From Mesorhizobium loti R88b (GTDB lineage Bacteria > Pseudomonadota > Alphaproteobacteria > Rhizobiales > Rhizobiaceae), in NCBI RefSeq assembly GCF_013170845.1, contig NZ_CP033367.1, positions 6,883,001 through 6,947,000 of the forward strand: a stretch of 64,000 nucleotides of DNA, read 5' to 3'. Positions 1 to 64,000 of the stretch are shown here, piece after piece. The first letter of the stretch is position 1; each line of letters starts with the position of its first letter. The position numbers and the translations under genes were made by a program. Below the pieces are notes generated by a model. That model searched no databases and had not been told where the DNA came from. It saw only the letters and a list, made by a program, of their open reading frames with translations.

Positions 1-890
1 CGTAAGCTTCAAAAATGTCGATATCCATTAAAGGGCCTCTCTGTATGCGGCTTGCGATTCAACGCTGCAGGTTCTATGTTCACGCATTCCAAACCAATTA
101 TTTCGACGATCAGCTACGGCAAATCTCTGCCTTAAAGCGAACGTATCATGGTCAGCGACTTGAGTTCGCAAAGAGTCTGTAAACTTGTTTGACGAATCTG
201 TTGCAACGCATTGGATAGCGATAGCGTGACAGTCAGTACCCGCCTTGCGGCAGCGCTAATCGGCGGCGTTGTTGGCGGGGGCACTGACCACCGGTTTTTC
301 CAAGCATGACTGCAACCACGATGCTTGGGTATTTCCCTATGTCGGCCGTGACGGGATCCTTGCCGACGAGTAGCTGTGACAGATAGCGATTTCTCTCCTT
401 CGATGTGACGGCGAGACCGGTGGCCGCTCGAGTTTCGTTTTGGACGCGGACGAGCCAGACCGCGGTTTGCGATAGAACTGGAACTGTCCGCGGCCTCTAA
501 TCGCGGCCGTGGCCGCCGTGGCGGTGATTGCGCTGTTGCCTGGGCGGCGTGTTGGCCCACCTCCTGGCTTCACGGCATATTGAACGCCTCAGTCGGCCCT
601 CGCGAGATGGCGGCCGCACTACAGTCCATGGACCGAGCACGCGAGTGGTGTTCGGCACCCACGAGCCGACGCAGAATCGACTGCGCCCTCGAGGAAGCGC
701 GATCGATGCGGCTATCGACCACCCGGTGTTCGCCACCGCACTGCGTGGTCACGATGGCGCGGCTTTTGGAGCGCAGCACGACTTAAGAGTTCCCACCCTT
801 ACACTGGTCAACATTCATGTGATCGAAAACGCTGGCTCAGGCGACGCCACTGGCGATGTGTCCGATGCCGCTTTTTGAACGCAAGGTTCA
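1..890. other. no recognisable gene
   Basis: I see no reading frame here with convincing protein-family features. Open frames on both strands are low-complexity, arginine- and serine-rich, and overlap one another, as is usual for non-coding GC-rich DNA. The stretch ends where the NifA-type upstream elements of the iscN promoter begin, so its right edge is the upstream flank of that promoter. Confidence 0.5.
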
Positions 891-893
891 CTC

Positions 894-927
894 TGTCCGA
901 CATCCGACAATTGTTAGATGTCAGACA
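894..927 (+). promoter_or_regulatory. tandem NifA upstream activator sequences
   Basis: Two adjacent TGT-N10-ACA elements lie at 894-909 (TGTCCGACATCCGACA) and 912-927 (TGTTAGATGTCAGACA). This is the established NifA binding consensus. They sit 46-79 bases upstream of a -24/-12 promoter, the right geometry for activation by DNA looping. Confidence 0.85.
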
Positions 928-972
928 GGGCGCAAAATCAGCTAACCCGTTGTTTAATTGAATTTTCCTCTC

Positions 973-988
973 TGGCACGTTCTGTGCA
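973..988 (+). promoter_or_regulatory. sigma-54 (-24/-12) promoter of iscN
   Basis: TGGCACGTTCTGTGCA has the invariant GG and GC separated by exactly 10 bases and a perfect TGGCACG at -24. With the two NifA elements just upstream it should start transcription near position 1000 and drive iscN under microaerobic, symbiotic conditions. Confidence 0.85.
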
Positions 989-994
989 GCGTAG

Positions 995-1038
995 CTTGCG
1001 AAGCATCAGCAAGAAACTTGCGAAGCATCAGCAAGAAA
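995..1038 (+). repeat. 22-bp tandem duplication in iscN leader
   Basis: A 22-base unit beginning CTTGCGAAGCATCAGC occurs twice back to back (995-1016 and 1017-1038), directly before the iscN start region. It lies in the predicted 5' untranslated leader. The second copy ends 8 bases before the ATG, so the AAGAAA of that copy may serve as a weak ribosome-binding site. Confidence 0.9.
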
Positions 1039-1046
1039 ATAGTCCC

Positions 1047-1367
1047 ATGATCACACTTACTGAAAACGCCGTCGCTGCCATCAAGACCGCGCTTTCCCGC
1101 GCCGACGAACCGGCGGAAGGCTTTCGCATCATGGTCGAGGCGGGCGGCTGCGCCGGCCTCAAATACCTGTTGGGTCTGGAAAGCGTCTCGCGCGAGGGCG
1201 ATGCCATCATGGAGACGGACGGGTTCAAGGTGTTCGTCGACGCAAACTCCCAGCCCCATCTCGCCGGCATGACCGTTGACTTCGTCACGGACCTGGAGTC
1301 CTCGGGCTTTGTCTTCGACAATCCCAATGCGCGGGACAAATGCGCCTGCGGCAAGTCCTTCGGCTAG
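1047..1367 (+). CDS. iscN: IscA/HesB-type iron-sulfur carrier, nif-linked (IscN)
   Basis: This 106-residue protein belongs to the A-type iron-sulfur carrier family, which supplies Fe-S clusters to apoproteins, here presumably nitrogenase-related ones. The family signature is visible: a first Cys in the GGCAGLKY motif (about residue 36) and a C-terminal CACGKSF with the paired Cys. The start was set at the ATG at 1047, which gives the normal family length. In rhizobia iscN typically precedes nifU and nifS, and a broken nifU follows here. The promoter at 973-988 with NifA elements indicates NifA control. Confidence 0.88.
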   Translation: MITLTENAVAAIKTALSRADEPAEGFRIMVEAGGCAGLKYLLGLESVSREGDAIMETDGFKVFVDANSQPHLAGMTVDFVTDLESSGFVFDNPNARDKCACGKSFG

Positions 1368-1393
1368 CCGCCATCACGACAAGGATCGGCGCC

Positions 1394-1740
1394 GTGCGGG
1401 ATAATACCGACAACGTCTACCTCTTCAACGACAAGCTCTATCTCATCAACCCGCACAATGTCGGCGCTTTGGACACCCCCAATGCGGCCGGCGAGGTCGG
1501 CGCCGTCGCCTGCGGCGACGGGCTTAAATTGATAATGGGTTTCGACCCCAAGACCGAGACGATTACTGCCGCAACGTTCCAGACCTTCGGCCGCGGCTCG
1601 GCCATAACCGCTTCCTCGACATTTACCGAATTCATCGTCGGCAAGACCATCGATGAAGCCCTTCAGATCACCGATCAGGACATGGCGGATTTTCTCGGCG
1701 CCCTGCCGCCGCACACGACCTACTCATCGCTCGACCGCCT
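1394..1740 (+). pseudogene. nifU: NifU N-terminal (IscU-like) domain, decayed
   Basis: The reading frame after iscN encodes a clear NifU scaffold domain: NPHNVGAL, GEVGAVACGDGLKL (first ligand Cys), then a TFG-GSA segment and GKTIDEALQITDQDMADFLG. Two things mark it as broken. The second ligand Cys, expected in FGCGSA, is Arg (FGRGSA). Similarity also stops after LGALPPH, before the third Cys and the C-terminal Nfu domain. There is no clear ATG; GTG at 1394 could be the old start. No nifS follows. It is probably not a working scaffold. Confidence 0.8.
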
Positions 1741-2091
1741 CATCCTGGAGCGCGGCTTGCGGCTGATGAGCGAGTTCTTCCGTGCTGTGAGGCAGGCTTT
1801 CGAGGAGACACCAGGATTCTCACGCCTCGTCGTCGTCAAGGCATCATCGCCATGACCGGCGTGATAGCGGCGTTTTTCGAGGTGATAGGTTTCAAGGAGG
1901 GAGAGGCCCTTCCCCGCAGCCTCCGCCCGCTGAAACCTAATTCTGCGTGGAGTTCGGGTGAGTGGGTTTTCGGCAATCAGCCTCGATGGTGGAACGAACT
2001 GCAAAACCTGCAGTGGGACATTTCCCACCGATTGCCGCGTCTCCTAAGCCAGCAGAGATGCTCCCTTGCTCACTCGAAGGCCGCTTAAGCC
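1741..2091. other. degenerate stretch between nifU relic and queE
   Basis: After the nifU similarity ends, the plus-strand frames encode nothing I recognise, although one frame stays open to 1855 and another runs from 1852 to 2088. This is where the rest of nifU and nifS would be expected, so the stretch is best read as a deletion scar with scrambled sequence. Confidence 0.4.
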
Positions 2092-2727
2092 ATGCCATAT
2101 GCGGTCAAAGAAATTTTCTACACCCTTCAAGGTGAAGGACGAAATGCCGGGCGGGCTGCCGTATTTTGTCGTTTCGCCGGCTGTAACCTTTGGTCGGGAC
2201 GTGAAGGCGACCGGGCAAGAGCATTCTGCGAATTCTGCGACACGGATTTCGTTGGGGTAGATGGCCCCGGTGGCGGACATTTTGCCACCGCACAAGAGTT
2301 TGCGTTGGCGGTCGAACAAGCCTGGCGCGGGTCGGGAACTAGGCAGCGTCTTGTCGTGCTCACCGGAGGGGAACCCCTCCTCCAGATCGATGAAGAACTC
2401 CTGGAAGCTCTGCATTCCTTGGCGTTTGAAATTGCCGTGGAGACCAACGGTACCATTCCCACACTCGCCGGCATCGACTGGCTGTGCGTCAGTCCGAAAT
2501 GCAATGCACGCCTCGTGGTCATGGCAGGGGACGAGCTAAAGCTTGTATATCCTCGGATTGGCGCGGAGCCCGAACATTTCGAAGTTCTCGCGTTTGAGCA
2601 CCTTCTGCTTCAGCCGATGGATGGGCCCGAACGCGAGGCGAATACGGCCGCCGCAGTGGCCTATTGTCTTGCCAACCCACGTTGGCGCTTGAGCCTTCAA
2701 ACCCACAAGTTTCTCGGGATCCCATGA
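2092..2727 (+). CDS. queE: 7-carboxy-7-deazaguanine synthase
   Basis: QueE is a radical SAM enzyme that converts 6-carboxy-tetrahydropterin to 7-carboxy-7-deazaguanine in the queuosine/preQ0 pathway. At 211 residues it has family length. The N-terminus reads YTLQGEGRNAGR. The iron-sulfur motif has the QueE-specific spacing C-x14-C-x2-C, starting in AGCNLW and ending in CEFCDTDF, and TGGEPLL and ETNGT follow. The stop overlaps the queD start (ATGA), so it is the first gene of a queEDC operon. Confidence 0.95.
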   Translation: MPYAVKEIFYTLQGEGRNAGRAAVFCRFAGCNLWSGREGDRARAFCEFCDTDFVGVDGPGGGHFATAQEFALAVEQAWRGSGTRQRLVVLTGGEPLLQIDEELLEALHSLAFEIAVETNGTIPTLAGIDWLCVSPKCNARLVVMAGDELKLVYPRIGAEPEHFEVLAFEHLLLQPMDGPEREANTAAAVAYCLANPRWRLSLQTHKFLGIP

Positions 2728-3077
2728 AAATTACGCAAGCTTTCACCTTCGAGGCAGCGCACTGTCTTCCGCGCGTGCCAGAGACCCACCGCTGTCACCG
2801 CATGCATGGCCACTCATACCGTGTGGAACTGCGTCTGGAAGGGCCCGTCGATCCAGACACGGGCTTTGTCATCGACTTCTTCGATGTCGGGGCTGTGTTC
2901 GGACCGCTTCTGCAACGTCTCGACCATCAGCATCTGAATGAGGTTGAGGGTCTCGACAATCCGACAGCGGAAAACATTGCGGTCTGGATCTGGAACCAAA
3001 CCAAGCCGCTTCTTGGCCAAATGTGCTCGGTAACGGTCTATGAGACGCCGCTGTGCTGGGCTGAATACGAGGGTTGA
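2724..3077 (+). CDS. queD: 6-carboxy-5,6,7,8-tetrahydropterin synthase
   Basis: QueD makes 6-carboxy-tetrahydropterin from dihydroneopterin triphosphate, the step before QueE. The 117-residue protein shows the pterin-synthase zinc His residues (FEAAHCLP and HRMHGHSY), a Cys-containing active-site segment near residue 24, and the LDHQHLN and [11 protein letters not shown] blocks. The ATG at 2724 overlaps the queE stop. GTP cyclohydrolase is not encoded nearby and would have to come from elsewhere in the genome. Confidence 0.95.
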
Positions 3078-3081
3078 CCCG

Positions 3082-3819
3082 ATGCAACGAGATCCGGGAA
3101 CCGCACTCGTCCTTTTCTCCGGCGGCCAGGATTCGACAACCTGCCTGGCTTGGGCGCTCGAGAACTTCGAGCGCGTCGAGACAATCGGCTTCGACTATGG
3201 GCAGCGGCACCGGATCGAGCTCGATGTGCGGCCCTACCTGCTCGGGCGCATTCGAACAGACTTTCCGGCCTGGCGTGGGCGACTAGGCGAGGACCACATG
3301 ATCGACATGGCCGTGCTCGGTCAAATCAGTGATACCGCGCTCACGCGCGACGTCGAGGTCGCACTGAACGCGAACGGTCTAACAAATACCTTCGTGCCTG
3401 GCCGCAACCTTCTGTTCCTCGGCTTTGCGGCCGCGATAGCTTACCGGATGGGCGCGAAACACCTCGTGATCGGCGTGTCCGAGACGGATCGTTTCAGCTA
3501 CCCGGATTGTCGGGATGACGCAGTCAAAGCGATGCAACTTGCCCTTAACCTTGGAATGGAGACGCATCTCGTCATTCACACACCCCTCATGCGGCGCGAC
3601 AAGGCGCAGACCTGGGCGCTGGCGGGTTGGCTGGGCGGCGAGGTGCTGGTGAAGCTCATCTGCGAGGGAAGCCACACCTGCTATAGCGGAGACCGCGAAC
3701 ATAGACATAGCTGGGGTTTCGGTTGCGGGACCTGCATCGAGTGTAATCTTCGCGCAGCGGGATGGGAGCAATTCCGGTGCTGCAAAGAGGCACCCGTGGC
3801 CGCCCATGAAATGACGTGA
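3082..3819 (+). CDS. queC: 7-cyano-7-deazaguanine (preQ0) synthase
   Basis: QueC uses ATP and ammonia to turn 7-carboxy-7-deazaguanine into preQ0. It has the PP-loop SGGQDSTT near residue 13, GFDYGQRH, the VPGRNLLF block, and a C-terminal zinc site made of Cys residues ([13 protein letters not shown]). The start at 3082, 4 bases after the queD stop, gives 245 residues, close to family length. It completes a queEDC set for preQ0. Queuosine has been tied to symbiotic competence in Sinorhizobium, so placement next to nif genes makes sense. Confidence 0.95.
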
Positions 3820-3909
3820 GCGCCCCAGGTCCGGGCCGACGGTGGCAATCTGTTCCATAGATCGTTTCCTTCTCTTTGTGGTGTTCAGCACGACCAGGGT
3901 GGGTGCCTT

Positions 3910-4220
3910 CGATGCCGTTTCGAAGGGCTGTTCCATAGGATTGAAAAGGCGGCTGCCGTCACGAACGATACGCGTGACCGCATCAAGCGCCGGGGCAAAG
4001 CCATCCCAATGAATTAGAATGGCGAAAGTGTTGTCGAGGTCCAGAAAGCACTGTCCGTTGACGTCAGCCAGATTGGCGCCTTCGCGTTGCAGCGCGCCGC
4101 GTGGCTTCGGATCGCACAGCCGCAGCGCGCGTGGTGCCATCGGGAAAAATGGCGGCCGCGGGCGAACAATCGTGCCGATTGGCGTCAGGCGGCGCGAAGC
4201 TTTGTGCAATATGTCAGACC
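3910..4220 (-). pseudogene. class III aminotransferase N-terminal fragment
   Basis: One minus-strand frame encodes a segment like the start of glutamate-1-semialdehyde-type (class III, PLP) aminotransferases: RPRPPFFPMAPRA, then NLADVNGQCFLDLDNTFAILIHWDGFAPALDAVTRIVRDG and NPMEQPFE. Similarity breaks off near 3910, long before the PLP lysine, and unrelated sequence antisense to queC follows. There is no good start codon. It is divergent from the LacI-type regulator that follows, so it was probably the regulator's target gene before truncation. Confidence 0.7.
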
Positions 4221-4304
4221 TCTCCTTGGGCCTACTCCGCCTTCGTCGCTGACTAGATGGCGTTTGCACTTGGTAGACGTCATTCACGAAATGAGAGGCG
4301 GCTG

Positions 4305-5345
4305 ATGAACAGGCCAACGATCGCCGATCTGGCGAAAGCCGCGGGCGTAAGTGTTTCCACGGTCAATAGGCTCTTGCACGGAACTGGCACACTGCGACCG
4401 CAGACGGCCGACCTCATTTTGAGCGCAGCGCAGCAGATCGGCTTCCGCAGTTCGGGGCCGCTGCACGAACGCAGGCGGGACAATCTCCCGCATCGGCACT
4501 TGAGCTTTCTCATGCAGCAATCGCACCGGCCGCTCTGCCGGATCTGGGCCGAGGCGCTTCTAGGTGCCTGCGCGCGACGCACAGATGCGGTTATTGAGCC
4601 AGACGTGCTCTTCGAGGACGACCCTTCCCCCGAAGCGGTTGCTGCCAATCTGCTGAAGATAGGCGGAAGCGCCGACGCAATCGCGGTAATCTCGGCCGAT
4701 CACCCGCTCGTCGGCCAGGCGATTGATGAGTTGCGCCTCAAAGGCGTTCCAGTGATCGCCTACGTCACTGACCTGTCCGCCGCCAGCCGGGCCGGCTTTG
4801 TGGGAACCGACAACTGGAAGGCCGGCCGCACCGCAGCATGGTTTATCAGCCAGACGTCCGGTCGGCCCGGCAAGATCTTTCCTCTCATCGGCAGCAACCG
4901 TTATCAGTTCCAAGACATCTCGGATGCGAGCTTTCGCTCCTACATGCGCGAGCACGCGCCCAAGTTCCACGTCAGCGAAACCCTGCTGACCCATGAGGCG
5001 CCGAAGAACGCCTATGCAATCGTTCGCAGGCTGATAGCGGAGGAGCCGGAGCTCCGGGGCATCTTCGTTAATGGCGGCGGCATTTCCGGCGTTCTGCGTG
5101 CTATGCGCGAGCTCGCTGCGGAGCAGCAGTGCAAAATCCGGGTCGTCTGCCGCGACATCGGGCCCGAGGCACGCAAGGGATTGAGCGAAGGCCTGATTAC
5201 TGCTTCCTTGTGCCATCCCGTCGACAGGATGCCTGAAGAACTCATCAATGTGATGCTGCGCATGATCGAACGCACGGACACACGGTTAATCGAACAGCGG
5301 ATTGTTCCGTTCGAGATCCTCACGCCAGAGAGCATTTGGACTTAA
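4305..5345 (+). CDS. LacI-family transcriptional regulator
   Basis: The 346-residue protein begins with a LacI-type helix-turn-helix (TIADLAKAAGVSVSTVNRLL, residues about 4-23), followed by a periplasmic-binding-like sensor domain. The ATG at 4305 places the helix-turn-helix at the usual distance from the N-terminus. Such proteins respond to sugars or related small molecules. The ligand cannot be told from sequence; sensor blocks such as GFVGTDNWKAGRTAA and FVNGGGISG resemble sugar-binding proteins. The neighbouring divergent gene is only an aminotransferase relic, so its original local target may be lost. Confidence 0.9.
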   Translation: MNRPTIADLAKAAGVSVSTVNRLLHGTGTLRPQTADLILSAAQQIGFRSSGPLHERRRDNLPHRHLSFLMQQSHRPLCRIWAEALLGACARRTDAVIEPDVLFEDDPSPEAVAANLLKIGGSADAIAVISADHPLVGQAIDELRLKGVPVIAYVTDLSAASRAGFVGTDNWKAGRTAAWFISQTSGRPGKIFPLIGSNRYQFQDISDASFRSYMREHAPKFHVSETLLTHEAPKNAYAIVRRLIAEEPELRGIFVNGGGISGVLRAMRELAAEQQCKIRVVCRDIGPEARKGLSEGLITASLCHPVDRMPEELINVMLRMIERTDTRLIEQRIVPFEILTPESIWT

Positions 5346-5548
5346 GAATCGGAAGAACCATCGTCGTCCGGATAAGGTCGTCCGTGCCGCTGCGAAGCGA
5401 ACCGCTTCGTGGGTTAAACTGGGGCGCAAAGGGCAGCTCGGCACTCATGATCCTCGTTGCAACCGAAATTGGCCAGGAGGACGAGGAGATGGAAATCTCC
5501 GAGGAAGCCGATCTTGTCGAGAGCTGGACCCCACGCTCGCGCCAATGA

Positions 5549-5868
5549 TTAGGCTGCTTCGGCCGTCCGTGCCGATTTGCGCGGCTTGTGGCGCACCACA
5601 ACGTCCACCTTATAAGCGCGCGTCGATCGAGGCAGCGCACCGGGCGATCTATAGAGAACTTGCCTGTTCGCCCATGACTACGGCGGATATGTCGAGCTGT
5701 TTCATAACAAGCAATTGAGCTGATTTGGCTTGAGTGAGGCGCCGACGCATAATGATGGCGCGGATCTCACGGGCGAGCTTGGCTTTCCGCAATTCCTCTT
5801 CGGAATTATCAAAGCCAAAATCCGCAAACACGTTGCCGCTGGTCATTCGGCCGGTGATTCTTCGTCAT
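5549..5868 (-). pseudogene. Xre-family antitoxin relic (HigA-like)
   Basis: Pieces of a HigA-type antitoxin occur in order on the minus strand but in different frames. First comes SGNVFADFGFDNSEEELRKA with a helix-turn-helix region (KLAREIRAIIMRRRLTQAK). Next, one frame over, is GKFSIDRPVRCL. Last, in another frame, is DVVVRHKPRKSARTAEAA followed by TAA at 5549-5551. At least two frameshifts are needed, and another near the start. It directly follows a matching toxin relic. Confidence 0.75.
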
Positions 5869-6180
5869 AACTTTGTTCCTTCCCATAGTTTTCGCGATCG
5901 TGCGTCTCGGCCGCCTTCAATCGCGCCTAACGAGATCGATTTCGCACTTGGGCGTGTCCCTGCCTTTCTTCTGGAAGCAAGGATGTAGATCACGCCAGCG
6001 AAGCGACGGCATGGACGGCGCGATAAGTATCCCTGTCTAAGTCGTCGACCCCCGCAAGGATGCGGCCGCCAAATCCCTTGAGGGCTTTGACCGCCAGATG
6101 CTGTTCGCCATTTGGGCATCGTTGATTGCAACACCCATCACGCTGCAGATATCGACCAATCTGACTCCGCTCAGCCACTG
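5850..6180 (-). pseudogene. HigB/RelE-type toxin relic (Gp49-like)
   Basis: The minus strand encodes GEQHLAVKALKGFGG, VDDLDRDTYRAVHAV and GVIYILASRRKAG in successive frames. This matches the order seen in phage Gp49-like/HigB toxins (aKpLKGFGG, GDTYRAVYTV, vYVLhaFqKKs). A C-terminal piece (RLKAAETHDRENYGKEQ) sits in a third frame and overlaps the antitoxin start, the usual toxin-first layout. The frameshifts mean no toxin is made. Confidence 0.7.
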
Positions 6181-6514
6181 AAAAGAAAGATTCGGGTCAA
6201 ACAGCCGTTTTCGCCAAGTGATCATATTTCCTATGAACGCATTTTGGACTGCACGGACCGTTCCAGCTCGGCGCAAAACCCTCCCAGATATTCGTCAATC
6301 GCGCTCTGCAAATGCACCCAGTAGAGCACTTTGGCGGTGCTACATCGATAATGAGCCCAGTTTTGCTTTTTTTGAGAAGATGTCCCTCTTGCTTGGCCGC
6401 AGCCAATATCCCGGTAAAAATTGGCGGCAGCGCATCGCGTTTAGCGCTCGCCGGGCGGAGCTGGTCCGGGTTGCGAAGCCCGGCGAGCGCGGATCGTCTT
6501 GGGCGATGTGTTGA

Positions 6515-6735
6515 TCAGGCGCGGTTCTTGGAGCGCCAGGATTCATGTCCGGTTTCGATGATCTCGCAATCATGCGTGAGAGGATCGAGCAGTGCGGTCA
6601 GTTGTTCCGTCGAAGTAGCCGCGCCCGCTGACGCGGATGAGCGCCCGGGCGATGGCAATGGCCAGATGCCGCTTCCCGTTCCGGGCCACCAATCAACACG
6701 CCATTGGACAAATGCCATCAAGGGCATCTCACCGC
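6515..6735 (-). pseudogene. istB: IS21-family helper ATPase (IstB) remnant
   Basis: The end of this stretch encodes the IstB C-terminal block TALLDPLTHDCEIIETGHES followed by WRSKNRA and a stop. Just upstream are a frameshifted Walker A region (GVLIGGP, then GKRHLAIAIARALIR). The roughly 120 residues that normally lie between Walker A and the C-terminal block are missing. It is a deletion remnant of an IS21-type element, and no istA partner is recognisable here. Confidence 0.75.
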
Positions 6736-6767
6736 CGGTCGGCGGCGAACAAGAAGGAGAGGAAGAC

Positions 6768-7154
6768 ATGGAACGCAGGCTTGATGACGTGATCGCAGCC
6801 CTCCCTGAGTAGCGTCGGGAGCGTGTCGATGCACGTTTCGAAGAGCTAAGGACGGAGGTCGAGTGCCTCGGCGGTCTGCGCCGTGCGGCTGGGAAGGCCC
6901 AGGCGGAGATTGCCTTGCCCCTCAAGATCAACCAGCCCTCTGTCTCGAAGATCGAGCAACAGGCCAATACGTATCTGTCGACACTTTAGAGCTACGTAGA
7001 GGCGATCGGGGGACAACTCGACCTCATCGTCGCCTCGCCGCGCGCGCCCCTCCGTATAGAGCGGCTCTGCGACGTCGTAGCCCAACCCCCTCCGCACGTA
7101 GTGCTGAAAGAGCGCCAGGTGGATGAACCCGCCCGAAGGCAACGCGCCGGCTGA
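6768..7154 (+). pseudogene. Xre-family antitoxin with two in-frame stops
   Basis: One continuous plus-strand frame reads as a short Xre antitoxin: MERRLDDVIAALPE, stop, RRERVDARFEELRTEVECL, a helix-turn-helix (QAEIALPLKINQPSVSKIEQ), TYLSTL, stop, YVEAIGGQLDLIVASP. The order and spacing match HigA2-type antitoxins. Two point nonsense codons (6810-6812 and one after TYLSTL) inactivate it, while the frame is otherwise kept, suggesting rather recent decay. No toxin partner is visible. Confidence 0.75.
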
Positions 7155-7681
7155 ACGCGCCGTTTCGGTCAAAATTGCCGAAGGGACGACAGTCTCGTCG
7201 ACGCTCGCAATAGGTATGAGCAAGGCCTCGTTAAACCGGATACCGACTGCCCGCGGTCACGTCGCGGGGGACGCCTCTTCCCCTCCCCCATGCTGGCCCA
7301 GCTCACCGCCGCGCTGGGGGTGTCCGGCGATGTGCTCGCCGACGACGACCCCGCTCGAGCACGCTTGGTCACAGCTTCCATACCTGCTCAAGTAGATACC
7401 ACGCGCCTGCGGATATCTTCGGTGGCTTACAATTTATAAAATTTACGGCGATTATCGCCGCACCGCAAAATGACAAAAAAGTCAAACGGACACGTCTTCT
7501 CCCTTCTTATGCGGCTTCAGGACACATTGAGCACAGGCAAATGCTGCCAAGCATGCCAGCACCACGACCCCACGTCGTGGCGGCAGTTAACAACTGCCCG
7601 CTGAAGTTTGCCAACGGGCCTTCGGTCAAACCTGGCGGAGCGCTGTTACGGCAGGCACAGCACGTGGAGAGCTGTCGAGCA
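7155..7681. other. no intact gene; AT-rich acdS downstream flank
   Basis: A plus-strand frame near 7285-7430 reads MLAQLTAALGVSGDVLADDDP, which resembles the tail of an Xre-type helix-turn-helix domain but is too short to call. From about 7425 the DNA is AT-rich with a small inverted pair (GGCGATTATCGCC). I see nothing else between this and the acdS stop codon. Confidence 0.35.
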
Positions 7682-8695
7682 TCAGCCATTGCGAAAGGTG
7701 TAGCCATAACCGTTGATGGCCGGCGCGCCGCCGAGATGCGCGTAGAGTATCCTCGAGCCCTCAGGAAAAAAGCCTTTTTGAACGAGGTCAATCATCCCTT
7801 GCATCGATTTGCCCTCATAGACGGGATCGGTAATCATACCCTCGAGCCGCGCACACAGACGGATCGCCTCCTTGGTTTCCTCGGATGGAATGCCGTACCG
7901 CGGGTGCGCGTAGTCCTCCAGCAACACCACGTCATCCTCGGCAAGTTCCGATCCGAGCTCGACGAGGGTCGCTGTATGTCGGGCAATGCTAAGCACCTGC
8001 GCCTTGGTCTTGGCCGGGGTAGCAGAGGCATCGATACCGATCACGTTGCGCTGCCGACCGTCCTTGGCAAATCCGACGAGCATGCCGGCGTGCGTTGAAC
8101 CGGTGACCGTGCAAACGACCATGTAGTCGAAGGCAAACCCGAGCTGTTCCTCCTGGGCGCGCACTTCCTCCGCGAACCCCACATAGCCGAGGCCTCCATT
8201 CGGGTGAACAGACGCCCCGGCCGGTATCGCATAGGGCCTGCCGCCCCTTGCCTTGACCTCATAGAGCGCTTTTTCCCAGCTGCGGCGGATACCGATGTCA
8301 AAGCCATCGTCGACCAGACGCACCTCTGCGCCCAAGATGCGGCTCAAGAGAATGTTGCCGGCCCGGTCGTAGACGACATCCTCATGTGGAACCCAGCTCT
8401 CCTGGACCAGGAGACATTTCATGCCGATCTTGGCGGCAACGGCGGCGACCATCCGCGTGTGGTTGGACTGCACGCCGCCGATGGTGACAAGGGTATCGGC
8501 ATCTGACGCGATCGCGTCAGGGATGATGTATTCGAGCTTGCGCAGCTTGTTGCCGCCGAACGCCAGACCGGAGTTGCAGTCCTCGCGTTTGGCGTAGATC
8601 TCCACGTTGCCGCCCAGATGCTTGCCGAGCCGGTCGAGCTTCTCGATGGGTGTGGGTCCAAAGGTGAGCGGGTAACGCTCGAATTTTTCCAGCAT
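7682..8695 (-). CDS. acdS: 1-aminocyclopropane-1-carboxylate (ACC) deaminase
   Basis: AcdS is a PLP enzyme that splits ACC, the plant ethylene precursor, into 2-oxobutyrate and ammonia, lowering ethylene around the bacterium. The 337-residue protein has family length. The PLP lysine lies in [10 protein letters not shown] (about residue 51), and [12 protein letters not shown] and [11 protein letters not shown] are present. The ATG at 8695 was chosen over the upstream in-frame ATG at 8716 because it starts at the family N-terminus [10 protein letters not shown]. In Mesorhizobium loti acdS sits on the symbiosis island and is known to depend on NifA2/sigma-54. A matching promoter lies about 0.7 kb upstream. 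Confidence 0.95.
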
Positions 8696-9392
8696 ATTCT
8701 CTCCGGCGATGATCATTCAGCTGAAATAGCCACGCAAAACTCGTTCCATAAGCGCTGCTTGGATTGGTCGGCCGCGCTCTCCGACCACCCATCAGAGCTT
8801 TGGGGATTTCCAGCGCTCTCCTTGCGATTGAGACGAAGCGATCCACATGTCGCCATGCTGCGATGAGGCGACCATCGCCTAGGAAACCTAGGACGACACG
8901 CGGTCGACATCTGCGTTTTTGCCAGCTTTGCAAGTGCAGCCAGACTGCCAAACCAACAGACTTCGATAAAAACGCAGTGGCTCTTGTTTGCGATTGGACC
9001 GGCAGGAACTGCACGGTTGCCGAGCCGGATTCCGCGAGGCGATTTTTGTGGCGCTCAACGCGTCACAGAGGTTTCAGCTGCTCGATCGAAGTGCTCGTCT
9101 ACCTGATCGAAACGGGTGCCAATGCCCTCGAAAGGCTGGGCTCGCCGCGGCCGTAAGTCGTCGGATTGTAGTTGACGAGCGTGTGGGTCCTAGCGGTATC
9201 CAGCAACTGATTAGTAATCTGTGTCGGTGTTGCTGACGTGAACTTGCTGCTCTTCTGAACGCGAGTCGTCTGAAAGGCATGCCCGGCAGAGACGGAGCTC
9301 CCTGCCGGGCCGGGTTCGCCTTGGGAGGTGGCGTAAGCTAGCGACTTTCGTGGCGGTGGAACCACTCAATCCGTGCGTTTTGCGCAATAACG
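8696..9392. other. long upstream region of acdS
   Basis: Between acdS and the sigma-54 promoter at 9393-9408 there is no convincing gene on either strand. If that promoter drives acdS, this is a leader of nearly 700 bases. Alternatively a gene that once stood here has decayed beyond recognition. Confidence 0.4.
8935..8950 (-). promoter_or_regulatory. weak candidate sigma-54 promoter for acdS
   Basis: On the minus strand TGGCAGTCTGGCTGCA has GG and GC 10 bases apart, about 240 bases upstream of acdS. The -24 half departs from TGGCAC by one base and the -12 half from TTGC by one. I found no TGT-N10-ACA element upstream at the right distance, so this is less convincing than 9393-9408. Confidence 0.3.
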
Positions 9393-9408
9393 AGCATGTA
9401 CCGTGCCA
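9393..9408 (-). promoter_or_regulatory. sigma-54 (-24/-12) promoter, probably for acdS
   Basis: On the minus strand TGGCACGGTACATGCT has the perfect TGGCACG box and GG-N10-GC spacing. It points toward acdS, and no intact gene lies between. The predicted start is near 9381. Confidence 0.75.
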
Positions 9409-9469
9409 AGCCAAAAAGCATTTAAAAAACACCCAAGAGTCAGCTTCCTCTACGTTGCATACCCGACAT

Positions 9470-9485
9470 TGTCGGTTATCGGACA
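9470..9485. promoter_or_regulatory. NifA upstream activator sequence
   Basis: TGTCGGTTATCGGACA fits TGT-N10-ACA and is nearly palindromic. It lies 62-77 bases upstream of the sigma-54 promoter at 9393-9408, as expected for a NifA enhancer. It closely matches the other NifA elements in the window (TGTCG...CCGACA). Confidence 0.8.
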
Positions 9486-9987
9486 ATGCCGAACGTGCCT
9501 CTCGGCATCGACCTACGCCTGAACCCGAGCGCCCCCGCAAGGTCGTTCGCTGCCATTTCGACCTGGTGGTGACCGGGTTTTAGCTCCGACTGTTCTCCGC
9601 TGACGGACAGGGCGGATGTCGCTTTTAAAAGAGGAACTGTCTGTACCTTCAATTCAAGAGGGCGCGGCCACGAGAGACGGCGCGGCGAATGCGGTCGCGC
9701 AGATGATCGCGAGGATCAACACATCCGGCAGACTGGCAAATCAGCAGCCTGATATCTGTCCACCCTCAGGGGCGCACTCCAAACCGGGGTCAAAATTGGA
9801 CGCCGATTCCCCGCCTCAGGTGTCAAAATCGCACGCCGAAACACAGGACCGTCATCGGCGAATCCGCCCGGAGAACCGAAACTGCATTCCCCTGGGCGGT
9901 AGAACGATGAGAATGCCGTCGCCTTCGACCCTACCAGGGAACCACAGCCTGAATAATGAATCTGCGCTCTGATCTTGTTACGGCGCC
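9486..9987. other. intergenic DNA with insertion-sequence end repeats
   Basis: No gene is recognised. Open frames on both strands are low-complexity. The only structured part is the pair of IS21-like end repeats at 9786-9843. Confidence 0.4.
9786..9843 (+). repeat. IS21-like terminal repeat remnants
   Basis: Two related sequences follow one another: GGTCAAAATTGGACGCCGAT at 9788 and TGTCAAAATCGCACGCCGAA at about 9821. Many IS21-family elements of alphaproteobacteria end in multiple copies of such GTC-N-ATT-ACGCCGAT units, so I read this as an old element end. No transposase lies beside it. Confidence 0.45.
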
Positions 9988-10308
9988 TCAAGGGAGGAGC
10001 AGCGATATGCCGAGCGTTTGATTGCGCTGGGGCACATCTTGAGTTTCATTCCTATGCTCATCGTCGCGCGACTGGTACCGAACTTCCTGGGACCCATCGA
10101 AAAGCTCAGCCCCTTGGCCGGCTTTGCCAGCGCAGCTGGATCGCCAAATCAGAAAGAGCACACTTACGAAATAGCCCAGCTGAAGAAGTAGCGAGCAGCC
10201 CAGCGTCGTGACGACTGCTAGACGGAAAGAATGCGAGGCGAAGTAAACCGCCACAGCGTTGCCGCACAGGACCAGCCCGAGGAGCCGACAAAAGATGATG
10301 AAGCGCAT
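9988..10308 (-). CDS. ExoX-like exopolysaccharide production repressor
   Basis: This small membrane protein (106 residues from the ATG at 10308) has two hydrophobic segments: residues about 3-22 (RLLGLVLCGNAVAVYF) and 30-50 (VTTLGCSLLLQLGYFVSVLFL). A polar tail of about 55 residues follows. The layout and the LGYFVSVLFLIW block resemble ExoX-type repressors, which act after transcription on exopolysaccharide synthesis in rhizobia. The tail is longer than I expect, so the C-terminus may be altered. It lies 37 bases downstream of fdxB on the same strand and could be cotranscribed. Confidence 0.6.
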   Translation of the reverse strand: MRFIIFCRLLGLVLCGNAVAVYFASHSFRLAVVTTLGCSLLLQLGYFVSVLFLIWRSSCAGKAGQGAELFDGSQEVRYQSRDDEHRNETQDVPQRNQTLGISLLLP

Positions 10309-10345
10309 GCCGTTCTCCTGATTTTGTCTCGTCAAATCATGCAGC

Positions 10346-10663
10346 TCATGCTGCGATCTGGTCGGCCGCGAGATGGGTCTGGCAGTTCTTTGGGCAGACG
10401 CGGCCGCAGGCTCCGCAGCCAATGCAGCGGCCGGCATGGTCGACAACCATGATCATACGATTGAGCTCACCGTCGAAATCGTCGTCATCGGCGCCGCAGG
10501 CGCCGAGGATTTCACCCGCGTCATCGACGCCGTAAAGATGCATGACCTCCCGCGAGCAGACTTTGAAGCAGCGGCCGCAGCCGATACAGATCTTGCCATC
10601 GATAGCGATCAGATATTCCGGCACCCATATTGAGCCGTCGCGGCTGATGAATTTGCTCCTCAT
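10346..10663 (-). CDS. fdxB: nif-specific ferredoxin III
   Basis: FdxB is a small ferredoxin with two [4Fe-4S] sites linked to nitrogenase electron supply. The 105-residue sequence has CIGCGRCFKVCSREV (residues about 26-40) and CIGCGACGRVCPKNC near residue 80. Between them is an acidic insert (GADDDDFDG) typical of this family. The start overlaps the stop of the DUF683 gene (ATGA), so the two are translationally coupled. This is the only fdxB in the window: the second copy of the segment at 25 kb has lost it. Confidence 0.95.
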   Translation of the reverse strand: MRSKFISRDGSIWVPEYLIAIDGKICIGCGRCFKVCSREVMHLYGVDDAGEILGACGADDDDFDGELNRMIMVVDHAGRCIGCGACGRVCPKNCQTHLAADQIAA

Positions 10664-10863
10664 CGCAAAGTCTTCATTTTGGCAAGCTCTCTCCTGGCAC
10701 CATCCAACTCGGCATAAACGGCATGCGTTTTCTCGGCGACTTCCTCTATCTCAATCCATTTGACCGGGAGACCCTCGGCAAGGTCGCGCAAGTTCGTCTT
10801 GGCAATTGCCGCGCGCAGTTGAAGCTTTCGGACTTTCTTCGCCATCTCATCCAGGTTTGACAT
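10660..10863 (-). CDS. CCE_0567-family (DUF683) nif-associated protein
   Basis: The protein has 67 residues starting MSNLDEMAKKVRKLQLRAA and is helical and charged throughout. Proteins of this family sit between the DUF269 gene and fdxB in many nif clusters and bind metal; their exact role is unsettled. The ATG at 10863 was chosen because upstream in-frame residues are unrelated. It overlaps fdxB by 4 bases. A stub of a second copy remains at 25.47 kb. Confidence 0.85.
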   Translation of the reverse strand: MSNLDEMAKKVRKLQLRAAIAKTNLRDLAEGLPVKWIEIEEVAEKTHAVYAELDGARRELAKMKTLR

Positions 10864-10888
10864 GATCCTTCCTCGAAAATGGGTTTCT

Positions 10889-11295
10889 TCACGCCCGCGC
10901 CACTTCGGGATAGGCAATAGCTGCAGTCTCATCGCCGACCAGTTTCGCGCCGGTATCCGCGAGTTTCCGGAGAGTCTCGAAGCCGAATCGGAGACGTCTC
11001 GACAGCCGTTTGATTTCTGTTGTTGACAATGTCATCACGCCTGAGCGCTCCTCGATCGCCAGCTCCGACATGTCGAGCCTCCACAGCACGTCCGGATCCG
11101 GATTGCCAATGAGTGGATATTCCGGCGCAGTTCCTCGGTGATAATGAAATCGGCCAGCAGCCAAGTGTCCGATTTCCGTTGGCATGAGCCGTGGAAATCC
11201 TGAGCACGGATCAGCCGCAGGAGGCATTTGACGAACGGGCGGGAAAGGGCCTCGCCATTCTTGTTGACGGCAGGGCCAAGCGCTGCGTGAGACAT
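10889..11295 (-). pseudogene. DUF269 nif protein, frameshifted copy
   Basis: This is a broken copy of the intact gene at 25511-25990. The first half starts at 11295 (MSHAALGPAV), with RPFVKCLLRLIRAQDFHGS and WLLADFIITEELRRN. The frame then shifts, and the second half continues in another frame with [23 protein letters not shown] and ends FETLRKLADTGAKL...YPEVARA. A segment including the intact copy's [19 protein letters not shown] block is also deleted. Gene order (nifX relic, this, DUF683, fdxB) is the normal one. Confidence 0.88.
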
Positions 11296-11315
11296 TTCGT
11301 TTCGTTTCCTCAATT

Positions 11316-11400
11316 TCAGGTCTCGTCCTCAACGGAGGATTTCTGCTTTCGGTTACGCTGACTTCGGGCTCGCTTCCGCAGCCGACGTCCGGCCTCGCCA
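11316..11400 (-). pseudogene. nifX: 3' end of a nifX copy
   Basis: The DNA from the stop codon for roughly 80 bases aligns with the 3' end of the intact nifX at 26008, for example GTCCTCAACGGAGGATTTC here against GTCCTCGAAGGAGGGTTTC there, and it encodes a similar acidic end (SVEDET against SFEDED). Farther upstream the similarity fades. It stands in the position where nifX should precede the DUF269 gene. Confidence 0.6.
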
Positions 11401-11815
11401 GGCCGATTCCACGTAAATGCTGCCCCTGTGGCCGACCTTGAACAGGTCCTGGACTGTGACGTCTTCAACGGCGGGCCAAATTCGCTTCGAATATCGCCGC
11501 CGCGGCTATTCGGTTGGAAGTCTAAGGTCCGAGCCCTGAGCTGGAGCAAACCGTCGACCCTGTGCTCCATGGACACAGTTACTGCGGGCGCGCCGCAGAA
11601 AATGGGCGAATTGACCAGGGTTCCATTCCACTTGTCATCCCGACACCTTGCCGGGCTGAAAGTTCGTGAGAGGATCGCCACGCAGCCAGTCGTCCACTTT
11701 GATCAGAGGAGCCGGTGACTCTCTACGCAACATGTTGTTCTCCATTCCCACACCTTTCCTGACGTTTATGCGCGAGCTGGTTCTCTCAGAACGGAACATT
11801 AGGAGACCATCAAAG
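11401..11815. other. no recognisable gene; CATGG-centred palindrome
   Basis: No family features are seen in any frame. The palindrome TGTGCTCCATGGACACA at 11561-11577 contains TGT-N9-ACA and could be taken for a NifA site, but I found no -24/-12 promoter at a proper distance. The stretch probably holds the decayed front of the nifX copy and what preceded it. Confidence 0.35.
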
Positions 11816-12085
11816 TCTTGCGTGTTCTCATGCGATCAGCCCTCACTCAGTATTTCCGATCTCAACCAGCAAACGTCATGCCAGCGCGTTGCCCGCAGTA
11901 AATGCATGATTCTGCCTGGAAACCTTACAGGCCCAAGACGGCCGGTTGTTTTGAACCCAACATGTTTTCTGCTGCTGTCAGCTTTTGGACACGCATCATG
12001 CGTCAGACGCTTGAGGGCGAGAACGGCTTGGCTGTCTGCCCTGCGGCAATGTTGGCGTCGGCTCATCTAGCATCATTCGCCGCTG
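11816..12085. repeat. diverged ~260-bp direct repeat, copy 1
   Basis: This segment matches 20101-20358 in the same orientation, with numerous substitutions and small gaps. Shared words include GCTGTCAGCTTTTGGACA, CAGACGCTTGAGG and AATGTTGGCGTCGGCTCATC. Neither copy encodes a recognisable protein. The two copies bracket the 12-20 kb block with the hydrazine-type operon, noeL relic and radical SAM gene. Confidence 0.8.
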
Positions 12086-12186
12086 GCGATGCGCGGGCGC
12101 GCTAGGCTGACCCAGCGCCCCGAACCGCATGACCTTCTTGATCGGCTGGCTACAGGTCGGAAATTCCGCGATTCCGAAAAAGTTGG

Positions 12187-12425
12187 TCAGCGCAGTGCAG
12201 CCCGCTCGGCATTTGCCGCACGAATGGCAAGCGCCCGAAAGCTGTCAACCGAGGGATCCTCCAAGGCGCGGGCCGGCATCTCGACGATATGTTGGTTAAG
12301 GCCGGCCAGTGTTTGTGCCTATGGTCTGGGAGTGGCCTTCGGGCAGCCAGTGGTAGCGAGTAAAGCTTTGGCATCCTCGGCTTTGATTGCCGCCCAAATC
12401 TGGTCGAAATCACGATAGGCTATTA
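12187..12425 (-). pseudogene. small gene downstream of cupin-MetRS, start and stop mutated
   Basis: Right after the cupin-MetRS stop, a minus-strand frame reads YRDFDQIWAAIKAEDAKALL, TTGCPKATPRP, stop, AQTLAGLNQHIVEMPARALE and ends ANAERAALR at 12187. A purine-rich GAGGAGGAGG sits at the right distance before ATAATA, where an ATG would be expected. Loss of the start codon and one nonsense codon make it a pseudogene of about 78 codons. I do not recognise the family. It would have been the last gene of the operon. Confidence 0.5.
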
Positions 12426-14423
12426 TGCCTCCTCCTCATGGAGAACAGGAAGCTCTGCTCTGGCGTAGAAGCCTAGCACGGGTCCGAGATCAAAGGTCGT
12501 TCCTGGCGCAAGGCGCCGGACGGACGTGGGCCATGTTTCGGTCGAGACGCCATCGATAGCTCGCGCCAGCGTGCTGGCGAATCGGGGCATCAGCGGTGCG
12601 AGTGTCTGCGCCAGGATCGCAGCGGCCGTCGTCTGAAGGGCGAGCGAAGTGCGGGTGCGGGCGGGATAGAGACGTCGCGCCGCTTCATAGTCTTGCGCCT
12701 GTCGGTAGACTACACAATCGCTCACGAAATCGCAGGCCTGCGCGGCCGCGCGCCGGACCGAGAAGCCATCGTCCGAATAGGCGCGTTCCATCGCCGCGCG
12801 ATGGATCTCTATCCGAGCAAAGAAAGCGCGATCGGCGGGAGCCCAGTCGCCTGCATCGGGCACACAGCCGCCAAAGTCCTGCTTGATTTCCCGGTGCAGC
12901 GCATCAAGCCAATTCAGCCAGATCCCTTGGAACACCTCGTTCTTGGTGCGGCGTAGCGCGTCCAGCGTGAAGTTCGTTCGCTCACCTTCCGGGCGTGTCA
13001 GGCCCAAATGAAGACGGACGACATCGACTGTCTTTGGGCCCAGAACCTCTTTGCCCCAGACCGCATGACCGCGGCTGGTCGAGAACTTCTGGCCGTCGAG
13101 CAGGTAGAACTCGTTCACATGATACCGGATGCGCGGGGTCCAGTGGGAGAAGACCTCAGCATAAAGCGCCGGATAAAGCAGGGCGTGATAGAAGGAATTA
13201 TCGAAGCCGAAGAAATGGACAATTTGCCAGTCCTTGCTGGGCAGGGCCGCATTCCAGTCTCGGCCGAGCGATGTAGCTAGCGCCTGGATGTTGTAAAGAA
13301 AACCAAACGCCATCTCTGGCCAGACCCAGATCACCTGCCCCGGGAGCCCCTCGGCCGGCAGGCCCCAGTCCGAGGGGTGGGTGATGGGCACGGAAAAGTC
13401 GCCACGTTGGCGTAGACGCGCGAAGAGGTCCATGATCCGAACGGGGGCGCCCGACGCCCTTAAATGCCGGTCGATAGTGTCGTAGCACCGTTCCAGCGCA
13501 AGTTCGGGACGGCGCACGGAGCCGACCACCGGCGCCTCGGCCGAGTGCCGCGACCGGACTGCACCTAGGTCGTGGCATAGGTTCGGTGCGCCGCATTCCT
13601 CGCAGATGTTGCCACCAGCGGAGCTGCCGCAATAGGGGCAGAGGCCGATTACATCCGGTTCGTAAAGGTAGTCGCCTGTCACAGCATCGAAGAGCGCAGG
13701 GCTCCGGCGCAGATCTACCGCCGTGCTGCTCAGAAGACTACGGAAACACGCGGCTTGAAACTCTGCGTAAGCGCTATCGCCCAAAGTCGGGAGGAAGCTA
13801 TGGACCTCACAGTCGAGAAGCGCAAGCGTGGCTCGAATCTCGTCGGCGTAGTTGCGCGCCACCTTTGCGGGCGTCGATTGATCGGCATCGGCACGCGTGG
13901 CGACGTAGCTCTGGTAATCGTCGCTTCCAGTCAGGTGATAGGCTTCGACCCCTTTCATGCGCAGGAAACGCGTGTAGACATCGGCGCCAAAATAAGGGCC
14001 AGAAAGATGCCCCAGATGCAGATCGCCATTAGGTGTCGGCGGCGTGGAGAAGACGAAGATCGGTCCGCGCGGAGTCGCGACCTGTGCAGCAGCTTCGAGG
14101 GCGGCCTTGCCGTCGCGCCAGTAGACATCGACGAAATTTAGCTCTTCGTCCCCATCGTTGTGCAGCACATGCGCTTCAAAAGGGTGGAACAGAACGACGT
14201 CGCCGGCTTTGACCGAGATTTCCCCAAGGTCGGTCCTGACCTTGCCCGCTCCTGACAGGACCACGAAGGCCTCGATTTCGTCGTGCCGATGGGGCTCGGA
14301 TGTGACGCCTGGTGCCACCTTGCCAAATGAAAACCCGGTGCCCGCGCTTCCCGTCCCAAGCGCAGCCATGTCGATACCGAACACCCGCGACAGCTGCGTT
14401 CGAGAAAACGTGGATTTCCGCAT
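12423..14423 (-). CDS. cupin-methionyl-tRNA-synthetase-like fusion, hydrazine synthetase type
   Basis: The 666-residue protein begins with a cupin domain (residues about 25-105; metal-type HRH at 45-47, E51, H85). A class I tRNA-synthetase domain of the MetRS type follows. Its HIGH motif is HLGH at 136-139, it has a zinc knuckle CPYC...CEEC near residue 270, and the KMSKS motif reads KFSTS near residue 430. This architecture is that of Spb40, which joins N6-hydroxylysine and glycine through an N-N bond in Streptomyces. The start at 14423 has GAGG just upstream; the frame is open 90 bases farther. A lysine hydroxylase in the same operon supports the role. Function here is inferred. Confidence 0.82.
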   Translation of the reverse strand: MRKSTFSRTQLSRVFGIDMAALGTGSAGTGFSFGKVAPGVTSEPHRHDEIEAFVVLSGAGKVRTDLGEISVKAGDVVLFHPFEAHVLHNDGDEELNFVDVYWRDGKAALEAAAQVATPRGPIFVFSTPPTPNGDLHLGHLSGPYFGADVYTRFLRMKGVEAYHLTGSDDYQSYVATRADADQSTPAKVARNYADEIRATLALLDCEVHSFLPTLGDSAYAEFQAACFRSLLSSTAVDLRRSPALFDAVTGDYLYEPDVIGLCPYCGSSAGGNICEECGAPNLCHDLGAVRSRHSAEAPVVGSVRRPELALERCYDTIDRHLRASGAPVRIMDLFARLRQRGDFSVPITHPSDWGLPAEGLPGQVIWVWPEMAFGFLYNIQALATSLGRDWNAALPSKDWQIVHFFGFDNSFYHALLYPALYAEVFSHWTPRIRYHVNEFYLLDGQKFSTSRGHAVWGKEVLGPKTVDVVRLHLGLTRPEGERTNFTLDALRRTKNEVFQGIWLNWLDALHREIKQDFGGCVPDAGDWAPADRAFFARIEIHRAAMERAYSDDGFSVRRAAAQACDFVSDCVVYRQAQDYEAARRLYPARTRTSLALQTTAAAILAQTLAPLMPRFASTLARAIDGVSTETWPTSVRRLAPGTTFDLGPVLGFYARAELPVLHEEEA

Positions 14424-14750
14424 GACGAACCTCAGCTGTCGAAACAGTGGTCTCTTCGGCTGCCGACGCAACAGCATCTGCTGCAAGTTGCGAAGAGAGC
14501 GGCAGCCCGACACGTTGGCCCCCCGTCAGAATAGTCCGGCTCTGGGCCCCAGGCGGGCGAAACTACGGGCGCCAGGAGGGCTTTAGGCGTCACAGAAGAG
14601 CGCCCGGCGACACCTCTTCACATCGACATACCGAAGCGTCGTGACGGACTGCAGGCGATGCTCCAGTAGCCGGCAATCAAAACCATGCTCTCCGCGCATT
14701 TTTTTGGCGGCCGATCAGTTTCGTTTGCATTCCCGCCTGGTTCCGTGAGC

Positions 14751-15530
14751 TCAATCGCGATAGAAAATGCCGTTTGGGAGCTTGAGGTTGTCGAGATCAG
14801 CCACTTTGCCCTCTGGCGGATTAAGGGCGCGCTTAAGCACGTTATACTCAGCGCGGGTCGGTCCACCGGTTGAAGCACGCTGGAACACCAAGTAGAGCGT
14901 CCGCCGCGAACGATTGCTTTTATTCGGCTTCGAGTAATGCGGTGCATAATCGTCGAAGATGAAGATGTCGCCAGCCTTCCATACTACGGGTTCCCAGGAG
15001 AATGTTTCGGCGACCTCAGGATCAATCACCCCGCCGGCATCCATGGGAAATACCCCCTTCTTGTGGTTGCCGGGGCTGAAGAAAAGGCCACCATTGTCCG
15101 GGTCGGAATCGTCAATGCCTATGGCAACGATCGCATGGACCATCCGGTCGGGCAGCCTGTGTGGAATGTGATAAATGTCCTGATGCGGGCGATAACCGCC
15201 GCTATCGGGATAGTGGAAGATCAGCAACTCCTTGAGTCTGCGCGAATCTTCGCCAAGCAAATCCTCGACCGCAGAGTTTATGCGCTGATCTTCTAGGAGG
15301 AGCAGACGCAATGGGTCATGGAAGTCCAGAAAATTCTCGGCCTTAGACGTGATCTTTCGATCATCAGTCGTCTTCTCGAACCACATGAGCCATTTATCAT
15401 CGCTGACATCCCAGCGTGATATGTCTTCAACAAAGCTAGACATACCTTCCACAGCCGCGGGATCGAAGAACCTTTCGAGCCTGATGTATCCGTCTTTCTG
15501 CCACTTTTCTCTTTGTGCATCGGTCAACAT
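14751..15530 (-). CDS. phytanoyl-CoA dioxygenase-like Fe(II)/2-oxoglutarate enzyme
   Basis: The 259-residue protein belongs to the PhyH group of non-heme iron dioxygenases, which hydroxylate or otherwise oxidise small molecules. The iron triad is visible: H and D in PHQDIYH near residue 135 and a distal H in APHYSK near residue 206. An Arg in RRTLYLVF could bind 2-oxoglutarate. The ATG at 15530 was chosen for the perfect AGGAGG about 9 bases upstream. The gene lies between the FAD oxidase relic and the cupin-MetRS gene, so it probably tailors the product of that pathway. The substrate is unknown. Confidence 0.82.
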   Translation of the reverse strand: MLTDAQREKWQKDGYIRLERFFDPAAVEGMSSFVEDISRWDVSDDKWLMWFEKTTDDRKITSKAENFLDFHDPLRLLLLEDQRINSAVEDLLGEDSRRLKELLIFHYPDSGGYRPHQDIYHIPHRLPDRMVHAIVAIGIDDSDPDNGGLFFSPGNHKKGVFPMDAGGVIDPEVAETFSWEPVVWKAGDIFIFDDYAPHYSKPNKSNRSRRTLYLVFQRASTGGPTRAEYNVLKRALNPPEGKVADLDNLKLPNGIFYRD

Positions 15531-15559
15531 GCGAAAAGCCTCCTGTTGGAAAGAGTGGT

Positions 15560-16295
15560 TGGTCAAACATTCCGGTTAGAGGCAGTCGGGCGCCGTCAGG
15601 GTGTGGGCCGGAGACGATACTCCACGGCATGCAGACGGCGACGCTAAGTGCGTTGCGCTCCGGGTGGATTGCAAGGCTTTGTTGTCCCTCCTCAATGGAG
15701 AGATCGCCCAGGCCCGTAAAGATCTATCGATCCGGTACGTCTGCATAGTAGTCACGGCCGAGCATGCTGTTGATGGTGCGACTGCCCGATAAGAGGACCT
15801 TTCGTGCAGCCTGACGCAACGCAAGTCGTGCGCCGCGCAAATCTTTGCGACAAGTTCCCGTTCGGGTCGGGCGATCAGGGAGGCACGTCGCTGGCATCGG
15901 GTCCATCGATGCTCCAAAAACGAGTATTGTCCGCACAAGTTCGGCGCCAGACTGCCCATCCGAGGCCACGCAGGGTCCAGGGATTCCCGAAGCTGGTGCC
16001 GATCACTTACCTCACCCGGTCCAGCCACCACACGCATCGCTACGAGCCGGAAGCCTCCGCTGACGGCCGACGCAGCCATGGTCGCCAGGGCCACTGCGCA
16101 CTTTCGAGTGAGCGACCTAGTACGGTTTCGACGACCCTGGGGCAAATGGACGCCCGCAGAATAAAGCGATGCGCCCATAGATCCAAGGGCATGTTCAGTG
16201 ACGATGAGTTCGGAGCGGACTCCGGCCGTCGCCGCGGCGGAGGCGGATAAAATTCCTTGGATGCCACCGCCGATGATCAGTAGTCGCTGAGTCAT
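15560..16295 (-). pseudogene. FAD-dependent (DAO-type) oxidase, multiply frameshifted
   Basis: The start is good: MTQRLLIIGGGIQG, an FAD-binding Rossmann motif, and the ATG overlaps the lysine hydroxylase stop (ATGA). After about 60 residues coherence is lost. Later parts occur in other frames: RPERELVAKICAAHDLR, then SGSRTINSMLGRDYYADVPD, then SIEEGQQSLAIHPERNALSV. At about 735 bases it is also shorter than the roughly 1.1 kb of such oxidases. In the Streptomyces hydrazine pathway an FAD oxidase acts after N-N bond formation, and this relic occupies that place. Confidence 0.72.
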
Positions 16296-17851
16296 ATCCC
16301 GCTGCCCATTTCTTCGGCTACCGGGTCGGGCCAGCTCTCGACGGTGGTACGGCTGATAAAGCCAGGATGCTCAGGGTTCGCGCACGGCGCGCGCTGTAGA
16401 AGGCTGTCAAGAATGCGGCGAGCTCGCCACGCCAGCAGGCTTAGGTTCGGATCGGCCAGCCCGCGCTGGCCGGGATTGGCGTTCTGTACGAAGATGCGTC
16501 TGTCACGCGGTCCGTCCCAGCACACCGAAAAATCCTCGTTGATGACCAACTCATTGTCGGTCTGTTGCAGCTGATCCGCCATCGGTTCCAAAAAGCTTGG
16601 CACGGCGTTCTCGTAACCGGTGGCCAGGATGACGATGTCGGCCGTGACTTCTTCGACGTCGCCCAAGCCGCGCTGCAGCGTCAAGTTGTGACCCGCGCCG
16701 GCGTTGATGCAGCGCGAAACGTTGCAACCCGGCCGCAGTGCGATGTCACATAGGTCTGGCTCAAGAAATTCGTGGCGATACAGCGCCTGGTAGACGGCGC
16801 GCAAAGTGCGATCCGAAATCCCATCCGAGGCGAGCACGAAACGCCGCAGGAACAGCTTGCGCTGCGGCTCGCTCATGGCCGCGAAACGATCCGAAAAACA
16901 GGGCATGAACAACTCGTTTGTGAACGGGCTGTTGTCGAGGGGCAGGTAGTTTTCGCGCTGCGAGACCCAGGTGATCGAGGCAGGCCGCCGTTCTCTTGGC
17001 CCACCGACCAAATGCAACAGCACCTCGGCTCCCGACTGGCCTCCACCAACGACACAAACATGTTTATGTCGCACCTCAGGATGGATGTGCAGCAAATCGG
17101 ATGAATGGAACAGGTTGCGTCCGATCCAGCCCTGAAATTGAGGTGGAATCCGCGCTTGCTTGCCGATGCCGACCACCAGGTCTCTTGCACCGAGAACTGC
17201 ATCGTCCGTCCGCACCCGAAACTCGCCATCATAGCGTATTTCGCGGACGGTCTCGCCGCCGCGCACAAGTGGGTTTCTGCGGAACGCCCAGTTCAGGTAT
17301 TGTTCGAACTCAGCCCTGAGCACAGCATCGAACTGTGCATTCAGAAAGTGGTATAGACGCCCGTTCTCGTGCAGGTAGTTTATGAACGTGTAGGCGGATC
17401 GCGGATTCACCAGCGTGACCAGATCCTTGATGTGGCTGACCTGGAGTTCTGAGGACTCGAATGCGCTGCCTGGATGCCAGCGGAAGTCGACTTGCCGATC
17501 CAAGAACAGTGCCCCGTGCCCAACCTGCTCATGGATCTGACACGCGAGGCTCAAATTGGACGGGCCAGCACCGATCCCAATGCAAGAGAGCTCCAGGTGC
17601 CTTGCTCCTGCTGACGCCTCCCAATCAGGCGCTGTACGCGGCGAATGTCGGCCATAGCCGGTCGGCTTGCCCTCCCCGCACGCATCATCGACACCACAGG
17701 ACTTGCAACAGTTTGTCCGGGCGTTCGTAGTATCGGGTGTGACGCCCGCAGATGCCGGCTCCGTGATGAGATCTGAACTCATGCCGACGACATGTTGCGC
17801 GTGGCTGGCATCAAGACTCCCGCCTCGATGACCCGGAGTGGTCAGTGACAT
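16292..17851 (-). CDS. L-lysine N6-monooxygenase (IucD/PvdA family)
   Basis: This flavin-dependent enzyme hydroxylates the side-chain amine of lysine (or ornithine) using NADPH and oxygen. From about residue 88 the sequence is a complete family member: FAD site CIGIGAGPSNLSLA, RWHPGSAFES, VSHIKDLVTLVNPRS, NADPH site VVGGGQSGAEVLLH, and C-terminal ILATGYENAVPSF. The first 85 or so residues are a non-family extension with a Cys cluster (CCKSCGVDDAC), so the true start could be later. It is the first gene of the operon behind the sigma-54 promoter at 18025. Pairing with the cupin-MetRS gene points to lysine as substrate, as for Spb38. Confidence 0.88.
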   Translation of the reverse strand: MSLTTPGHRGGSLDASHAQHVVGMSSDLITEPASAGVTPDTTNARTNCCKSCGVDDACGEGKPTGYGRHSPRTAPDWEASAGARHLELSCIGIGAGPSNLSLACQIHEQVGHGALFLDRQVDFRWHPGSAFESSELQVSHIKDLVTLVNPRSAYTFINYLHENGRLYHFLNAQFDAVLRAEFEQYLNWAFRRNPLVRGGETVREIRYDGEFRVRTDDAVLGARDLVVGIGKQARIPPQFQGWIGRNLFHSSDLLHIHPEVRHKHVCVVGGGQSGAEVLLHLVGGPRERRPASITWVSQRENYLPLDNSPFTNELFMPCFSDRFAAMSEPQRKLFLRRFVLASDGISDRTLRAVYQALYRHEFLEPDLCDIALRPGCNVSRCINAGAGHNLTLQRGLGDVEEVTADIVILATGYENAVPSFLEPMADQLQQTDNELVINEDFSVCWDGPRDRRIFVQNANPGQRGLADPNLSLLAWRARRILDSLLQRAPCANPEHPGFISRTTVESWPDPVAEEMGSGI

Positions 17852-18024
17852 GCTTTCGCAGCCTATCCCTCATTGCAATTGGGCTCGGTTGCCCGCCTCG
17901 ACCGTGATGAGCCGACCTTCGGCCTGCTTGGCGACCAGCGAGGGCACGATCATGAGTGCGGCGACAGCATTTTTCCGTGGGTTTGATCATAGAAGACCTC
18001 CGCTGCTGCTTTCGGGAGGTCCCC

Positions 18025-18040
18025 TGCATCGAACGTGCCA
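18025..18040 (-). promoter_or_regulatory. sigma-54 promoter of the hydrazine-type operon
   Basis: On the minus strand TGGCACGTTCGATGCA has a perfect -24 box and the exact 10-base GG-GC spacing. Transcription would start near 18013, about 160 bases before the lysine hydroxylase start, with no gene between. Confidence 0.88.
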
Positions 18041-18084
18041 GAGCAAAACATCAGCAAAGGGAACGGAAGGCAGGTTCGCAATCC

Positions 18085-18100
18085 TGTCGAGTATCCGACA
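18085..18100. promoter_or_regulatory. NifA upstream activator sequence
   Basis: TGTCGAGTATCCGACA fits TGT-N10-ACA, 45-60 bases upstream of the sigma-54 promoter at 18025-18040. It shares the TGT...TCCGACA pattern with the elements before iscN and at 59072. It makes the hydrazine-type operon a probable NifA target. Confidence 0.85.
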
Positions 18101-18237
18101 TTGAGGCCGAAACCTTGCACCGGCGCCGATTTTTGCACGCAATCGTACTCTTCGACTTCATAGCGTTGCAGGCTCTCTTGGCACTTTCCACACGGCCGTC
18201 ATCGAGGACTGGCCCGGCGCCGAGTGTCGATCCCTGA

Positions 18238-18900
<663 letters not shown>

Positions 18901-18971
18901 TGACTTCGCGGCATGTGCATCTTGCCGTTTCAGGGACGTCGGCATTTCAGGCCCGCCGCGGTCAGCCGGCG

Positions 18972-19862
18972 TCAGTCAGTTCTATCGTTTGGATCGGCAA
19001 ATTCACACATCCTGCAAAGCAGAAAACCAGCCGCTCCATTCATGCGATCGACGATTTCGCAAAAAACTTGGCTTTTAAAGAGATCGCCATATTCGTCGCA
19101 TAGAAGGTTGCCCAATACGTGACGCCGCTCAAAATCCATGGAGCAGAGAGTGACCTCGCCGTTTGGAAGTAGTACATTCCGATACTGCCGTTCGTCCACG
19201 CATATCAGCGCTCCGACGACTGGCTGCCGTGGTTCTACAATCTTAGGGTCTACGCTTCCACCCCTGCTGCTCACCGGTCGCGCGCGAACTAGGGCTTGGG
19301 CAGGGATAATGTCGGCGATATCGGGATGGGGCTCACCCAAAACCACGAATCGGATCGAAGGGATGTCGGCGTCGACGAGTTGACCAACCAAATCGCGATA
19401 CTTGGCTCCGACAAGGCGGCTATTCATGTGGGCGCCATCATCAAAAACATGAACCACGAATACCCCCAACCGCAGCGCCTGCAAGCGTTGTAGATCCTGC
19501 CCCTTCATTCCCACAAGCGTCGTGAAAATCCTGATGCCGTGGCCTTTGGCGGAAGCGTGCTCGACCATTTCGGTGCAATCGGGATTGAGCCATGGCTCAG
19601 AATACCCGGCAAAACTAATGTCGACGGAGGCTGGTACGCGCGCCAGACAGCGCTTGAAATCTCCAAGACTAAGATGCTTCGTATCAGATACTTTTCTTTG
19701 CCGGTCAGCGAACTTGTCCTGCGGACAATATGAACATCCCACGATGCATCCGGTGGTCGTCGTTATCTCCAAAACTCTGCCGGCTGGGATAGCAGAGCGC
19801 AGTTCCGGTAAAATCATTCGTTGTGACTCCCACTCGTCTTGGTCATGCATAACGTCCAGCAT
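18972..19862 (-). CDS. radical SAM protein with C-terminal Cys cluster
   Basis: The radical SAM [4Fe-4S] motif C-x3-C-x2-C lies in TGCIVGCSYCPQDKF, about 35 residues from the chosen start. SFAGYSEPWLNP follows. The C-terminal part holds several Cys (CVDERQYRNVLLPNGEVTLC, LLCDEYGDLF and CRMCEF), which looks like a SPASM-type domain for auxiliary clusters. Such enzymes modify peptides or small molecules; the substrate is unknown. The start is uncertain: 19862 or 19850 fit the family better than the far-upstream 20018. It lies upstream of the hydrazine-type operon on the same strand, but the noeL relic and the operon's own promoter intervene. Confidence 0.8.
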   Translation of the reverse strand: MLDVMHDQDEWESQRMILPELRSAIPAGRVLEITTTTGCIVGCSYCPQDKFADRQRKVSDTKHLSLGDFKRCLARVPASVDISFAGYSEPWLNPDCTEMVEHASAKGHGIRIFTTLVGMKGQDLQRLQALRLGVFVVHVFDDGAHMNSRLVGAKYRDLVGQLVDADIPSIRFVVLGEPHPDIADIIPAQALVRARPVSSRGGSVDPKIVEPRQPVVGALICVDERQYRNVLLPNGEVTLCSMDFERRHVLGNLLCDEYGDLFKSQVFCEIVDRMNGAAGFLLCRMCEFADPNDRTD

Positions 19863-20023
19863 GGTGTCGTTGGCTTCATGACACCGACGGTCAAGACAGT
19901 CCGAATGAGCCCAGCCATCTCCGCCTGGGCAGCAGTCAACAGCCGGTTTCCTCAATCTGCCGGGCGGACTATCAACGAACTTTGGGCGCATCGGCGCGGC
20001 AGGGCGGCGCAACCGCAAAGTCG

Positions 20024-20090
20024 CGCGTCAGCCATTGCCAAGGTGTAGCCGTGACCGTTGAGCGGGCGCGCCGCCGAGATGGCGCAGCAG
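20024..20090 (-). pseudogene. acdS: 3' scrap of a second acdS copy
   Basis: About 65 bases match the last 20-odd codons of acdS at 7682, including GTAGCC.T.ACCGTTGA and GCGCGCCGCCGAGATG, with a one-base deletion. It abuts repeat copy 2 at 20101. Only the end of the gene remains. Confidence 0.75.
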
Positions 20091-20100
20091 AAAATCAATC

Positions 20101-20358
20101 GTCTCGCGTTCTTATGCGGTCAGCCCCCACTCAACATTGCCGCATCTCCAGCAAAGGCCGTGCCAGCGCGCTTAGCCGCAGCAACTGCACGAGTAGGCTT
20201 CGAGAAACCTCACGCCCAAGGCGGCCGGTGGTTTTGGACCAGACAGTTTTTTGTCGCTGTCAGCTTTTGGACATGCATTTCAGACGCTTGAGGACAGACT
20301 TGGCTGTCTCCCCTGCGGTAATGTTGGCGTCGGCTCATCATCTAGCATCATTTCGGCA
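20101..20358. repeat. diverged ~260-bp direct repeat, copy 2
   Basis: Same orientation as 11816-12085 and fused on its left to an acdS 3' scrap. Blocks shared with copy 1 include GCTGTCAGCTTTTGGACA and AATGTTGGCGTCGGCTCATC. The scrap suggests that the repeat moved or recombined together with acdS-adjacent DNA. Confidence 0.8.
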
Positions 20359-21026
20359 CCGGCTGTGTGCGCGGAAGATCTACACGACCTGACCGCCGCG
20401 TGCAGCGACTGCCTGCCGGCTCATAGCTGATCTTTTCTCCTGAAGCCGGCGATGGGGCCAGGCCGTCGAGTGCGTGCTGCCGGATGCTGCGTATGCTGTC
20501 TGGCTAGACGGCGGATACCGCGTCACCTCCATATTTTCGCGACAGAGGTTTGGTGGCGTCGCAGGCCTTCCTGCTACATCACCGCAGTGCTCGGGAATTC
20601 GTATCTGATCCCCGTGAGGCGAAGACCTTCTCTCTCGACTGGCTCGCCGAGGCCGTCTGTCCTGCGGGCACCGAATGATTTCTCATTTGGCATGGCGCAT
20701 GCGCGTCGATCCGCAAACCCCGTCTGGACAAATCGGAGCTGGCCGCCACTCCACCTCCTCCTACCACGAGGGCAGACGGGAAGCAGCGCCTTCAAATAAG
20801 GAACAAAATCACTTTACCTCGAATCTTGCCTCTCGATCACAACCGGAGCCATGGAACCGCGTCCGCGACCATCGCCTCGCGCCCCAAGGCAATTGCCCAG
20901 CGCAAATGGCTACGCGCGATTACGCCATGCATCCCTTACGAGGCTATGACAGCACCTCGGAGAGCCTCGCCGCCATCATGCAGACCGATCTAAGCCCACC
21001 TGATCCAGCACAAAGGAATTTCAAAC
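20359..21026. other. no recognisable gene
   Basis: Open frames here show no family features and start far from any good ribosome-binding site. The last bases (AAAGGAATTTCAAAC) carry the ribosome-binding site of the acetoacetate decarboxylase gene. I see no sigma-54 promoter. Confidence 0.4.
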
Positions 21027-21770
21027 ATGCACCAAGATACCGTCCGTGGGAAAGCTTTCGCCATGCCCCTGACCAGCCCGGCCTACCCGGCCGGCCCATA
21101 TCGCTTCCGCAACCGGGAGTATCTGATCATCACATATCGCACCGATCCGCAGAAACTGCGCGACCTTGTGCCGGAGCCGCTTCAGGTGTGCGAGCCTATG
21201 GTCAAGTTCGAGTTCATTCGCATGCCGGACTCGACGGGCTTCGGCGACTACACGGAAGGCGGACAGGTCATCCCTGTCTCCTTCTGTGGCCGCAGGGGGA
21301 GCTATACCCACTGCATGTTTCTCGACGACCATCCGCCGATAGCGGGCGGACGCGAGTTGTGGGGCTTTCCCAAGAAGCTCGCTAGCCCAACGCTCCGAAC
21401 GGAGACGGATACCCTTGTTGGCACGCTGGACTACGGGCCGGTCCGCGTCGCGACGGGTACCATGGGCTACAAGCACCGAGCCGCCGACCTCGCGAGCGTG
21501 AGGGCCTCGCTCGCTGAACCGAACTTCCTCCTCAAAATTATCCCGCATGTCGACGGCACGCCGCGCATCTGTGAGCTCGTGGAATATCATCTAGAGGACG
21601 CCCATTTGAGGGGCGCCTGGACCGGCCCGGCAGCCCTGAACCTCTGGTCGCATGCGCTTGCCCCCGTCGCCGAACTGCCGGTGCTGGAAGTAGTCTCGGC
21701 AGTACACCTCGTCGCAGATCTCACGCTCGCGCTCGGGAAGGTCGTCCACGACTATCTCCCGGAAGCCTAG
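21027..21770 (+). CDS. adc: acetoacetate decarboxylase
   Basis: The enzyme converts acetoacetate to acetone and CO2 through a Schiff base on lysine. The 247-residue protein has family length; the catalytic lysine pair lies in [12 protein letters not shown] (about residues 112-123). [14 protein letters not shown] and [11 protein letters not shown] are also present. AAAGGA precedes the ATG by 8 bases. It is followed after 24 bases by an unknown gene on the same strand. A role in handling acetoacetate from polyhydroxybutyrate turnover is possible, but nothing nearby confirms it. Confidence 0.9.
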
Positions 21771-21794
21771 CCTCGCCATCGGAAAGGAAGAACC

Positions 21795-22196
21795 ATGAAC
21801 TTTTACAGTGATATCTCATTGAACCAACGCGATGGGGAGCTGCTGGACGGCTTCTCGACAAGGAACGCCACTGACAATCTCATACAACGTCTTTCCAGCT
21901 ACCTAGCCTTAGAGGACATTCCGCCGCTTTGCAGCGAGTGCAGGCGCCTCGCGAGTAAGAGCGATTGCCCTTGCCCATCCTCCCTGCTTTTGGTGCAACA
22001 TATGCTCGCTGCCGTTTACCAGCGGCTTGACGCCATTGACTGCCTCTCAGAGCAAGGCCCCATAAGACTGAAGGCTTTTACCGATTATCTGGCGGCGGTC
22101 GTTCGAATAGCTTCAGAGAGCGGCGACGCGGCACCCTGGATTGATCTAGCAACCCGGTTTAGCGCTCTTTTCGATCCCGACGAGGTTGCCCATTGA
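21795..22196 (+). CDS. unknown 133-residue protein
   Basis: I do not recognise this family. The protein is soluble, largely helical by composition, and contains a Cys-rich stretch CSECRRLASKSDCPCPSS near residues 47-62 that could bind metal. GGAAAGGAAG precedes the ATG, and codon use resembles neighbouring genes, so it is probably real. It may be cotranscribed with adc. Confidence 0.6.
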   Translation: MNFYSDISLNQRDGELLDGFSTRNATDNLIQRLSSYLALEDIPPLCSECRRLASKSDCPCPSSLLLVQHMLAAVYQRLDAIDCLSEQGPIRLKAFTDYLAAVVRIASESGDAAPWIDLATRFSALFDPDEVAH

Positions 22197-22773
22197 TCTC
22201 GCGCTTATCGCTTTTTCGTGGAACGAGCAGCCTCGTCGGCAGATGCGTCATCGATCGCCAGCGGCGTGCCGGCGCATATGCGAGCGTAAAAGTGCCGAGC
22301 AGCCGGTGATGTATCTCGAACGTGACGACGCCGATTGGCGCGATGCGCGTTGGCTCGGGGCCTCGTGCCCAAGCATGGGTGCGTTCCCATTCCGCTGCAT
22401 CGTACTCGCGATCCCGTCTGTGCCGTGCTCAAGCAAACGAGCTCGAGCGAACCGCCCCAGGTTGCGGATTTAGACAGTCGTTGATGGAGTTGGCTGGCGA
22501 ATTGGCGCGTTCGGCCTTCGGTTGGAAGACCGGCTTGAGGGGGGCCAACGAGACGGAATTGGCGAAGCCACGCTGGAGTATGCCTTCACTGGGGTCGCGT
22601 CCCTGCACGTGCTGTAGCGCAGCGTTCGCGAAGCCGCTCGCGAGCGCGCCCTCATAGCGCTGAGCGGGCGAGCGGCTTCGGGGCGGGCGCAGAGGCTGGG
22701 TAGACGGGCCGGACTCACCTCACCTGGTCCAGCCACGACATGCATCGCCAAAGGCAAGGACCCCGCTGACCGC
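22197..22773. other. no recognisable gene; short match to 16.0 kb
   Basis: No frame shows family features. Bases 22717-22750 (ACCTCACCTGGTCCAGCCAC...) closely match 16009-16042 inside the FAD oxidase relic, and weaker similarity continues for about 25 bases. This may be a shared short repeat or a scrap of the same gene. Confidence 0.4.
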
Positions 22774-22913
22774 GCCCGCAAGGGGGGAGATTGGCCGTCA
22801 TCGCTGCCTTCGCCAATCTCCAAGGCTAGAAGTTTGGAGCCGCCAGGGAAGCTGCCGGTCTCCCCCTTGCGGGGGAGATGGCCGGCAGGCCAGAGGGGGG
22901 CTGTCCCGCCAGC
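22774..22913. repeat. Mesorhizobium-type intergenic palindromic repeat
   Basis: CCCGCAAGGGGGGAGATTGGC and CCAATCTCC lie on one side and TCTCCCCCTTGCGGGGGAGATGGC and GGCAGGCCAGAGGGGGGC on the other, forming a large palindromic unit of about 140 bases. From memory this layout is very common between genes in Mesorhizobium chromosomes, and it supports the genus assignment. It abuts the 3' end of the oxidoreductase fragment. Confidence 0.75.
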
Positions 22914-22914
22914 G

Positions 22915-23560
22915 TTAGATCACATTCAATTCCCTGAACGCCCGCCCTTCAGCGACACGGCTGTACCCAAACGCCGAGCAGTCCACCGTGCGGTAGCCGC
23001 CGTGCACGATCAGCTCGGCCAGCGCCTTGCCGACCGCCGGGGCCTGCTGCAGGCCGTGACCGGAAAAACCATTGGCGAAGAGGAAACTCTTAACCTGCGG
23101 ATGCGGGCCGATCACCGCGTTCTGGTCGAGCGTGTTGTAGTCGTAATGGCCGGCCCAGGCGCGTGTCGGCTTGATCGCCTCGAAGGCCGGAATGCGGGTC
23201 GCCAGCACCGGCCAGATCACCTCTTCGAACAGCGGCCAGTCGACCTCGAAATCGGTGGGGTCGGCCGAGCCGTCGCCTTCTTCCGGTTCGGCGCCGCCAG
23301 TGAGATAGACCGAGCCTTCCGGCCGGACATAGATGCCGGAGGGATCGACCAGCAGCGGCATATCAGAATATTTGTCGCGCGCCTCGAAGACGAAGACGTT
23401 GCGCTTGCGCGGCTCGACCGGCAACACCAGCCCCGCCATGGCAGCCACCGTGCCGGCATTCGGCCCGGCTGAGTTGACGACGATGCCGACTTCCAGCCTG
23501 TCGCCATTGTCGAGGCTGACACTGGTCACGCTCTGGCCGTTCCACCTCCGCCTTGCGCAT
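22915..23560 (-). pseudogene. FAD-dependent oxidoreductase, 5'-truncated
   Basis: The C-terminal half of a DAO-type oxidoreductase is intact in one frame: DNGDRLEVGIVVNSAGPNAG, GIYVRPEGSVYLTGGAEPEE, AGHYDYNTLDQNAVIGPHP and FANGFSGHGLQQAPAVGKAL. The N-terminal FAD-binding GxGxxG region is missing, and upstream sequence in the same frame (to an ATG at 23652) is unrelated. The kept part resembles FOXRED1-like oxidases. It is a different gene from the relic at 15.6-16.3 kb. Confidence 0.75.
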
Positions 23561-23714
23561 GACTGGAGAGATTTCCGGCGGGCGTCGCCTCCCGAGCAAT
23601 GCTTTTCATGTTCGTTACTCTTCGTAAGATCGATTATTTCGATGGAGCCCATCTACGTATGAATGCAGGCGTCACAGTAGAGCTTTGAACAGCATCGGTG
23701 CGGGTCCGGAACCG

Positions 23715-24602
23715 TCATCGAGCCAAAAACAGCGGCAATGTCGGCTTTTCAAAGATCCATCTGGTCACACCGCCAAAGAGCCGCTCACGCAGCCGACGGC
23801 TGCCATAGGCGCCCATGACGATCATGTCCGCAGAAATGTCGATTGCGTGCTGCGCAAGCACCGTGGCCGCCGATTTGCCGGCACTTGGCAGGAGGTCAAC
23901 CGACACCCGAGCACCGTGCCGAGTGAGATAGGCAGCGATGTCGGCTCCAGGCTCCGCGCCGTTCCCGTTGTAGTTGGCCTTCGGATCGACCAGGGCGACA
24001 CGAACTTCCTCAGCAGCGCATAGGAGACCCAGCGCTTCTCGAGCCGCACGGGACGCCTCGACTCGGGAATCCCAACCGACCAGGACGCGCCGTGGCCACA
24101 GTGTCGCCTCAGCCCCCTTCGGCACAACGAGCACCGGCTTTCCCGTATCGAACAAGCAGCCGTTGACCACAGGAGGTCCGAGATTCTCGTCGTTGAGGAG
24201 CCCCGGTCCGATGATCGTGAGGTCGGCGCAGAGCGCCCGCTGTCGTGCCACTTCACCGAGGCTGGCCGGATCGCAATAGTCGGTGTCAACGTCATAGGCG
24301 AGCGACATAGATTCCAGCAGTTTCTGGATATCTTTGGAGCGTTTTTCCAGTCTGACCACGTCCTGTGTAAATCGATCGATTTGCCGAAACCGATCGTTCA
24401 ATCTGGCAATTGCCTGTCCACGCCCTACCGGCCACTCGGGGACACCATCTCCGATCCGCCGATGCGACATAAGGAGCATCGGAGGGGGTATGATCAGTAC
24501 GGAAAGGTGCGCGCCGACTTCCGCACACAAGCCGGCAGCGGTTCTGACGTCCTGATCGGAATGGTCAGCGCCGGTCAAACAGAGTACCGTTTTAAAGCCC
24601 AT
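23715..24602 (-). CDS. universal stress protein, two UspA domains
   Basis: The 295-residue protein has an N-terminal Usp domain (MGFKTVLCLTGADHSDQDV) and a C-terminal one ending DMIVMGAYGSRRLRERLFGG, which is the ATP-binding G-x2-G-x9-G(S/T)-like end seen in UspA proteins. GGAAGAAGCAGGAAA precedes the ATG. It follows the PhoB-like regulator by 98 bases on the nif strand and could be read from the nif operon. Such proteins help cells through stress or low oxygen; the specific role is unknown. Confidence 0.85.
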   Translation of the reverse strand: MGFKTVLCLTGADHSDQDVRTAAGLCAEVGAHLSVLIIPPPMLLMSHRRIGDGVPEWPVGRGQAIARLNDRFRQIDRFTQDVVRLEKRSKDIQKLLESMSLAYDVDTDYCDPASLGEVARQRALCADLTIIGPGLLNDENLGPPVVNGCLFDTGKPVLVVPKGAEATLWPRRVLVGWDSRVEASRAAREALGLLCAAEEVRVALVDPKANYNGNGAEPGADIAAYLTRHGARVSVDLLPSAGKSAATVLAQHAIDISADMIVMGAYGSRRLRERLFGGVTRWIFEKPTLPLFLAR

Positions 24603-24700
24603 TTTCCTGCTTCTTCCTGAGTGTTCGATGAGGGCGTTTCAGGCCGCGAGACCGGCTCACAGCGCGAGGAAAGGGAGTGGAACCACACCCGGCACTCGAT

Positions 24701-25405
24701 TCAGCCGTCCAGCTTCTCGAGCGAGTAGCCGGCCGACCTGACGGTACGGATGACAATACCGGTCGAGGCCGCCTCCAGAGCCCTTCTGAGCCGACTGATG
24801 TGGACGTCGACTGTGCGTACACCGACATGGATATTGGCCGGCCAGGCCCCCCCGATCAGCTCGTCCCTACTGAAGACCTTGCCGGGAGCCTCAAGCAAAT
24901 GCCGAAGCACGTTGAACTCGATCGGTCCGAGATGGATGTCATGGCCATTGCCGCAAACCCGGTGGGCATCGAGCTTCATCTCAAGGCTGCCATAGGAAAG
25001 CCAGCTGTTGTTTTCAATCGCGTTTGAACCCGGCTTCGGCAGCGCCAGCCTCGTCCGCAGATAATCGAGCAGCTTGGCCGGCGCCATTGGCCGCACAAAG
25101 CTCTCGTCAATCCCGGCCTTCAACAGATCAAGGTGCTGGTTCTCGGCGCCGGGCGCGATCAGGGCAATGATGGGCAGGCCGCCGGTCCGGGGTTCCCGCT
25201 TGAGCCGGGCGCAGATTGCGGACCCGGTAAGGCTCGTTGGACCGCAGTCCAGCACCACGGCCTGGAATTCCCGTTCGTCGGCCTTTGCAAGTGCTTCCTT
25301 GGCGCCGCCTGCCGGCTCACTGACGAAGCCATCCACCTCCAGTATGTGGCTGAGGAACAGATAGAACTCCGCATCTTGCGAACAGATCAGGACGAGTGGC
25401 TTCAT
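24701..25405 (-). CDS. PhoB/OmpR-type response regulator
   Basis: A receiver domain (residues about 1-120, phosphoacceptor Asp in VVLDCGPTS) is followed by a winged-helix DNA-binding domain (GPIEFNVLRHLLEAPGKVFS, RTVDVHISRLRRAL, IRTVRSAGYSL). The receiver is unusual: the near-invariant Lys before Pro is Arg (SFVRPM), so phosphorylation may be altered. The ATG at 25405 begins the receiver fold; the frame upstream runs into a DUF683 stub. No histidine kinase is next to it. The target is unknown; the PhoB likeness raises a possible link to phosphate or phosphonate control. Confidence 0.85.
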   Translation of the reverse strand: MKPLVLICSQDAEFYLFLSHILEVDGFVSEPAGGAKEALAKADEREFQAVVLDCGPTSLTGSAICARLKREPRTGGLPIIALIAPGAENQHLDLLKAGIDESFVRPMAPAKLLDYLRTRLALPKPGSNAIENNSWLSYGSLEMKLDAHRVCGNGHDIHLGPIEFNVLRHLLEAPGKVFSRDELIGGAWPANIHVGVRTVDVHISRLRRALEAASTGIVIRTVRSAGYSLEKLDG

Positions 25406-25468
25406 CAGCGCTACCCCGAGAACCACATTGGCCTCGACCGCGTCGGCCGCGTGGGCTGGCCATCGCGG

Positions 25469-25486
25469 CTCCTCAAGGCCTGACAT
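25469..25486 (-). pseudogene. first codons of a second DUF683 gene
   Basis: The sequence TGACATGATCCT here matches the start region of the intact DUF683 gene at 10863, and the first codons read MSGLEE against MSNLDE. After that the sequence is unrelated and runs into the regulator gene. So the second copy was cut just after its start codon. Confidence 0.55.
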
Positions 25487-25510
25487 GATCCTCTTGCTCC
25501 AAAATTGGTT

Positions 25511-25990
25511 TCATGCCCGTGCCACCTCGGGATAGGCGTCGATGGCTGCGATGGCATCGTCGACCAGTTTCGTACCGGCCGCGGCGAGTTTGCAAAACGT
25601 CTCGAAGCCGAAGCGATGGGCGTCGCGCAGGGTCCTGGACAGAACGACCAGCCGCCCGGCGGTGAAAAGCACGCGCCCGAACCCCTCATGGCTCATTTCG
25701 ATCATCGGCGATGCCATCAGGCCGGAGCGCTCCTCGATCGCAAGGGCGACGGCAGTGTAAAACTTGTCGAGCCTCCACAGCACGTCCGGATCGGGATCGC
25801 CGATGATTGGAATCGTACGCCGCTGTTCCTTGCTGACGATGAAGTCGGCCAGCAACTCACCGTCCGCTGTGCCGTCCCATGACCCGTGGGAATCCTGAGC
25901 ACGGATCAGCCGCACGAGGCATTTGACGAACGGGCTGGCAAGGGCCGCCTCGTCATCGTTGACAGCAGGGCTAATCGCGACTTCAAACAT
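25511..25990 (-). CDS. NifX-associated protein (DUF269)
   Basis: Proteins of this family accompany nifX in most diazotroph nif clusters, and their role in cofactor assembly is not settled. This intact copy has 159 residues from the ATG at 25990 ([10 protein letters not shown]). Family blocks are [40 protein letters not shown] and [19 protein letters not shown]. It is 17 bases downstream of nifX and part of the nif operon. The frameshifted twin is at 10889-11295. Confidence 0.9.
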
Positions 25991-26007
25991 TTTGCTCTTT
26001 CCTCGTT

Positions 26008-26505
26008 TTAGTCCTCGTCCTCGAAGGAGGGTTTCTTTTCGGCGACACCAGCTTCGGCCAGCACCTTGCGCAGCCAGGGCGGAGGACACGTTCTCAGCAT
26101 CATCTGCGTGCGCAACAGCACCTCTTGGATGGTTTGTGGCTGCGGCACCTTGATTGGATGGATTTTTGCCGAAATAACCTTGGCTGCCGAAGGCCCGCCG
26201 ATGGCCAGACAGAACAGCAGATGGCAGCCCTTCAGCGCCTCCACCTTCGGCGTGACGCGGTCATCGCCCTCGGTCCGACGCTTCCCGCTCTCATCGGAAA
26301 CGTCATCGAAGGCCACGGCTTCCACGAGATGCCACTCCTCGCGCGTCACGTCGTAGACAGCAAAGCGCTTGGCCGACCCGAAATGAGCATTGAGATTCTT
26401 CATGTCTTGCGTGGCGATGGCTACGCGCAATGCGCCTACTCGTCGTTCCGGCATTGGTGCGTGAACCTCGTCAGTGACGAGTGAGAGGCGACGAACGGAG
26501 CTCAT
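26008..26505 (-). CDS. nifX: nitrogen fixation protein NifX
   Basis: NifX binds and hands over the FeMo-cofactor precursor NifB-co/VK-cluster during cofactor synthesis. The 165-residue protein carries the dinitrogenase-cofactor domain: [20 protein letters not shown], then [17 protein letters not shown] and [16 protein letters not shown], with an acidic tail. The ATG at 26505 overlaps the end of nifN by 35 bases, as usual in rhizobia; a later in-frame ATG at MPERRVG is possible. Confidence 0.92.
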
Positions 26506-27853
26506 CTGGCATTTCTCGTTTCCGGAATGGATCAAGCGCCTCAGGCGTCGGCGCGTGCTGATTGGCCTGGAAGATGTTGGCAACATCGAAGATCAGGTCG
26601 CGCGTCCCCCGATAGAGGATTGTGAGCTTGTGCTGGCTGCCGAGCCGGTCGAAGATCGGGAAGCCGACGCGCATGAGCGGAATGCCAAGGCGTCGCGACG
26701 CCTGGCGACCGTGGGAATGCGTAACGAGAAGATCCGCGCCCGCTGCAAGAACTTCCAAATCGCCGAGATCGCCGATCTGAACCCAGTCCGCCGGTACTTT
26801 TTGCAGAATCTTCGACATATCGGTCGTCGTGACCGCCGCTGCGATTTCGCAGCCCATGCCGGTGAAGAAGGTTGCGAGTTGATAGAGTTGGTCTGGTTCC
26901 GCAGCGATCGCAATTCTCTTGCCTCCGAAATGGAAATGTCCGTCGAGCAATGCATCCTCCAATTGCGCCCGGCGACGGCGAACCCGGGCCGGCACCGCCG
27001 CGCCCGAAACCGCCGATAGCAGCGAGACGAACCGGTCGACGGCCTTCAATCCGGTCAGCGACTGGAACACCGCGTAAGGCACGCCGGTCAACCCGTGCAG
27101 CGTTTTCGCCGGGTGGCGCATGTGCTCGCCGATGACGATGCATTGCGCGGCCGTGCCAAGCTCGCGGATTTCCTCGACGCTGGTGCCGCCATAGGTAGTG
27201 GTTACCCAGCGGTCAGGAACCGTGCCGTCGAGTGAGCCGGAGACGTCCGGCAGGATAACCGGCTTGAGCCCAAAACTTTCAACCATGTCACGCAAATGCT
27301 CGACGTCAGCGACAGTGAGATTGCATCCGGGCAGGATCGCGATCTTCTTCGGCTGCCGGGTCCGTGCGCCCGACCGTGTAATCCCTTCGATCATCGCCGC
27401 GACAGCCTTGGCCCAGCCTTCTTCGATAGCGCCGCCGAAATCAGGCGTGTTGGCCAGCACAACCTCCGTACCCGCGAGCTCTTCCGCATGCTTCAGCTTG
27501 ACGTTGGCGATATCACTCGCGCAGTCTTCGCCACGGGTCTCCACCAGCGCGGTCGTGCACACTCCTATCAGCTTTGGCTTAGTGCGGGTTTTGAGGTTGA
27601 GGATCGCCTCTTCCAGATGGTCCGCTCCGCCGAGTATGGTTGCCACCTCATCCATCGCCGTTGTCTGCAAGGGGATCGCTTCCTTGAAATGCCGCACGAA
27701 GAGCACGAGCGCGAAGCTGGTGCAGCCTTGGCTGCCATGGAACAGGGGCATCGCACCCTCGACTCCAAGAAAAGCGAAGGCGGCACCCAGCGGCTGCGAC
27801 GACTTCAGCGGGTTGACCGCCGCTGATTTGATTTTGCGAAGGATGCGGACCAT
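26471..27853 (-). CDS. nifN: nitrogenase cofactor scaffold subunit NifN
   Basis: NifN pairs with NifE in the scaffold on which the FeMo-cofactor precursor matures. The 460-residue sequence has the NifK-like FeS segments NPLKSSQPLGAAFAFLG, LFHGSQGCTSFALVLFVRHF and CTTALVETRGEDC. It starts 9 bases after nifE, so it is tightly coupled to it, and it overlaps nifX. The frame is intact. Confidence 0.96.
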   Translation of the reverse strand: MVRILRKIKSAAVNPLKSSQPLGAAFAFLGVEGAMPLFHGSQGCTSFALVLFVRHFKEAIPLQTTAMDEVATILGGADHLEEAILNLKTRTKPKLIGVCTTALVETRGEDCASDIANVKLKHAEELAGTEVVLANTPDFGGAIEEGWAKAVAAMIEGITRSGARTRQPKKIAILPGCNLTVADVEHLRDMVESFGLKPVILPDVSGSLDGTVPDRWVTTTYGGTSVEEIRELGTAAQCIVIGEHMRHPAKTLHGLTGVPYAVFQSLTGLKAVDRFVSLLSAVSGAAVPARVRRRRAQLEDALLDGHFHFGGKRIAIAAEPDQLYQLATFFTGMGCEIAAAVTTTDMSKILQKVPADWVQIGDLGDLEVLAAGADLLVTHSHGRQASRRLGIPLMRVGFPIFDRLGSQHKLTILYRGTRDLIFDVANIFQANQHAPTPEALDPFRKREMPDELRSSPLTRH

Positions 27854-27862
27854 CGAATTTCC

Positions 27863-29353
27863 TCAACGGTTGCCGAAGCGGTGAGCCGTCGCGCCAGCAA
27901 ATTCATTGAAGGCGTTCACAGTCGCGGTCCCGTTCTTCATGCTCGCCAGATTGTCCTCCACAGCAGGCTGGCGATCCCACGGCGCCGGCTCCCGCACCTG
28001 GTCCCAGATCGGGCTATGAATGGCGAGGTCGATCTGCCGGACAAGTTCCACCATGCCGTCATAGCCGGCATAAGGATGTTGGCGCTCCTGGTTGATATCG
28101 AGCCAGGGTGTCTTGGCCTTCAGCGCGATGAATTGCGTGCGCCCGCCCGACAGCATGATGTCGGCCTTGTGTTTTGAGAGCATGGCGTAAAGATCGAGCG
28201 CTGCCATCTGCTCGAACATGTGGTTTTCGTCCTTGAGGATCCGCTTGATCCGCTCCTTGTCTTCGACTGTGGATTTCTTGACCGAGGTGCCGACGATCTC
28301 CATGCCGATCTCCATCAGCGCGTGGACGACTGACCAGGACTTCACACCGCCCGTATTGAGCAGCACGCGCTTGCCTTGAAGCCGCTGGCGGTAGGCCTCG
28401 AGCTTCTTCCACGCAATCGCCTCCTGCTCAGCGATCAGCGTGTCCGTGCGCTCGAGGATCTCCGCATCGGCGCCCTTCCTCACCAGCAGCTCAGCAATGT
28501 TGCGAAGTGCCTCCGAGGTATCGGTTATGCCGTAGAAGGAGCCCTCGAAGAACGGGATGTCCCAGCGCCCCGCCATCTTGCGGGCCAGATTGATCAGTGC
28601 GCTCGAGCACACCAACATAGCCGCCTGGGAGCGGTGCGCGGATGCAACGTCGATGTAACGCGCATCGCCCGGAATGCAGGCGCGCACCCGGATGCCGAGC
28701 CGATCAAGCAGCGGCTTCACCAGCCAGAATTCGCCGGAGAGGTTGAATTCGCCAAGGATGTTGATGTCGTAGGGCCCGGCGTCGTCGGGTTCCACCGTGC
28801 CGATGACATGATCGAGCAACGCTTCGGCGGCGAGTTTGTTGCCGAGGTTCTTGGAGCCGGCCAAGCCCGGCGCATTGATCGGCACCACGGCCAAGCCGAA
28901 TTTTTCGGCCGCGCGTTTGCACACGGCCTCAATGTCGTCGCCGATCAGCGCCGTCACGCAGGTCGAATAGACGAAGACTGCCGGCGGCGCATATGTTTCC
29001 TTGATCTCGCGGATCGCCCTGAACAGCTTCCGCTCGCCCTGCCCCATCACGACGTCGAGTTCGGTGAGGTCGGTTGTGAAGCTTGTCCGCCACAGGGTTG
29101 GCCCGGACGAGGCTGCGCCTCTGTTGTCCCATGAATTGCCCTCGCAGGCGAGCGGTGCATGGACCAGGTGCGCAACGTCGGTGATCGGCTGCAGGACGAT
29201 CTTGGCGCCGTCAAAGGCGCAGCCGCCGGCTGCCGCCCCGGGGGTCAGCGGCTTCGAGCAGCCCTGCTTGCGCGCCTTGGCATCCTTGCCGCGGTTGTTA
29301 TCGCAGGCGGGCTCGTCGAAAACGTCCTGGATCTTGGCACTGAGCGAGGTCAT
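27863..29353 (-). CDS. nifE: nitrogenase cofactor scaffold subunit NifE
   Basis: NifE is the NifD-like half of the NifEN scaffold. The 496-residue protein shows the Cys-containing segments GGCAFDGAKIVLQPITD, HAPLACEGNSWDNRG and [17 protein letters not shown]. An N-terminal part with several Cys (CDNNRG, KQGCSK) is typical of the family. It begins 60 bases after nifK and ends just before nifN, inside the nif operon. Confidence 0.96.
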   Translation of the reverse strand: MTSLSAKIQDVFDEPACDNNRGKDAKARKQGCSKPLTPGAAAGGCAFDGAKIVLQPITDVAHLVHAPLACEGNSWDNRGAASSGPTLWRTSFTTDLTELDVVMGQGERKLFRAIREIKETYAPPAVFVYSTCVTALIGDDIEAVCKRAAEKFGLAVVPINAPGLAGSKNLGNKLAAEALLDHVIGTVEPDDAGPYDINILGEFNLSGEFWLVKPLLDRLGIRVRACIPGDARYIDVASAHRSQAAMLVCSSALINLARKMAGRWDIPFFEGSFYGITDTSEALRNIAELLVRKGADAEILERTDTLIAEQEAIAWKKLEAYRQRLQGKRVLLNTGGVKSWSVVHALMEIGMEIVGTSVKKSTVEDKERIKRILKDENHMFEQMAALDLYAMLSKHKADIMLSGGRTQFIALKAKTPWLDINQERQHPYAGYDGMVELVRQIDLAIHSPIWDQVREPAPWDRQPAVEDNLASMKNGTATVNAFNEFAGATAHRFGNR

Positions 29354-29413
29354 TGCGTCAGTCTCCGAAGTCCATTGGGCGATTGGCGGCCTCGGCGAAA
29401 AGCCGGCACGGGC

Positions 29414-30955
29414 TTAGCGGGTGAGGTCATAGGAATAGTCCGTCACGCCCGTTTCGCTCGTCTCGCGATCGAGCTTGTCGAATATCTTGTCGAGGATCGT
29501 CGTCAGCACGCGTAATCCACCCTGGTAGCCCATGAGGGGAAAGCGATGGTGATGGTGCCGGTCGAAGATTGGAAACATCAGCCGGATCAGCGGCGTGCCG
29601 GTGTCGCGCTCCAGATACTTGCCATAGGAATTGCCGATCAGCAGGTCCACCGGCTCTGTAAAAAGCAGCGAACGCATCGCCCAGAGATCCTTGCCCGCCC
29701 AGACCTGGGCATCCTGGCCGAAGGACGAGGATGCAAGCAACTCCTTCATCTCGGCCTCCCAGGCCGATGTGCCGTTGGTCGCGAGGCAATGTGTCGGCTC
29801 GCCGCCGGTCTCCATGACGAAGCGGGCCATGGCGTAGACGAAGTCCGGATCCCCATAGATTGCGTACTTCTTGCCGTGCAGCCATGACTGGCTGTCCGCC
29901 ATGGCGTCAACCAGTCGGCCGCGCTCCATCCGGATCGTCTCGGGGATCTCCTGGCCGGAAATCGCTGAGACCTTCATCAGGAATTCGTCGGTCGCCTGGA
30001 CTCCCAGCGGATAGTGGAAGGATGCCGTCGCCTGCCCGACCTCGTTGCAATATTCCAGCGTCTTGCGGGTGTTGTAATGCTGCAGCGACAGTGTCGCCTC
30101 CGCGTTGAGTGCCCCTTTCACGTCTTCGATCTTCGTGCCACCGTCATACATGCGGTATTCACCGTCCGACGGCGTGTCGAACTGGTCTGAGGCGTCTTGA
30201 ATGACGGTATAAATGACACCCATCAGGTCGAGGAGGCGCTTGAGTTCCCGGTTGTTTCCGACGCAGAATCCGTCGAAGCCTGGAATGATGTTGATGGTCC
30301 CAGCGGCTTGCGAGCGCTCGCTGCCCTTCCAGAAATGCTCCAGCACGCCCTTCACCATGCCGTCGTAGCCATCGACATGGCTGCCGACGAAGGCAGGCGT
30401 ATGAGCGAAAGGCACGTCGAAGTCGCACGGGACCGAGCCTTCGTTCTTGGCGTTCTCTATGAAGCTCCGCAGGTCGTCGCCAATGACCTCGGCCATGCAG
30501 GTGGTCGAGACGGCGATCATCTTGGGGTCGTAGAGCTTGTATGTATTGGCGAGCCCGTCGACCATGTTCTTGAGGCCGCCAAACACTGCCGCGTCCTCGG
30601 TCATCGAGGAGGAAACCGCTGACGAAGGCTCCTTGAAATGTCGCGACAGATGCGAGCGGTAGTAGGCAACGCAGCCCTGGCTACCGTGGACGAAAGACAT
30701 GGTGCGCTCGAAGCCCGCGGCCGCGAACACCGCACCGAGCGGCTGGCAGGCCTTGGCGGGGTTTATGACAAGCGCCTCGCGAGCGAGGTTCTTTTCGCGG
30801 TATTCCCAAGTCTTGGTCAATTCGCGTTGATCGGTGACGATCTGATCAGGGTGCGGACATTCGAAATTCAGTTTCTTCTCGGCAAGCATTTGTCTGTATT
30901 CCGGCTCGCGGAACAATGGAGCATGGTCGAGAACTTTTTCGGCCGATTGCGGCAT
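29414..30955 (-). CDS. nifK: nitrogenase MoFe protein beta subunit
   Basis: NifK carries half of the P-cluster ligands of the MoFe protein. The three ligand Cys lie in [33 protein letters not shown] and [13 protein letters not shown]. The ATG at 30955 (MPQSAEKV) was chosen over 30973 because AAAGGTAACCACC precedes it at the right distance; it gives 513 residues. The C-terminus ([17 protein letters not shown]) is complete. Confidence 0.97.
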
Positions 30956-31052
30956 GGTGGTTACCTTTTCCATCTGGCTGCGGCAAGCGGCAGCACAGGG
31001 ACATCGAAACTTGAAGGGCCTCTCGCGGATCGAGTGCCCCCGAGCATTTATC

Positions 31053-31077
31053 GGCCTCCCTGCCTGGCAGGGAGGCC
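31053..31077. other. perfect GC-rich hairpin between nifD and nifK
   Basis: GGCCTCCCTGCC and its exact complement GGCAGGGAGGCC are separated by a single T. It begins 5 bases below the nifD stop in the 127-base nifD-nifK gap. There is no T-run, so it looks less like a terminator than an mRNA-stabilising or partial attenuator structure that would lower nifK relative to nifD or protect the nifHD message. Confidence 0.7.
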
Positions 31078-31082
31078 AGTCC

Positions 31083-32588
31083 TCATTCGGCGGCGACGGC
31101 CCTCAGCGGTGCGTCCTTCATCTTCTTCCACGGCGCGCGGTAGAGACCCCAGACCGGGTTGTTGATGGCCAGATCCATGTCGCGGGCGAAAATGGCGAAG
31201 CCGTCATAGCCGTGATACGGGCCGGAATAGTCCCAGGAGTGCATCTGGCGGAACGGGATGCCCATCTTCTGCACCGGGTACTTCTCCTTGATACCGGAGC
31301 CAACGAGATCAGGGCGGATGCCTTCGATGAACTTCTCCAGCTCGTAACCGGTGACGTCGTCATAGATGAGCGTGCCATTTTTCACGTAATGGCCGGTGCG
31401 CTGATAGTCGTCGTTGTGGGCGAACTCATAGCCGGTGCCGACGATCACCATAGCGAGGTCCTCGTAAGCAGTGATGACGTGACGAGGACGTAGCCCGCCG
31501 ACATAGAGCATCACCGTCCTGCCTTCGAGGCGCGGTTGGTACTTGGCGATGACGGCATCGACCAAGGGCCGGTATTTGGCGATGACCTTTTCGGTCTTCT
31601 CCTCGATTTCCGGGCCGAAATGCTTGGCGATGTTGCGCAGAGAGGCCTCGATCTGGGAGGGGCCGAAGAAATTGTATTCCATCCAGGCGATGCCGTACTT
31701 TTCCTCCATGTGCCGGCAGATGTAATTCATCGACCGGTAGCAGTGGATCAGGTTGAGCTTGGCCTTGGGAGCGCGCTCTATTTCGGCGAGTGTGGCGTCG
31801 CCCGACCAGTTGCCGACCACCCGAAGCCCAATCTCTTCGAGCAGGATTCGCGAGGCCCAGGCATCGCCGCCAATGTTGTAGTCGCCGACGACGTTGACGT
31901 CGTATGGGCCGGACTCGAACGCGACATCGTCCTTGTCGAAGACCCAATCGCGGATCGCATCATTGGCAATGTGGTGGCCGAGCGATTGTGAAACGCCGCG
32001 GAAACCTTCGCAGCGCACCGGTACAATCGTCTTTTCGTGCTCCTTGGCTTTCTTGCGCGACACGGCCTCGATATCGTCCCCGATCAGGCCGATCGGGCAT
32101 TCGGACTGCACCGAGATGCCGCCACTGAGCGGAAACAGGTCCTCGATCTCGTCGATGATCTTTTCCAGCTTCTTGTCGCCGCCGAAAACGATGTCCTTCT
32201 CCTGGAAGTCGGAGGTGAACTGCATTGTCACGAACGTGTCGATACCCGTCGTGCCGACGTAATAGTTGCGGCGTTGCGACCAGGAATATTGCCCACAGCC
32301 GACCGGCCCGTGCGAGATGTGGACCATATCCTTGACTGGACCCCACACCACGCCCTTGGAGCCGGCATAGGCGCAGCCGCGGATTGTCATCACGCCCGGA
32401 ATGGATTTGATGTTCGATTTGACGTCGCATTCGGAAAGGCCCTTGTCCTCCCCGCCGGCCTCGTCCTTGCTCGTTGCGACACTGAGGTGCTTCTTGCGAC
32501 GCTTCGCCGCCTTGTCTGGATATTGGGACAGCACGTCTTCGATAAGCTTCGCATGCAAAGCGCCGTCATTCTCATAGTCGAGGCCCAT
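31083..32588 (-). CDS. nifD: nitrogenase MoFe protein alpha subunit
   Basis: NifD binds FeMo-cofactor and shares the P-cluster with NifK. P-cluster Cys are in [25 protein letters not shown] and [11 protein letters not shown]. Cofactor ligands are the Cys in [11 protein letters not shown] and the His in [18 protein letters not shown]. The start at 32588 (MGLDYEND) has AAAGGGGCAGG just before it and gives 501 residues, normal for the family. Confidence 0.97.
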
Positions 32589-32649
32589 GGGACCTGCCCC
32601 TTTCAAGGTTCGGGTAACGCCTCGCCAACGAGGCCTTGTTTCGTACAAA

Positions 32650-32676
32650 GGGGCGCCAGGTCACGGTCGGCGCCCC
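32650..32676. other. stem-loop in the nifH-nifD gap
   Basis: GGGGCGCC and GGCGCCCC flank an 11-base loop in the 104-base gap after nifH. Hairpins at this place in nif operons commonly protect the nifH message from decay, allowing excess Fe protein over MoFe protein. No U-run follows. Confidence 0.6.
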
Positions 32677-32692
32677 CTGTCGGTAGCGGCGG

Positions 32693-33715
<1,023 letters not shown>

Positions 33716-33777
33716 TTATGATTGCTTTTCAGCTATTTAACATTTGGCAAAAATATTAAATTGGCTAAATAGACTTG

Positions 33778-33793
33778 TGTCGCGGGCCCGACA
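33778..33793. promoter_or_regulatory. NifA upstream activator sequence of nifH
   Basis: TGTCGCGGGCCCGACA is a perfect palindrome of the TGT-N10-ACA type, about 91-107 bases upstream of the nifH -24/-12 promoter. This is the classic position for the NifA enhancer of nifH. Confidence 0.9.
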
Positions 33794-34605
33794 AAGGCGA
33801 CAGGAGATGTCGGATGAGGCCGGCAATCGCCTCGAGATGACGTTGCTCCGGGCCGGCGTCGGGAAGCCTCCACGGAAAGAACCCGCGGGCATGCAGAGCG
33901 GTGAAGAGCGGTTGTGGTCGTGACGCCCTCGTCCATGGCGGCGCGGGCGTAACCGGTTAGCCGATCCGACTTGTAGAACTCGGTGAACATAGAGATTCGT
34001 CAGCGTCACGAGGCTCGCCACGCACTTCCGAATGGCCCATGTTCTTCGTCTTCGAGCCAACCGACTGGATCAGTTTCTGGTAGGCAACGTTCGCGACCCG
34101 CAACGCTGTCTCCGCAGCCTTGTTCGCTCGCCTGCGAACTTCAGGCGTCGACCAAGCTTGGACACTAGGTCAGGCAGGCTTTCGCCAACGTCGTCGTCGG
34201 CAAGCTCTGGCGTTCGCTTGATGAGACCGTAGATTGCGTGGACGACCTCCTGCGGTGTGGGGAAGGACGCACCACGAGAGAAAAGCGCTCATAGGTATCG
34301 AGGAGCGCCGCTTCGTAGAGGAACCGGAATTTGCGGGATAAGATCAAAAGAGCGTCATCATTAAGATAACGGAAGAGTGTCATTCGTGGCATTTACCCGA
34401 GGTGCCCACGAATTGTATGCCACCGCTTAGCGAGCCAACTTTTTCATGAACTTAGCGACACAGCGAAAGTTGCGATTTTGGCGATAGGTACGGTACGCCT
34501 GGCGCTCTTGCTTGCCGTGGAACCATCATCGCGGTCACAACGAAGTCGTGCGCTTCAATTGCGGTGCCAACTCTTTCCTGCGATTATTGGCGGGGGGAGC
34601 GGGCG
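33794..34605. other. upstream flank of nifH with unrecognised gene relic
   Basis: No intact gene is seen. On the minus strand a frame starting at 34383 (MTLFRYLNDDALLILSRKFR...DTYERFSLVVRPSP) continues, after a one-base shift near 34260, as QEVVHAIYGLIKRTPELADD and ESLPDLVSKLGRRLKFAGER. The two halves read as one protein of about 90 residues of unknown family, now frameshifted. The rest shows nothing. Confidence 0.4.
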
Positions 34606-34911
34606 ATGATTAAAGGCTCAATTGCTGGATGCTTGTTGGTTCTGACACCGCTGCCGGCATTGGCCGGCGATTTCGGTGGTCTGACGTTAACTTCGACGTG
34701 CGACCAATATAACAAGTCATCAGGTTCGAACCGCGCCGGCTTCGTCCACGACTTGATCGTCGGAACAAGTGCCGCAACGGGCAAAGACTACCAATCCCAC
34801 CGCGTTGACATTCAAGCGTGTGTTGCAGCGACGTTCGCCCCACCCTGCGTGACGGGAACAACATCCATCCGCGAAGTGTTGGCCGCTTGCATGCTGATGG
34901 TAGGCAACTAA
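34606..34911 (+). CDS. small secreted protein of unknown function
   Basis: The 101-residue protein begins with a Sec signal peptide (MIKGSIAGCLLVLTPLPALA, cleavage expected after ALA). The mature part has four Cys, suggesting disulfides in the periplasm (TSTCDQYN, IQACVAAT, APPCVTG, LAACMLM). The Cys pattern and the VREVL-like helix near the end recall Rap1a/Tai-type immunity proteins, but the match is too weak to name it. The start at 34606 was chosen because it begins the signal peptide. Confidence 0.6.
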   Translation: MIKGSIAGCLLVLTPLPALAGDFGGLTLTSTCDQYNKSSGSNRAGFVHDLIVGTSAATGKDYQSHRVDIQACVAATFAPPCVTGTTSIREVLAACMLMVGN

Positions 34912-34931
34912 ATCGATGAGAGCAGTATCCC

Positions 34932-35462
34932 GTGCCTGTGGCTGTTGAAGCGGTTTGGACGAGCAAAGAGATCATCCTCGCGATCATCGCGACAGGGCTA
35001 ATTTCGGCTTTGGCAGGCTGGGTAGCCGATTTCGTTAAGGAGCGTTGGTCCGAAAAGCGGTCAGCGCGATACGCGGCGATGCGGTGCGCGATCGCCTTTG
35101 AAAGCTACGCCGCAGATTGCTGGAACAATGCCAATATGAGCGAGGGCCATTTTCATATGGCCGAGGAGGCCTATTCGGAGTCCCTTCCACCGGCGCCTGT
35201 CATTCCGGAGGATATTGATTGGCGTTCAGTGGATCCGATTTTGGCGGATGCGGTCTTGTCCTTTATGACGTCCAGCAAGATCGCGGAATCAGAGGCGGCT
35301 TACGCACGCGTCTACGAAGGCAACCCCTTCGACTTCGACGATGCTACTCGGATGCTGGGACGTCGGGCGCTGGAAATATCGTCCAAACTCCGCTCACGAT
35401 ATGGCATGCGACCAAGTGCAGAGTACGAGAAGATGCATAAGCGGTTGAAAGGCAGCGGCTAG
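34932..35462 (+). CDS. unknown protein with N-terminal membrane anchor
   Basis: The protein has 176 residues from a GTG start, with a single hydrophobic segment (residues about 13-30, IILAIIATGLISALAGWV) followed by a charged soluble domain (KERWSEKRSARYAAMRC...). It starts 20 bases after the secreted protein and may be cotranscribed with it. I do not recognise a family. Confidence 0.6.
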   Translation: MPVAVEAVWTSKEIILAIIATGLISALAGWVADFVKERWSEKRSARYAAMRCAIAFESYAADCWNNANMSEGHFHMAEEAYSESLPPAPVIPEDIDWRSVDPILADAVLSFMTSSKIAESEAAYARVYEGNPFDFDDATRMLGRRALEISSKLRSRYGMRPSAEYEKMHKRLKGSG

Positions 35463-36584
35463 CCTGTCTGGCTGGATTGACAAGACCCGCCACCGTAGCA
35501 GCGGGCCAAATTCCAATCCGGTGGGGATTTCACTCGTACCGGAAATCCTGCAGCGAGGCGTGACGCAAATCCTCCTCGCCTCGCCCGATCAGCCCAGGCT
35601 TGGCCCATATACTCCAGCGCACCCAATTTTTTGGCGATTATGTACTTTACAAACCAAGCCTCAATAGGTATCGTGAACTATATATCAGGGTTGCCATGTC
35701 TATCTTTTCCAAGCCTTATTTTCATGATGAAGCAGCCGCTTTCGAGCACCTTGAGGAGGTGCTCTGGAGGGGCGAGCCGGTATGTCCGCACTGCGGCACG
35801 ATCAACAACGCTACCAAGTTGCAAGGTCAGGCTACCCGAGTTGGCGTTTGGAAGTGCAAAGACCGCCATTGCCGGAAGCAGTTCACGGCAAAGGTCGGGA
35901 CTGTGTTCGAGAACGGCCGCATTCCTTTGAACAAAATGTTGCAGGCGGTGCACCTGATGGTCTCCTCCAAGAAGGGGATCAGCTCGCACCAACTGCACCG
36001 CATCCTTGAGATCCAGTACAAGAGCGCATGGTTTCTGGCGCACCGTATCCGTGAGGCAATGCGTGACGGTTCACTGGCGCGGATTGGCGGCGGTGGCGGC
36101 TTTGTGGAGGCTGACGAGACTTTCATCGGTCGCGAGCCCGGAAAAGCAAAGAAGCGCGCCTACCATCACAAGATGAAAGTGCTTTCGCTGCTCGACCGCG
36201 AGACCGGCCAAACGCGCAGTATGGTCGTGGACGACCTGAAGCCGGCGACCATAACTCCAAACTTGGAAGAGAACATCGCCAAGGAAGCCCGCGTCATGAC
36301 CGAAGGCCGGACACTATTTCCACCTCAACAAGAGCTTTGCTGAACACAGCATCGTTCGGCATGGACAGGAGGAGTATGTTCGCTACGACGCTCGCCATAT
36401 CCACCCACACCAACACGATTGAAGGCTATTTTTCGATCTTCAAGCGCGGCATGAAAGGCGTTTACCAGCACTGCGGCAAGAAGCACCTGCACCGCTATCT
36501 GGCGGAATGTGAGCGCTGTACCGGCACCACCTTTCGCGCGTGGTCGTGAGCAGCGATGTTCGGAGCCTTTGAGGGCTTCGACAC

Positions 36585-37031
36585 ATGACGATTTCAGAGC
36601 TTACGCTTAAGTCCAAGGATTCTGAGCCGGCGCGACGTTTCGAGGTGTTCACGGGTTCTGGACGGCGGCGCGATTGGTTGCCGGAGGAGAAAGCGCGGAT
36701 CGTGGCGGAAAGCTACGATGCTGGCGAGACCGTGAGCGCAGTGGCCCGGCGACATGCATTGTCCCCGCAGCAGCTGTTCGCCTGGCGCCGGTCCGCGCGG
36801 GTGCCGTTGGCGAATGCGCCAGCACCGGAGCCGTTGTTTGTTCCAGCGGTGGTCGCGGCACAGGAGCCCGAACCGGCGGGGAAGCGCGCGAGATCGACAC
36901 GGAAGCGGAAGGCCGCGCGAGAAACCGGCGTGATAGAGCTGGAGATTGACGGCGTCGCCATGCGGGTCGGTCGTGGCGCCGACGCCAGGACAGTGGCGGC
37001 GGTGATCCGTGCGCTGAAGGCGCCGTCGTGA
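36585..37031 (+). CDS. tnpA: IS66 accessory protein TnpA
   Basis: This 148-residue protein is the first gene of IS66 and has an N-terminal helix-turn-helix (KARIVAESYDAGETVSAVAR, HALSPQQLFAWRR) like IS3-type OrfA proteins. It is required with TnpB and TnpC for IS66 transposition, probably through binding the element ends. Its stop overlaps the tnpB start (ATGA-type overlap at 37028), so translation is coupled. Confidence 0.92.
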   Translation: MTISELTLKSKDSEPARRFEVFTGSGRRRDWLPEEKARIVAESYDAGETVSAVARRHALSPQQLFAWRRSARVPLANAPAPEPLFVPAVVAAQEPEPAGKRARSTRKRKAARETGVIELEIDGVAMRVGRGADARTVAAVIRALKAPS

Positions 37032-37384
37032 TCGGGCCGACGGGTGTGGTCAAGGTGATGGTCGCGACGAAGCCGGTGGACTTCCGCAAGGGGGCCGAGG
37101 GCCTGGCGGCGCTGGTGCGCGAGACGATGGGCGCCGATCCGTTCTCTGGCGCGGTCTACGTCTTCAGGGCCAAGCGCGCCGACCGGGTCAAGCTGGTGTA
37201 CTTCGACGGCACCGGCGTGTGCCTGCTGGCGAAGCGTCTGGAAGACGGGAAGTTCTGCTGGCCTGCCATCACCGATGGCGTGGTGAGGTTGTCGGCGGCG
37301 CAATTGCAGGCGCTCCTGGAAGGGTTGGATTGGCGGCGCGTGCATGACGCCCGCGAGACGCGCGCGCCGGTCGCGGCAAGTTGA
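37028..37384 (+). CDS. tnpB: IS66 accessory protein TnpB
   Basis: This 118-residue protein of the IS66 Orf2 family shows the blocks VMVATKPVDFRKGAEGLAAL, DPFSGAVYVFRAKRADRVKL and RLEDGKFCWP. It is essential for transposition, though its biochemical role is not defined. It overlaps tnpA by 4 bases and is 58 bases before tnpC. Confidence 0.94.
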   Translation: MIGPTGVVKVMVATKPVDFRKGAEGLAALVRETMGADPFSGAVYVFRAKRADRVKLVYFDGTGVCLLAKRLEDGKFCWPAITDGVVRLSAAQLQALLEGLDWRRVHDARETRAPVAAS

Positions 37385-37442
37385 TTCCATGGGAGGCTAG
37401 AGGCGCTGGCAAAGCATTGGAATGCATGATTGAATCGGCCTT

Positions 37443-38972
37443 GTGAGCAACCCGGCCGAGCCTCAGACCAACGATCCGATCGCGCTTCAGGCGATGCTGG
37501 CGGCGGAGCGCGCCGAGAACGAGCGGCTGCGCCAGATCATCAAGGAACTGCAGCGCCACCGCTTCGGCCGCAGAGCAGAGAGCCTGCCGGTCGACCAGCT
37601 GCTGCTGGGCCTTGAAGAGGCCGAGCAGATCGAGGCTGAAGGCTTCGCCGCGGAGGACACCGCCGATACTGCCAAGCGCGAGGCTCGCGCCAGGAAGCGC
37701 CGCGCCAACCGTGGATCACTGCCCGCGCATCTGCCGCGTATCGAGCAGATCATCGACATTCCCGACTATATCTGCCCGTGCTGCAAGGGGATGCTGCACG
37801 TCATGGGCGAGGATCGTTCCGAGCGCCTCGACATCGTGCCGGCCCAATTCCGCGTCATCGTCACGCGCCGGCCGAAGTATGCCTGTCGGAGCTGCGAGGA
37901 GATTGTAGTGCAGGCGCCGGCTCCGTCGCGGCTCGTCGAGGGCGGCATCCCGACTGAGGCGACCGTCGCCCATGTGCTGGTCTCCAAGTACGCCGACCAT
38001 CTTCCCCTGTATCGCCAGGCGCAAATCTACGCCCGCCAAGGCGTGAACCTGGATCGCTCAACGCTTGCCGATTGGGTCGGCAAGGCGGCTTTCCTGCTCC
38101 GCCCCATCCACGAGCGGTTGTTCGAGCGGCTGAAGGCGTCCGGGAAGCTCTTCGCCGACGAGACCACGGCGCCGGTGCTCGATCCCGGGCGCGGCCGCAC
38201 CAAGACGGGCCAACTGTTCGCCTATGCACGCGACGATCGCCCCTGGGGCGGGATCGATCCGCCCGGCGTCGCCTATCTCTATGCGCCCGATCGAAAGGCC
38301 GAGCAGCCACTGCGGCACCTTCAGGGCTTCGTCGGGATTCTGCAAGTCGACGGCTACGCGGGATACCGGGCGTTGGCCGAGCGCAATGCCGTGAGCCTGG
38401 CCTTCTGCTGGGCCCATGTCCGTCGCCGCTTCTACGAACTGGCCCAGTCCGGGCCCGCGCCGATCGCGACAGAGGCGCTCCAGCGCATCGGCGAGCTCTA
38501 CAAGATCGAGAGCGAGATCCGGGGCCGCCCGGCGGAGGAGCGCTGCGCTGCTCGCCAGCAGAGAAGCCGACCCATCATCGACGCCCTCGAGCCGTGGCTG
38601 CGCGGGAAACTCGCGCTGGTCAGCCAGAAGAGCAAGCTCGCCGAAGCAATCCGCTACCCGCTGTCGCGCTGGGCTGGGCTTGGTCGCTTCCTCGACGACG
38701 GCCGCGTCGAGATCGACTCCAACGTCGTCGAACGCTCGATCAGGCCAATCGCCCTCAATCGGAAGAATGCGCTCTTCGCCGGTTCCGACGGCGGTGGAGA
38801 GCACTGGGCGACGATCGCCTCGCTCGTAGAAACCGCGAAACTCAACGGCCTCGACCCGTACGCCTACCTCGCCGACGTCATCACCCGCATCGTCGCAGGC
38901 CATCCGCAAAGCCAGCTCGACTACCTGCTGCCCTGGGCGTATGCCCCCGCGCCACTCAAGGCCGTGGCCTGA
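37443..38972 (+). CDS. tnpC: IS66 transposase TnpC
   Basis: The 509-residue DDE transposase has a leucine-zipper-like N-terminus (RAENERLRQIIKELQRHRFG), a zinc-binding region (CPCCKGMLHVMGED, CRSCEEIVV), and the catalytic domain with LFADETTAPVLDPGRGRTKTGQ and LQVDGYAGY. The C-terminal VERSIRPIALNRKNALF block contains the last acidic residue. It starts at GTG 37443. The frame is intact, so the element may still move. Confidence 0.95.
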   Translation: MSNPAEPQTNDPIALQAMLAAERAENERLRQIIKELQRHRFGRRAESLPVDQLLLGLEEAEQIEAEGFAAEDTADTAKREARARKRRANRGSLPAHLPRIEQIIDIPDYICPCCKGMLHVMGEDRSERLDIVPAQFRVIVTRRPKYACRSCEEIVVQAPAPSRLVEGGIPTEATVAHVLVSKYADHLPLYRQAQIYARQGVNLDRSTLADWVGKAAFLLRPIHERLFERLKASGKLFADETTAPVLDPGRGRTKTGQLFAYARDDRPWGGIDPPGVAYLYAPDRKAEQPLRHLQGFVGILQVDGYAGYRALAERNAVSLAFCWAHVRRRFYELAQSGPAPIATEALQRIGELYKIESEIRGRPAEERCAARQQRSRPIIDALEPWLRGKLALVSQKSKLAEAIRYPLSRWAGLGRFLDDGRVEIDSNVVERSIRPIALNRKNALFAGSDGGGEHWATIASLVETAKLNGLDPYAYLADVITRIVAGHPQSQLDYLLPWAYAPAPLKAVA

Positions 38973-39169
38973 GAACAGCGGTTACGGCGGAATTTGACTT
39001 CCGCTACAACAACCGCGTGGCGTTGGGCGTTGACGATGTTGCCCGGGCTGAAAAGCTCGCCAAGGGGCTCGGCGGAAAGCGCCTGACCTATCGCAGGCCT
39101 GACGTCACCACAGCCTAAGCGCCGGCTCACACCGCGCGAGCTTTGGGAGGCGATGAAGCGGAAGCACCG

Positions 39170-40054
39170 CTAGGCGGCGCTTCGGTATTGAGGTTTGTGA
39201 ACCTGTGCGTCTCGAAGCTCGTCGGGCACTTTAAGGCCCTTGGATACGACGAGAAGTTCCGAGCCAACGCGCTTTACCTGAGCCGAGTAGTTGAGAGAAA
39301 TCTCATACTGCCTGCGCGTCTTGTAGAGAGCGCTTATTTCGTCGCAGCGGTCGTAGGTGATTATCCAAGGCCTATCGAGGCCCAGGATTTTCGTCGCGAC
39401 CGCTGCATGGTCCTCGGGATCGTAGAAGCTCGTATAGAGGGTCGAGCCTTTTTTGAAGTACGGCGGATCGATGCAAAGGAATGTGCGTTCGGGGAGGTTT
39501 CGTTCGACGTGCTTGAGGAAGTCTAGCGCGTCCTTTCTGTGCAGGTGGATGTGGTCCCGGTATCTTTGCACTCGCCTAATTCGCCGCTCTAATTCGCTCT
39601 TGGTGAAGCGGCAATCAATCTTGTAGTCGCCTACCTGACCGAGGCCACCGATAACCCCTGCGTTCTTGATGATTCCGGAGCGATTTGTTCGATTCAGGAA
39701 GAACGTGGTGAAGGCTATTTCTAGTGGTGATAGGCCGCGCTGATTTCGTTGCATTTCACGTCTTCGACGCCATTCGTCGAGCGTGACAGGCGTTCGATTC
39801 ATCAAGTCGATGAAATCGTCTGTTTGGTTGAGGACGACATTCCAAAACGCCCATATTCCGCGGTCGATGTCGTTGATGTGAATGTCGCTGACGTAGCCGC
39901 CGTAAAGCAAGCCGAGCGCCAGCCCGCATCCCCCGGCATAGGGTTCCGCATAGTGCCCGTACTGCAATTTGTTCAGACGGATGATTTGGGACACAAGTCC
40001 CGTCAGTGGAGCTTTTCCGCCCGGATAGCGCAGCGGTGAGGTTGCCAAAGGCAT
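39170..40054 (-). CDS. dam: D12-class DNA adenine methylase
   Basis: The 294-residue protein methylates adenine N6. The SAM-binding segment is LRYPGGKAPL at the N-terminus with YAEPYAGGCGLALGLL, and the catalytic motif is DPPYF near residue 197. Its recognition site cannot be read from sequence. It is downstream of a ParB-like gene on the same strand (67 bases apart), without a restriction nuclease. It could be phage- or defence-derived. Confidence 0.88.
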   Translation of the reverse strand: MPLATSPLRYPGGKAPLTGLVSQIIRLNKLQYGHYAEPYAGGCGLALGLLYGGYVSDIHINDIDRGIWAFWNVVLNQTDDFIDLMNRTPVTLDEWRRRREMQRNQRGLSPLEIAFTTFFLNRTNRSGIIKNAGVIGGLGQVGDYKIDCRFTKSELERRIRRVQRYRDHIHLHRKDALDFLKHVERNLPERTFLCIDPPYFKKGSTLYTSFYDPEDHAAVATKILGLDRPWIITYDRCDEISALYKTRRQYEISLNYSAQVKRVGSELLVVSKGLKVPDELRDAQVHKPQYRSAA

Positions 40055-40121
40055 ATCGCAAACGACCCTTCACTTTGAAATGATGGGGGATTTTAGCGAG
40101 TTCGTTTCGCCACGGCCATAG

Positions 40122-41423
40122 CTATTTTCGCGGCTTTATGGATTCGGCCGTTTTGGTCAACAATGGCGTAATCGTCGCCAGATCGTTCGCGAGTTGCAAC
40201 CTGTCAAAATTCGCCGATGTCTGATGATGCTTGGTTGCGTTTCCGTTGCGGGCAATACGCATCAACGCATCGCGGATCGGATTGAGTGCCCTGCCGCTTG
40301 CGAGGCCCAAGTCTGACATCCTTTGATTGCTGAAGAATGCGTTGAAATCAGTGTCCGCATTCTTGCCTGCGAGGGCCGCCAGCGATTCAACAAATGCCCA
40401 CACGCCAATCGTCAGGAGCAACGTATGTTCGACGTGCACCGCGCAAATCGAATAGTAGAGTGCCTCAAGCTTGGAATTTGTGTTGTCCTCAAGAGCCTTT
40501 GCAAGGCCCTTTTCGTATTCCAGATGGGATACGGGCCGCGGCTTCTGGGGCTGGGCTTTCCGGCGGCTTTTCACCACGGCCGGCGTGATTGTTTTCAGCG
40601 AAATGGGCTCGGTGCGCTCGCCGGTGATATCCGAACTGGCCGCCAGCTTGCGGCCGTAGGTATCGATCTGCGCACGATTCCGACGTGAATTTATCTTTTC
40701 GCCTTCTTTGAGATCATCAACGAACCGAGCGAGCTGCTTCTTTATGTCGTCGGACGGTCGAGTGTACGTCACATCGTCAGGGCTGCTTGAGTCGATGCCG
40801 ATCGCCTCTCGCACAATGCTGCTGTTCAGGAAACGTTGCGCTGTCGTCAGCTTGCCTTGGCGTTCGTCCTTCGAGATGAAGCCTAGGCTTTCGGCGGCAT
40901 CCAATACCGCGAGGGCAACCCTGTTGCGACTTGACCCGAAGTGGCGCGCTTTCTGCGCGGCATCCCAGTCAAGCAGACCAACGCCGCCCTGCGCGCCATC
41001 GTGGATGATCCCCATCCAATATTTGAGGTCGTCATGGTCGCCGAAAACAACAGCGCTTAGCTTCTTGATCGGAACATGGCCCGAGGTTGACGATAGCCGG
41101 GCAAAATCCTTCCGGAGATGCGGCGGCGCAAGGTCCGGATCATTAAGCAGTTTGATCGCGCATACCCGTCGGTTGCCTTCCCAAACCTGGTAGGTCTTTT
41201 TTGTGGCGGCCGATCCGGAACCGGGAATCTGAACGAGTCCAACCAATTGCAGCGGATTTGGCCCGGCTTCCGCAATGCTTCTGGCGAGATTGAAAACTTG
41301 TTCATCCTTGCACAGATACTCTATAATCTCGTCTTGAGATTCCATAGGCTCATGGCGAGGGTTTTCCTCATACAGGTAGATTCGATTCACCTCAATAGAA
41401 TCCGGCTGTCGAGTTGTTGCCAC
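40122..41423 (-). CDS. ParB-like N-terminal domain protein, unknown large C-terminus
   Basis: Residues about 5-110 have the ParB/Srx-like fold elements (INRIYLYEENPRHEP-like start, NPLQLVGLVQIPG, VWEGNRRVCAIKLL), including the GNRR box used for nucleotide binding or cleavage. The remaining 300 residues match no family I know. GTG at 41423 was taken as start because TTGGGGGGAAAC lies just before it; the frame is open to 41465. It is paired with the Dam gene, and I suspect a nucleic-acid-targeting or anti-phage module, but this is inference. Confidence 0.7.
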   Translation of the reverse strand: MATTRQPDSIEVNRIYLYEENPRHEPMESQDEIIEYLCKDEQVFNLARSIAEAGPNPLQLVGLVQIPGSGSAATKKTYQVWEGNRRVCAIKLLNDPDLAPPHLRKDFARLSSTSGHVPIKKLSAVVFGDHDDLKYWMGIIHDGAQGGVGLLDWDAAQKARHFGSSRNRVALAVLDAAESLGFISKDERQGKLTTAQRFLNSSIVREAIGIDSSSPDDVTYTRPSDDIKKQLARFVDDLKEGEKINSRRNRAQIDTYGRKLAASSDITGERTEPISLKTITPAVVKSRRKAQPQKPRPVSHLEYEKGLAKALEDNTNSKLEALYYSICAVHVEHTLLLTIGVWAFVESLAALAGKNADTDFNAFFSNQRMSDLGLASGRALNPIRDALMRIARNGNATKHHQTSANFDRLQLANDLATITPLLTKTAESIKPRK

Positions 41424-41472
41424 TGCGTTTCCCCCCAAGAATTGTCCGTCATCGGAACAGGACATTTTTAGT

Positions 41473-41649
41473 ATGACGGATGAGAAACACCTAACGCAAT
41501 CTCAGAAGTTTGAACAGGCAGCCCGCGAATTGGGCTGTGATGATTCAGAGGAAGTGTTCGACGCTAAATTGCGGGCGATTGCCAAGCAGAAACCAAAAGA
41601 TGAGCACCCGCGCCAGAAAGCCGGCAAGCCTCGGTCGCACTCAAAGTAG
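41473..41649 (+). CDS. small unknown protein, divergent from ParB-like gene
   Basis: This is a 58-codon frame starting MTDEKHLTQSQKFEQAAREL and ending in a basic tail (RQKAGKPRSHSK). Acidic-then-basic composition and a helical start with a single Cys (LGCDDSEEVF) resemble small phage or mobile-element proteins. It is divergent from the ParB-like gene, with starts 50 bases apart, so both may share a control region. I do not recognise a function. Confidence 0.55.
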   Translation: MTDEKHLTQSQKFEQAARELGCDDSEEVFDAKLRAIAKQKPKDEHPRQKAGKPRSHSK

Positions 41650-41730
41650 GGGCGACGCCGGTCATGCGTGTAGCCCGTATCTAGCGGTTGGTGCGAAAAG
41701 TACATAATCGCAGTTTTTTCGCAAGCGGGG

Positions 41731-41940
41731 GTGTATGGCGAGTTGTCACTGGACGGATACGATTCAAAACTCGTGCTGCATGACGTCGAGCATGAGCTTT
41801 ACCCAGGATCGTTGGACTTAACCATTCACGGCGTTGTCGACCATACAGTTAAGATCTCTCTGGTCGATTGCATCCGGATGGGCAGCAACAGAAAAGCAGA
41901 TGCTAAATGGACTATTTCAAAACATTTCGTCACCATATAA
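41731..41940 (+). pseudogene. possible ApeA-type N-terminal fragment
   Basis: The frame reads VYGELSLDGYDSKLVLHDVE and IHGVVDHTVKISLVDCI before stopping. The beta-strand pattern (G-L-x-dG-L-L) resembles the N-terminal domain of ApeA/HEPN anti-phage proteins, but only some 70 residues remain and the HEPN part is absent. The start is unclear (GTG at 41731, frame open upstream). The low-GC, AT-rich surroundings to 42000 suggest foreign origin. The name is tentative. Confidence 0.3.
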
Positions 41941-42147
41941 TATTTGGTGGTATTAATTTCAACGACATAGATAGATATATTAACTTCTATTCTTCCCCGT
42001 CTGACTGACTCCTCCAAACTGTTCTGTGACTCCGATACATTTTGAACTATTATCGACCTCGATCTTGTCAAAGCGACCTTGGCTGCTAATGCTGATTTTT
42101 TCAAGGCGTACGATACACATGCTGATCGACAGAGCCGTGTCACGCAA

Positions 42148-42867
42148 TCAGGCGACCGCAAACAACCGGTCAGCGACAGCTCGGCGTACCTCTTCGTCAT
42201 GGAAGATGCCGACGATCGCTGCCCCGCGCGCCTTAGCTTCGGTGATGAGGTCGACGACGGTGGCCCGGTTGGCGGCGTCGAGGGATGCAGTCGGTTCGTC
42301 GAGGAGTATGATGGGATAGTCGACGACGAAGCCGCGGGCTATATTGACACGCTGCTGCTCGCCACCGGAGAAGGTGGCTGGTGCGAGCGGCCAGAGCCGT
42401 TCGGGAATGTTGAGGCGCGTGAGCAGCGTTTTGGAGAGCGCCTTGGCCTGGTCGGCCGGGATGCCCTTGGCGATGGCGGGGCCCGCGACGACGTCGAGGG
42501 CGGGCACCCGCGGGATGACGCGCAGGAACTGGCTAACGTAGCCGATCGCGCTGCGGCGGATTTCGACGACCTCCCAAGGTTCGGCGGCGAGGAGATCGAC
42601 GGTTTCGTTCCTATGTACGACGAGGATCTTGCCGGCATCCGGCTTATAATTGGCGTAAAGCGAGCGCAGGAGCGTCGACTTGCCGGCGCCGGAAGGACCG
42701 ACGAGGCAGACGCACTCACCGGCGTTGACCGTGAGTTCGATATTGTCGAAGACAGGCAGGACAATGCCGCCCTGGGCGTGCAGCGTGAAGGTCTTGGCAA
42801 GGCCAACGGCGCGAAGTGCGGGGTCCGTTGCTGAGGATATCACCAGACAATTCTCCTTGAGGGTCAT
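42148..42867 (-). CDS. phnL: C-P lyase system protein PhnL (ABC ATPase)
   Basis: PhnL is an ABC-type ATPase of the C-P lyase complex that acts on phosphonates, not a transporter subunit. It has Walker [10 protein letters not shown], signature FSGGEQQR and Walker B IILLDEP. The start at 42867 (MTLKENCL) gives 239 residues; an in-frame ATG at 42924 overlaps phnM and is less likely. It is the last gene of the phn operon. The order K-M-L differs from the common G-H-I-J-K-L-M. Confidence 0.92.
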
Positions 42868-42896
42868 CGGACCGTATGCTTGCGGTCCGCTTTCTA

Positions 42897-44102
42897 TCAA
42901 AATACTTGACGACCTTGCCTCCACACTCCGCGAACAACGGGAATGTCGGCGATTTCAACGATGTGGCAGAGATCGGCGCGGCCGCCGATTCCAATCATCC
43001 CTCTGTCGCAAAAGCCGGTCACCGAGGCAGGGACCGAACTAACCGTGGAAATGGCCTTCGTAAGACTCATCCCGATCGGATCCCTTGTCAGTTGAAAGGC
43101 TCCATGCAACAGGCTCGCCGGAACGTAATCCGAGGCAAGGATGTCGAGGTGACCGGTTGTCGCCAGCTCACGGGCGCTTATGTTTCCCGAGTGCGAGCTG
43201 CCGCGAACGATATTCGGTGCGCCCATTAAGATGCAAATGCCAAGGGAGCGCGCAATCTCCGCAGCAGCCCGGGTTGTCGGAAATTCAGAGATCAAAACTC
43301 CAGCGTCATTCGCTTCTCGAACATGTTCAGGTGTTTGATCATCATGGCTGGCGAGCGGCAGTTGCCGAGCGCGCGCAAGGGCAATAATTCGGCTTCGGTT
43401 TTGAGGTCCTATCGTCCGTGAGGCATCGATCCATGCTTCGATTCGACGGTCGGCGTCCTCTGCCGACCAGCCATACTGCTTGATCTGCATTTCACGGAAG
43501 CGGTCGAGTTGGGGCGATTGGCGATGACCAGGGGCATGGTCCATCACCGATACGAGTTTCACAAGCGGATCGCCGACCAAAGGCGTGAACACGGACATCA
43601 CCTCTTCGTCGGTCACCTCGCAACGCAAATGCAGAAAATGATCCGCTCGAAGCAGTCCATGGGCCCTGGCTTCACGAATCCCGTCGATGAGAACGGGCAG
43701 GATGCGAGCTCGATCAGCTTGTCTGGTATGATCCCGGGTCGTTGATCCTATGCAAAGGGAATCAAAAACTGTCGTGATGCCGGCTGCTATGACCAGCGCA
43801 TCGTGTGCCATGACCGCCGAAAGATGATTCCACACCACGCCGGCGCGCGGCAGTGCATGCTTCTCCGAATTGTCGGTATGGAGATCGATGAGGCCTGGCG
43901 TCACATAGCCGCCTTCGAGGTCGATCGCGCCAGGCACTGTGCTTCTGCCGGCGGCGATGTCGTCGATGTAGCCATCGATGATGTGGACTGTTCCATCATA
44001 AACTTCATCCGGCAAAACAAGTCGCGCGCCGGTTAATGTCAGTTCGTTCGGGGAGAGCTTTGCCGCTGCACGGTGCGGTGAAGTATCCGTTCTTATGATC
44101 AT
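42897..44102 (-). CDS. phnM: alpha-D-ribose 1-methylphosphonate 5-triphosphate diphosphatase
   Basis: PhnM removes pyrophosphate from ribose 1-phosphonate 5-triphosphate, giving the PhnJ substrate. The 401-residue amidohydrolase-fold protein has the metal motif [14 protein letters not shown] near residue 70, [10 protein letters not shown] and [11 protein letters not shown]. It begins directly at the phnK stop. It sits between phnK and phnL, an unusual order. Confidence 0.94.
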
Positions 44103-44900
44103 TCAGAGCACCGAGGAAACGAGAAGCTGCGTGTAGGGATGATGCGGATCGTCCAGAACCTGGTCGGCGAGGCCGGTCTCCACCATGTTTCCTCGCCACA
44201 TCACGATGATGCGGTCCGCCAATAGTCGGGCAACAGACAGGTCGTGGGTGACTATCACGACAGCCACTCCGATATTCATGACCAGGCACCGCAGCAGGTC
44301 GAGCAGCCGGGCTTGAACCGATACATCGAGGCCGCCCGTCGGTTCGTCCATAAAGACGAGGCGCGGCTTGGTAACGAGAATTCTGGCAATTTGCAGACGT
44401 TGCTGCATGCCACCGGAAAACGTTTTCGGTCGATGATCTGTGCGCAGCAGGTCAATCTCAACCTGGGCAAGCCAATTCTGAGCTTCCTCTCGTATGCGAC
44501 CATAGTGGCGTGCACCGACTGCCATTGGCCGCTCCCCTATATTGCCACCAGCGGTGACTTCCATTCTAAGGCCATCTCGCGGGTTTTGGTGGACGAGTCC
44601 CCAGTCCGTCCGCATCAGCTTGCGGCGTTCCGGCTCCGATAAGGTCAAAATGTCCGTCGGTCCTTTATGATTCAGATCGTAAATGACGGAACCCTGATCA
44701 GGCATCAAACGTCCCGACAGGCAGCTGAGCAACGTCGACTTTCCGGATCCGGATTCCCCGACAATCGCGATGATTTCCCCTGGAAAGAGATCGAACGAAA
44801 GGTCCCGGCAGCCTACCGTCTTTCCATACATTTTCGTGAGCTGCCGGACGGAAAGCAGCGGCTGGCGGCGGGCGGGCTGGAACTGAGCCGCTGCTCTCAT
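44103..44900 (-). CDS. phnK: C-P lyase system protein PhnK (ABC ATPase)
   Basis: PhnK is an ABC ATPase that docks on the PhnGHIJ core. Walker [10 protein letters not shown], signature FSGGMQQRLQIAR and Walker B LVFMDEPTGGLD are present. The ATG at 44900 overlaps the phnJ stop by 4 bases and gives 265 residues; the frame is open upstream. A scrap of a second phnK lies at 56.2-56.4 kb. Confidence 0.94.
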   Translation of the reverse strand: MRAAAQFQPARRQPLLSVRQLTKMYGKTVGCRDLSFDLFPGEIIAIVGESGSGKSTLLSCLSGRLMPDQGSVIYDLNHKGPTDILTLSEPERRKLMRTDWGLVHQNPRDGLRMEVTAGGNIGERPMAVGARHYGRIREEAQNWLAQVEIDLLRTDHRPKTFSGGMQQRLQIARILVTKPRLVFMDEPTGGLDVSVQARLLDLLRCLVMNIGVAVVIVTHDLSVARLLADRIIVMWRGNMVETGLADQVLDDPHHPYTQLLVSSVL

Positions 44901-45847
44901 CGTGATTCCGATCCCGTTGCGATTTTCGAGGGTAAGAGCAATTCGATGTCGGCGGGATCGCCACGATCCGGTCCAAGGTGACCATGGTTCCGGCGAGTAG
45001 TGCAGTAGTCGGTGTCCGAGCAAACGAACATCCGACGACCCTTGTCACTCATCACGATCTCATCAAGATAACTGTCAGTCGCCCCACAAAGGGAGCAGCA
45101 TTGCCTCCATCGCTGCACACGAAACGGATGGTCTTCGAAATCCAGGCTCTGCACCTGTGTGTAGGGGGGGACGGCGTAAATCCGCTTTTCACGGCCCGCG
45201 CCGAAAAGCTGAATGGCTGGATTGTTCGCTATCTTCGGGTTGTCAAATTTGGGAATAGGTGAAGGCGACATCAAATATCGCCCGTTTGTCATAACTGGAT
45301 AGCTGTTGGTCGTCGCAATATGACCAAAGCGCGCGATATCTTCGTAAAGCTCGACACTCATCAGACCATATTCTGCATAGGCATGCATCTTACGGGTTTC
45401 GGAGTCCCTCGGTTCCAGCCGGCGCAACGGTTCGGGCGACGGCACTTGGTAGACGATAATTTGTCCCTCCTTGAGAGGCGTTTCGGGCACCCGATGACGC
45501 GTCTGAATGATTGTGGCAGCCTCTGTTATTTCGGTCGTAGCGATGCCGGCCACACGCTTGAAAAAACGCCGGATGGAGACGGCATTCGTTGCGTCGTCCG
45601 CGCCCTGGTCAATCACCTTCAGCGTGTCGTTTGGTCCAATGACACTGGCTGTGACTTGAATGCCGCCGGTCCCCCACCCGTACGCCAGCGGCATTTCGCG
45701 GCTGCCAAACGGAACCTGAAGGCCTGGAACGGCCATGGACTTCAAAATGCATCGCCGGATCATCCTTTTGGACTGTTCGTCCAGATACGCAAAATTGTAG
45801 GGTTGGCGGAAGCTGCGGCCGGCTGCGTTGTCATGAGGTCCCGTCAT
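44897..45847 (-). CDS. phnJ: alpha-D-ribose 1-methylphosphonate 5-phosphate C-P lyase
   Basis: PhnJ is the radical SAM enzyme that breaks the carbon-phosphorus bond. The 316-residue sequence includes the four conserved Cys in CCSLCGATDSYLDE and VCSDTDYC near residues 245-275, and the substrate region YGWGTGGIQVTASVIG. It overlaps phnI and phnK by 4 bases on each side, so the core is strongly coupled. Confidence 0.96.
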   Translation of the reverse strand: MTGPHDNAAGRSFRQPYNFAYLDEQSKRMIRRCILKSMAVPGLQVPFGSREMPLAYGWGTGGIQVTASVIGPNDTLKVIDQGADDATNAVSIRRFFKRVAGIATTEITEAATIIQTRHRVPETPLKEGQIIVYQVPSPEPLRRLEPRDSETRKMHAYAEYGLMSVELYEDIARFGHIATTNSYPVMTNGRYLMSPSPIPKFDNPKIANNPAIQLFGAGREKRIYAVPPYTQVQSLDFEDHPFRVQRWRQCCSLCGATDSYLDEIVMSDKGRRMFVCSDTDYCTTRRNHGHLGPDRGDPADIELLLPSKIATGSESR

Positions 45848-46950
45848 TCCGCGGCCTCCTTGCTTGAACGGCGGCGGTTATGCTCCTCCCGCAACTGTCT
45901 TATGAATTGCAGGTCGCCCTGGAAATCGACATAGTGAGGCAAAGTGAGATGCGAGACGAAACCGGCCGCCTCGAGATTGTCGGTATGGGACAGAACGAAC
46001 TCTTCATCCTGAACAGGGTATTTTGCTTCCTCGCCGTATTCGCGACAGCGCAACGATCGGTCAACGATTGCCATTGCCATCGCCTTGCGCTCACTCTTTC
46101 CAAATGAGAGACCATATCCGCGGGTGAAGCGCGCAGGCTCGTCTTCCGAGCCCCCAAAGAAATCCAGCATCTGGCATTCCGTGACGATGATGTCGCCAAT
46201 AGAAACAGAAAAGCCCAATTCCTCGGGTAGGATTTCTATCGTGACATCCCCAACCCTTGTTTCCCCTACGTAGGGATGGGCAGCGCCATAGCCACGCAGC
46301 GCTGAATACGCCAAACCCACGACAAATCCCTCATCGCCACGGGCCAGATTTTGCAAGCGCTGATCGCGACCGGCGGGCATGGCAAGAGGATCTCGGGTGA
46401 GATCGAAAACCGGTGACTGGTCGGGTTCCGGCAACTCGGCTTCAATCAGGTCTTCGTCGGAAATGCTGTCGAAGGCACGCGGAAAAGTTGGATCCAGCGG
46501 ATCATCCGCGACCTTCGCTTTCGGCATATCGCAATCAACAATATCGAGATGATCAAAATCAAGCAGCCTATGTGTGTACTCATAGGTCGAACCGAGAATC
46601 TGCCCTCCGGGAATGTCCTTGAAGGTTGCTGAGACGCGTCGCTGAATGGCCATCCGGGCTGTATCGAGCGCGTTTGACACTGCCAAGCGCGGTAGAGTCG
46701 TGCGAAACGCCCGGAGAAGGAAGATCGCCTCAACGGCGTCGCCTTGGGCTTGTTTCAATGCCAATGCCGCAAGCTCTCTATCGTAGACAGAGCCCTCACA
46801 CATCACTCGGTCGACAGCGAGACCGAACTGCTCGGCAATCTGCCGGACCGTAAGTTCGGGAACTGCTGGGTCTCCCCGCCGATCCTCCGCAACCAAACCA
46901 TGTGAGTTGAGGATAGCCTCCTCCCCACCTTTTACGGCAACATAAGCCAT
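45844..46950 (-). CDS. phnI: C-P lyase core subunit PhnI
   Basis: PhnI couples phosphonates to the ribose of ATP, releasing adenine, with PhnGHL. The 368-residue protein starts MAYVAVKGGEEAI and contains TVRQIAEQFGLAVDRVMCEG, ALALKQAQGDAVEAIFLLRA and SHLTLPHYVDFQ. It begins directly at the phnH stop. Confidence 0.95.
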   Translation of the reverse strand: MAYVAVKGGEEAILNSHGLVAEDRRGDPAVPELTVRQIAEQFGLAVDRVMCEGSVYDRELAALALKQAQGDAVEAIFLLRAFRTTLPRLAVSNALDTARMAIQRRVSATFKDIPGGQILGSTYEYTHRLLDFDHLDIVDCDMPKAKVADDPLDPTFPRAFDSISDEDLIEAELPEPDQSPVFDLTRDPLAMPAGRDQRLQNLARGDEGFVVGLAYSALRGYGAAHPYVGETRVGDVTIEILPEELGFSVSIGDIIVTECQMLDFFGGSEDEPARFTRGYGLSFGKSERKAMAMAIVDRSLRCREYGEEAKYPVQDEEFVLSHTDNLEAAGFVSHLTLPHYVDFQGDLQFIRQLREEHNRRRSSKEAAE

Positions 46951-47556
46951 CTAGATCTCCCCGGATATGCTGCGAGGAAGAGCGATAATTGCATTTCCGG
47001 AGGTAAAGAGAACATCGACTCCACTCGGATAAAGCTCATGATTGAGCTCCCAGTCCTCCCAAAACCAAGATGCAAGCCCATCAACGTCCACCGAAACTTC
47101 GCGCTGGATGCCCGGTCCACGCCACCGAACAGGCGGACCGCCGTTTAAAGATGGCACCTGGACAACAATCGTCGTCGAGACCTGAGGCTCCAATTCTGTT
47201 CCGGGATTGAACTCGGCCAGGCGCGGCATCGTCATCGGATTGGCCACAATGGCAAATGTCGATCTTTCAACGCTGTCCACAAACGGCACCCCGCAGTGAA
47301 ACCCAAGGTACTTGCGAACCGAAGGTAGATTCGACCGGGAATCGAGCCAGACCGGTGTTTCGCAATCCGCAAGCGTGAGGCAGACGGCGGCGGTCGCCGG
47401 ATCAAGGGGACCGACTGCCGCAGTGGCAGAGACCAGCGTTTGCGGCCTGCCGACATATGCATACGCATCTAACACGCGGCGGAATGTGTCCTGGCTATCG
47501 AAGACAGGATTTGCGAATCCGGGCTCAAGCCCGGCAGTATCCAAAACGCTGATCAT
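46951..47556 (-). CDS. phnH: C-P lyase core subunit PhnH
   Basis: This 201-residue structural subunit of the C-P lyase core starts MISVLDTAGLEPGFANPVFD, followed by SQDTFRRVLDAYAYVGRP. It also has LTLADCETPVWLD, GPGIQREVSVDVDGL and GVDVLFTSGNAIIALPRS. It overlaps phnG by 4 bases and adjoins phnI. Confidence 0.95.
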   Translation of the reverse strand: MISVLDTAGLEPGFANPVFDSQDTFRRVLDAYAYVGRPQTLVSATAAVGPLDPATAAVCLTLADCETPVWLDSRSNLPSVRKYLGFHCGVPFVDSVERSTFAIVANPMTMPRLAEFNPGTELEPQVSTTIVVQVPSLNGGPPVRWRGPGIQREVSVDVDGLASWFWEDWELNHELYPSGVDVLFTSGNAIIALPRSISGEI

Positions 47557-48008
47557 TCCGGACTGATGCCTCGAGCCATTGCGAAAAAGTGGACCTTAGT
47601 CGAAGCCGCTTTGCGGCTCTTGATCTCACGGCGGGCGGATTGCGCGATTCCAAATTCGGTAACGAACCGAAGTACGCCGCTCGCACTGTCATCTGTTCCT
47701 TGCAACAGCGCATCGAAAACTGCCGCCAGTTGTGCATGACGCTGGTCGCGCCCGAGGACGAAGGCGAAGCCCGTCATGCCATCGGCCAACCTAACGGCAC
47801 ATCGGGTCATCGTGACCTCACCAAGGTTGAATAGGGCGCCGGTACCCCCGGCGCGTCCACGCACAAGCACGAGGCCGGTTTCCGGTCGGCGAAGCCAATC
47901 AAATTGCGGCTGGATGGCCAGGTTGTCCCAGGCCCGCTCAAGTTCATCGCATCGGGCTCGCGCGAGAACCGCCATCCATCGCTGCCGCTTTTCAACTTCA
48001 ATCCGCAC
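47553..48008 (-). CDS. phnG: C-P lyase core subunit PhnG
   Basis: This 151-residue first subunit of the C-P lyase core has RQRWMAVLARARCDELERAW, GEVTMTRCAVRL and GRDQRHAQLAAVFDALLQ. It is the first gene of phnGHIJKML. The start is 64 bases downstream of an inverted-repeat operator candidate, with phnF upstream on the same strand. Confidence 0.95.
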   Translation of the reverse strand: MRIEVEKRQRWMAVLARARCDELERAWDNLAIQPQFDWLRRPETGLVLVRGRAGGTGALFNLGEVTMTRCAVRLADGMTGFAFVLGRDQRHAQLAAVFDALLQGTDDSASGVLRFVTEFGIAQSARREIKSRKAASTKVHFFAMARGISPE

Positions 48009-48071
48009 CGGTGTTCGCCGCTTCGATTAAACGCCCGGCTCAGGTCCGGGCTCATCAGGGTGTTGGACATT

Positions 48072-48093
48072 GATGCCTAGATGTCTAGGTATC
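48072..48093. promoter_or_regulatory. operator-like inverted repeat before phnG
   Basis: The arms GATGCCTAGA and TCTAGGTATC are separated by TG and complementary at 9 of 10 positions. It lies 64 bases upstream of phnG. The right arm with its flank (ATGTCTAGGTATCT, 14 bases) is identical at 55797-55810 before the importer operon. This is the expected kind of site for the GntR-type repressor PhnF. Confidence 0.7.
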
Positions 48094-48128
48094 TCCGGAT
48101 AGACATAGTTCCTTTTTGCAACGATTTG

Positions 48129-48135
48129 ATGACAG
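48129..48135 (-). promoter_or_regulatory. possible PhoB box half-site before phnG
   Basis: On the minus strand CTGTCAT occurs 36 bases above the operator, within CTGTCATCAAATCGTT. Rhizobial Pho boxes use CTGTCAT repeats; the second repeat here is poor. A similar TTGTCATCAAAGCGTT stands before the importer operon at 55835-55841. Phosphate control is plausible but not shown. Confidence 0.35.
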
Positions 48136-48245
48136 GGCATCGGCCCATCAAGTATTATTGCGATCCCGACTGGCAGAGCGGCCGCCTGATCCGCCAGAGG
48201 TGGTCTCGCGAATAAGCCGCCGTGTTCACACGCGACTCTTCGCGC

Positions 48246-48947
48246 TTATTCGTTCGTTTCAATAAGATATTCGTACCGGTCGCTTCGTATGACGCTGAAA
48301 GCGTATTTGATCGGTAAGCCATCCGGCGTTACGTCGACATTGGTCTCAAAAAGTACCGGGCTGGACGAAGATATTCGCAGGAGCTGCGCTTCTTGCGGGC
48401 TAGGTCTTCGGGCCGTGATCCGTGTCCATTTCCGCTTATATTCCGCGATGCCGCAGCGCTTCAAGGCGGCAGTGGGAGAGTTCATTCCCTCGAATGCGGT
48501 GGCGAGGCCAGGAACGCGCGCTGCCGGATAGTAGCTCGTTCCGGTCGCCAAAGGCCAATCATTGATGAATGAGGTCGACCTGACCTCGGTAACCAGTGCT
48601 GAGGGAGCGATGTTCAAATGACTTGCAATATCAGGTTCGACAGAAGTTTCGTTGATCGACAGTATCTCCCGCTTCACGGACTTGTTCTGACCAAGGAGCT
48701 TATAAGTGAACCTGGGATCGCTGTTCAGTTTGTGTGAAACGAAATCATCAGCAACAAAGGTTCCGACACCATGCTGAACTCGCAAGGCGCCTTCAGATTC
48801 CAAAACCTTGATGGCATTGCGCACGGTATGCCGATTGACGCCAAATCGGTCTGCCAAGACAAAATCGCCAGGCAGGCGGCCATCCTGGAAGGCTCCCGCA
48901 TCAATATCATTGAGTAGAGCGGACCGAACCAGTTCCCAACGCTTCAT
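48246..48947 (-). CDS. phnF: PhnF-like GntR-family regulator, copy 1
   Basis: The 233-residue protein has an N-terminal winged helix (DGRLPGDFVLADRFGVNRHT followed by VRNAIKVLESEGALRV) and a UTRA ligand-binding domain, the PhnF/HutC type. PhnF represses phn genes; its effector is likely a phosphate- or phosphonate-related compound. It lies between the phosphodiesterase gene and phnG on the same strand. A close paralogue is at 56463-57164. Confidence 0.88.
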   Translation of the reverse strand: MKRWELVRSALLNDIDAGAFQDGRLPGDFVLADRFGVNRHTVRNAIKVLESEGALRVQHGVGTFVADDFVSHKLNSDPRFTYKLLGQNKSVKREILSINETSVEPDIASHLNIAPSALVTEVRSTSFINDWPLATGTSYYPAARVPGLATAFEGMNSPTAALKRCGIAEYKRKWTRITARRPSPQEAQLLRISSSSPVLFETNVDVTPDGLPIKYAFSVIRSDRYEYLIETNE

Positions 48948-49015
48948 TGAACACCATTTTCTTTTCGGTTCGAATCAATATCGTCTCCTGGAGCGATATA
49001 ACTGCTCATTGTGTA

Positions 49016-50245
49016 TTATCGGAAAAGCGGGCAATCGGAAAATGTATCGCCGGGCAGTCCAAGGACGCATGAAAGCGTTGGAGTTAAGCGCGTCGCTTCA
49101 GCCCCTTCCGCGACCTCATTCGGAACAGCCGGCCCGGAAATAATGCAAACACGATCATCCGCAGCAGAGCCAGGTCGAAAACCATGGGTAGATTTGTATT
49201 TCGGACAGCCGACCGGTTGGTCTGCCGGATGGTGTGCCGGGGTCTCTTCGAAATCACATTCTGGCGGCGCCGTGAAAGTGGCAATTCTGTTGCGGAGTTC
49301 AATTGGTAGATGATCGCTATTCCAGGCCTCTGCGCCATACTGGAGCAATTTCTTGGTTACCTCTCGGCGGTCCATATCGCTTTCAACCAAAACGTGCAGC
49401 GTTGCACCTTCGGACTGCCACACCTTTCCCGGAATGATCAGGTCCGGCAAGATTGATGTTTTGATGTTACGGTGGCCATGATCGCTGACGATCGCAATCG
49501 TGTAATCATCACGCCGACCTGCCCGGCGCAGACTATCCAAACAACGACCAACGAGAGAATCCGCGAAAGCGATCGCGAAATGAGCTTCGTCGCTCCCATA
49601 GCCGAAGTCATGCTGGAAGGCGTCCGTGGCATTGATCTCCGTAATGAGAAGATCAGGTGCCTCTTCTGACTCGAGCAGACTGGCGGCCGCGGCGATCGTA
49701 AGCTGGTCACCGATAAGCGTCCTGGTAATGCTGGATACGCCGTCCGGCCCGCTGAATTCAGGTACGTAAGAGGGCAGCGGGATGGCCCCCAGTCGGCCGC
49801 GTGGATCCTTTATCTTCAGCAGTGACGGCGTACTCCCATCGCTGGGGATCTTGATGAAGCCCGGGCCACGCAGCCAGCAAGGTGGAACATAGATGGACGT
49901 ATCTTCCGGCTTAATGAGGGCGTGCCCGATGCAAGCCACGTCGAGGCCGGCACGCGAGGCAAGAGTCGCAATCGTCGGAACGAGGAGGTGTTCTGCTTCA
50001 GCTGCAACAAAGGCGCCGTCACTCAGGATGCGATTGCCAAAGATACCATGTATCTCGGCTCCGACACCTGTGAGTATGGAAGCCCGACCCGGCATGGAGG
50101 TCGCTGGTACCGCAGAGCGCATGCGGCGTACGAGATATCCATCGGCTGCCAGTGACGATAAGTTTGGCAGACGGTTGGCATGTGCTTGGAAATAGTCGGC
50201 GCTCACGCCATCGATCATTATGAGAAGAAGTTTTCGATGCGTCAT
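49016..50245 (-). CDS. alkaline-phosphatase-superfamily phosphodiesterase
   Basis: The 409-residue protein is of the nucleotide pyrophosphatase/phosphonoacetate hydrolase type. Metal ligands and nucleophile: LLIMIDGVSADYF near the N-terminus (Asp), AVPATSMPGRASILTG (Thr or Ser nucleophile), TEINATDAFQHDFG and IVSDHGH, then STHGFRPGS. It could release a phosphonate or phosphate ester from an imported compound before C-P lyase. No signal peptide is seen, so it is cytoplasmic. It sits between the importer ATPase and phnF in one long minus-strand array. Confidence 0.85.
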   Translation of the reverse strand: MTHRKLLLIMIDGVSADYFQAHANRLPNLSSLAADGYLVRRMRSAVPATSMPGRASILTGVGAEIHGIFGNRILSDGAFVAAEAEHLLVPTIATLASRAGLDVACIGHALIKPEDTSIYVPPCWLRGPGFIKIPSDGSTPSLLKIKDPRGRLGAIPLPSYVPEFSGPDGVSSITRTLIGDQLTIAAAASLLESEEAPDLLITEINATDAFQHDFGYGSDEAHFAIAFADSLVGRCLDSLRRAGRRDDYTIAIVSDHGHRNIKTSILPDLIIPGKVWQSEGATLHVLVESDMDRREVTKKLLQYGAEAWNSDHLPIELRNRIATFTAPPECDFEETPAHHPADQPVGCPKYKSTHGFRPGSAADDRVCIISGPAVPNEVAEGAEATRLTPTLSCVLGLPGDTFSDCPLFR

Positions 50246-50270
50246 TGCAATCTAGCTCACTCAAAAGAGA

Positions 50271-51299
50271 TTAACGTTTTATACATGCTATCCAGTGGCC
50301 TGCGCCGACTTGCCGAAGATCTGGCGTGACCTTGGCACATTCTGCGCTGGCAATTGAGCACCTCGTTCTAAAGACGCAGCCTGATGGAGGTGTAACAGCG
50401 CTCGGAACTTCGCCTTTCAGAACTACCCGTGCTCGGCGAAGACTTGGATGGGGAACGGGAAGCGCTGAAACCAGGGCTTCGGTATAAGGATGAGCGGGCG
50501 CATTTCGAAATATTTCGGCCGGTGCGATTTCCACGACCTTACCGAGATACATTACGATTACCCGATCTGCTATATGGCTAACCACTCGCAGATCATGCGA
50601 GATGAACAGGATCGTAAGAGCATGCCTTTCCTTCAGATCAAGAAGTAGATTAACGATCTGAGCCTGGACCGAAACATCGAGCGCCGATACGGGCTCATCG
50701 GCGACGACGAAATCCGGCTCGGTGGCCAGGGCCCTGGCGATGGCAATCCTTTGGCGTTGCCCCCCACTAAAAGCGTGAGGGTGACGCGAGCCGTGTGCTG
50801 GGGATATTCCGACTTGAGATAAGAGTTCGGCGATCCGTACCTGCCGCGCCTGCGTTGTCAGATGAGCTTTGTGGATTGACAGCGGGTCACCAACAATTTC
50901 CGCCACAGTCATGCGCGGGTTGAGGCTGCTATACGGGTCCTGGAACACCATCTGCATTTGCCGCCGAAAAGAATACATCTCTTTGGACGACAGAGCTGTC
51001 AGATCGGTCCCTTTAAATCGGATCCGACCGGAACTCGGCGTGACAAGCCGCAGCAAGCTCCGACCTAATGTCGTCTTGCCTGAGCCGGATTCGCCGACCA
51101 CGCCCACGATTTCGCCAGGAGCAATGCAAAACGATATTCCATCGACGGCTTTTATGGATCGTTTCAACCTGAACGGTGAGATGTTGCGGAGTGGCAGATG
51201 GACGCGAAGGCTGTCAACTTCAAGCAAGGGCTTGCCACCATAGGTGATCGGGACTGCACCGGTTTCGGGCGTTTCAATATCGCTAATATTAGCATTCAT
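50271..51299 (-). CDS. Opp/Dpp-type ABC importer ATPase (DppF-like)
   Basis: This 342-residue ATPase has Walker A GESGSGKTTLGRS, signature FSGGQRQRIAIARAL, Walker B DFVVADEP and the C-terminal oligopeptide-transporter extension with Cys (SGCVFRTRCSIASAECAKVT). That extension binds an iron-sulfur cluster in some members. The ATG at 51299 overlaps the stop of the upstream ATPase gene (ATGA). Part of a five-gene importer. Confidence 0.93.
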   Translation of the reverse strand: MNANISDIETPETGAVPITYGGKPLLEVDSLRVHLPLRNISPFRLKRSIKAVDGISFCIAPGEIVGVVGESGSGKTTLGRSLLRLVTPSSGRIRFKGTDLTALSSKEMYSFRRQMQMVFQDPYSSLNPRMTVAEIVGDPLSIHKAHLTTQARQVRIAELLSQVGISPAHGSRHPHAFSGGQRQRIAIARALATEPDFVVADEPVSALDVSVQAQIVNLLLDLKERHALTILFISHDLRVVSHIADRVIVMYLGKVVEIAPAEIFRNAPAHPYTEALVSALPVPHPSLRRARVVLKGEVPSAVTPPSGCVFRTRCSIASAECAKVTPDLRQVGAGHWIACIKR

Positions 51300-52312
51300 A
51301 GGACAGCCTCCGGCTCCCCAGCGGCCTCCACGATTTGACGCCAATGCATGCAACGCACGCTGTGCCCGCGGACTGTTTCGAGGTCCGGTGGGCGGTAGGC
51401 GCAATCAGCGGCTGCATGGCAGCATCGTGGGCGAAAGGAGCAGCCAATTGACAGGTTTGCGAGGTCCGGAGGATCGCCGGGCACGGCAGAAAGCCGCCGG
51501 GAAGATCCGTCTCCGGAGTGGAGGCCCGGCCGCGCTTTTAGTAGACCGCGAGTGTAGGGCATCCACGGATCGTCGAATATCTGCATGACATCGCCTTCTT
51601 CGACAATTCGGCCGGCGTACATCACCAGAACCCGGTCAGCGATCTCGGCGACGACGCTGAGGTCATGCGTGATGAACAGCAGTGCCATGCCAGTGTCCGC
51701 CTGCAACTCGTGAAGGAGGCCGAGAATTTGCGATTGAACTGTCGCGTCGAGCGCTGTGGTCGGTTCATCGGCGATGAGTAACTTAGGGCGACACGAGAGT
51801 GCGATCGCGATCATTGCTCTTTGTCGCATGCCACCGGACAGCTGGTGCGGGTAATCGTCCAGGCGGCGTTGAGCGTCGGGAATACCGACGCGATCAAGCA
51901 TTGCCTTTGCTTGCCGGCGCGCCTCACGAGCACTGCACTGTTTATGGGTTCGAAGAACCTCCGCGATCTGCTCGCCTACGGTGCAGACGGGATTAAGCGC
52001 CGCCGCGGGTTCTTGAAATATCATGGCAATTTCGTTGCCCAAGATCGTGCGTTGACGTCGTTGAGAAATCCGGAGAAGGTCCTCCCCTCCATAGAGGACC
52101 TTCCCCGCAACTACGCGCCCCATCGACTTTGGGATAAGGTTCAGGATAGAAAAGGCAGTTGCCGATTTGCCCGATCCGGATTCTCCGACAAGGCACACAG
52201 TACTCCCTTGCTGAACCGAGAACGACACATCTTCGACTGCTCTGACAGTGCGACCTTGGGAGTAGAAATAGGTGCGTAGATTTTCGACACGGAGAAGCTC
52301 GCTCTGTTTCAT
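51296..52312 (-). CDS. Opp/Dpp-type ABC importer ATPase (DppD-like)
   Basis: This 338-residue partner ATPase has Walker [14 protein letters not shown], signature [15 protein letters not shown], Walker [13 protein letters not shown] and a C-terminal Cys block ([19 protein letters not shown]). It follows the binding-protein gene by 35 bases and overlaps the DppF-like gene by 4 bases. Confidence 0.93.
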
Positions 52313-52347
52313 CCTAGACTTACCTAGTTGCTGGGAGGTCTAGCTTT

Positions 52348-53862
52348 TCACTTCGTGAAGTGAATGTTGTCGGGGCGAAAGTCCATTGTGTATTCGGTGT
52401 TCGGGAGCCACTGAATACCTGATCGGACCCCGTAGAATTCCGGTGCGCGGTACAAATACGTGCCCGGAGCTTCCTCCTCAAAAAGGTCGATCATCTTCTG
52501 GTAGATGTCGTGACGACGTCTCCTGTCGAGGGTCGTCTCGCCCTCCTCGGCCAGTTCGTCGAAGTGCGCCTCGTCTTTCCAAAGGTCCTTCGACCAAGTC
52601 ATGTAGAGGGTGACCGCAGGATCCGTTGGCACGACCCAGTCAGAGCTGTTTCGTGCGGTAAGTACCGGATTGTCCTTGGTGAGTTGGGTCCATCCTTCAT
52701 CGACGCGGACACTGGCATTTACGCCAATCGCCTTCCACATCTGCACGACGGCTTCCGCAACAGCGACGCCATTGGTGTAGTACACTGGGTGCGTCACGTA
52801 GAAGATCGGCTGCCCTTTGTACGATGATTCCTTAAGCAGCTGACGAGCTCGATCCGGGTCGAACGGCGGAGTCGGGCGATTGGGGTCATAAAGCTCGGGT
52901 CCCCATGCCTCGTATTGCGCCGAATGCGGAAGCGTGGCCTTGCCATCCCATAGGGCATCGACGAGCAACTGGCGATTGATCGCCAGATTGAGGGCCTGTC
53001 GGAGCTTCACATCGGCCATCACCGGATTATAGGTGTTGTATTGAATGAAGTGGTGGTTCATCAAGACACTGCGAACTTTGCAGCAACCCAGACTTTCCAC
53101 GGCTTTTAATTGATCCGGAGGTATGCTGTTGACAATGTCGACTTCACCATTTGCAAGTGCAGTTATTCTTGCCGACACCTCTGGTATGGACCTGAACGTC
53201 AATCTGGAGATCGTGGGGCGTCCACGGAAGTAGGAGTCATTTGCTTTGAGATCGATGCTTTCATCAGGCTGGAGCTTGACGAAATCGAATGGACCTGTGC
53301 CCACTGGCTTTTGCCCAAAACCGCTTTCTCCGACCGACTCGAAATATGCCTTCGGCACGATTTCGCTGGTGTGATAGGCCAGCAGCTGAAGCAGGATCGG
53401 GCTTGGTGCCTTCGTCGTGATCCTCACAGTTAGGTCATCGACGGCGTCGATTCGCTCGATAACCTTGAGAAGATTCCTGGCTTCGACATAATCGGAAGCC
53501 GGATCCAGGATGCGGTCGAACGTGAATTTCACATCAGCACTGGTGAGAGGCTGACCATTGTGGAAATGAACATCGGGCCGGAGTGAAAACTCCATGGTGC
53601 GGTCATCGATCTGCTTCCAGCTCTCTGCCAAGCCGGGCACGAGTTCATAGGACGTCCGGTCTTTGCTTTTGGAAAAGTCCCTCGCGACCAGCGTATCAAA
53701 CATGTTGTAGGTGATGGGTAAGTCCACATTCCCGAGAGCTAGCCCAGGATCGAAATTGGCGCGAACCGTGTTGACGCCAACGGTGAGTGGCGGCCTCGTA
53801 TCCTCCTGCGCGACAGCGAAGGTCGGCAGCAGCATGGCGATGGCCAAGAGTAGTTTTCGCAT
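52348..53862 (-). CDS. extracellular solute-binding protein (SBP family 5)
   Basis: This 504-residue periplasmic binding protein of the peptide/opine/nickel group has signal peptide MRKLLLAIAMLLPTFAVAQ (cleavage after AVA). Typical segments are VPGLAESWKQIDDRTMEFSL and KFTFDRILDP. It delivers the ligand to the permeases encoded upstream. The ligand is unknown; linkage to phn genes suggests a phosphonate-containing peptide, ester or opine-like compound. Confidence 0.92.
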   Translation of the reverse strand: MRKLLLAIAMLLPTFAVAQEDTRPPLTVGVNTVRANFDPGLALGNVDLPITYNMFDTLVARDFSKSKDRTSYELVPGLAESWKQIDDRTMEFSLRPDVHFHNGQPLTSADVKFTFDRILDPASDYVEARNLLKVIERIDAVDDLTVRITTKAPSPILLQLLAYHTSEIVPKAYFESVGESGFGQKPVGTGPFDFVKLQPDESIDLKANDSYFRGRPTISRLTFRSIPEVSARITALANGEVDIVNSIPPDQLKAVESLGCCKVRSVLMNHHFIQYNTYNPVMADVKLRQALNLAINRQLLVDALWDGKATLPHSAQYEAWGPELYDPNRPTPPFDPDRARQLLKESSYKGQPIFYVTHPVYYTNGVAVAEAVVQMWKAIGVNASVRVDEGWTQLTKDNPVLTARNSSDWVVPTDPAVTLYMTWSKDLWKDEAHFDELAEEGETTLDRRRRHDIYQKMIDLFEEEAPGTYLYRAPEFYGVRSGIQWLPNTEYTMDFRPDNIHFTK

Positions 53863-53932
53863 ATGGGGTCTCCAAGATTAAGGTGATGGTGGCTAGTCTT
53901 TCCTGCAGGAAATGGGATTGGAGCTGCGGCTC

Positions 53933-54835
53933 TTACGTGCGGCTCCGGGGATCGAGGGAGGCACGCAGCCAATCACCGATCGTGGCTGCCGCGACGGTGA
54001 TCATAACGATCACGACACACGGAAATATCGCGAGCCAAGGTGTGGAGATCAGGTAGTTTCTGGCCTCGCCGAGTAGCGATCCGAGGGAAACATTTGGCGG
54101 CTGAACACCTACGCCGAGGAAAGAAAGTGAAGACTCCAGCACGACGATCTCGGCAAAGCTCAAGCTGGCCAGAACGACGACGGGCGAGAACGTGTTAGGA
54201 AGAACGTGACGCATCGCGATACGCCAAGGCGACGCCCCTGAACATCGAGCCGCTTCGATGAAACTGCGTCCTTGGAGGGCCACGACCTGCCCGCGGACGA
54301 TGCGGGCATACCTATAGTAATCCGAAAAGCCGATGATCAGCACCAAAACGAGTGGATGCGTACCAGCTAATGCGACTGCTGTCAGAGCCACCAAAGTGGT
54401 TGGCACAGCGGCCTGCGCGTCAACCACAGCCGACAGGCATTGGTCGGCCCATCCTCCTAACGTTCCGGAAATCAATCCGCCCAGCGTGCCCGCGACGACG
54501 CCAATAAAGACACCGGCAAAAGCGATGAATAGCGTGGTGCGCGTCGCGAAAAGGAGGCGAGAAAAAACATCGCGCCCAAGATGATCAGTTCCTAACGGAT
54601 GGTCGTCTGTGCCGCCTGCGAAAACAGGCGGCTGGAGACGACTCAACAGGCTTTGCTCGGAGATATCGTGTGGAGTGATTGCGGGAGCAGCTAAAGCCAA
54701 CAAGATCATAAGAAACAGAATGGAGAGCGAAATGATCCTCGCTGCCGGCGGGCGGCCACGCCGGGGCGGAGCCAGAACAAGCTTGTCTTCGGTTTCGCCA
54801 ACAATTGGTTCCGACACGCGGATATCAATGCTCAT
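53933..54835 (-). CDS. ABC importer permease (DppC-like)
   Basis: This 300-residue inner-membrane permease has a hydrophobic N-terminal segment (IISLSILFLMILLALAAPAI), the typical HPLGTDHLGRDVFSRLL stretch and the EAA loop (IEAARCSGASPWRIAMRHVL). The ATG at 54835 has GAGAGG before it, overlapping the end of the DppB-like gene. Confidence 0.92.
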   Translation of the reverse strand: MSIDIRVSEPIVGETEDKLVLAPPRRGRPPAARIISLSILFLMILLALAAPAITPHDISEQSLLSRLQPPVFAGGTDDHPLGTDHLGRDVFSRLLFATRTTLFIAFAGVFIGVVAGTLGGLISGTLGGWADQCLSAVVDAQAAVPTTLVALTAVALAGTHPLVLVLIIGFSDYYRYARIVRGQVVALQGRSFIEAARCSGASPWRIAMRHVLPNTFSPVVVLASLSFAEIVVLESSLSFLGVGVQPPNVSLGSLLGEARNYLISTPWLAIFPCVVIVMITVAAATIGDWLRASLDPRSRT

Positions 54836-54837
54836 GA

Positions 54838-55767
54838 TCACCTCTCACGTATCCTGGGATCCAGCAGGCCGTAGGCAACATCGACAAGAAGGTTGGCGAA
54901 GATAATCGCTGCCGAGAAAACCAGAATTCCGAATTGAAGCAGGGCGAAGTCGCGTTTCATGACAGCATCGATCACGAGACGCCCTGCGCCAGGCCAGGCA
55001 AAGACTGACTCCGTCACGACCGCGCCCGCAACTAGGCCGCCGAATTGCAAACCCATAATAGTCAAGACAGGGAGTATTGCGTTCCTCAGCCCGTGCTTCA
55101 GCACGACAACAGCTGGGCTCAATCCTTTGCTGCGGGCATAGCGCATGTAATCCTGCGCTAAGACCTCAAGCATGCAGGTTCGGACGAGGTGAGCTGTGTT
55201 CGCGCACGTCGCAAGAGCGAGCGTGATCACGGGCAGAATAAAATGTTTCCACGTCCCCATGCCGCCACTCGGCAGAAGCCTGAGGGAGAGGCTGAAGATT
55301 AAGATGGTGGCGATGCCGACCACGAAATTTGGGATAGCCTGCATCACAACTGTTGCAGTCGTGAGCGAACGATCGAAGAGACTATTGTGACGGAGCGCAG
55401 CCCATAGGCCGCCGCACAAGCCGATGGCGACAGACAACACAAACGCTGGAACGGTTAAAAGAAGAGTGTTGGGGACCCGCTCCATAAAAAGTTCGACAAC
55501 TGGTCTTTTGGAGAAGAAACTTTGCCCAAAATCTCCCCGAAGGAGCGCTTCGCCATACCTTAGATATTGTGTTGCGATGTCATCATTCAGTCCAAGCTTT
55601 GCCCTAAGCTCAATTCGTTGTGCTTCGGGCATCTCTGGCGGCATAAGGAAGCCTGTTGGATCTCCCGTCAACCGTGTCGCAAAAAACACGATGGTAAGAA
55701 TTGCCCATAAGGTAAGTGCGCTGCGTAAAGCTCTAGAGATGAAGAACACAGGTCTTGCTCCACGCAA
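54838..55767 (-). CDS. ABC importer permease (DppB-like)
   Basis: This 309-residue inner-membrane permease starts with a transmembrane segment (SALTLWAILTIVFFATRLTG). It carries TVPAFVLSVAIGL and the EAA-loop region with YMRYARSKGLSPAVVVLKHG. It is the first gene of the importer operon. An operator-like sequence shared with phnG lies 30 bases upstream. Confidence 0.92.
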   Translation of the reverse strand: MRGARPVFFISRALRSALTLWAILTIVFFATRLTGDPTGFLMPPEMPEAQRIELRAKLGLNDDIATQYLRYGEALLRGDFGQSFFSKRPVVELFMERVPNTLLLTVPAFVLSVAIGLCGGLWAALRHNSLFDRSLTTATVVMQAIPNFVVGIATILIFSLSLRLLPSGGMGTWKHFILPVITLALATCANTAHLVRTCMLEVLAQDYMRYARSKGLSPAVVVLKHGLRNAILPVLTIMGLQFGGLVAGAVVTESVFAWPGAGRLVIDAVMKRDFALLQFGILVFSAAIIFANLLVDVAYGLLDPRIRER

Positions 55768-55796
55768 CAGCCTGAAGGGCTATGAGTGATGTACAG

Positions 55797-55810
55797 ATGT
55801 CTAGGTATCT
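55797..55810. promoter_or_regulatory. operator-like sequence before the importer operon
   Basis: ATGTCTAGGTATCT is identical to 14 bases in the phnG operator. The left arm here (GATGTACAGA) matches the phnG left arm at 7 of 10 positions. It lies 30 bases upstream of the DppB-like start, so binding would block this operon's transcription. The shared site argues for joint control by PhnF. Confidence 0.65.
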
Positions 55811-55834
55811 TAGGAACCTTCGTGTAACGCTTTG

Positions 55835-55841
55835 ATGACAA
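55835..55841 (-). promoter_or_regulatory. possible PhoB box half-site before the importer operon
   Basis: On the minus strand TTGTCATCAAAGCGTT parallels CTGTCATCAAATCGTT before phnG, again just upstream of the operator-like sequence. The conserved block may instead be a shared promoter -35 region. Confidence 0.3.
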
Positions 55842-56234
55842 TGGGACCAAGGAATTTGGTTTTCCTGCAAACGGGGAGAGCTTTGGTCGATGTACCGCCT
55901 CAGCCAGAGCCGGTTACGCAGCCAGCGTTGTTTGCGTCCCTCCGGCTTCAGCTAGCCCTGCTCCATCGCTGGCCATGAGACCGAACCCTCAGAATTTGGT
56001 CAGCCGGCGGGTCGTTTGCGGGTGATCGAACGTTGACTCTATCGGGTCGGTCACAAAAAAGCCGACTGCCAGCCACCCGGCTGCCGCGTCTTCGAATTCG
56101 CGCACCTTAGTCCGGCAGCTCGGTGTGAGTGGAGGCGGGCAATGGGTGAGCGCGATGGCACGGCGCTACCGGCGGCATTCGAGCCAGCTTTCACTTGGCA
56201 GCGCGTGGCGGGAGCGGCGTGAGCCCGGCCCGCA

Positions 56235-56370
56235 TGGAGCACATCGGATCGATGGAGCACCGCTCGTCACGACCAAACCTGGCGAGTCCCTTCTGAGCTT
56301 CTTCTTGTATGCGGCCATAAAGCCGCGCGCCGATCGCCCTTGGCTCTGTCGTAATTCCCCACAGGCGCTA
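56235..56370 (-). pseudogene. phnK: scrap of a second phnK
   Basis: DNA such as TTCTGAGCTTCTTCTTGTATGCGGCCATAAAG aligns with phnK at 44.47-44.55 kb, including the following CG.GC.CCGA..GCC.TTGG. Only about 130 bases of the middle of the gene survive, in no usable frame. It lies between the second phnF and the importer operon. Confidence 0.65.
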
Positions 56371-56462
56371 ACTTCATCGTGACACCATCCCCTGCAAAGC
56401 GGGCCGGCTAATCCGCGGGTGCATCAGCGAATTAGCCACGGTTTCGCGCCGAATTCTCCGTG

Positions 56463-57164
56463 CTAATCATTGATTTCGATAAGATATTCATATCTGTCGC
56501 TTCGTATGACGCTGAATTCATATTTGATCGGCAACCCATCGGGGGTTACATCGACATTGGTCTCAACCAGTACCGGGCTGGACGACGATATCCGTAAGTG
56601 TTGTGCCTCCTGCTGGGTGGGTCTTCGTGCCGTTATCCGTGTCCATTTCCGCTTGTATTCCAGAATACCGCAGCGCCTCAAGGCGACAGTGAAGGAGCTT
56701 ACTCCTTCGAACGCAACTGCAAGACCCGGAGCTCGGCTGATTGGAACGTGGCTCGATCCGGTGGCCAAGGGCCAGTCATTGAGGAACGAAACCCACCTGA
56801 CCTCAGTAACCAACACTAACGGAACGATCCTCAAACGCTTTGCGATATCGGGTTCAACGGAAGTCTCGTAGACCGACAGTATCTCTCGCTTCACCGATTT
56901 GTTCTGACCGAGGACTTTGTAAGTGACCCTGCGATCGCTGTTCAGCCTAGGTGAAACGAAATCATCCGCAACAAAAGTCCCGACACCGTGCTGAACCCGC
57001 AAAGCGCCTTCAGATTCCAGGGCCTTGATCGCATTGCGTACCGTGTGGCGATTTACACCAAATCGTTCTGCTAAGACGAAGTCGCCAGGCAAGCGCCCAT
57101 CCTCGAACGCACCAGCATCGATGTCACTGAGGATAGCAGATCGAACCACTTCCCAGCGCTTCAT
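56463..57164 (-). CDS. PhnF-like GntR-family regulator, copy 2
   Basis: This 233-residue protein has the same length as phnF at 48246 and is about 80 percent similar by eye. It has the same winged helix (EDGRLPGDFVLAERFGVNRH) and UTRA domain. It is intact, so two PhnF-type regulators exist here, one at each end of the importer/phn array. The phnK scrap downstream suggests that a second phn cluster once followed it and was mostly deleted, leaving this regulator. Confidence 0.88.
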   Translation of the reverse strand: MKRWEVVRSAILSDIDAGAFEDGRLPGDFVLAERFGVNRHTVRNAIKALESEGALRVQHGVGTFVADDFVSPRLNSDRRVTYKVLGQNKSVKREILSVYETSVEPDIAKRLRIVPLVLVTEVRWVSFLNDWPLATGSSHVPISRAPGLAVAFEGVSSFTVALRRCGILEYKRKWTRITARRPTQQEAQHLRISSSSPVLVETNVDVTPDGLPIKYEFSVIRSDRYEYLIEIND

Positions 57165-57563
57165 ACCTCACGACCTTCCTTTCCGACTTGCGTCAACAAC
57201 CTTCTCCGAAGGAAAAAGGACTGGGGAAGACCCGACGAGCGGACCACCGGCAGCCAGCGGTTGACGTCTACTGATTTGCGCGAACAGCCCTGGTCATGCG
57301 TAAGGCCGGAGGGTGGCTGGAGCGAAGTGCCGAGGGGCCGTTAGGCACATGCGTCGTCATGCGCTCGGCGGATTTCGTCGTGATGATTTTGTTTGGGGCA
57401 CCATCTCGCCAGACATCGCAAGCAACCATATGGTCGATGGAATAATAACCGACCGGGGCGACGCCAGCGGCAAGCAACCCGTCGATCCGGTTCAGCCCCA
57501 ACATCAGCCGCGACCGAAGCTGCGTGGCGAGCGCACGGCGTTTTCGATGGCGACACACAATTC
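57165..57563. other. unrecognised reading frame fragment
   Basis: A minus-strand frame (57600 down to 57268) contains RLMLGLNRIDGLLAAGVAPV followed by GYYSIDHMVACDVWRDGAPN, which looks protein-like, but I cannot place it in a family and it overlaps the methyltransferase end. It may be a truncated gene tail. Nothing else is visible. Confidence 0.3.
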
Positions 57564-58340
57564 TCATGGTGTTTTGCGAAATACCGACATGTACTGCCAA
57601 GATGCGTTGTCAAACGGGCGCCTATGCCAGTCTCCGTAACGCTCGAGAAGCTCAAGTCCGCTGATCTTTGCGAGCAAGTCGAGTTCCGTTGGATAAACAT
57701 ATCGCATTTTAATCGGCATCGTCCGGCTTCCGCCCGGTGTGATCCAAAGGTCTTGAGAAACAAAAAGTTGTCTAGGTCTGTCATGCCTGGTAAATCGCAC
57801 CATCGCGCGCCGTTCATCGATATGAATAACGGTCGTTCTTTGGTCACCATAGAAGCCTGCGCCTGAAAAATTCTCAGTATCTGGATAGTACAAGTGCACC
57901 ACAAAGCGACCGTCAGGCTTTAACGACTTCGCGACCGATTCAAAGCAGCCAATTTGTTGACCGACGGTCACCATAAGTGAAAAAGTGCTATTAACGCAGT
58001 AGACGAGATCATATTGAGTGCCCAGGTCAAACTCTGCCATGTCGCCAAGGTGCGTTGTGACCAAATCGCCACCGGCTTTGGCACGAAGCGATGCAAGCAT
58101 CCTTTGCGAGTTATCGAGACCGTGAACCGAAGCTCCCGTCGCCGAAAGGGGCAAGGCGATGTGGCCGTTTCCTACGCCCAGTTCGAGCGTGGTTCCGTTC
58201 CTTGCGAAGGGCGTGAGAAAATTGACTGCCCGCGCGTTCTCGACGGACTCATTGAGCGCTTCCACATATTCATCGTAGACATCGCCCCATATTTCACCAT
58301 AGGCGGTGTAAGCGTCCTTCACTTGCGCATGATCTTTCAT
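57564..58340 (-). CDS. class I SAM-dependent methyltransferase
   Basis: This 258-residue protein has the SAM-binding motif I TLELGVGNGHIALPLS near residue 50, motif II-like GASVHGLDNSQRML and DLVYCVNSTFSLMV. The target is a small molecule of unknown nature. GAGGAAG precedes the ATG at 58340 by 5 bases. It lies downstream of a duplicated nifH promoter and truncated nifH start, with nothing intact between, so it is probably expressed with nitrogenase. Confidence 0.85.
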   Translation of the reverse strand: MKDHAQVKDAYTAYGEIWGDVYDEYVEALNESVENARAVNFLTPFARNGTTLELGVGNGHIALPLSATGASVHGLDNSQRMLASLRAKAGGDLVTTHLGDMAEFDLGTQYDLVYCVNSTFSLMVTVGQQIGCFESVAKSLKPDGRFVVHLYYPDTENFSGAGFYGDQRTTVIHIDERRAMVRFTRHDRPRQLFVSQDLWITPGGSRTMPIKMRYVYPTELDLLAKISGLELLERYGDWHRRPFDNASWQYMSVFRKTP

Positions 58341-58690
58341 GACGTCTTCCTCAATTGCCTGTCCAGCCAGTATGTTGATACAGGCCCTTCGGAAATCGCC
58401 CGCCAGAGTTGCGCATACTGGTTTCGTGTTGCCACAGGTCACACTGCCTCGGGCTCGCGAGTACGGGCCTTATCTTTGCCGGCCATGGGTGCTTTCGTGA
58501 GCTATTCTTCATCCAAAAATCTGACTTCAGCTCGAACAATGATGAAGTGCGGCGGAAAGTCCGTTTTGTAGAATTTCGCTTGGTGTTTCGGCGGATAATT
58601 TTGATGCATGTCGTTTCGAAAGCTCTTGCCAGCAACAGCTTGGCTCGAAGAGGGTGAGCTCGGGGGCGAGAGGACAGCCGACCTTGAGCA
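58341..58690. other. leader between nifH relic and methyltransferase
   Basis: No convincing gene is seen; a basic, low-complexity frame on the minus strand (58740-58351) has no family features. This would be transcribed leader if the nifH-type promoter at 58972 reads through. Confidence 0.35.
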
Positions 58691-58694
58691 TGAC

Positions 58695-58884
58695 TTTGCC
58701 GCGAGATGCAGGGCCGTATCCTGCGTGCTTTCGAGTTCATTATCAGACGGCTGTCGGCTTCGGGTCACAGCCGACGATGCGGATCTTCTGCCCGAGGTCG
58801 ACAAGGGCCGCGAGATTTTTTTTGGGAGGCGGTGAACTGCCGATGCCCCCTGCCGTAGAATGCGATCTGACGCAGACCTAACAT
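58695..58884 (-). pseudogene. nifH: 5' fragment of a second nifH
   Basis: The DNA aligns with the first 55-60 codons of nifH, including AGAATGCGATCTGACGCAGA at the start and the GCGACCC-type P-loop-to-switch region, with several small deletions that break the frame. The ATG is intact-looking (ACATGTTGCTTC on the plus strand carries TTAGGTCTGCG where nifH has TCAGGTCTGCG). Farther downstream nifH sequence is absent. Confidence 0.85.
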
Positions 58885-58971
58885 GTTGCTTCACTTCCTC
58901 CGTTCCCATCCATCACGACTGCCCGCGACATGAACGCTGGTCGACAGCTCTCGCTGCCTGTGCCGAAGCGA

Positions 58972-58988
58972 TTCAAAACTCGTGCCAA
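58972..58988 (-). promoter_or_regulatory. duplicated nifH-type sigma-54 promoter
   Basis: On the minus strand TTGGCACGAGTTTTGAA is identical to the promoter of nifH at 33671-33687, including the atypical GA at -12. It should read into the nifH fragment and then the methyltransferase gene 630 bases below. Confidence 0.8.
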
Positions 58989-59071
58989 CTCTGGCCGATC
59001 GAGCCGAACGAAACTTTGTGGCTGCTTTTCATCGATTTAGCCTGAGCAAAACAGGAGATCGGCTAAGGCTG

Positions 59072-59087
59072 TGTTGCGAATCCGACA
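59072..59087. promoter_or_regulatory. NifA upstream activator sequence, second nifH promoter
   Basis: TGTTGCGAATCCGACA fits TGT-N10-ACA at nearly the same distance from the promoter as in nifH (84-100 bases). The inner bases differ from the nifH element, but the TGT and CCGACA ends are kept, which suggests that the site is still under selection. Confidence 0.8.
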
Positions 59088-59504
59088 AAGGCGACAAGCG
59101 ATGTCGGATGGCGTGTTTGAGACGACGGCCTCGGAGGCCGGAAGGAAGTCAGGGGGCCTCGGGTGGCGAGACTAGGCGATTTTGATCGGAAGACCGCGGC
59201 AGGGAAGGCGGTTTACGCAAACTTGCGTATCGCTCCAGGTGCGTTTTGGCTCAGCGTCGACCCTACTTGTGCGGCCGCCATCGGGACGCTTTGCCGCCAA
59301 TGGGGCACGTAGTCTACCAAGTATCCTATGTCGCGGGCGACCTACCTTCGGAAATATTGAATCGCGCCGTCAAATCTCGGATGCACACTTCGCCATTGGC
59401 CTGATGATTTCGACGAGCCTTTTATGACGGTTATAAATAAGACAACGTGCTTTCCTCTCGCGGAATATGAAAAGGACCAGTCAGTTCGAAGCGTACATGT
59501 CACG
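59088..59504. other. intergenic region, no recognisable gene
   Basis: Nothing with family features is seen. The left 25 bases still resemble the nifH upstream flank (GACAAAGGCGACA and GATGTCGGATG), showing that the duplication extends a little beyond the activator site. Confidence 0.4.
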
Positions 59505-61214
59505 TCAGACATTGGTCTCAGAGACGGTAGATGAGTGGCTTAAAGTGCGCCGCAGGGTTTTTGCCAGCCTCTCGTTCTCCGCCCGACTTCGAACCGTCAG
59601 GCGAAGATATCGATCTGCGTCGTCCATCGCTTGGTAGCCGCATTCTCTTACAAGGACGGATTCAAAGAGAACGAGGCGGCGCTTGAGCTCAGCGGCGGAT
59701 ACCGAATTTTCAGGCAGCCGGCATAGGATGAAATTCGTTTGCGAAGGAACTACGTCGAGACCCGGTACCGTCTGCAGCTCCTGGATCAACAGCTCTCTAT
59801 CCTTTCTTAACAGTCTCAGACTGTCTTCCAGTTCCTCTGCGAATTCGGGCAGCAGGAACAGTGTGTATTCCGCAATGCCGTTGATGTTCCACAACGGCAG
59901 TTTCCGGCGCACGGCCGCAACCAGGGCGGGATCGCCAGCCAAGAGGTAGGCGAGCCGGATTCCGCCGAGTCCGAAGACCTTTCCAAGGCTCTTCACCACG
60001 ATCAGATTGCCACAGGACTGCACCAGATTCTCAACGCTGTTTGATCGGCCGTCGGCGGGAAAATCAATAAACGATTCATCCACGATCAGCCGCAGCCCGC
60101 GAGACCCTAGACCCTCGGCCAGCCATGCCACGTCAGCATAATCAACAAGTCGACCGGTCGGATTGTTTGGATTTACAACGATTGCCGTATCTGCGCCTGT
60201 CGCCGTTGCGAATTCCAAGAAAGCTCGAACGTCGAGATCGAAATAGGGCGGAGCGAGGACGAAGTTGTTCTTTCGTTCGTCATCGAGTGGCGTTTGAAAG
60301 CCGGCGAACGTGGGCGTGGGAATCGCGATTGTGGGGTTCAGCACTGAATAGAGCGCCTGGATGAGATCGGTCACCCCGTTTCCGACTGCAATAAAGTCCG
60401 GCTGCTGCGACGTCATCGCGCCAACAACTGAAACGATATCGATCTGCTGAGAAGGATAACATGTTAACACGCCTTCAAGCCTCGTCGCCAGCCGGTCGTA
60501 AAAAGCCGTCGGAGGGAAACGGGTATTGCAAAGAAGCATGTGCTCGGCGATTGGCTTACGCCAATAACCTCCGACGCTCGTTTCCAGACGCCGCAGCAAG
60601 TTCTCCTTGTCACATCGAAATTCCGCTATGGATGCGTCGACACCGTCGCGAATATCGAGCAGTTCGGAGCCAGCATTCAACTCATCTGCAGGGAGCGCCA
60701 TCTCCAGCCCGGACAGACCCACGGCTAACGTGCTCAAGGTCTGACGTCGAACGTCAGATGCCGCGCCGTGGCTTTCAGGTAAAAAATTGCGTAGAACATC
60801 CGCACTCAATCGATAAATCCCGGTCGGTGCGTCGGGCCGCCAGGCAGAGCCGCGCAATCCGCTGTCGGTATCGATTCCGTCAAGAACCTCGCTGTCGAAA
60901 AACGGCGTTCCCCATATTAGGAGAGTGTCACCCTCATGATCCCGTAGCCTCTCAATGAGGTCGCTGTGATGCGCAGCGCGCCACGAAAGGGTATTTGTGC
61001 TGTCCTGTAGGCAAAACCTCTCGGATATGCCGCTGCTTAAATTTTCAACGAGAGCGACATCTTCAATGCCGTTTTCGGAACAGGCGTTGACGAGACGGTC
61101 CAAGAGCGGCTGACCGCTGATCGGGACCAATGGTGCATCGTAACTGCCGCTCCACAGATGTATTTTTGGCGTTCTGAAATCGAGGATAAAAACGGCACGA
61201 GTTGTACCTACCAT
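59505..61214 (-). CDS. nucleotidyltransferase-like/aminotransferase fusion
   Basis: The 569-residue protein has two parts. The first ~220 residues look like a nucleotidyltransferase fold (APLVPISGQPLLDRLVNACS, GIEDVALV) but lack the usual GxGxR start, so catalysis is doubtful. The rest is a class I/II, HisC-like PLP aminotransferase with FIAVGNGVTDLIQALY, VVNPNNPTG, VDESFIDF and the PLP lysine in VVKSLGKVFGLGGIRLAY. Similar fusions occur in phosphonate tailoring (aminoethylphosphonate cytidylyltransferase-aminotransferase) and small-molecule pathways. The ATG has AAAGGAG upstream. It follows asnB by 143 bases. Confidence 0.78.
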   Translation of the reverse strand: MVGTTRAVFILDFRTPKIHLWSGSYDAPLVPISGQPLLDRLVNACSENGIEDVALVENLSSGISERFCLQDSTNTLSWRAAHHSDLIERLRDHEGDTLLIWGTPFFDSEVLDGIDTDSGLRGSAWRPDAPTGIYRLSADVLRNFLPESHGAASDVRRQTLSTLAVGLSGLEMALPADELNAGSELLDIRDGVDASIAEFRCDKENLLRRLETSVGGYWRKPIAEHMLLCNTRFPPTAFYDRLATRLEGVLTCYPSQQIDIVSVVGAMTSQQPDFIAVGNGVTDLIQALYSVLNPTIAIPTPTFAGFQTPLDDERKNNFVLAPPYFDLDVRAFLEFATATGADTAIVVNPNNPTGRLVDYADVAWLAEGLGSRGLRLIVDESFIDFPADGRSNSVENLVQSCGNLIVVKSLGKVFGLGGIRLAYLLAGDPALVAAVRRKLPLWNINGIAEYTLFLLPEFAEELEDSLRLLRKDRELLIQELQTVPGLDVVPSQTNFILCRLPENSVSAAELKRRLVLFESVLVRECGYQAMDDADRYLRLTVRSRAENERLAKTLRRTLSHSSTVSETNV

Positions 61215-61357
61215 TTCGGGGCTCCTTTCTTACAAGACGCAAAAAGTACGAATGGAAGCCCCTCCATCCCCAAATGAAAACGACGAACAGGCGATCGAAA
61301 TGTCCGTATGCGTTCATATCGGCGTCATCCGGAGCTTATAGGGGGCTCGGATATTCG

Positions 61358-63250
61358 TCATGAGAATACCTCTTTGAAGAATATCCCAAGGTTGGCCAGC
61401 AGCCAGAACTTCCGGCCAAACGAATCTGAAGGATTTCGTCGTCCGGCCTTGAACCAACGCCGCAAAGCAGCAGGGTCGAACAAATCTCCCAGCGGAGAGT
61501 CCTTATCAAACAACAGCCTTCGATATTCCGTTGCTCCCTCGCCCACGGCCCACTGGCCCAATGGAAGCGGAAATCCCATCTTTTTGCGAGATAGAACAGA
61601 TTTGGGCAAGACGCTCCGGTATTCCCTTCGCAAGGGGTATTTTGAGACGTCGAGACGTTCACTGAAGGAAGCAACCGGATGCCAAAGTGCCTGGGCCGAA
61701 GCGATTGGAGACCTCCACCTCAACCGCTGGGAGCCGGGCATCGCCATTGCGGCGGTGACGAGCTGGTGATCGGTATAGGGGACGCGAGCTTCAAGCCCAG
61801 CTGCCATTGTGGTGTTGTCAACCATTTCCAGCAACGCGGGCAAATGCGTAGAGACGAGAACATATGAGATCTTGCTAAAGAAATCTCCGCCCGCCTCCGC
61901 AAATTGAGTCGAGAAATGATCGAAGAGCTCCATCTCGTGCTCGGTTCGCATCTGGCCATCGATAGCAAGTGAACGGATCTCATCAGCCGGGAAGTAGCTA
62001 TAGCGCTCCAGGAAGAACTGCAGCTGACTGCAATGGACGCCGAGTCCAAGGCGTCGACGTGCGATCTGAGCAAGAGCAGGTGGCAATGCGGTGATGATTT
62101 TGCTTCGGTTGTAATCATACGGTGTACGGAACAATCGGCTGTAACCAGCAAAAATCTCATCGGCGCCCTCGCCCGTGAGTACGACTTTGTGCTCCTTCGA
62201 AATCGCCTTTGCGAGCGTGAACATGGCGGTTTCGTTATGCATTCCAAGCGGATGTCCACGCAGGCGAACCAGCTCCGCTACAGCGTTGATATCGGAAGGT
62301 TCTCCAATTGGGACGACCCGGTGAGTGAGCCCGAATTCGGCGGCGACCTCCATCGCATAGGCCGTTTCGTCATAATCGGGGGTCTCGACCTTGCCGGTAT
62401 AGCAGACCGGACGGATTTGGGAGCGAGCGGATGCCTCATAGGCCAGGATGCTCGAGTCAAGTCCACCGGACAACAATGCGGCGACCGGTACGTCAGCCAC
62501 CAGCTGACGTTCGACGGCGCTTCCAAATAGTCTCCTTATGTCGGAATAGTCCGGCTTCGATCGCGAAATTCGCGCGGACAGATTCCACCAACGTTCGGAC
62601 GTGTGTCGCCCATTTCTTATTTCGAGGAGATGTCCGGGCTCTAACTTGGAGATCCCGGCGAACAGCGTTCTGGCGCCGACAACCGCGCGATAGGATAGAA
62701 AGCTGAGCGCGCCGATCATGTCAGGTCCGTGCATTACGCCCGGCCAGCGAATGAGAGCGTTCGGCTGCGACGCAAACAGAAGCCCAACATCGCAAATCGT
62801 GTAGTAGAGGGGTTTTACCCCCAAACGATCTCGGGCGATGAGAACAAGCGATTTCCGTGGATCGAAAAGCGCGAAGGCAAATATCCCGTCAAGGCGATTT
62901 AGGAATGACTTTCCCCAAGCAATATAGCTAAGAATTAGAACCTCGGTGTCGGACACCGTCGAAAAGGAAAAGCCCATATCCCTCAATTCAGCTTTAATTT
63001 CCCGATAGTTGAATATCTCGCCGTTGTACGTTACCACCACTCCGGTATTGGCATCGCGATAGGGCTGATTGGCTCGAGAATGAGCGTCGACAATCGATAG
63101 CCGTCGATGCGCGAATGCTACCGATTGATTAATGTATAGGCCGCTGGCATCAGGTCCGCGATGAGCGAGAGCGTCAGCGCAACGCTCAACGGCCGCAGCA
63201 CAAACGGGTGTTCCCTCGTTTTTGAGGACTATCCCAAAGATTCCGCACAT
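61358..63250 (-). CDS. asnB: glutamine-hydrolysing asparagine synthetase (AsnB type)
   Basis: The 630-residue enzyme has the N-terminal Cys nucleophile (MCGIFGIVL), glutaminase blocks AHRGPDASG, AFAHRRLSIVD and VTYNGEIFNY, and an ATP-binding synthetase domain with ALLSGGLDSSILAYE. It makes asparagine or forms an amide on a pathway intermediate. Its place between a methyltransferase and an aminotransferase fusion suggests the latter, as in amide-containing natural products, but this is inference. Confidence 0.88.
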   Translation of the reverse strand: MCGIFGIVLKNEGTPVCAAAVERCADALAHRGPDASGLYINQSVAFAHRRLSIVDAHSRANQPYRDANTGVVVTYNGEIFNYREIKAELRDMGFSFSTVSDTEVLILSYIAWGKSFLNRLDGIFAFALFDPRKSLVLIARDRLGVKPLYYTICDVGLLFASQPNALIRWPGVMHGPDMIGALSFLSYRAVVGARTLFAGISKLEPGHLLEIRNGRHTSERWWNLSARISRSKPDYSDIRRLFGSAVERQLVADVPVAALLSGGLDSSILAYEASARSQIRPVCYTGKVETPDYDETAYAMEVAAEFGLTHRVVPIGEPSDINAVAELVRLRGHPLGMHNETAMFTLAKAISKEHKVVLTGEGADEIFAGYSRLFRTPYDYNRSKIITALPPALAQIARRRLGLGVHCSQLQFFLERYSYFPADEIRSLAIDGQMRTEHEMELFDHFSTQFAEAGGDFFSKISYVLVSTHLPALLEMVDNTTMAAGLEARVPYTDHQLVTAAMAMPGSQRLRWRSPIASAQALWHPVASFSERLDVSKYPLRREYRSVLPKSVLSRKKMGFPLPLGQWAVGEGATEYRRLLFDKDSPLGDLFDPAALRRWFKAGRRNPSDSFGRKFWLLANLGIFFKEVFS

Positions 63251-63282
63251 TGGGGTCGCTCTCTTGGCACGAATAACGCCGA

Positions 63283-64000
63283 CTACGTGCTCGGCTTTTC
63301 GCCGATCATCTGGATGCAGCCATCGCCGAACCAGAAGCGGGCCAGCGGGTGGTCATAATGACGGTACATCGGAGCGAGAAAACGCCGAAGGTTATGGAAA
63401 TTTCTCGTATATCTTGAGATCCTGCGGATTTTCTCGAAGCCGCACTCGCCATACCAACCTCGGATTTGAGCCTCTGTGAAGGCGAACTCGTGATAGGTCG
63501 GCGCCTGGAAGCGATCCCGGATCGTCACGAACAAATCATCATCAAAAAGACTCCGAAAGAATTCGTTTTCGCCAGGTATATATTCCTTCTCTTCGCCGTC
63601 CTTTATTCTCAAGATCCAGTTGATGGCTTCGCGTGCGGTGGATGCATCCAGATTGTCAATGGAACTGCGGAATTGCTCGTCGCTTTGGTAGAGTTCTCGC
63701 AAGTGATTGATGCATCGGTAAATGACGCCGTTGGCGGTACCCATAATCGTCAAAAAGAAGCTGCCGCCGGGGCGGGTTACACGGGCAAGCTCTTCAAAGC
63801 CTTTTTTCGGATTGCTGGTGTGCGGCAAAACCCCTGCGCAATGGACAAAATCAAAACTGAAGTCGTCAAACGGCAGATCGAGCACACTACCAGCGACCAG
63901 TTCCGAGCGCGGCCCAAATCGGCTGAGCCGTTTGCGCGCGCAATCCATCCAATCATTGCTCAATTCAAGCGAAACAACGTTTCGTGCCCCCTTGTCGAGA
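63283..64000 (-). CDS. class I SAM-dependent methyltransferase, 5' part outside window
   Basis: The frame is open to the window edge, and the edge codons (LDKGARNVVSLELSNDWMDC) continue a Rossmann motif, so the start lies beyond 64000. Visible motifs are LVAGSVLDLPFDDFSFDFVH, GVLPHTSNPKKGFEELARVT and RPGGSFFLTIMG, typical of ubiquinone/menaquinone-type small-molecule methyltransferases. It ends 32 bases before asnB on the same strand and probably forms one operon with it. Confidence 0.82.
   Translation of the reverse strand, partial: LDKGARNVVSLELSNDWMDCARKRLSRFGPRSELVAGSVLDLPFDDFSFDFVHCAGVLPHTSNPKKGFEELARVTRPGGSFFLTIMGTANGVIYRCINHLRELYQSDEQFRSSIDNLDASTAREAINWILRIKDGEEKEYIPGENEFFRSLFDDDLFVTIRDRFQAPTYHEFAFTEAQIRGWYGECGFEKIRRISRYTRNFHNLRRFLAPMYRHYDHPLARFWFGDGCIQMIGEKPST

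Follow-up and report, generated by a model that had tools for sequence, protein, structure and literature searches.

The closest described system to the operon reported here is the Spb38-Spb39-Spb40 hydrazinoacetate pathway of s56-p1 formation, which is also found in the routes to triacsin, azaserine and N-nitroglycine. The operon of Mesorhizobium loti R88b shares with it the families of the N-hydroxylase (NMO) and the cupin-MetRS enzyme (HS), the gene order and the cupin ligands. The resemblance to Spb38-39-40 proposed in a first-pass annotation of this DNA holds for these two families, but the locus is no plain copy, as the Spb39-type FAD oxidase, once encoded in the middle, is broken and a PhyH-family dioxygenase (PhyH) lies inside its gene. 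R88b differs further in having predicted NifA/sigma-54 control beside nif genes, and neither an NRPS gene nor a tailoring gene was observed adjoining HS.

A second kind of operon, termed here split-type, is described from annotated records of Rhizobium sp. CB3090, CCGE531, R. etli/phaseoli symbiotic plasmids and M. amorphae pM0123d, and we found no paper on it in the open-licence PMC literature. It comprises MFS, NMO, PhyH, cupin and MetRS genes, the cupin and MetRS being separate and the MetRS 29–31% identical to the fused kinds over the aligned part, and it has an exporter and a MocR-type regulator. Its PhyH is 73–81% identical to that of R88b. No convincing NifA promoter was found for it; in R. 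etli a one-mismatch site occurs only within the MFS relic and lacks an upstream activator at the usual spacing. The NMO of R. etli CIAT 652 carries an internal stop.

Two published facts are joined here. The msi280 operon of ICEMlSymR7A has a NifA-dependent lysine monooxygenase, and Sullivan 2013 (PMC3538637), in its accessible text, names just an L-lysine 6-monooxygenase, with no hydrazine pathway put forward. The R7A cupin-MetRS, Q8KGM6, is listed as an identified hydrazine synthetase in Table 2 of a 2024 review (PMC11705231; the block cites Zhao 2021), where it is entered as an enzyme alone, the accessible text giving neither its amino acid nor a link to NifA or PhyH. The view that no such nodule pathway had been described is therefore only partly right, since the promoter and the synthetase are each in print, and we found no paper joining the two in the open-licence PMC literature. 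Searches of the same literature for hydrazine synthetase in nodules, and for mlr5924-5929 (locus tags guessed), likewise returned no paper, and a paper on MetRS in bean rhizobia was rejected as a precedent because its subject is the chromosomal MetRS.

We propose, with somewhat more confidence than doubt, that the operon encodes a nodule-induced N–N bond pathway in which NMO and HS would build a hydrazine and PhyH would oxidize it in the lost FAD oxidase's stead. If so, bacteroids form an N–N bonded compound where and when the N–N bond of dinitrogen is broken, and the strains concerned include the model R7A type, for which there is already a mutant with a lacZ fusion in the first gene.

Operon layout and NifA–RpoN control

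R88b is a Lotus-type rhizobium. The operon lies on the minus strand of the 64,000-nucleotide stretch of its DNA analysed (the window), near nitrogenase genes, and contains, in order, NMO, the FAD oxidase relic, PhyH and HS (Table 1). Every part named in the first-pass annotation was confirmed, including both promoter sites. Between HS and the next promoter we saw neither an exporter gene nor a tailoring gene. The left edge originally drawn at 12187 falls ∼240 bp beyond the HS stop, and no gene was recognized there.

Table 1. Features of the R88b operon, in positions of the window
Feature	Position	Strand	Basis and remarks
NifA upstream activator TGT-N10-ACA	18085..18100	-	operon strand reads TGTCGGATACTCGACA
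sigma-54 -24/-12 promoter TGGCACGTTCGATGCA	18025..18040	-	motif search; predicted +1 near 18015
NMO, lysine/ornithine-type flavin N-hydroxylase	16292..17851	-	Lys_Orn_oxgnase (PF13434), 1.3e-87
5' relic of Spb39-type FAD oxidase, codons 1 to about 165	15800..16295	-	blastn, tblastn
Captured segment, left end: 3' end of split-type NMO gene	15592..15784, approximate	-	tblastn, blastn
PhyH, Fe(II)/2-oxoglutarate dioxygenase, 259 aa	14751..15530	-	profile match (1.1e-41), alignment to relatives
Captured segment, right end: 5' end of split-type standalone cupin gene	14601..14727, approximate	-	blastn, tblastn
3' relic of FAD oxidase, from about codon 292	14431..14605	-	blastn 72.7%, E 4e-26
HS, cupin-MetRS hydrazine synthetase (predicted), 666 aa	12423..14423	-	domains, residues, tree; longest ORF extends to 14513

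The sigma-54 site occurs once in the genome and, with one further base, gives a 17-mer identical to the promoter listed for msi280 (PMC3538637, Table 1). Six neighbouring NifA-type promoters are likewise identical between R88b and ICEMlSymR7A, and the two operons are in effect the same. Nodule expression of msi280, which is the NMO gene, requires NifA2 in R7A (Sullivan 2013, PMC3538637), with 371.6 Miller units in the wild type, 268.9 in the nifA1 mutant and 7.3 in the nifA2 mutant. In a survey of 36 rows (one locus each), three of them without NMO, a sigma-54 site with at most two mismatches was present in the kilobase searched in 33 of the 33 rows having NMO. This is above chance, since a single strand of 132,429 bases from six loci has 19 such sites, genuine ones counted, a density of ∼0.14 per kb. 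TGT-N10-ACA was additionally present in 30 of the 33, being absent from L046, L057 and L062. The original suggestion of NifA/sigma-54 control is thus upheld by the presence of both sites and by the published drop in msi280 expression in the nifA2 mutant, and the TGT-N10-ACA and -24/-12 elements upstream identify the operon as a predicted member of the NifA–RpoN regulon. NifA with RpoN would turn the operon on, PhyH and HS presumably being carried on the same transcript as NMO.

The cupin-MetRS and the N-hydroxylase

A single ORF holds an N-terminal Cupin_2 domain (6.5e-14) and a tRNA-synt_1g domain (5.3e-51) with the ATP motifs HLGH and KFSTS, which fit HxGH and KxSxS. Its start is likely the methionine of MRKSTF, giving the length in Table 1. 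The cupin zinc ligands H75, H77, E81 and H115 match the spacing of H50, H52, E56 and H90 in PyrN, and the essential Glu is included. In a tree of 37 rows, the nif-linked rhizobial HS proteins form one clade (9 rows, support 100) inside the fused enzymes, and HS falls among hydrazine synthetases, a long way from the MetRS of R88b itself; this is a quick tree in which the housekeeping MetRS row is a long branch and the references come from species of known producers, not all of them producing strains. On the basis of its domains, catalytic residues and placement, the fusion is a predicted hydrazine synthetase rather than a housekeeping MetRS, and it falls with the Spb40-type enzymes as first suggested. 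Q8KGM6/CAD31310 from M. japonicum R7A, which has the same island type, is very probably its orthologue.

The fold is MetRS-like and NMOs are common in siderophore clusters, so the fusion might be read as a MetRS for housekeeping or tRNA editing, with the NMO serving a hydroxamate siderophore route. We regard this as extremely improbable. A housekeeping or editing role for HS was rejected on the tree and residues, a separate 517-aa MetRS is encoded elsewhere in the R88b genome, and no siderophore synthetase was recognized among the ORFs of positions 9000–23000, a region in which nine ORFs were scanned with profiles.

The conserved core of NMO is its last 434 residues (from about 17596), and its true start is uncertain. 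The best NCBIfam match, histamine monooxygenase, was far under the cut-off. Its residues are of the amino-acid type, as NMO retains the Lys of SHIKDLV and the DNSPFTNE motif found in PvdA and MbtG, unlike 7us3, 5o8p and 6xbb. By analogy with its homologues, NMO would N-hydroxylate an amino acid, most likely L-lysine, whereupon the MetRS-like domain of HS would adenylate glycine and esterify it to the N-hydroxy group, and the zinc cupin would rearrange the ester to a hydrazine, expected to be N6-(carboxymethylamino)-lysine.

It is unlikely, though worth weighing, that the substrates are instead N5-hydroxyornithine or a different amino acid partner, which would give a different hydrazine. The residues of PvdA, which acts on ornithine, and of MbtG, which acts on lysine, both match NMO and do not separate the two substrates, and the hydrazine synthetase family takes Gly, Ala, Ser, Glu and Tyr. 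Against this, 18 of 19 hand-chosen positions in the HS pocket region match G. harbinensis, S. fragilis, K. aureofaciens and S. noursei (the one difference is Tyr to Phe), and these letters recur in enzymes of species producing azaserine, triacsin or N-nitroglycine, compounds built from lysine and glycine. The pocket argument for glycine is weak, however, since most fused rows have these nearly invariant letters and the set had no enzyme whose amino acid is established as Glu, Ala, Ser or Tyr.

A captured segment and its dioxygenase

The FAD oxidase relic is a 239-aa ORF (15576–16295) with no Pfam match that resembles intact FAD oxidase only up to about residue 168 and then continues as other sequence. 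Its 5' part matches the intact M. caraganae gene at 78.6% by blastn, and a tblastn match to FAD oxidase stands at 56%; a second, 3' piece of ∼175 nt sits between PhyH and HS. The middle of the gene is occupied by a 1.18-kb piece resembling the split-type operon and made up of an NMO tail, PhyH and a cupin head. At the left end tblastn matched the C-terminus of M. amorphae NMO (E 3.6e-14) and the blastn match to locus L149 is continuous; at the right end the match to L149 runs continuously through PhyH into the cupin. The cupin head was found by tblastn at E 9e-11 in the relative L056 and at only 0.001 in the window's own DNA. As the junctions are shared, the simplest account is that a single recombination put a piece of a split-type operon into the FAD gene, and the known split-type operons would be the source of the PhyH segment or related to that source. 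The HS gene tree did not show the PhyH-bearing rows to be monophyletic, L056, L058, L059 and L060 lying outside a branch (100/99) where M. caraganae sits with the remaining PhyH-bearing rows; a single clade was not rejected by an AU test (p 0.2).

In fused-type loci outside the clade of the R88b HS the usual order is NMO-FAD-HS, with the FAD oxidase directly upstream of HS in 58/61 (within 6 kb in 59/61) and NMO nearby in 60/61. Of the rhizobial loci examined, M. caraganae alone had a whole FAD ORF, of 350 aa. Lineages that keep the FAD gene are weak proof of a working ancestral pathway, since WSSSEM and R202 occur in HS of M. caraganae, while S. terangae has H443L in HS and a broken NMO. A supply of FAD oxidase from elsewhere in the window was considered and rejected, because the DAO ORF at 22915–23652 matches just the C-terminal half of the family and is no evidence of a working oxidase. 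What is new is that the FAD oxidase is broken and seems to have given way to an oxygenase of no relation to it, drawn from the split-type hydrazine operon, which would make the locus a readable example of pathway evolution through a swap inside a gene.

The PhyH ORF agrees with its relatives, and H116, D118, H198 and R209/R210 are invariant among 23 aligned sequences; we take the first three to be the HxD...H iron ligands and the Arg to bind 2-oxoglutarate. A hydrazine-synthetase MetRS gene lies ∼0.35 kb downstream of the PhyH relatives in 34/34 plasmid records (33 split, 1 fused), which amount to about five lineages as ∼30 are near-identical bean-rhizobia plasmids. Among 397 genomes, all three PhyH matches, one of them R88b itself, lie beside a hydrazine-synthetase gene. 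The best NCBIfam match, methylphosphonate hydroxylase, was far under the cut-off, and no paper on a phytanoyl-CoA dioxygenase with hydrazine was found in the open-licence PMC literature. PhyH is a new candidate enzyme for hydrazine handling. Probably taken from another hydrazine operon, it would take over oxidation of the hydrazine from the lost FAD oxidase in a conjectural reaction, most likely hydroxylation of the lysine carbon beside the nitrogen, and the product would collapse to hydrazinoacetate and aminoadipate semialdehyde.

More tentatively, and with more doubt than confidence, we suggest that such PhyH enzymes form a second, flavin-independent class of hydrazine-processing enzymes acting by oxidative N-dealkylation, that bacteroids, at the command of NifA, use one to set free a hydrazine, hydrazinoacetate for example, which would serve as a signal specific to the nodule, a rhizopine-like nutrient or an antibiotic, and that the operon is a hybrid of two hydrazine pathways with one step swapped by recombination inside a gene. 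A less probable possibility, though one to be taken seriously, is that PhyH cleaves nothing and, as a tailoring step, hydroxylates a carbon that stays intact, be it in lysine, in glycine or in the hydrazine formed from them, so that the final product retains both amino acid halves. Cleavage may indeed be unnecessary, since the split operons inspected hold no FAD-oxidase gene, and a Foldseek search ranked hydroxylases of free amino acids highly (EctD, proline hydroxylase H11 and GriE); its query was a weak structure model (mean pLDDT 65.8), used lightly on account of its low confidence. However, PhyH occupies the site of the cleaving enzyme, the FAD gene is fragmented or gone in all PhyH-bearing loci examined, and the two loci that lack PhyH and retain NMO (M. 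caraganae and S. terangae) have it whole or nearly whole.

Integrity, selection and distribution

NMO, PhyH and HS are all open in R88b, and the full triple is intact in 24 of 37 rows, which include Mesorhizobium, a Bradyrhizobium and a plasmid; in the other 13 at least one gene is broken or missing, and some of these breaks may be draft-assembly errors. Median dN/dS values (NMO 0.163, PhyH 0.133, HS 0.222) indicate purifying selection. The idea that rhizobia only once made the compound is less likely in view of the three open genes and the purifying selection across relatives, even with 13 rows not fully intact. The reading of the operon as a dying relic, transcribed in nodules with no useful product any more, is improbable. 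It would fit the FAD relic, the broken triples and the higher dN/dS of HS (0.22–0.47) in eight close pairs with R88b, as well as the Fix+ phenotype of the msi280 mutant (PMC3538637), owing to which a benefit of the operon is not supported. The intact triples, the low medians and the sigma-54 site kept in every row with NMO speak against it, and the proposed N–N bond pathway is preferred.

A match to HS at E 1e-100 was absent from 68 of the ∼100 nif-bearing Mesorhizobium genomes, and the linkage of HS with nifH is 32/100 versus 0/46 (Fisher p 1.7e-6, kinship uncorrected). Since the nifH family search gave weak matches in all 14 control genomes (3 above the cut-off), a nifH match was counted only if it passed the cut-off or was at least as strong as 1e-100. 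All 32 Mesorhizobium carrier genomes have nifH, 29 above the cut-off and 3 partial.

Operon layout and prior work on its promoter

Comparison of the encoded proteins favours hydrazine biosynthesis as the best interpretation of the operon, as proposed in the first-pass annotation, but not as a plain copy of the Spb-type pathway. Rather, it appears to encode a NifA-controlled variant in which the flavin (FAD) oxidase is displaced by an Fe(II)/2-oxoglutarate dioxygenase (PhyH). The operon parts and promoter sites that had been claimed were all recovered in place on the minus strand, including a flavin N-hydroxylase (NMO) and the hydrazine synthetase (HS).

Features of the predicted hydrazine operon in the window
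Feature	Position	Strand or location
NMO	16292-17851	minus
Broken FAD oxidase gene	in pieces either side of PhyH	minus
PhyH dioxygenase	14751-15530	minus
HS, cupin-MetRS fusion	12423-14423	minus
Sigma-54 site	18025-18040	upstream of NMO
NifA site	18085-18100	upstream of NMO

The NifA and sigma-54 sites are spaced by 44 bp, and transcription is predicted to start at ~18015, with the longest NMO ORF beginning ~165 bp further on. Upstream of NMO, a sigma-54 site is present in all 33 NMO-bearing rows and a NifA site in 30 of them. The window contains seven exact 17-mer matches to ICEMlSymR7A promoters tabulated in Sullivan 2013 (PMC3538637), namely msi262, acdS, msi276, msi280, 'Nr msi281' and two copies of a sequence shared by nifH, msi071 and msi321. 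Since these match exactly and M. loti CJ3sym has the operon DNA (12423-18110) letter for letter, the window evidently carries an R7A-type island. In R7A, msi280 ('L-lysine 6-monooxygenase') is the first gene behind the same promoter; a lacZ fusion to it, measured in nodules, gave 371.6 Miller units for the wild type, against 268.9 when nifA1 was mutated and 7.3 when nifA2 was, and the msi280 mutant was Fix+ (PMC3538637).

The window's genome (7.2 Mb) has one cupin-MetRS gene copy. A protein of M. japonicum R7A (Q8KGM6/CAD31310), very probably its orthologue, is entered in a review among 'other identified hydrazine synthetases', in a block citing Zhao 2021 (PMC11705231). That study describes homologues co-expressed with a lysine N-hydroxylase, and newly found enzymes that act on Ser, Ala and Tyr in addition to those using glycine; its passages on these do not name the R7A enzyme (PMC8664883). 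Among open-licence PMC papers, we found none linking NifA-dependent msi280 to the R7A hydrazine synthetase.

The 'Nr msi281' promoter, described as an orphan NifA promoter without annotated genes (Sullivan 2013, PMC3538637), lies at window 20150-20166 (minus) and faces a radical SAM/SPASM ORF (18972-20018) directly upstream of the hydrazine operon. All 17 loci that include the start of this ORF have a perfect sigma-54 site and 16 of them an upstream TGT-N10-ACA; the ORF is broken in one. It may belong to the NifA regulon as a member so far unannotated.

The synthetase and the hydroxylase

HS contains four cupin ligands with PyrN spacing and both the HLGH and KFSTS motifs. In a 37-row tree (quick method), nif-linked rhizobial HS form a single clade (9 rows, support 100) nested among the fused enzymes, a set that also takes in those of G. 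harbinensis and S. fragilis (both azaserine species), S. noursei (an N-nitroglycine species) and K. aureofaciens (a triacsin species, in a strain other than the producer). The genome's own MetRS falls far outside, the housekeeping row being a very long branch; a grouping of HS with housekeeping MetRS was thus not borne out, the tree placing it among hydrazine synthetases. At positions that we chose around the amino acid pocket, 18 of 19 in HS equal those in the enzymes of these four species, one of which, S. noursei, has lysine and glycine as its substrates (PMC13274452). The HS letters would fit glycine as substrate, yet hardly test it, because most fused rows carry the same letters and the set has no known user of another amino acid.

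Against solved structures, the NMO core scored 183 bits with 6xbb, 175 with PvdA (3s5w), 150 with both 7us3 and 5o8p, and 141 with MbtG. Like PvdA and MbtG, it has both the 'SHIKDLV' Lys and the 'DNSPFTNE' motif, residues that we take to bind the amino acid in this family; in 6xbb, 7us3 (putrescine) and 5o8p the Lys position is Ser or Ala and a 'DNSPFTNE'-type motif is missing. The NMO residues would be compatible with either lysine or ornithine.

Apparent displacement of the FAD oxidase by PhyH

Among 61 fused-HS loci outside the nif-linked clade (59 taken from the 80 best among 362 matches, plus two plasmids), NMO lies within 8 kb of HS in 60, and an FAD oxidase lies within 6 kb in 59 and directly upstream of HS in 58. 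The FAD gene of M. caraganae (L074) is a whole 350-aa ORF without PhyH; the S. terangae locus (L079) is arranged alike, but its FAD gene is frameshifted close to the 3' end. In these two FAD-keeping loci, HS has changes at positions conserved elsewhere (WSSSEM and R202 in M. caraganae, H443L in S. terangae). In PhyH-bearing loci the FAD gene is fragmented or gone, with a 5' piece before PhyH and a 3' piece immediately before HS; certain strains show erosion of one or both pieces.

Between these pieces, 1184 bp of the window aligns unbroken (73.3%) to M. amorphae plasmid pM0123d, in a segment that runs from the last ~190 nt of an NMO gene through PhyH and ends ~130 nt into a cupin gene that stands alone. 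FAD nucleotides 1-496 and 874 onward abut the segment ends within ~15 nt in the window, and among 13 PhyH-positive rows compared, the 5' junction falls at FAD 495-496 in seven and the 3' junction at 874-881 in ten, the remaining rows being shorter. The simplest account would be a single recombination that brought the PhyH segment into the FAD gene. The HS gene tree neither supports nor opposes this: loci L056, L058, L059 and L060 fall outside the branch (100/99) holding M. caraganae and the other PhyH-positive rows, and constraining all PhyH-positive rows to one group is not rejected (p 0.2). The relic itself looks unconstrained, because 0.050-0.083 of its sites differ when the window is paired with each of eight close relatives, versus dN of 0.004-0.036 and dS of 0.012-0.26 for NMO, PhyH and HS in the same pairs. 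Elsewhere in the window, an ORF at 22915-23652 (minus) matches DAO-type FAD oxidases over the C-terminal half of that family only.

Split-type operons, with separate cupin and MetRS genes, have the order MFS-NMO-PhyH-cupin-MetRS on pM0123d and plasmids of Rhizobium sp. CB3090 and CCGE531, and differ in having no FAD oxidase within the operon. In plasmid records with PhyH relatives (E up to 1e-40; coordinates compared by hand, five regions inspected), a hydrazine-synthetase MetRS gene lies ~0.35 kb downstream in 34 of 34 (33 split, one fused), although ~30 of these records come from nearly identical plasmids of bean rhizobia, so that few independent lineages are represented. Five of 38 split-MetRS plasmid records had no PhyH match. 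PhyH was found in 3 of 397 order-level genomes (one the window's own), all adjoining hydrazine-synthetase genes, and a phylum-level sample gave the same three; relatives were also matched in Pseudomonas, Paraburkholderia and Collimonas. We propose that PhyH is part of the hydrazine chemistry. The amino acid used by split MetRS may differ from that of fused HS, since the letters at the chosen pocket positions differ; because the partner may thus vary between operon types, a PhyH serving both would most simply act on the common lysine-derived half.

In bean rhizobia a split-type hydrazine operon is sited between nodA and nolP/nodD2 on the sym plasmid; the copy of R. etli CIAT 652 pB (L146, region 384224-403018) is decaying, with a stop codon in NMO and a truncated MFS gene.

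Gene integrity and distribution

Across 37 rows (the window, 31 genome loci and five named loci; the operons of the window and L035 are protein-identical), NMO, PhyH and HS are all intact by ORF length in 24 and not so in 13. Median dN/dS was 0.163 for NMO (448 pairs), 0.133 for PhyH (338 pairs) and 0.222 for HS (426 pairs). HS values of 0.22-0.47 in the eight close pairs with the window hint at relaxation.

HS, whole or fragmentary, occurs in 32 of 146 Mesorhizobium genomes (E 1e-100), all 32 of which carry nifH (29 over the cut-off, three partial at 1e-100 to 1e-105), and in none of the 46 that lack a nifH match of this strength (Fisher p 1.7e-6, a statistic that ignores kinship). It is also present in records of Aminobacter anthyllidis, Bradyrhizobium rifense and Sinorhizobium terangae. 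Hydrazine synthetases are found as well in Pseudofrankia and Protofrankia (L116, L129), relatives of actinorhizal nodule bacteria, an occurrence that may be chance or parallel. The accessory plasmid pSmeSM11b of S. meliloti SM11 (L150, 100741-120699) carries the full NMO-FAD-HS set alongside NRPS genes, possibly for an uncharacterised hydrazine natural product.
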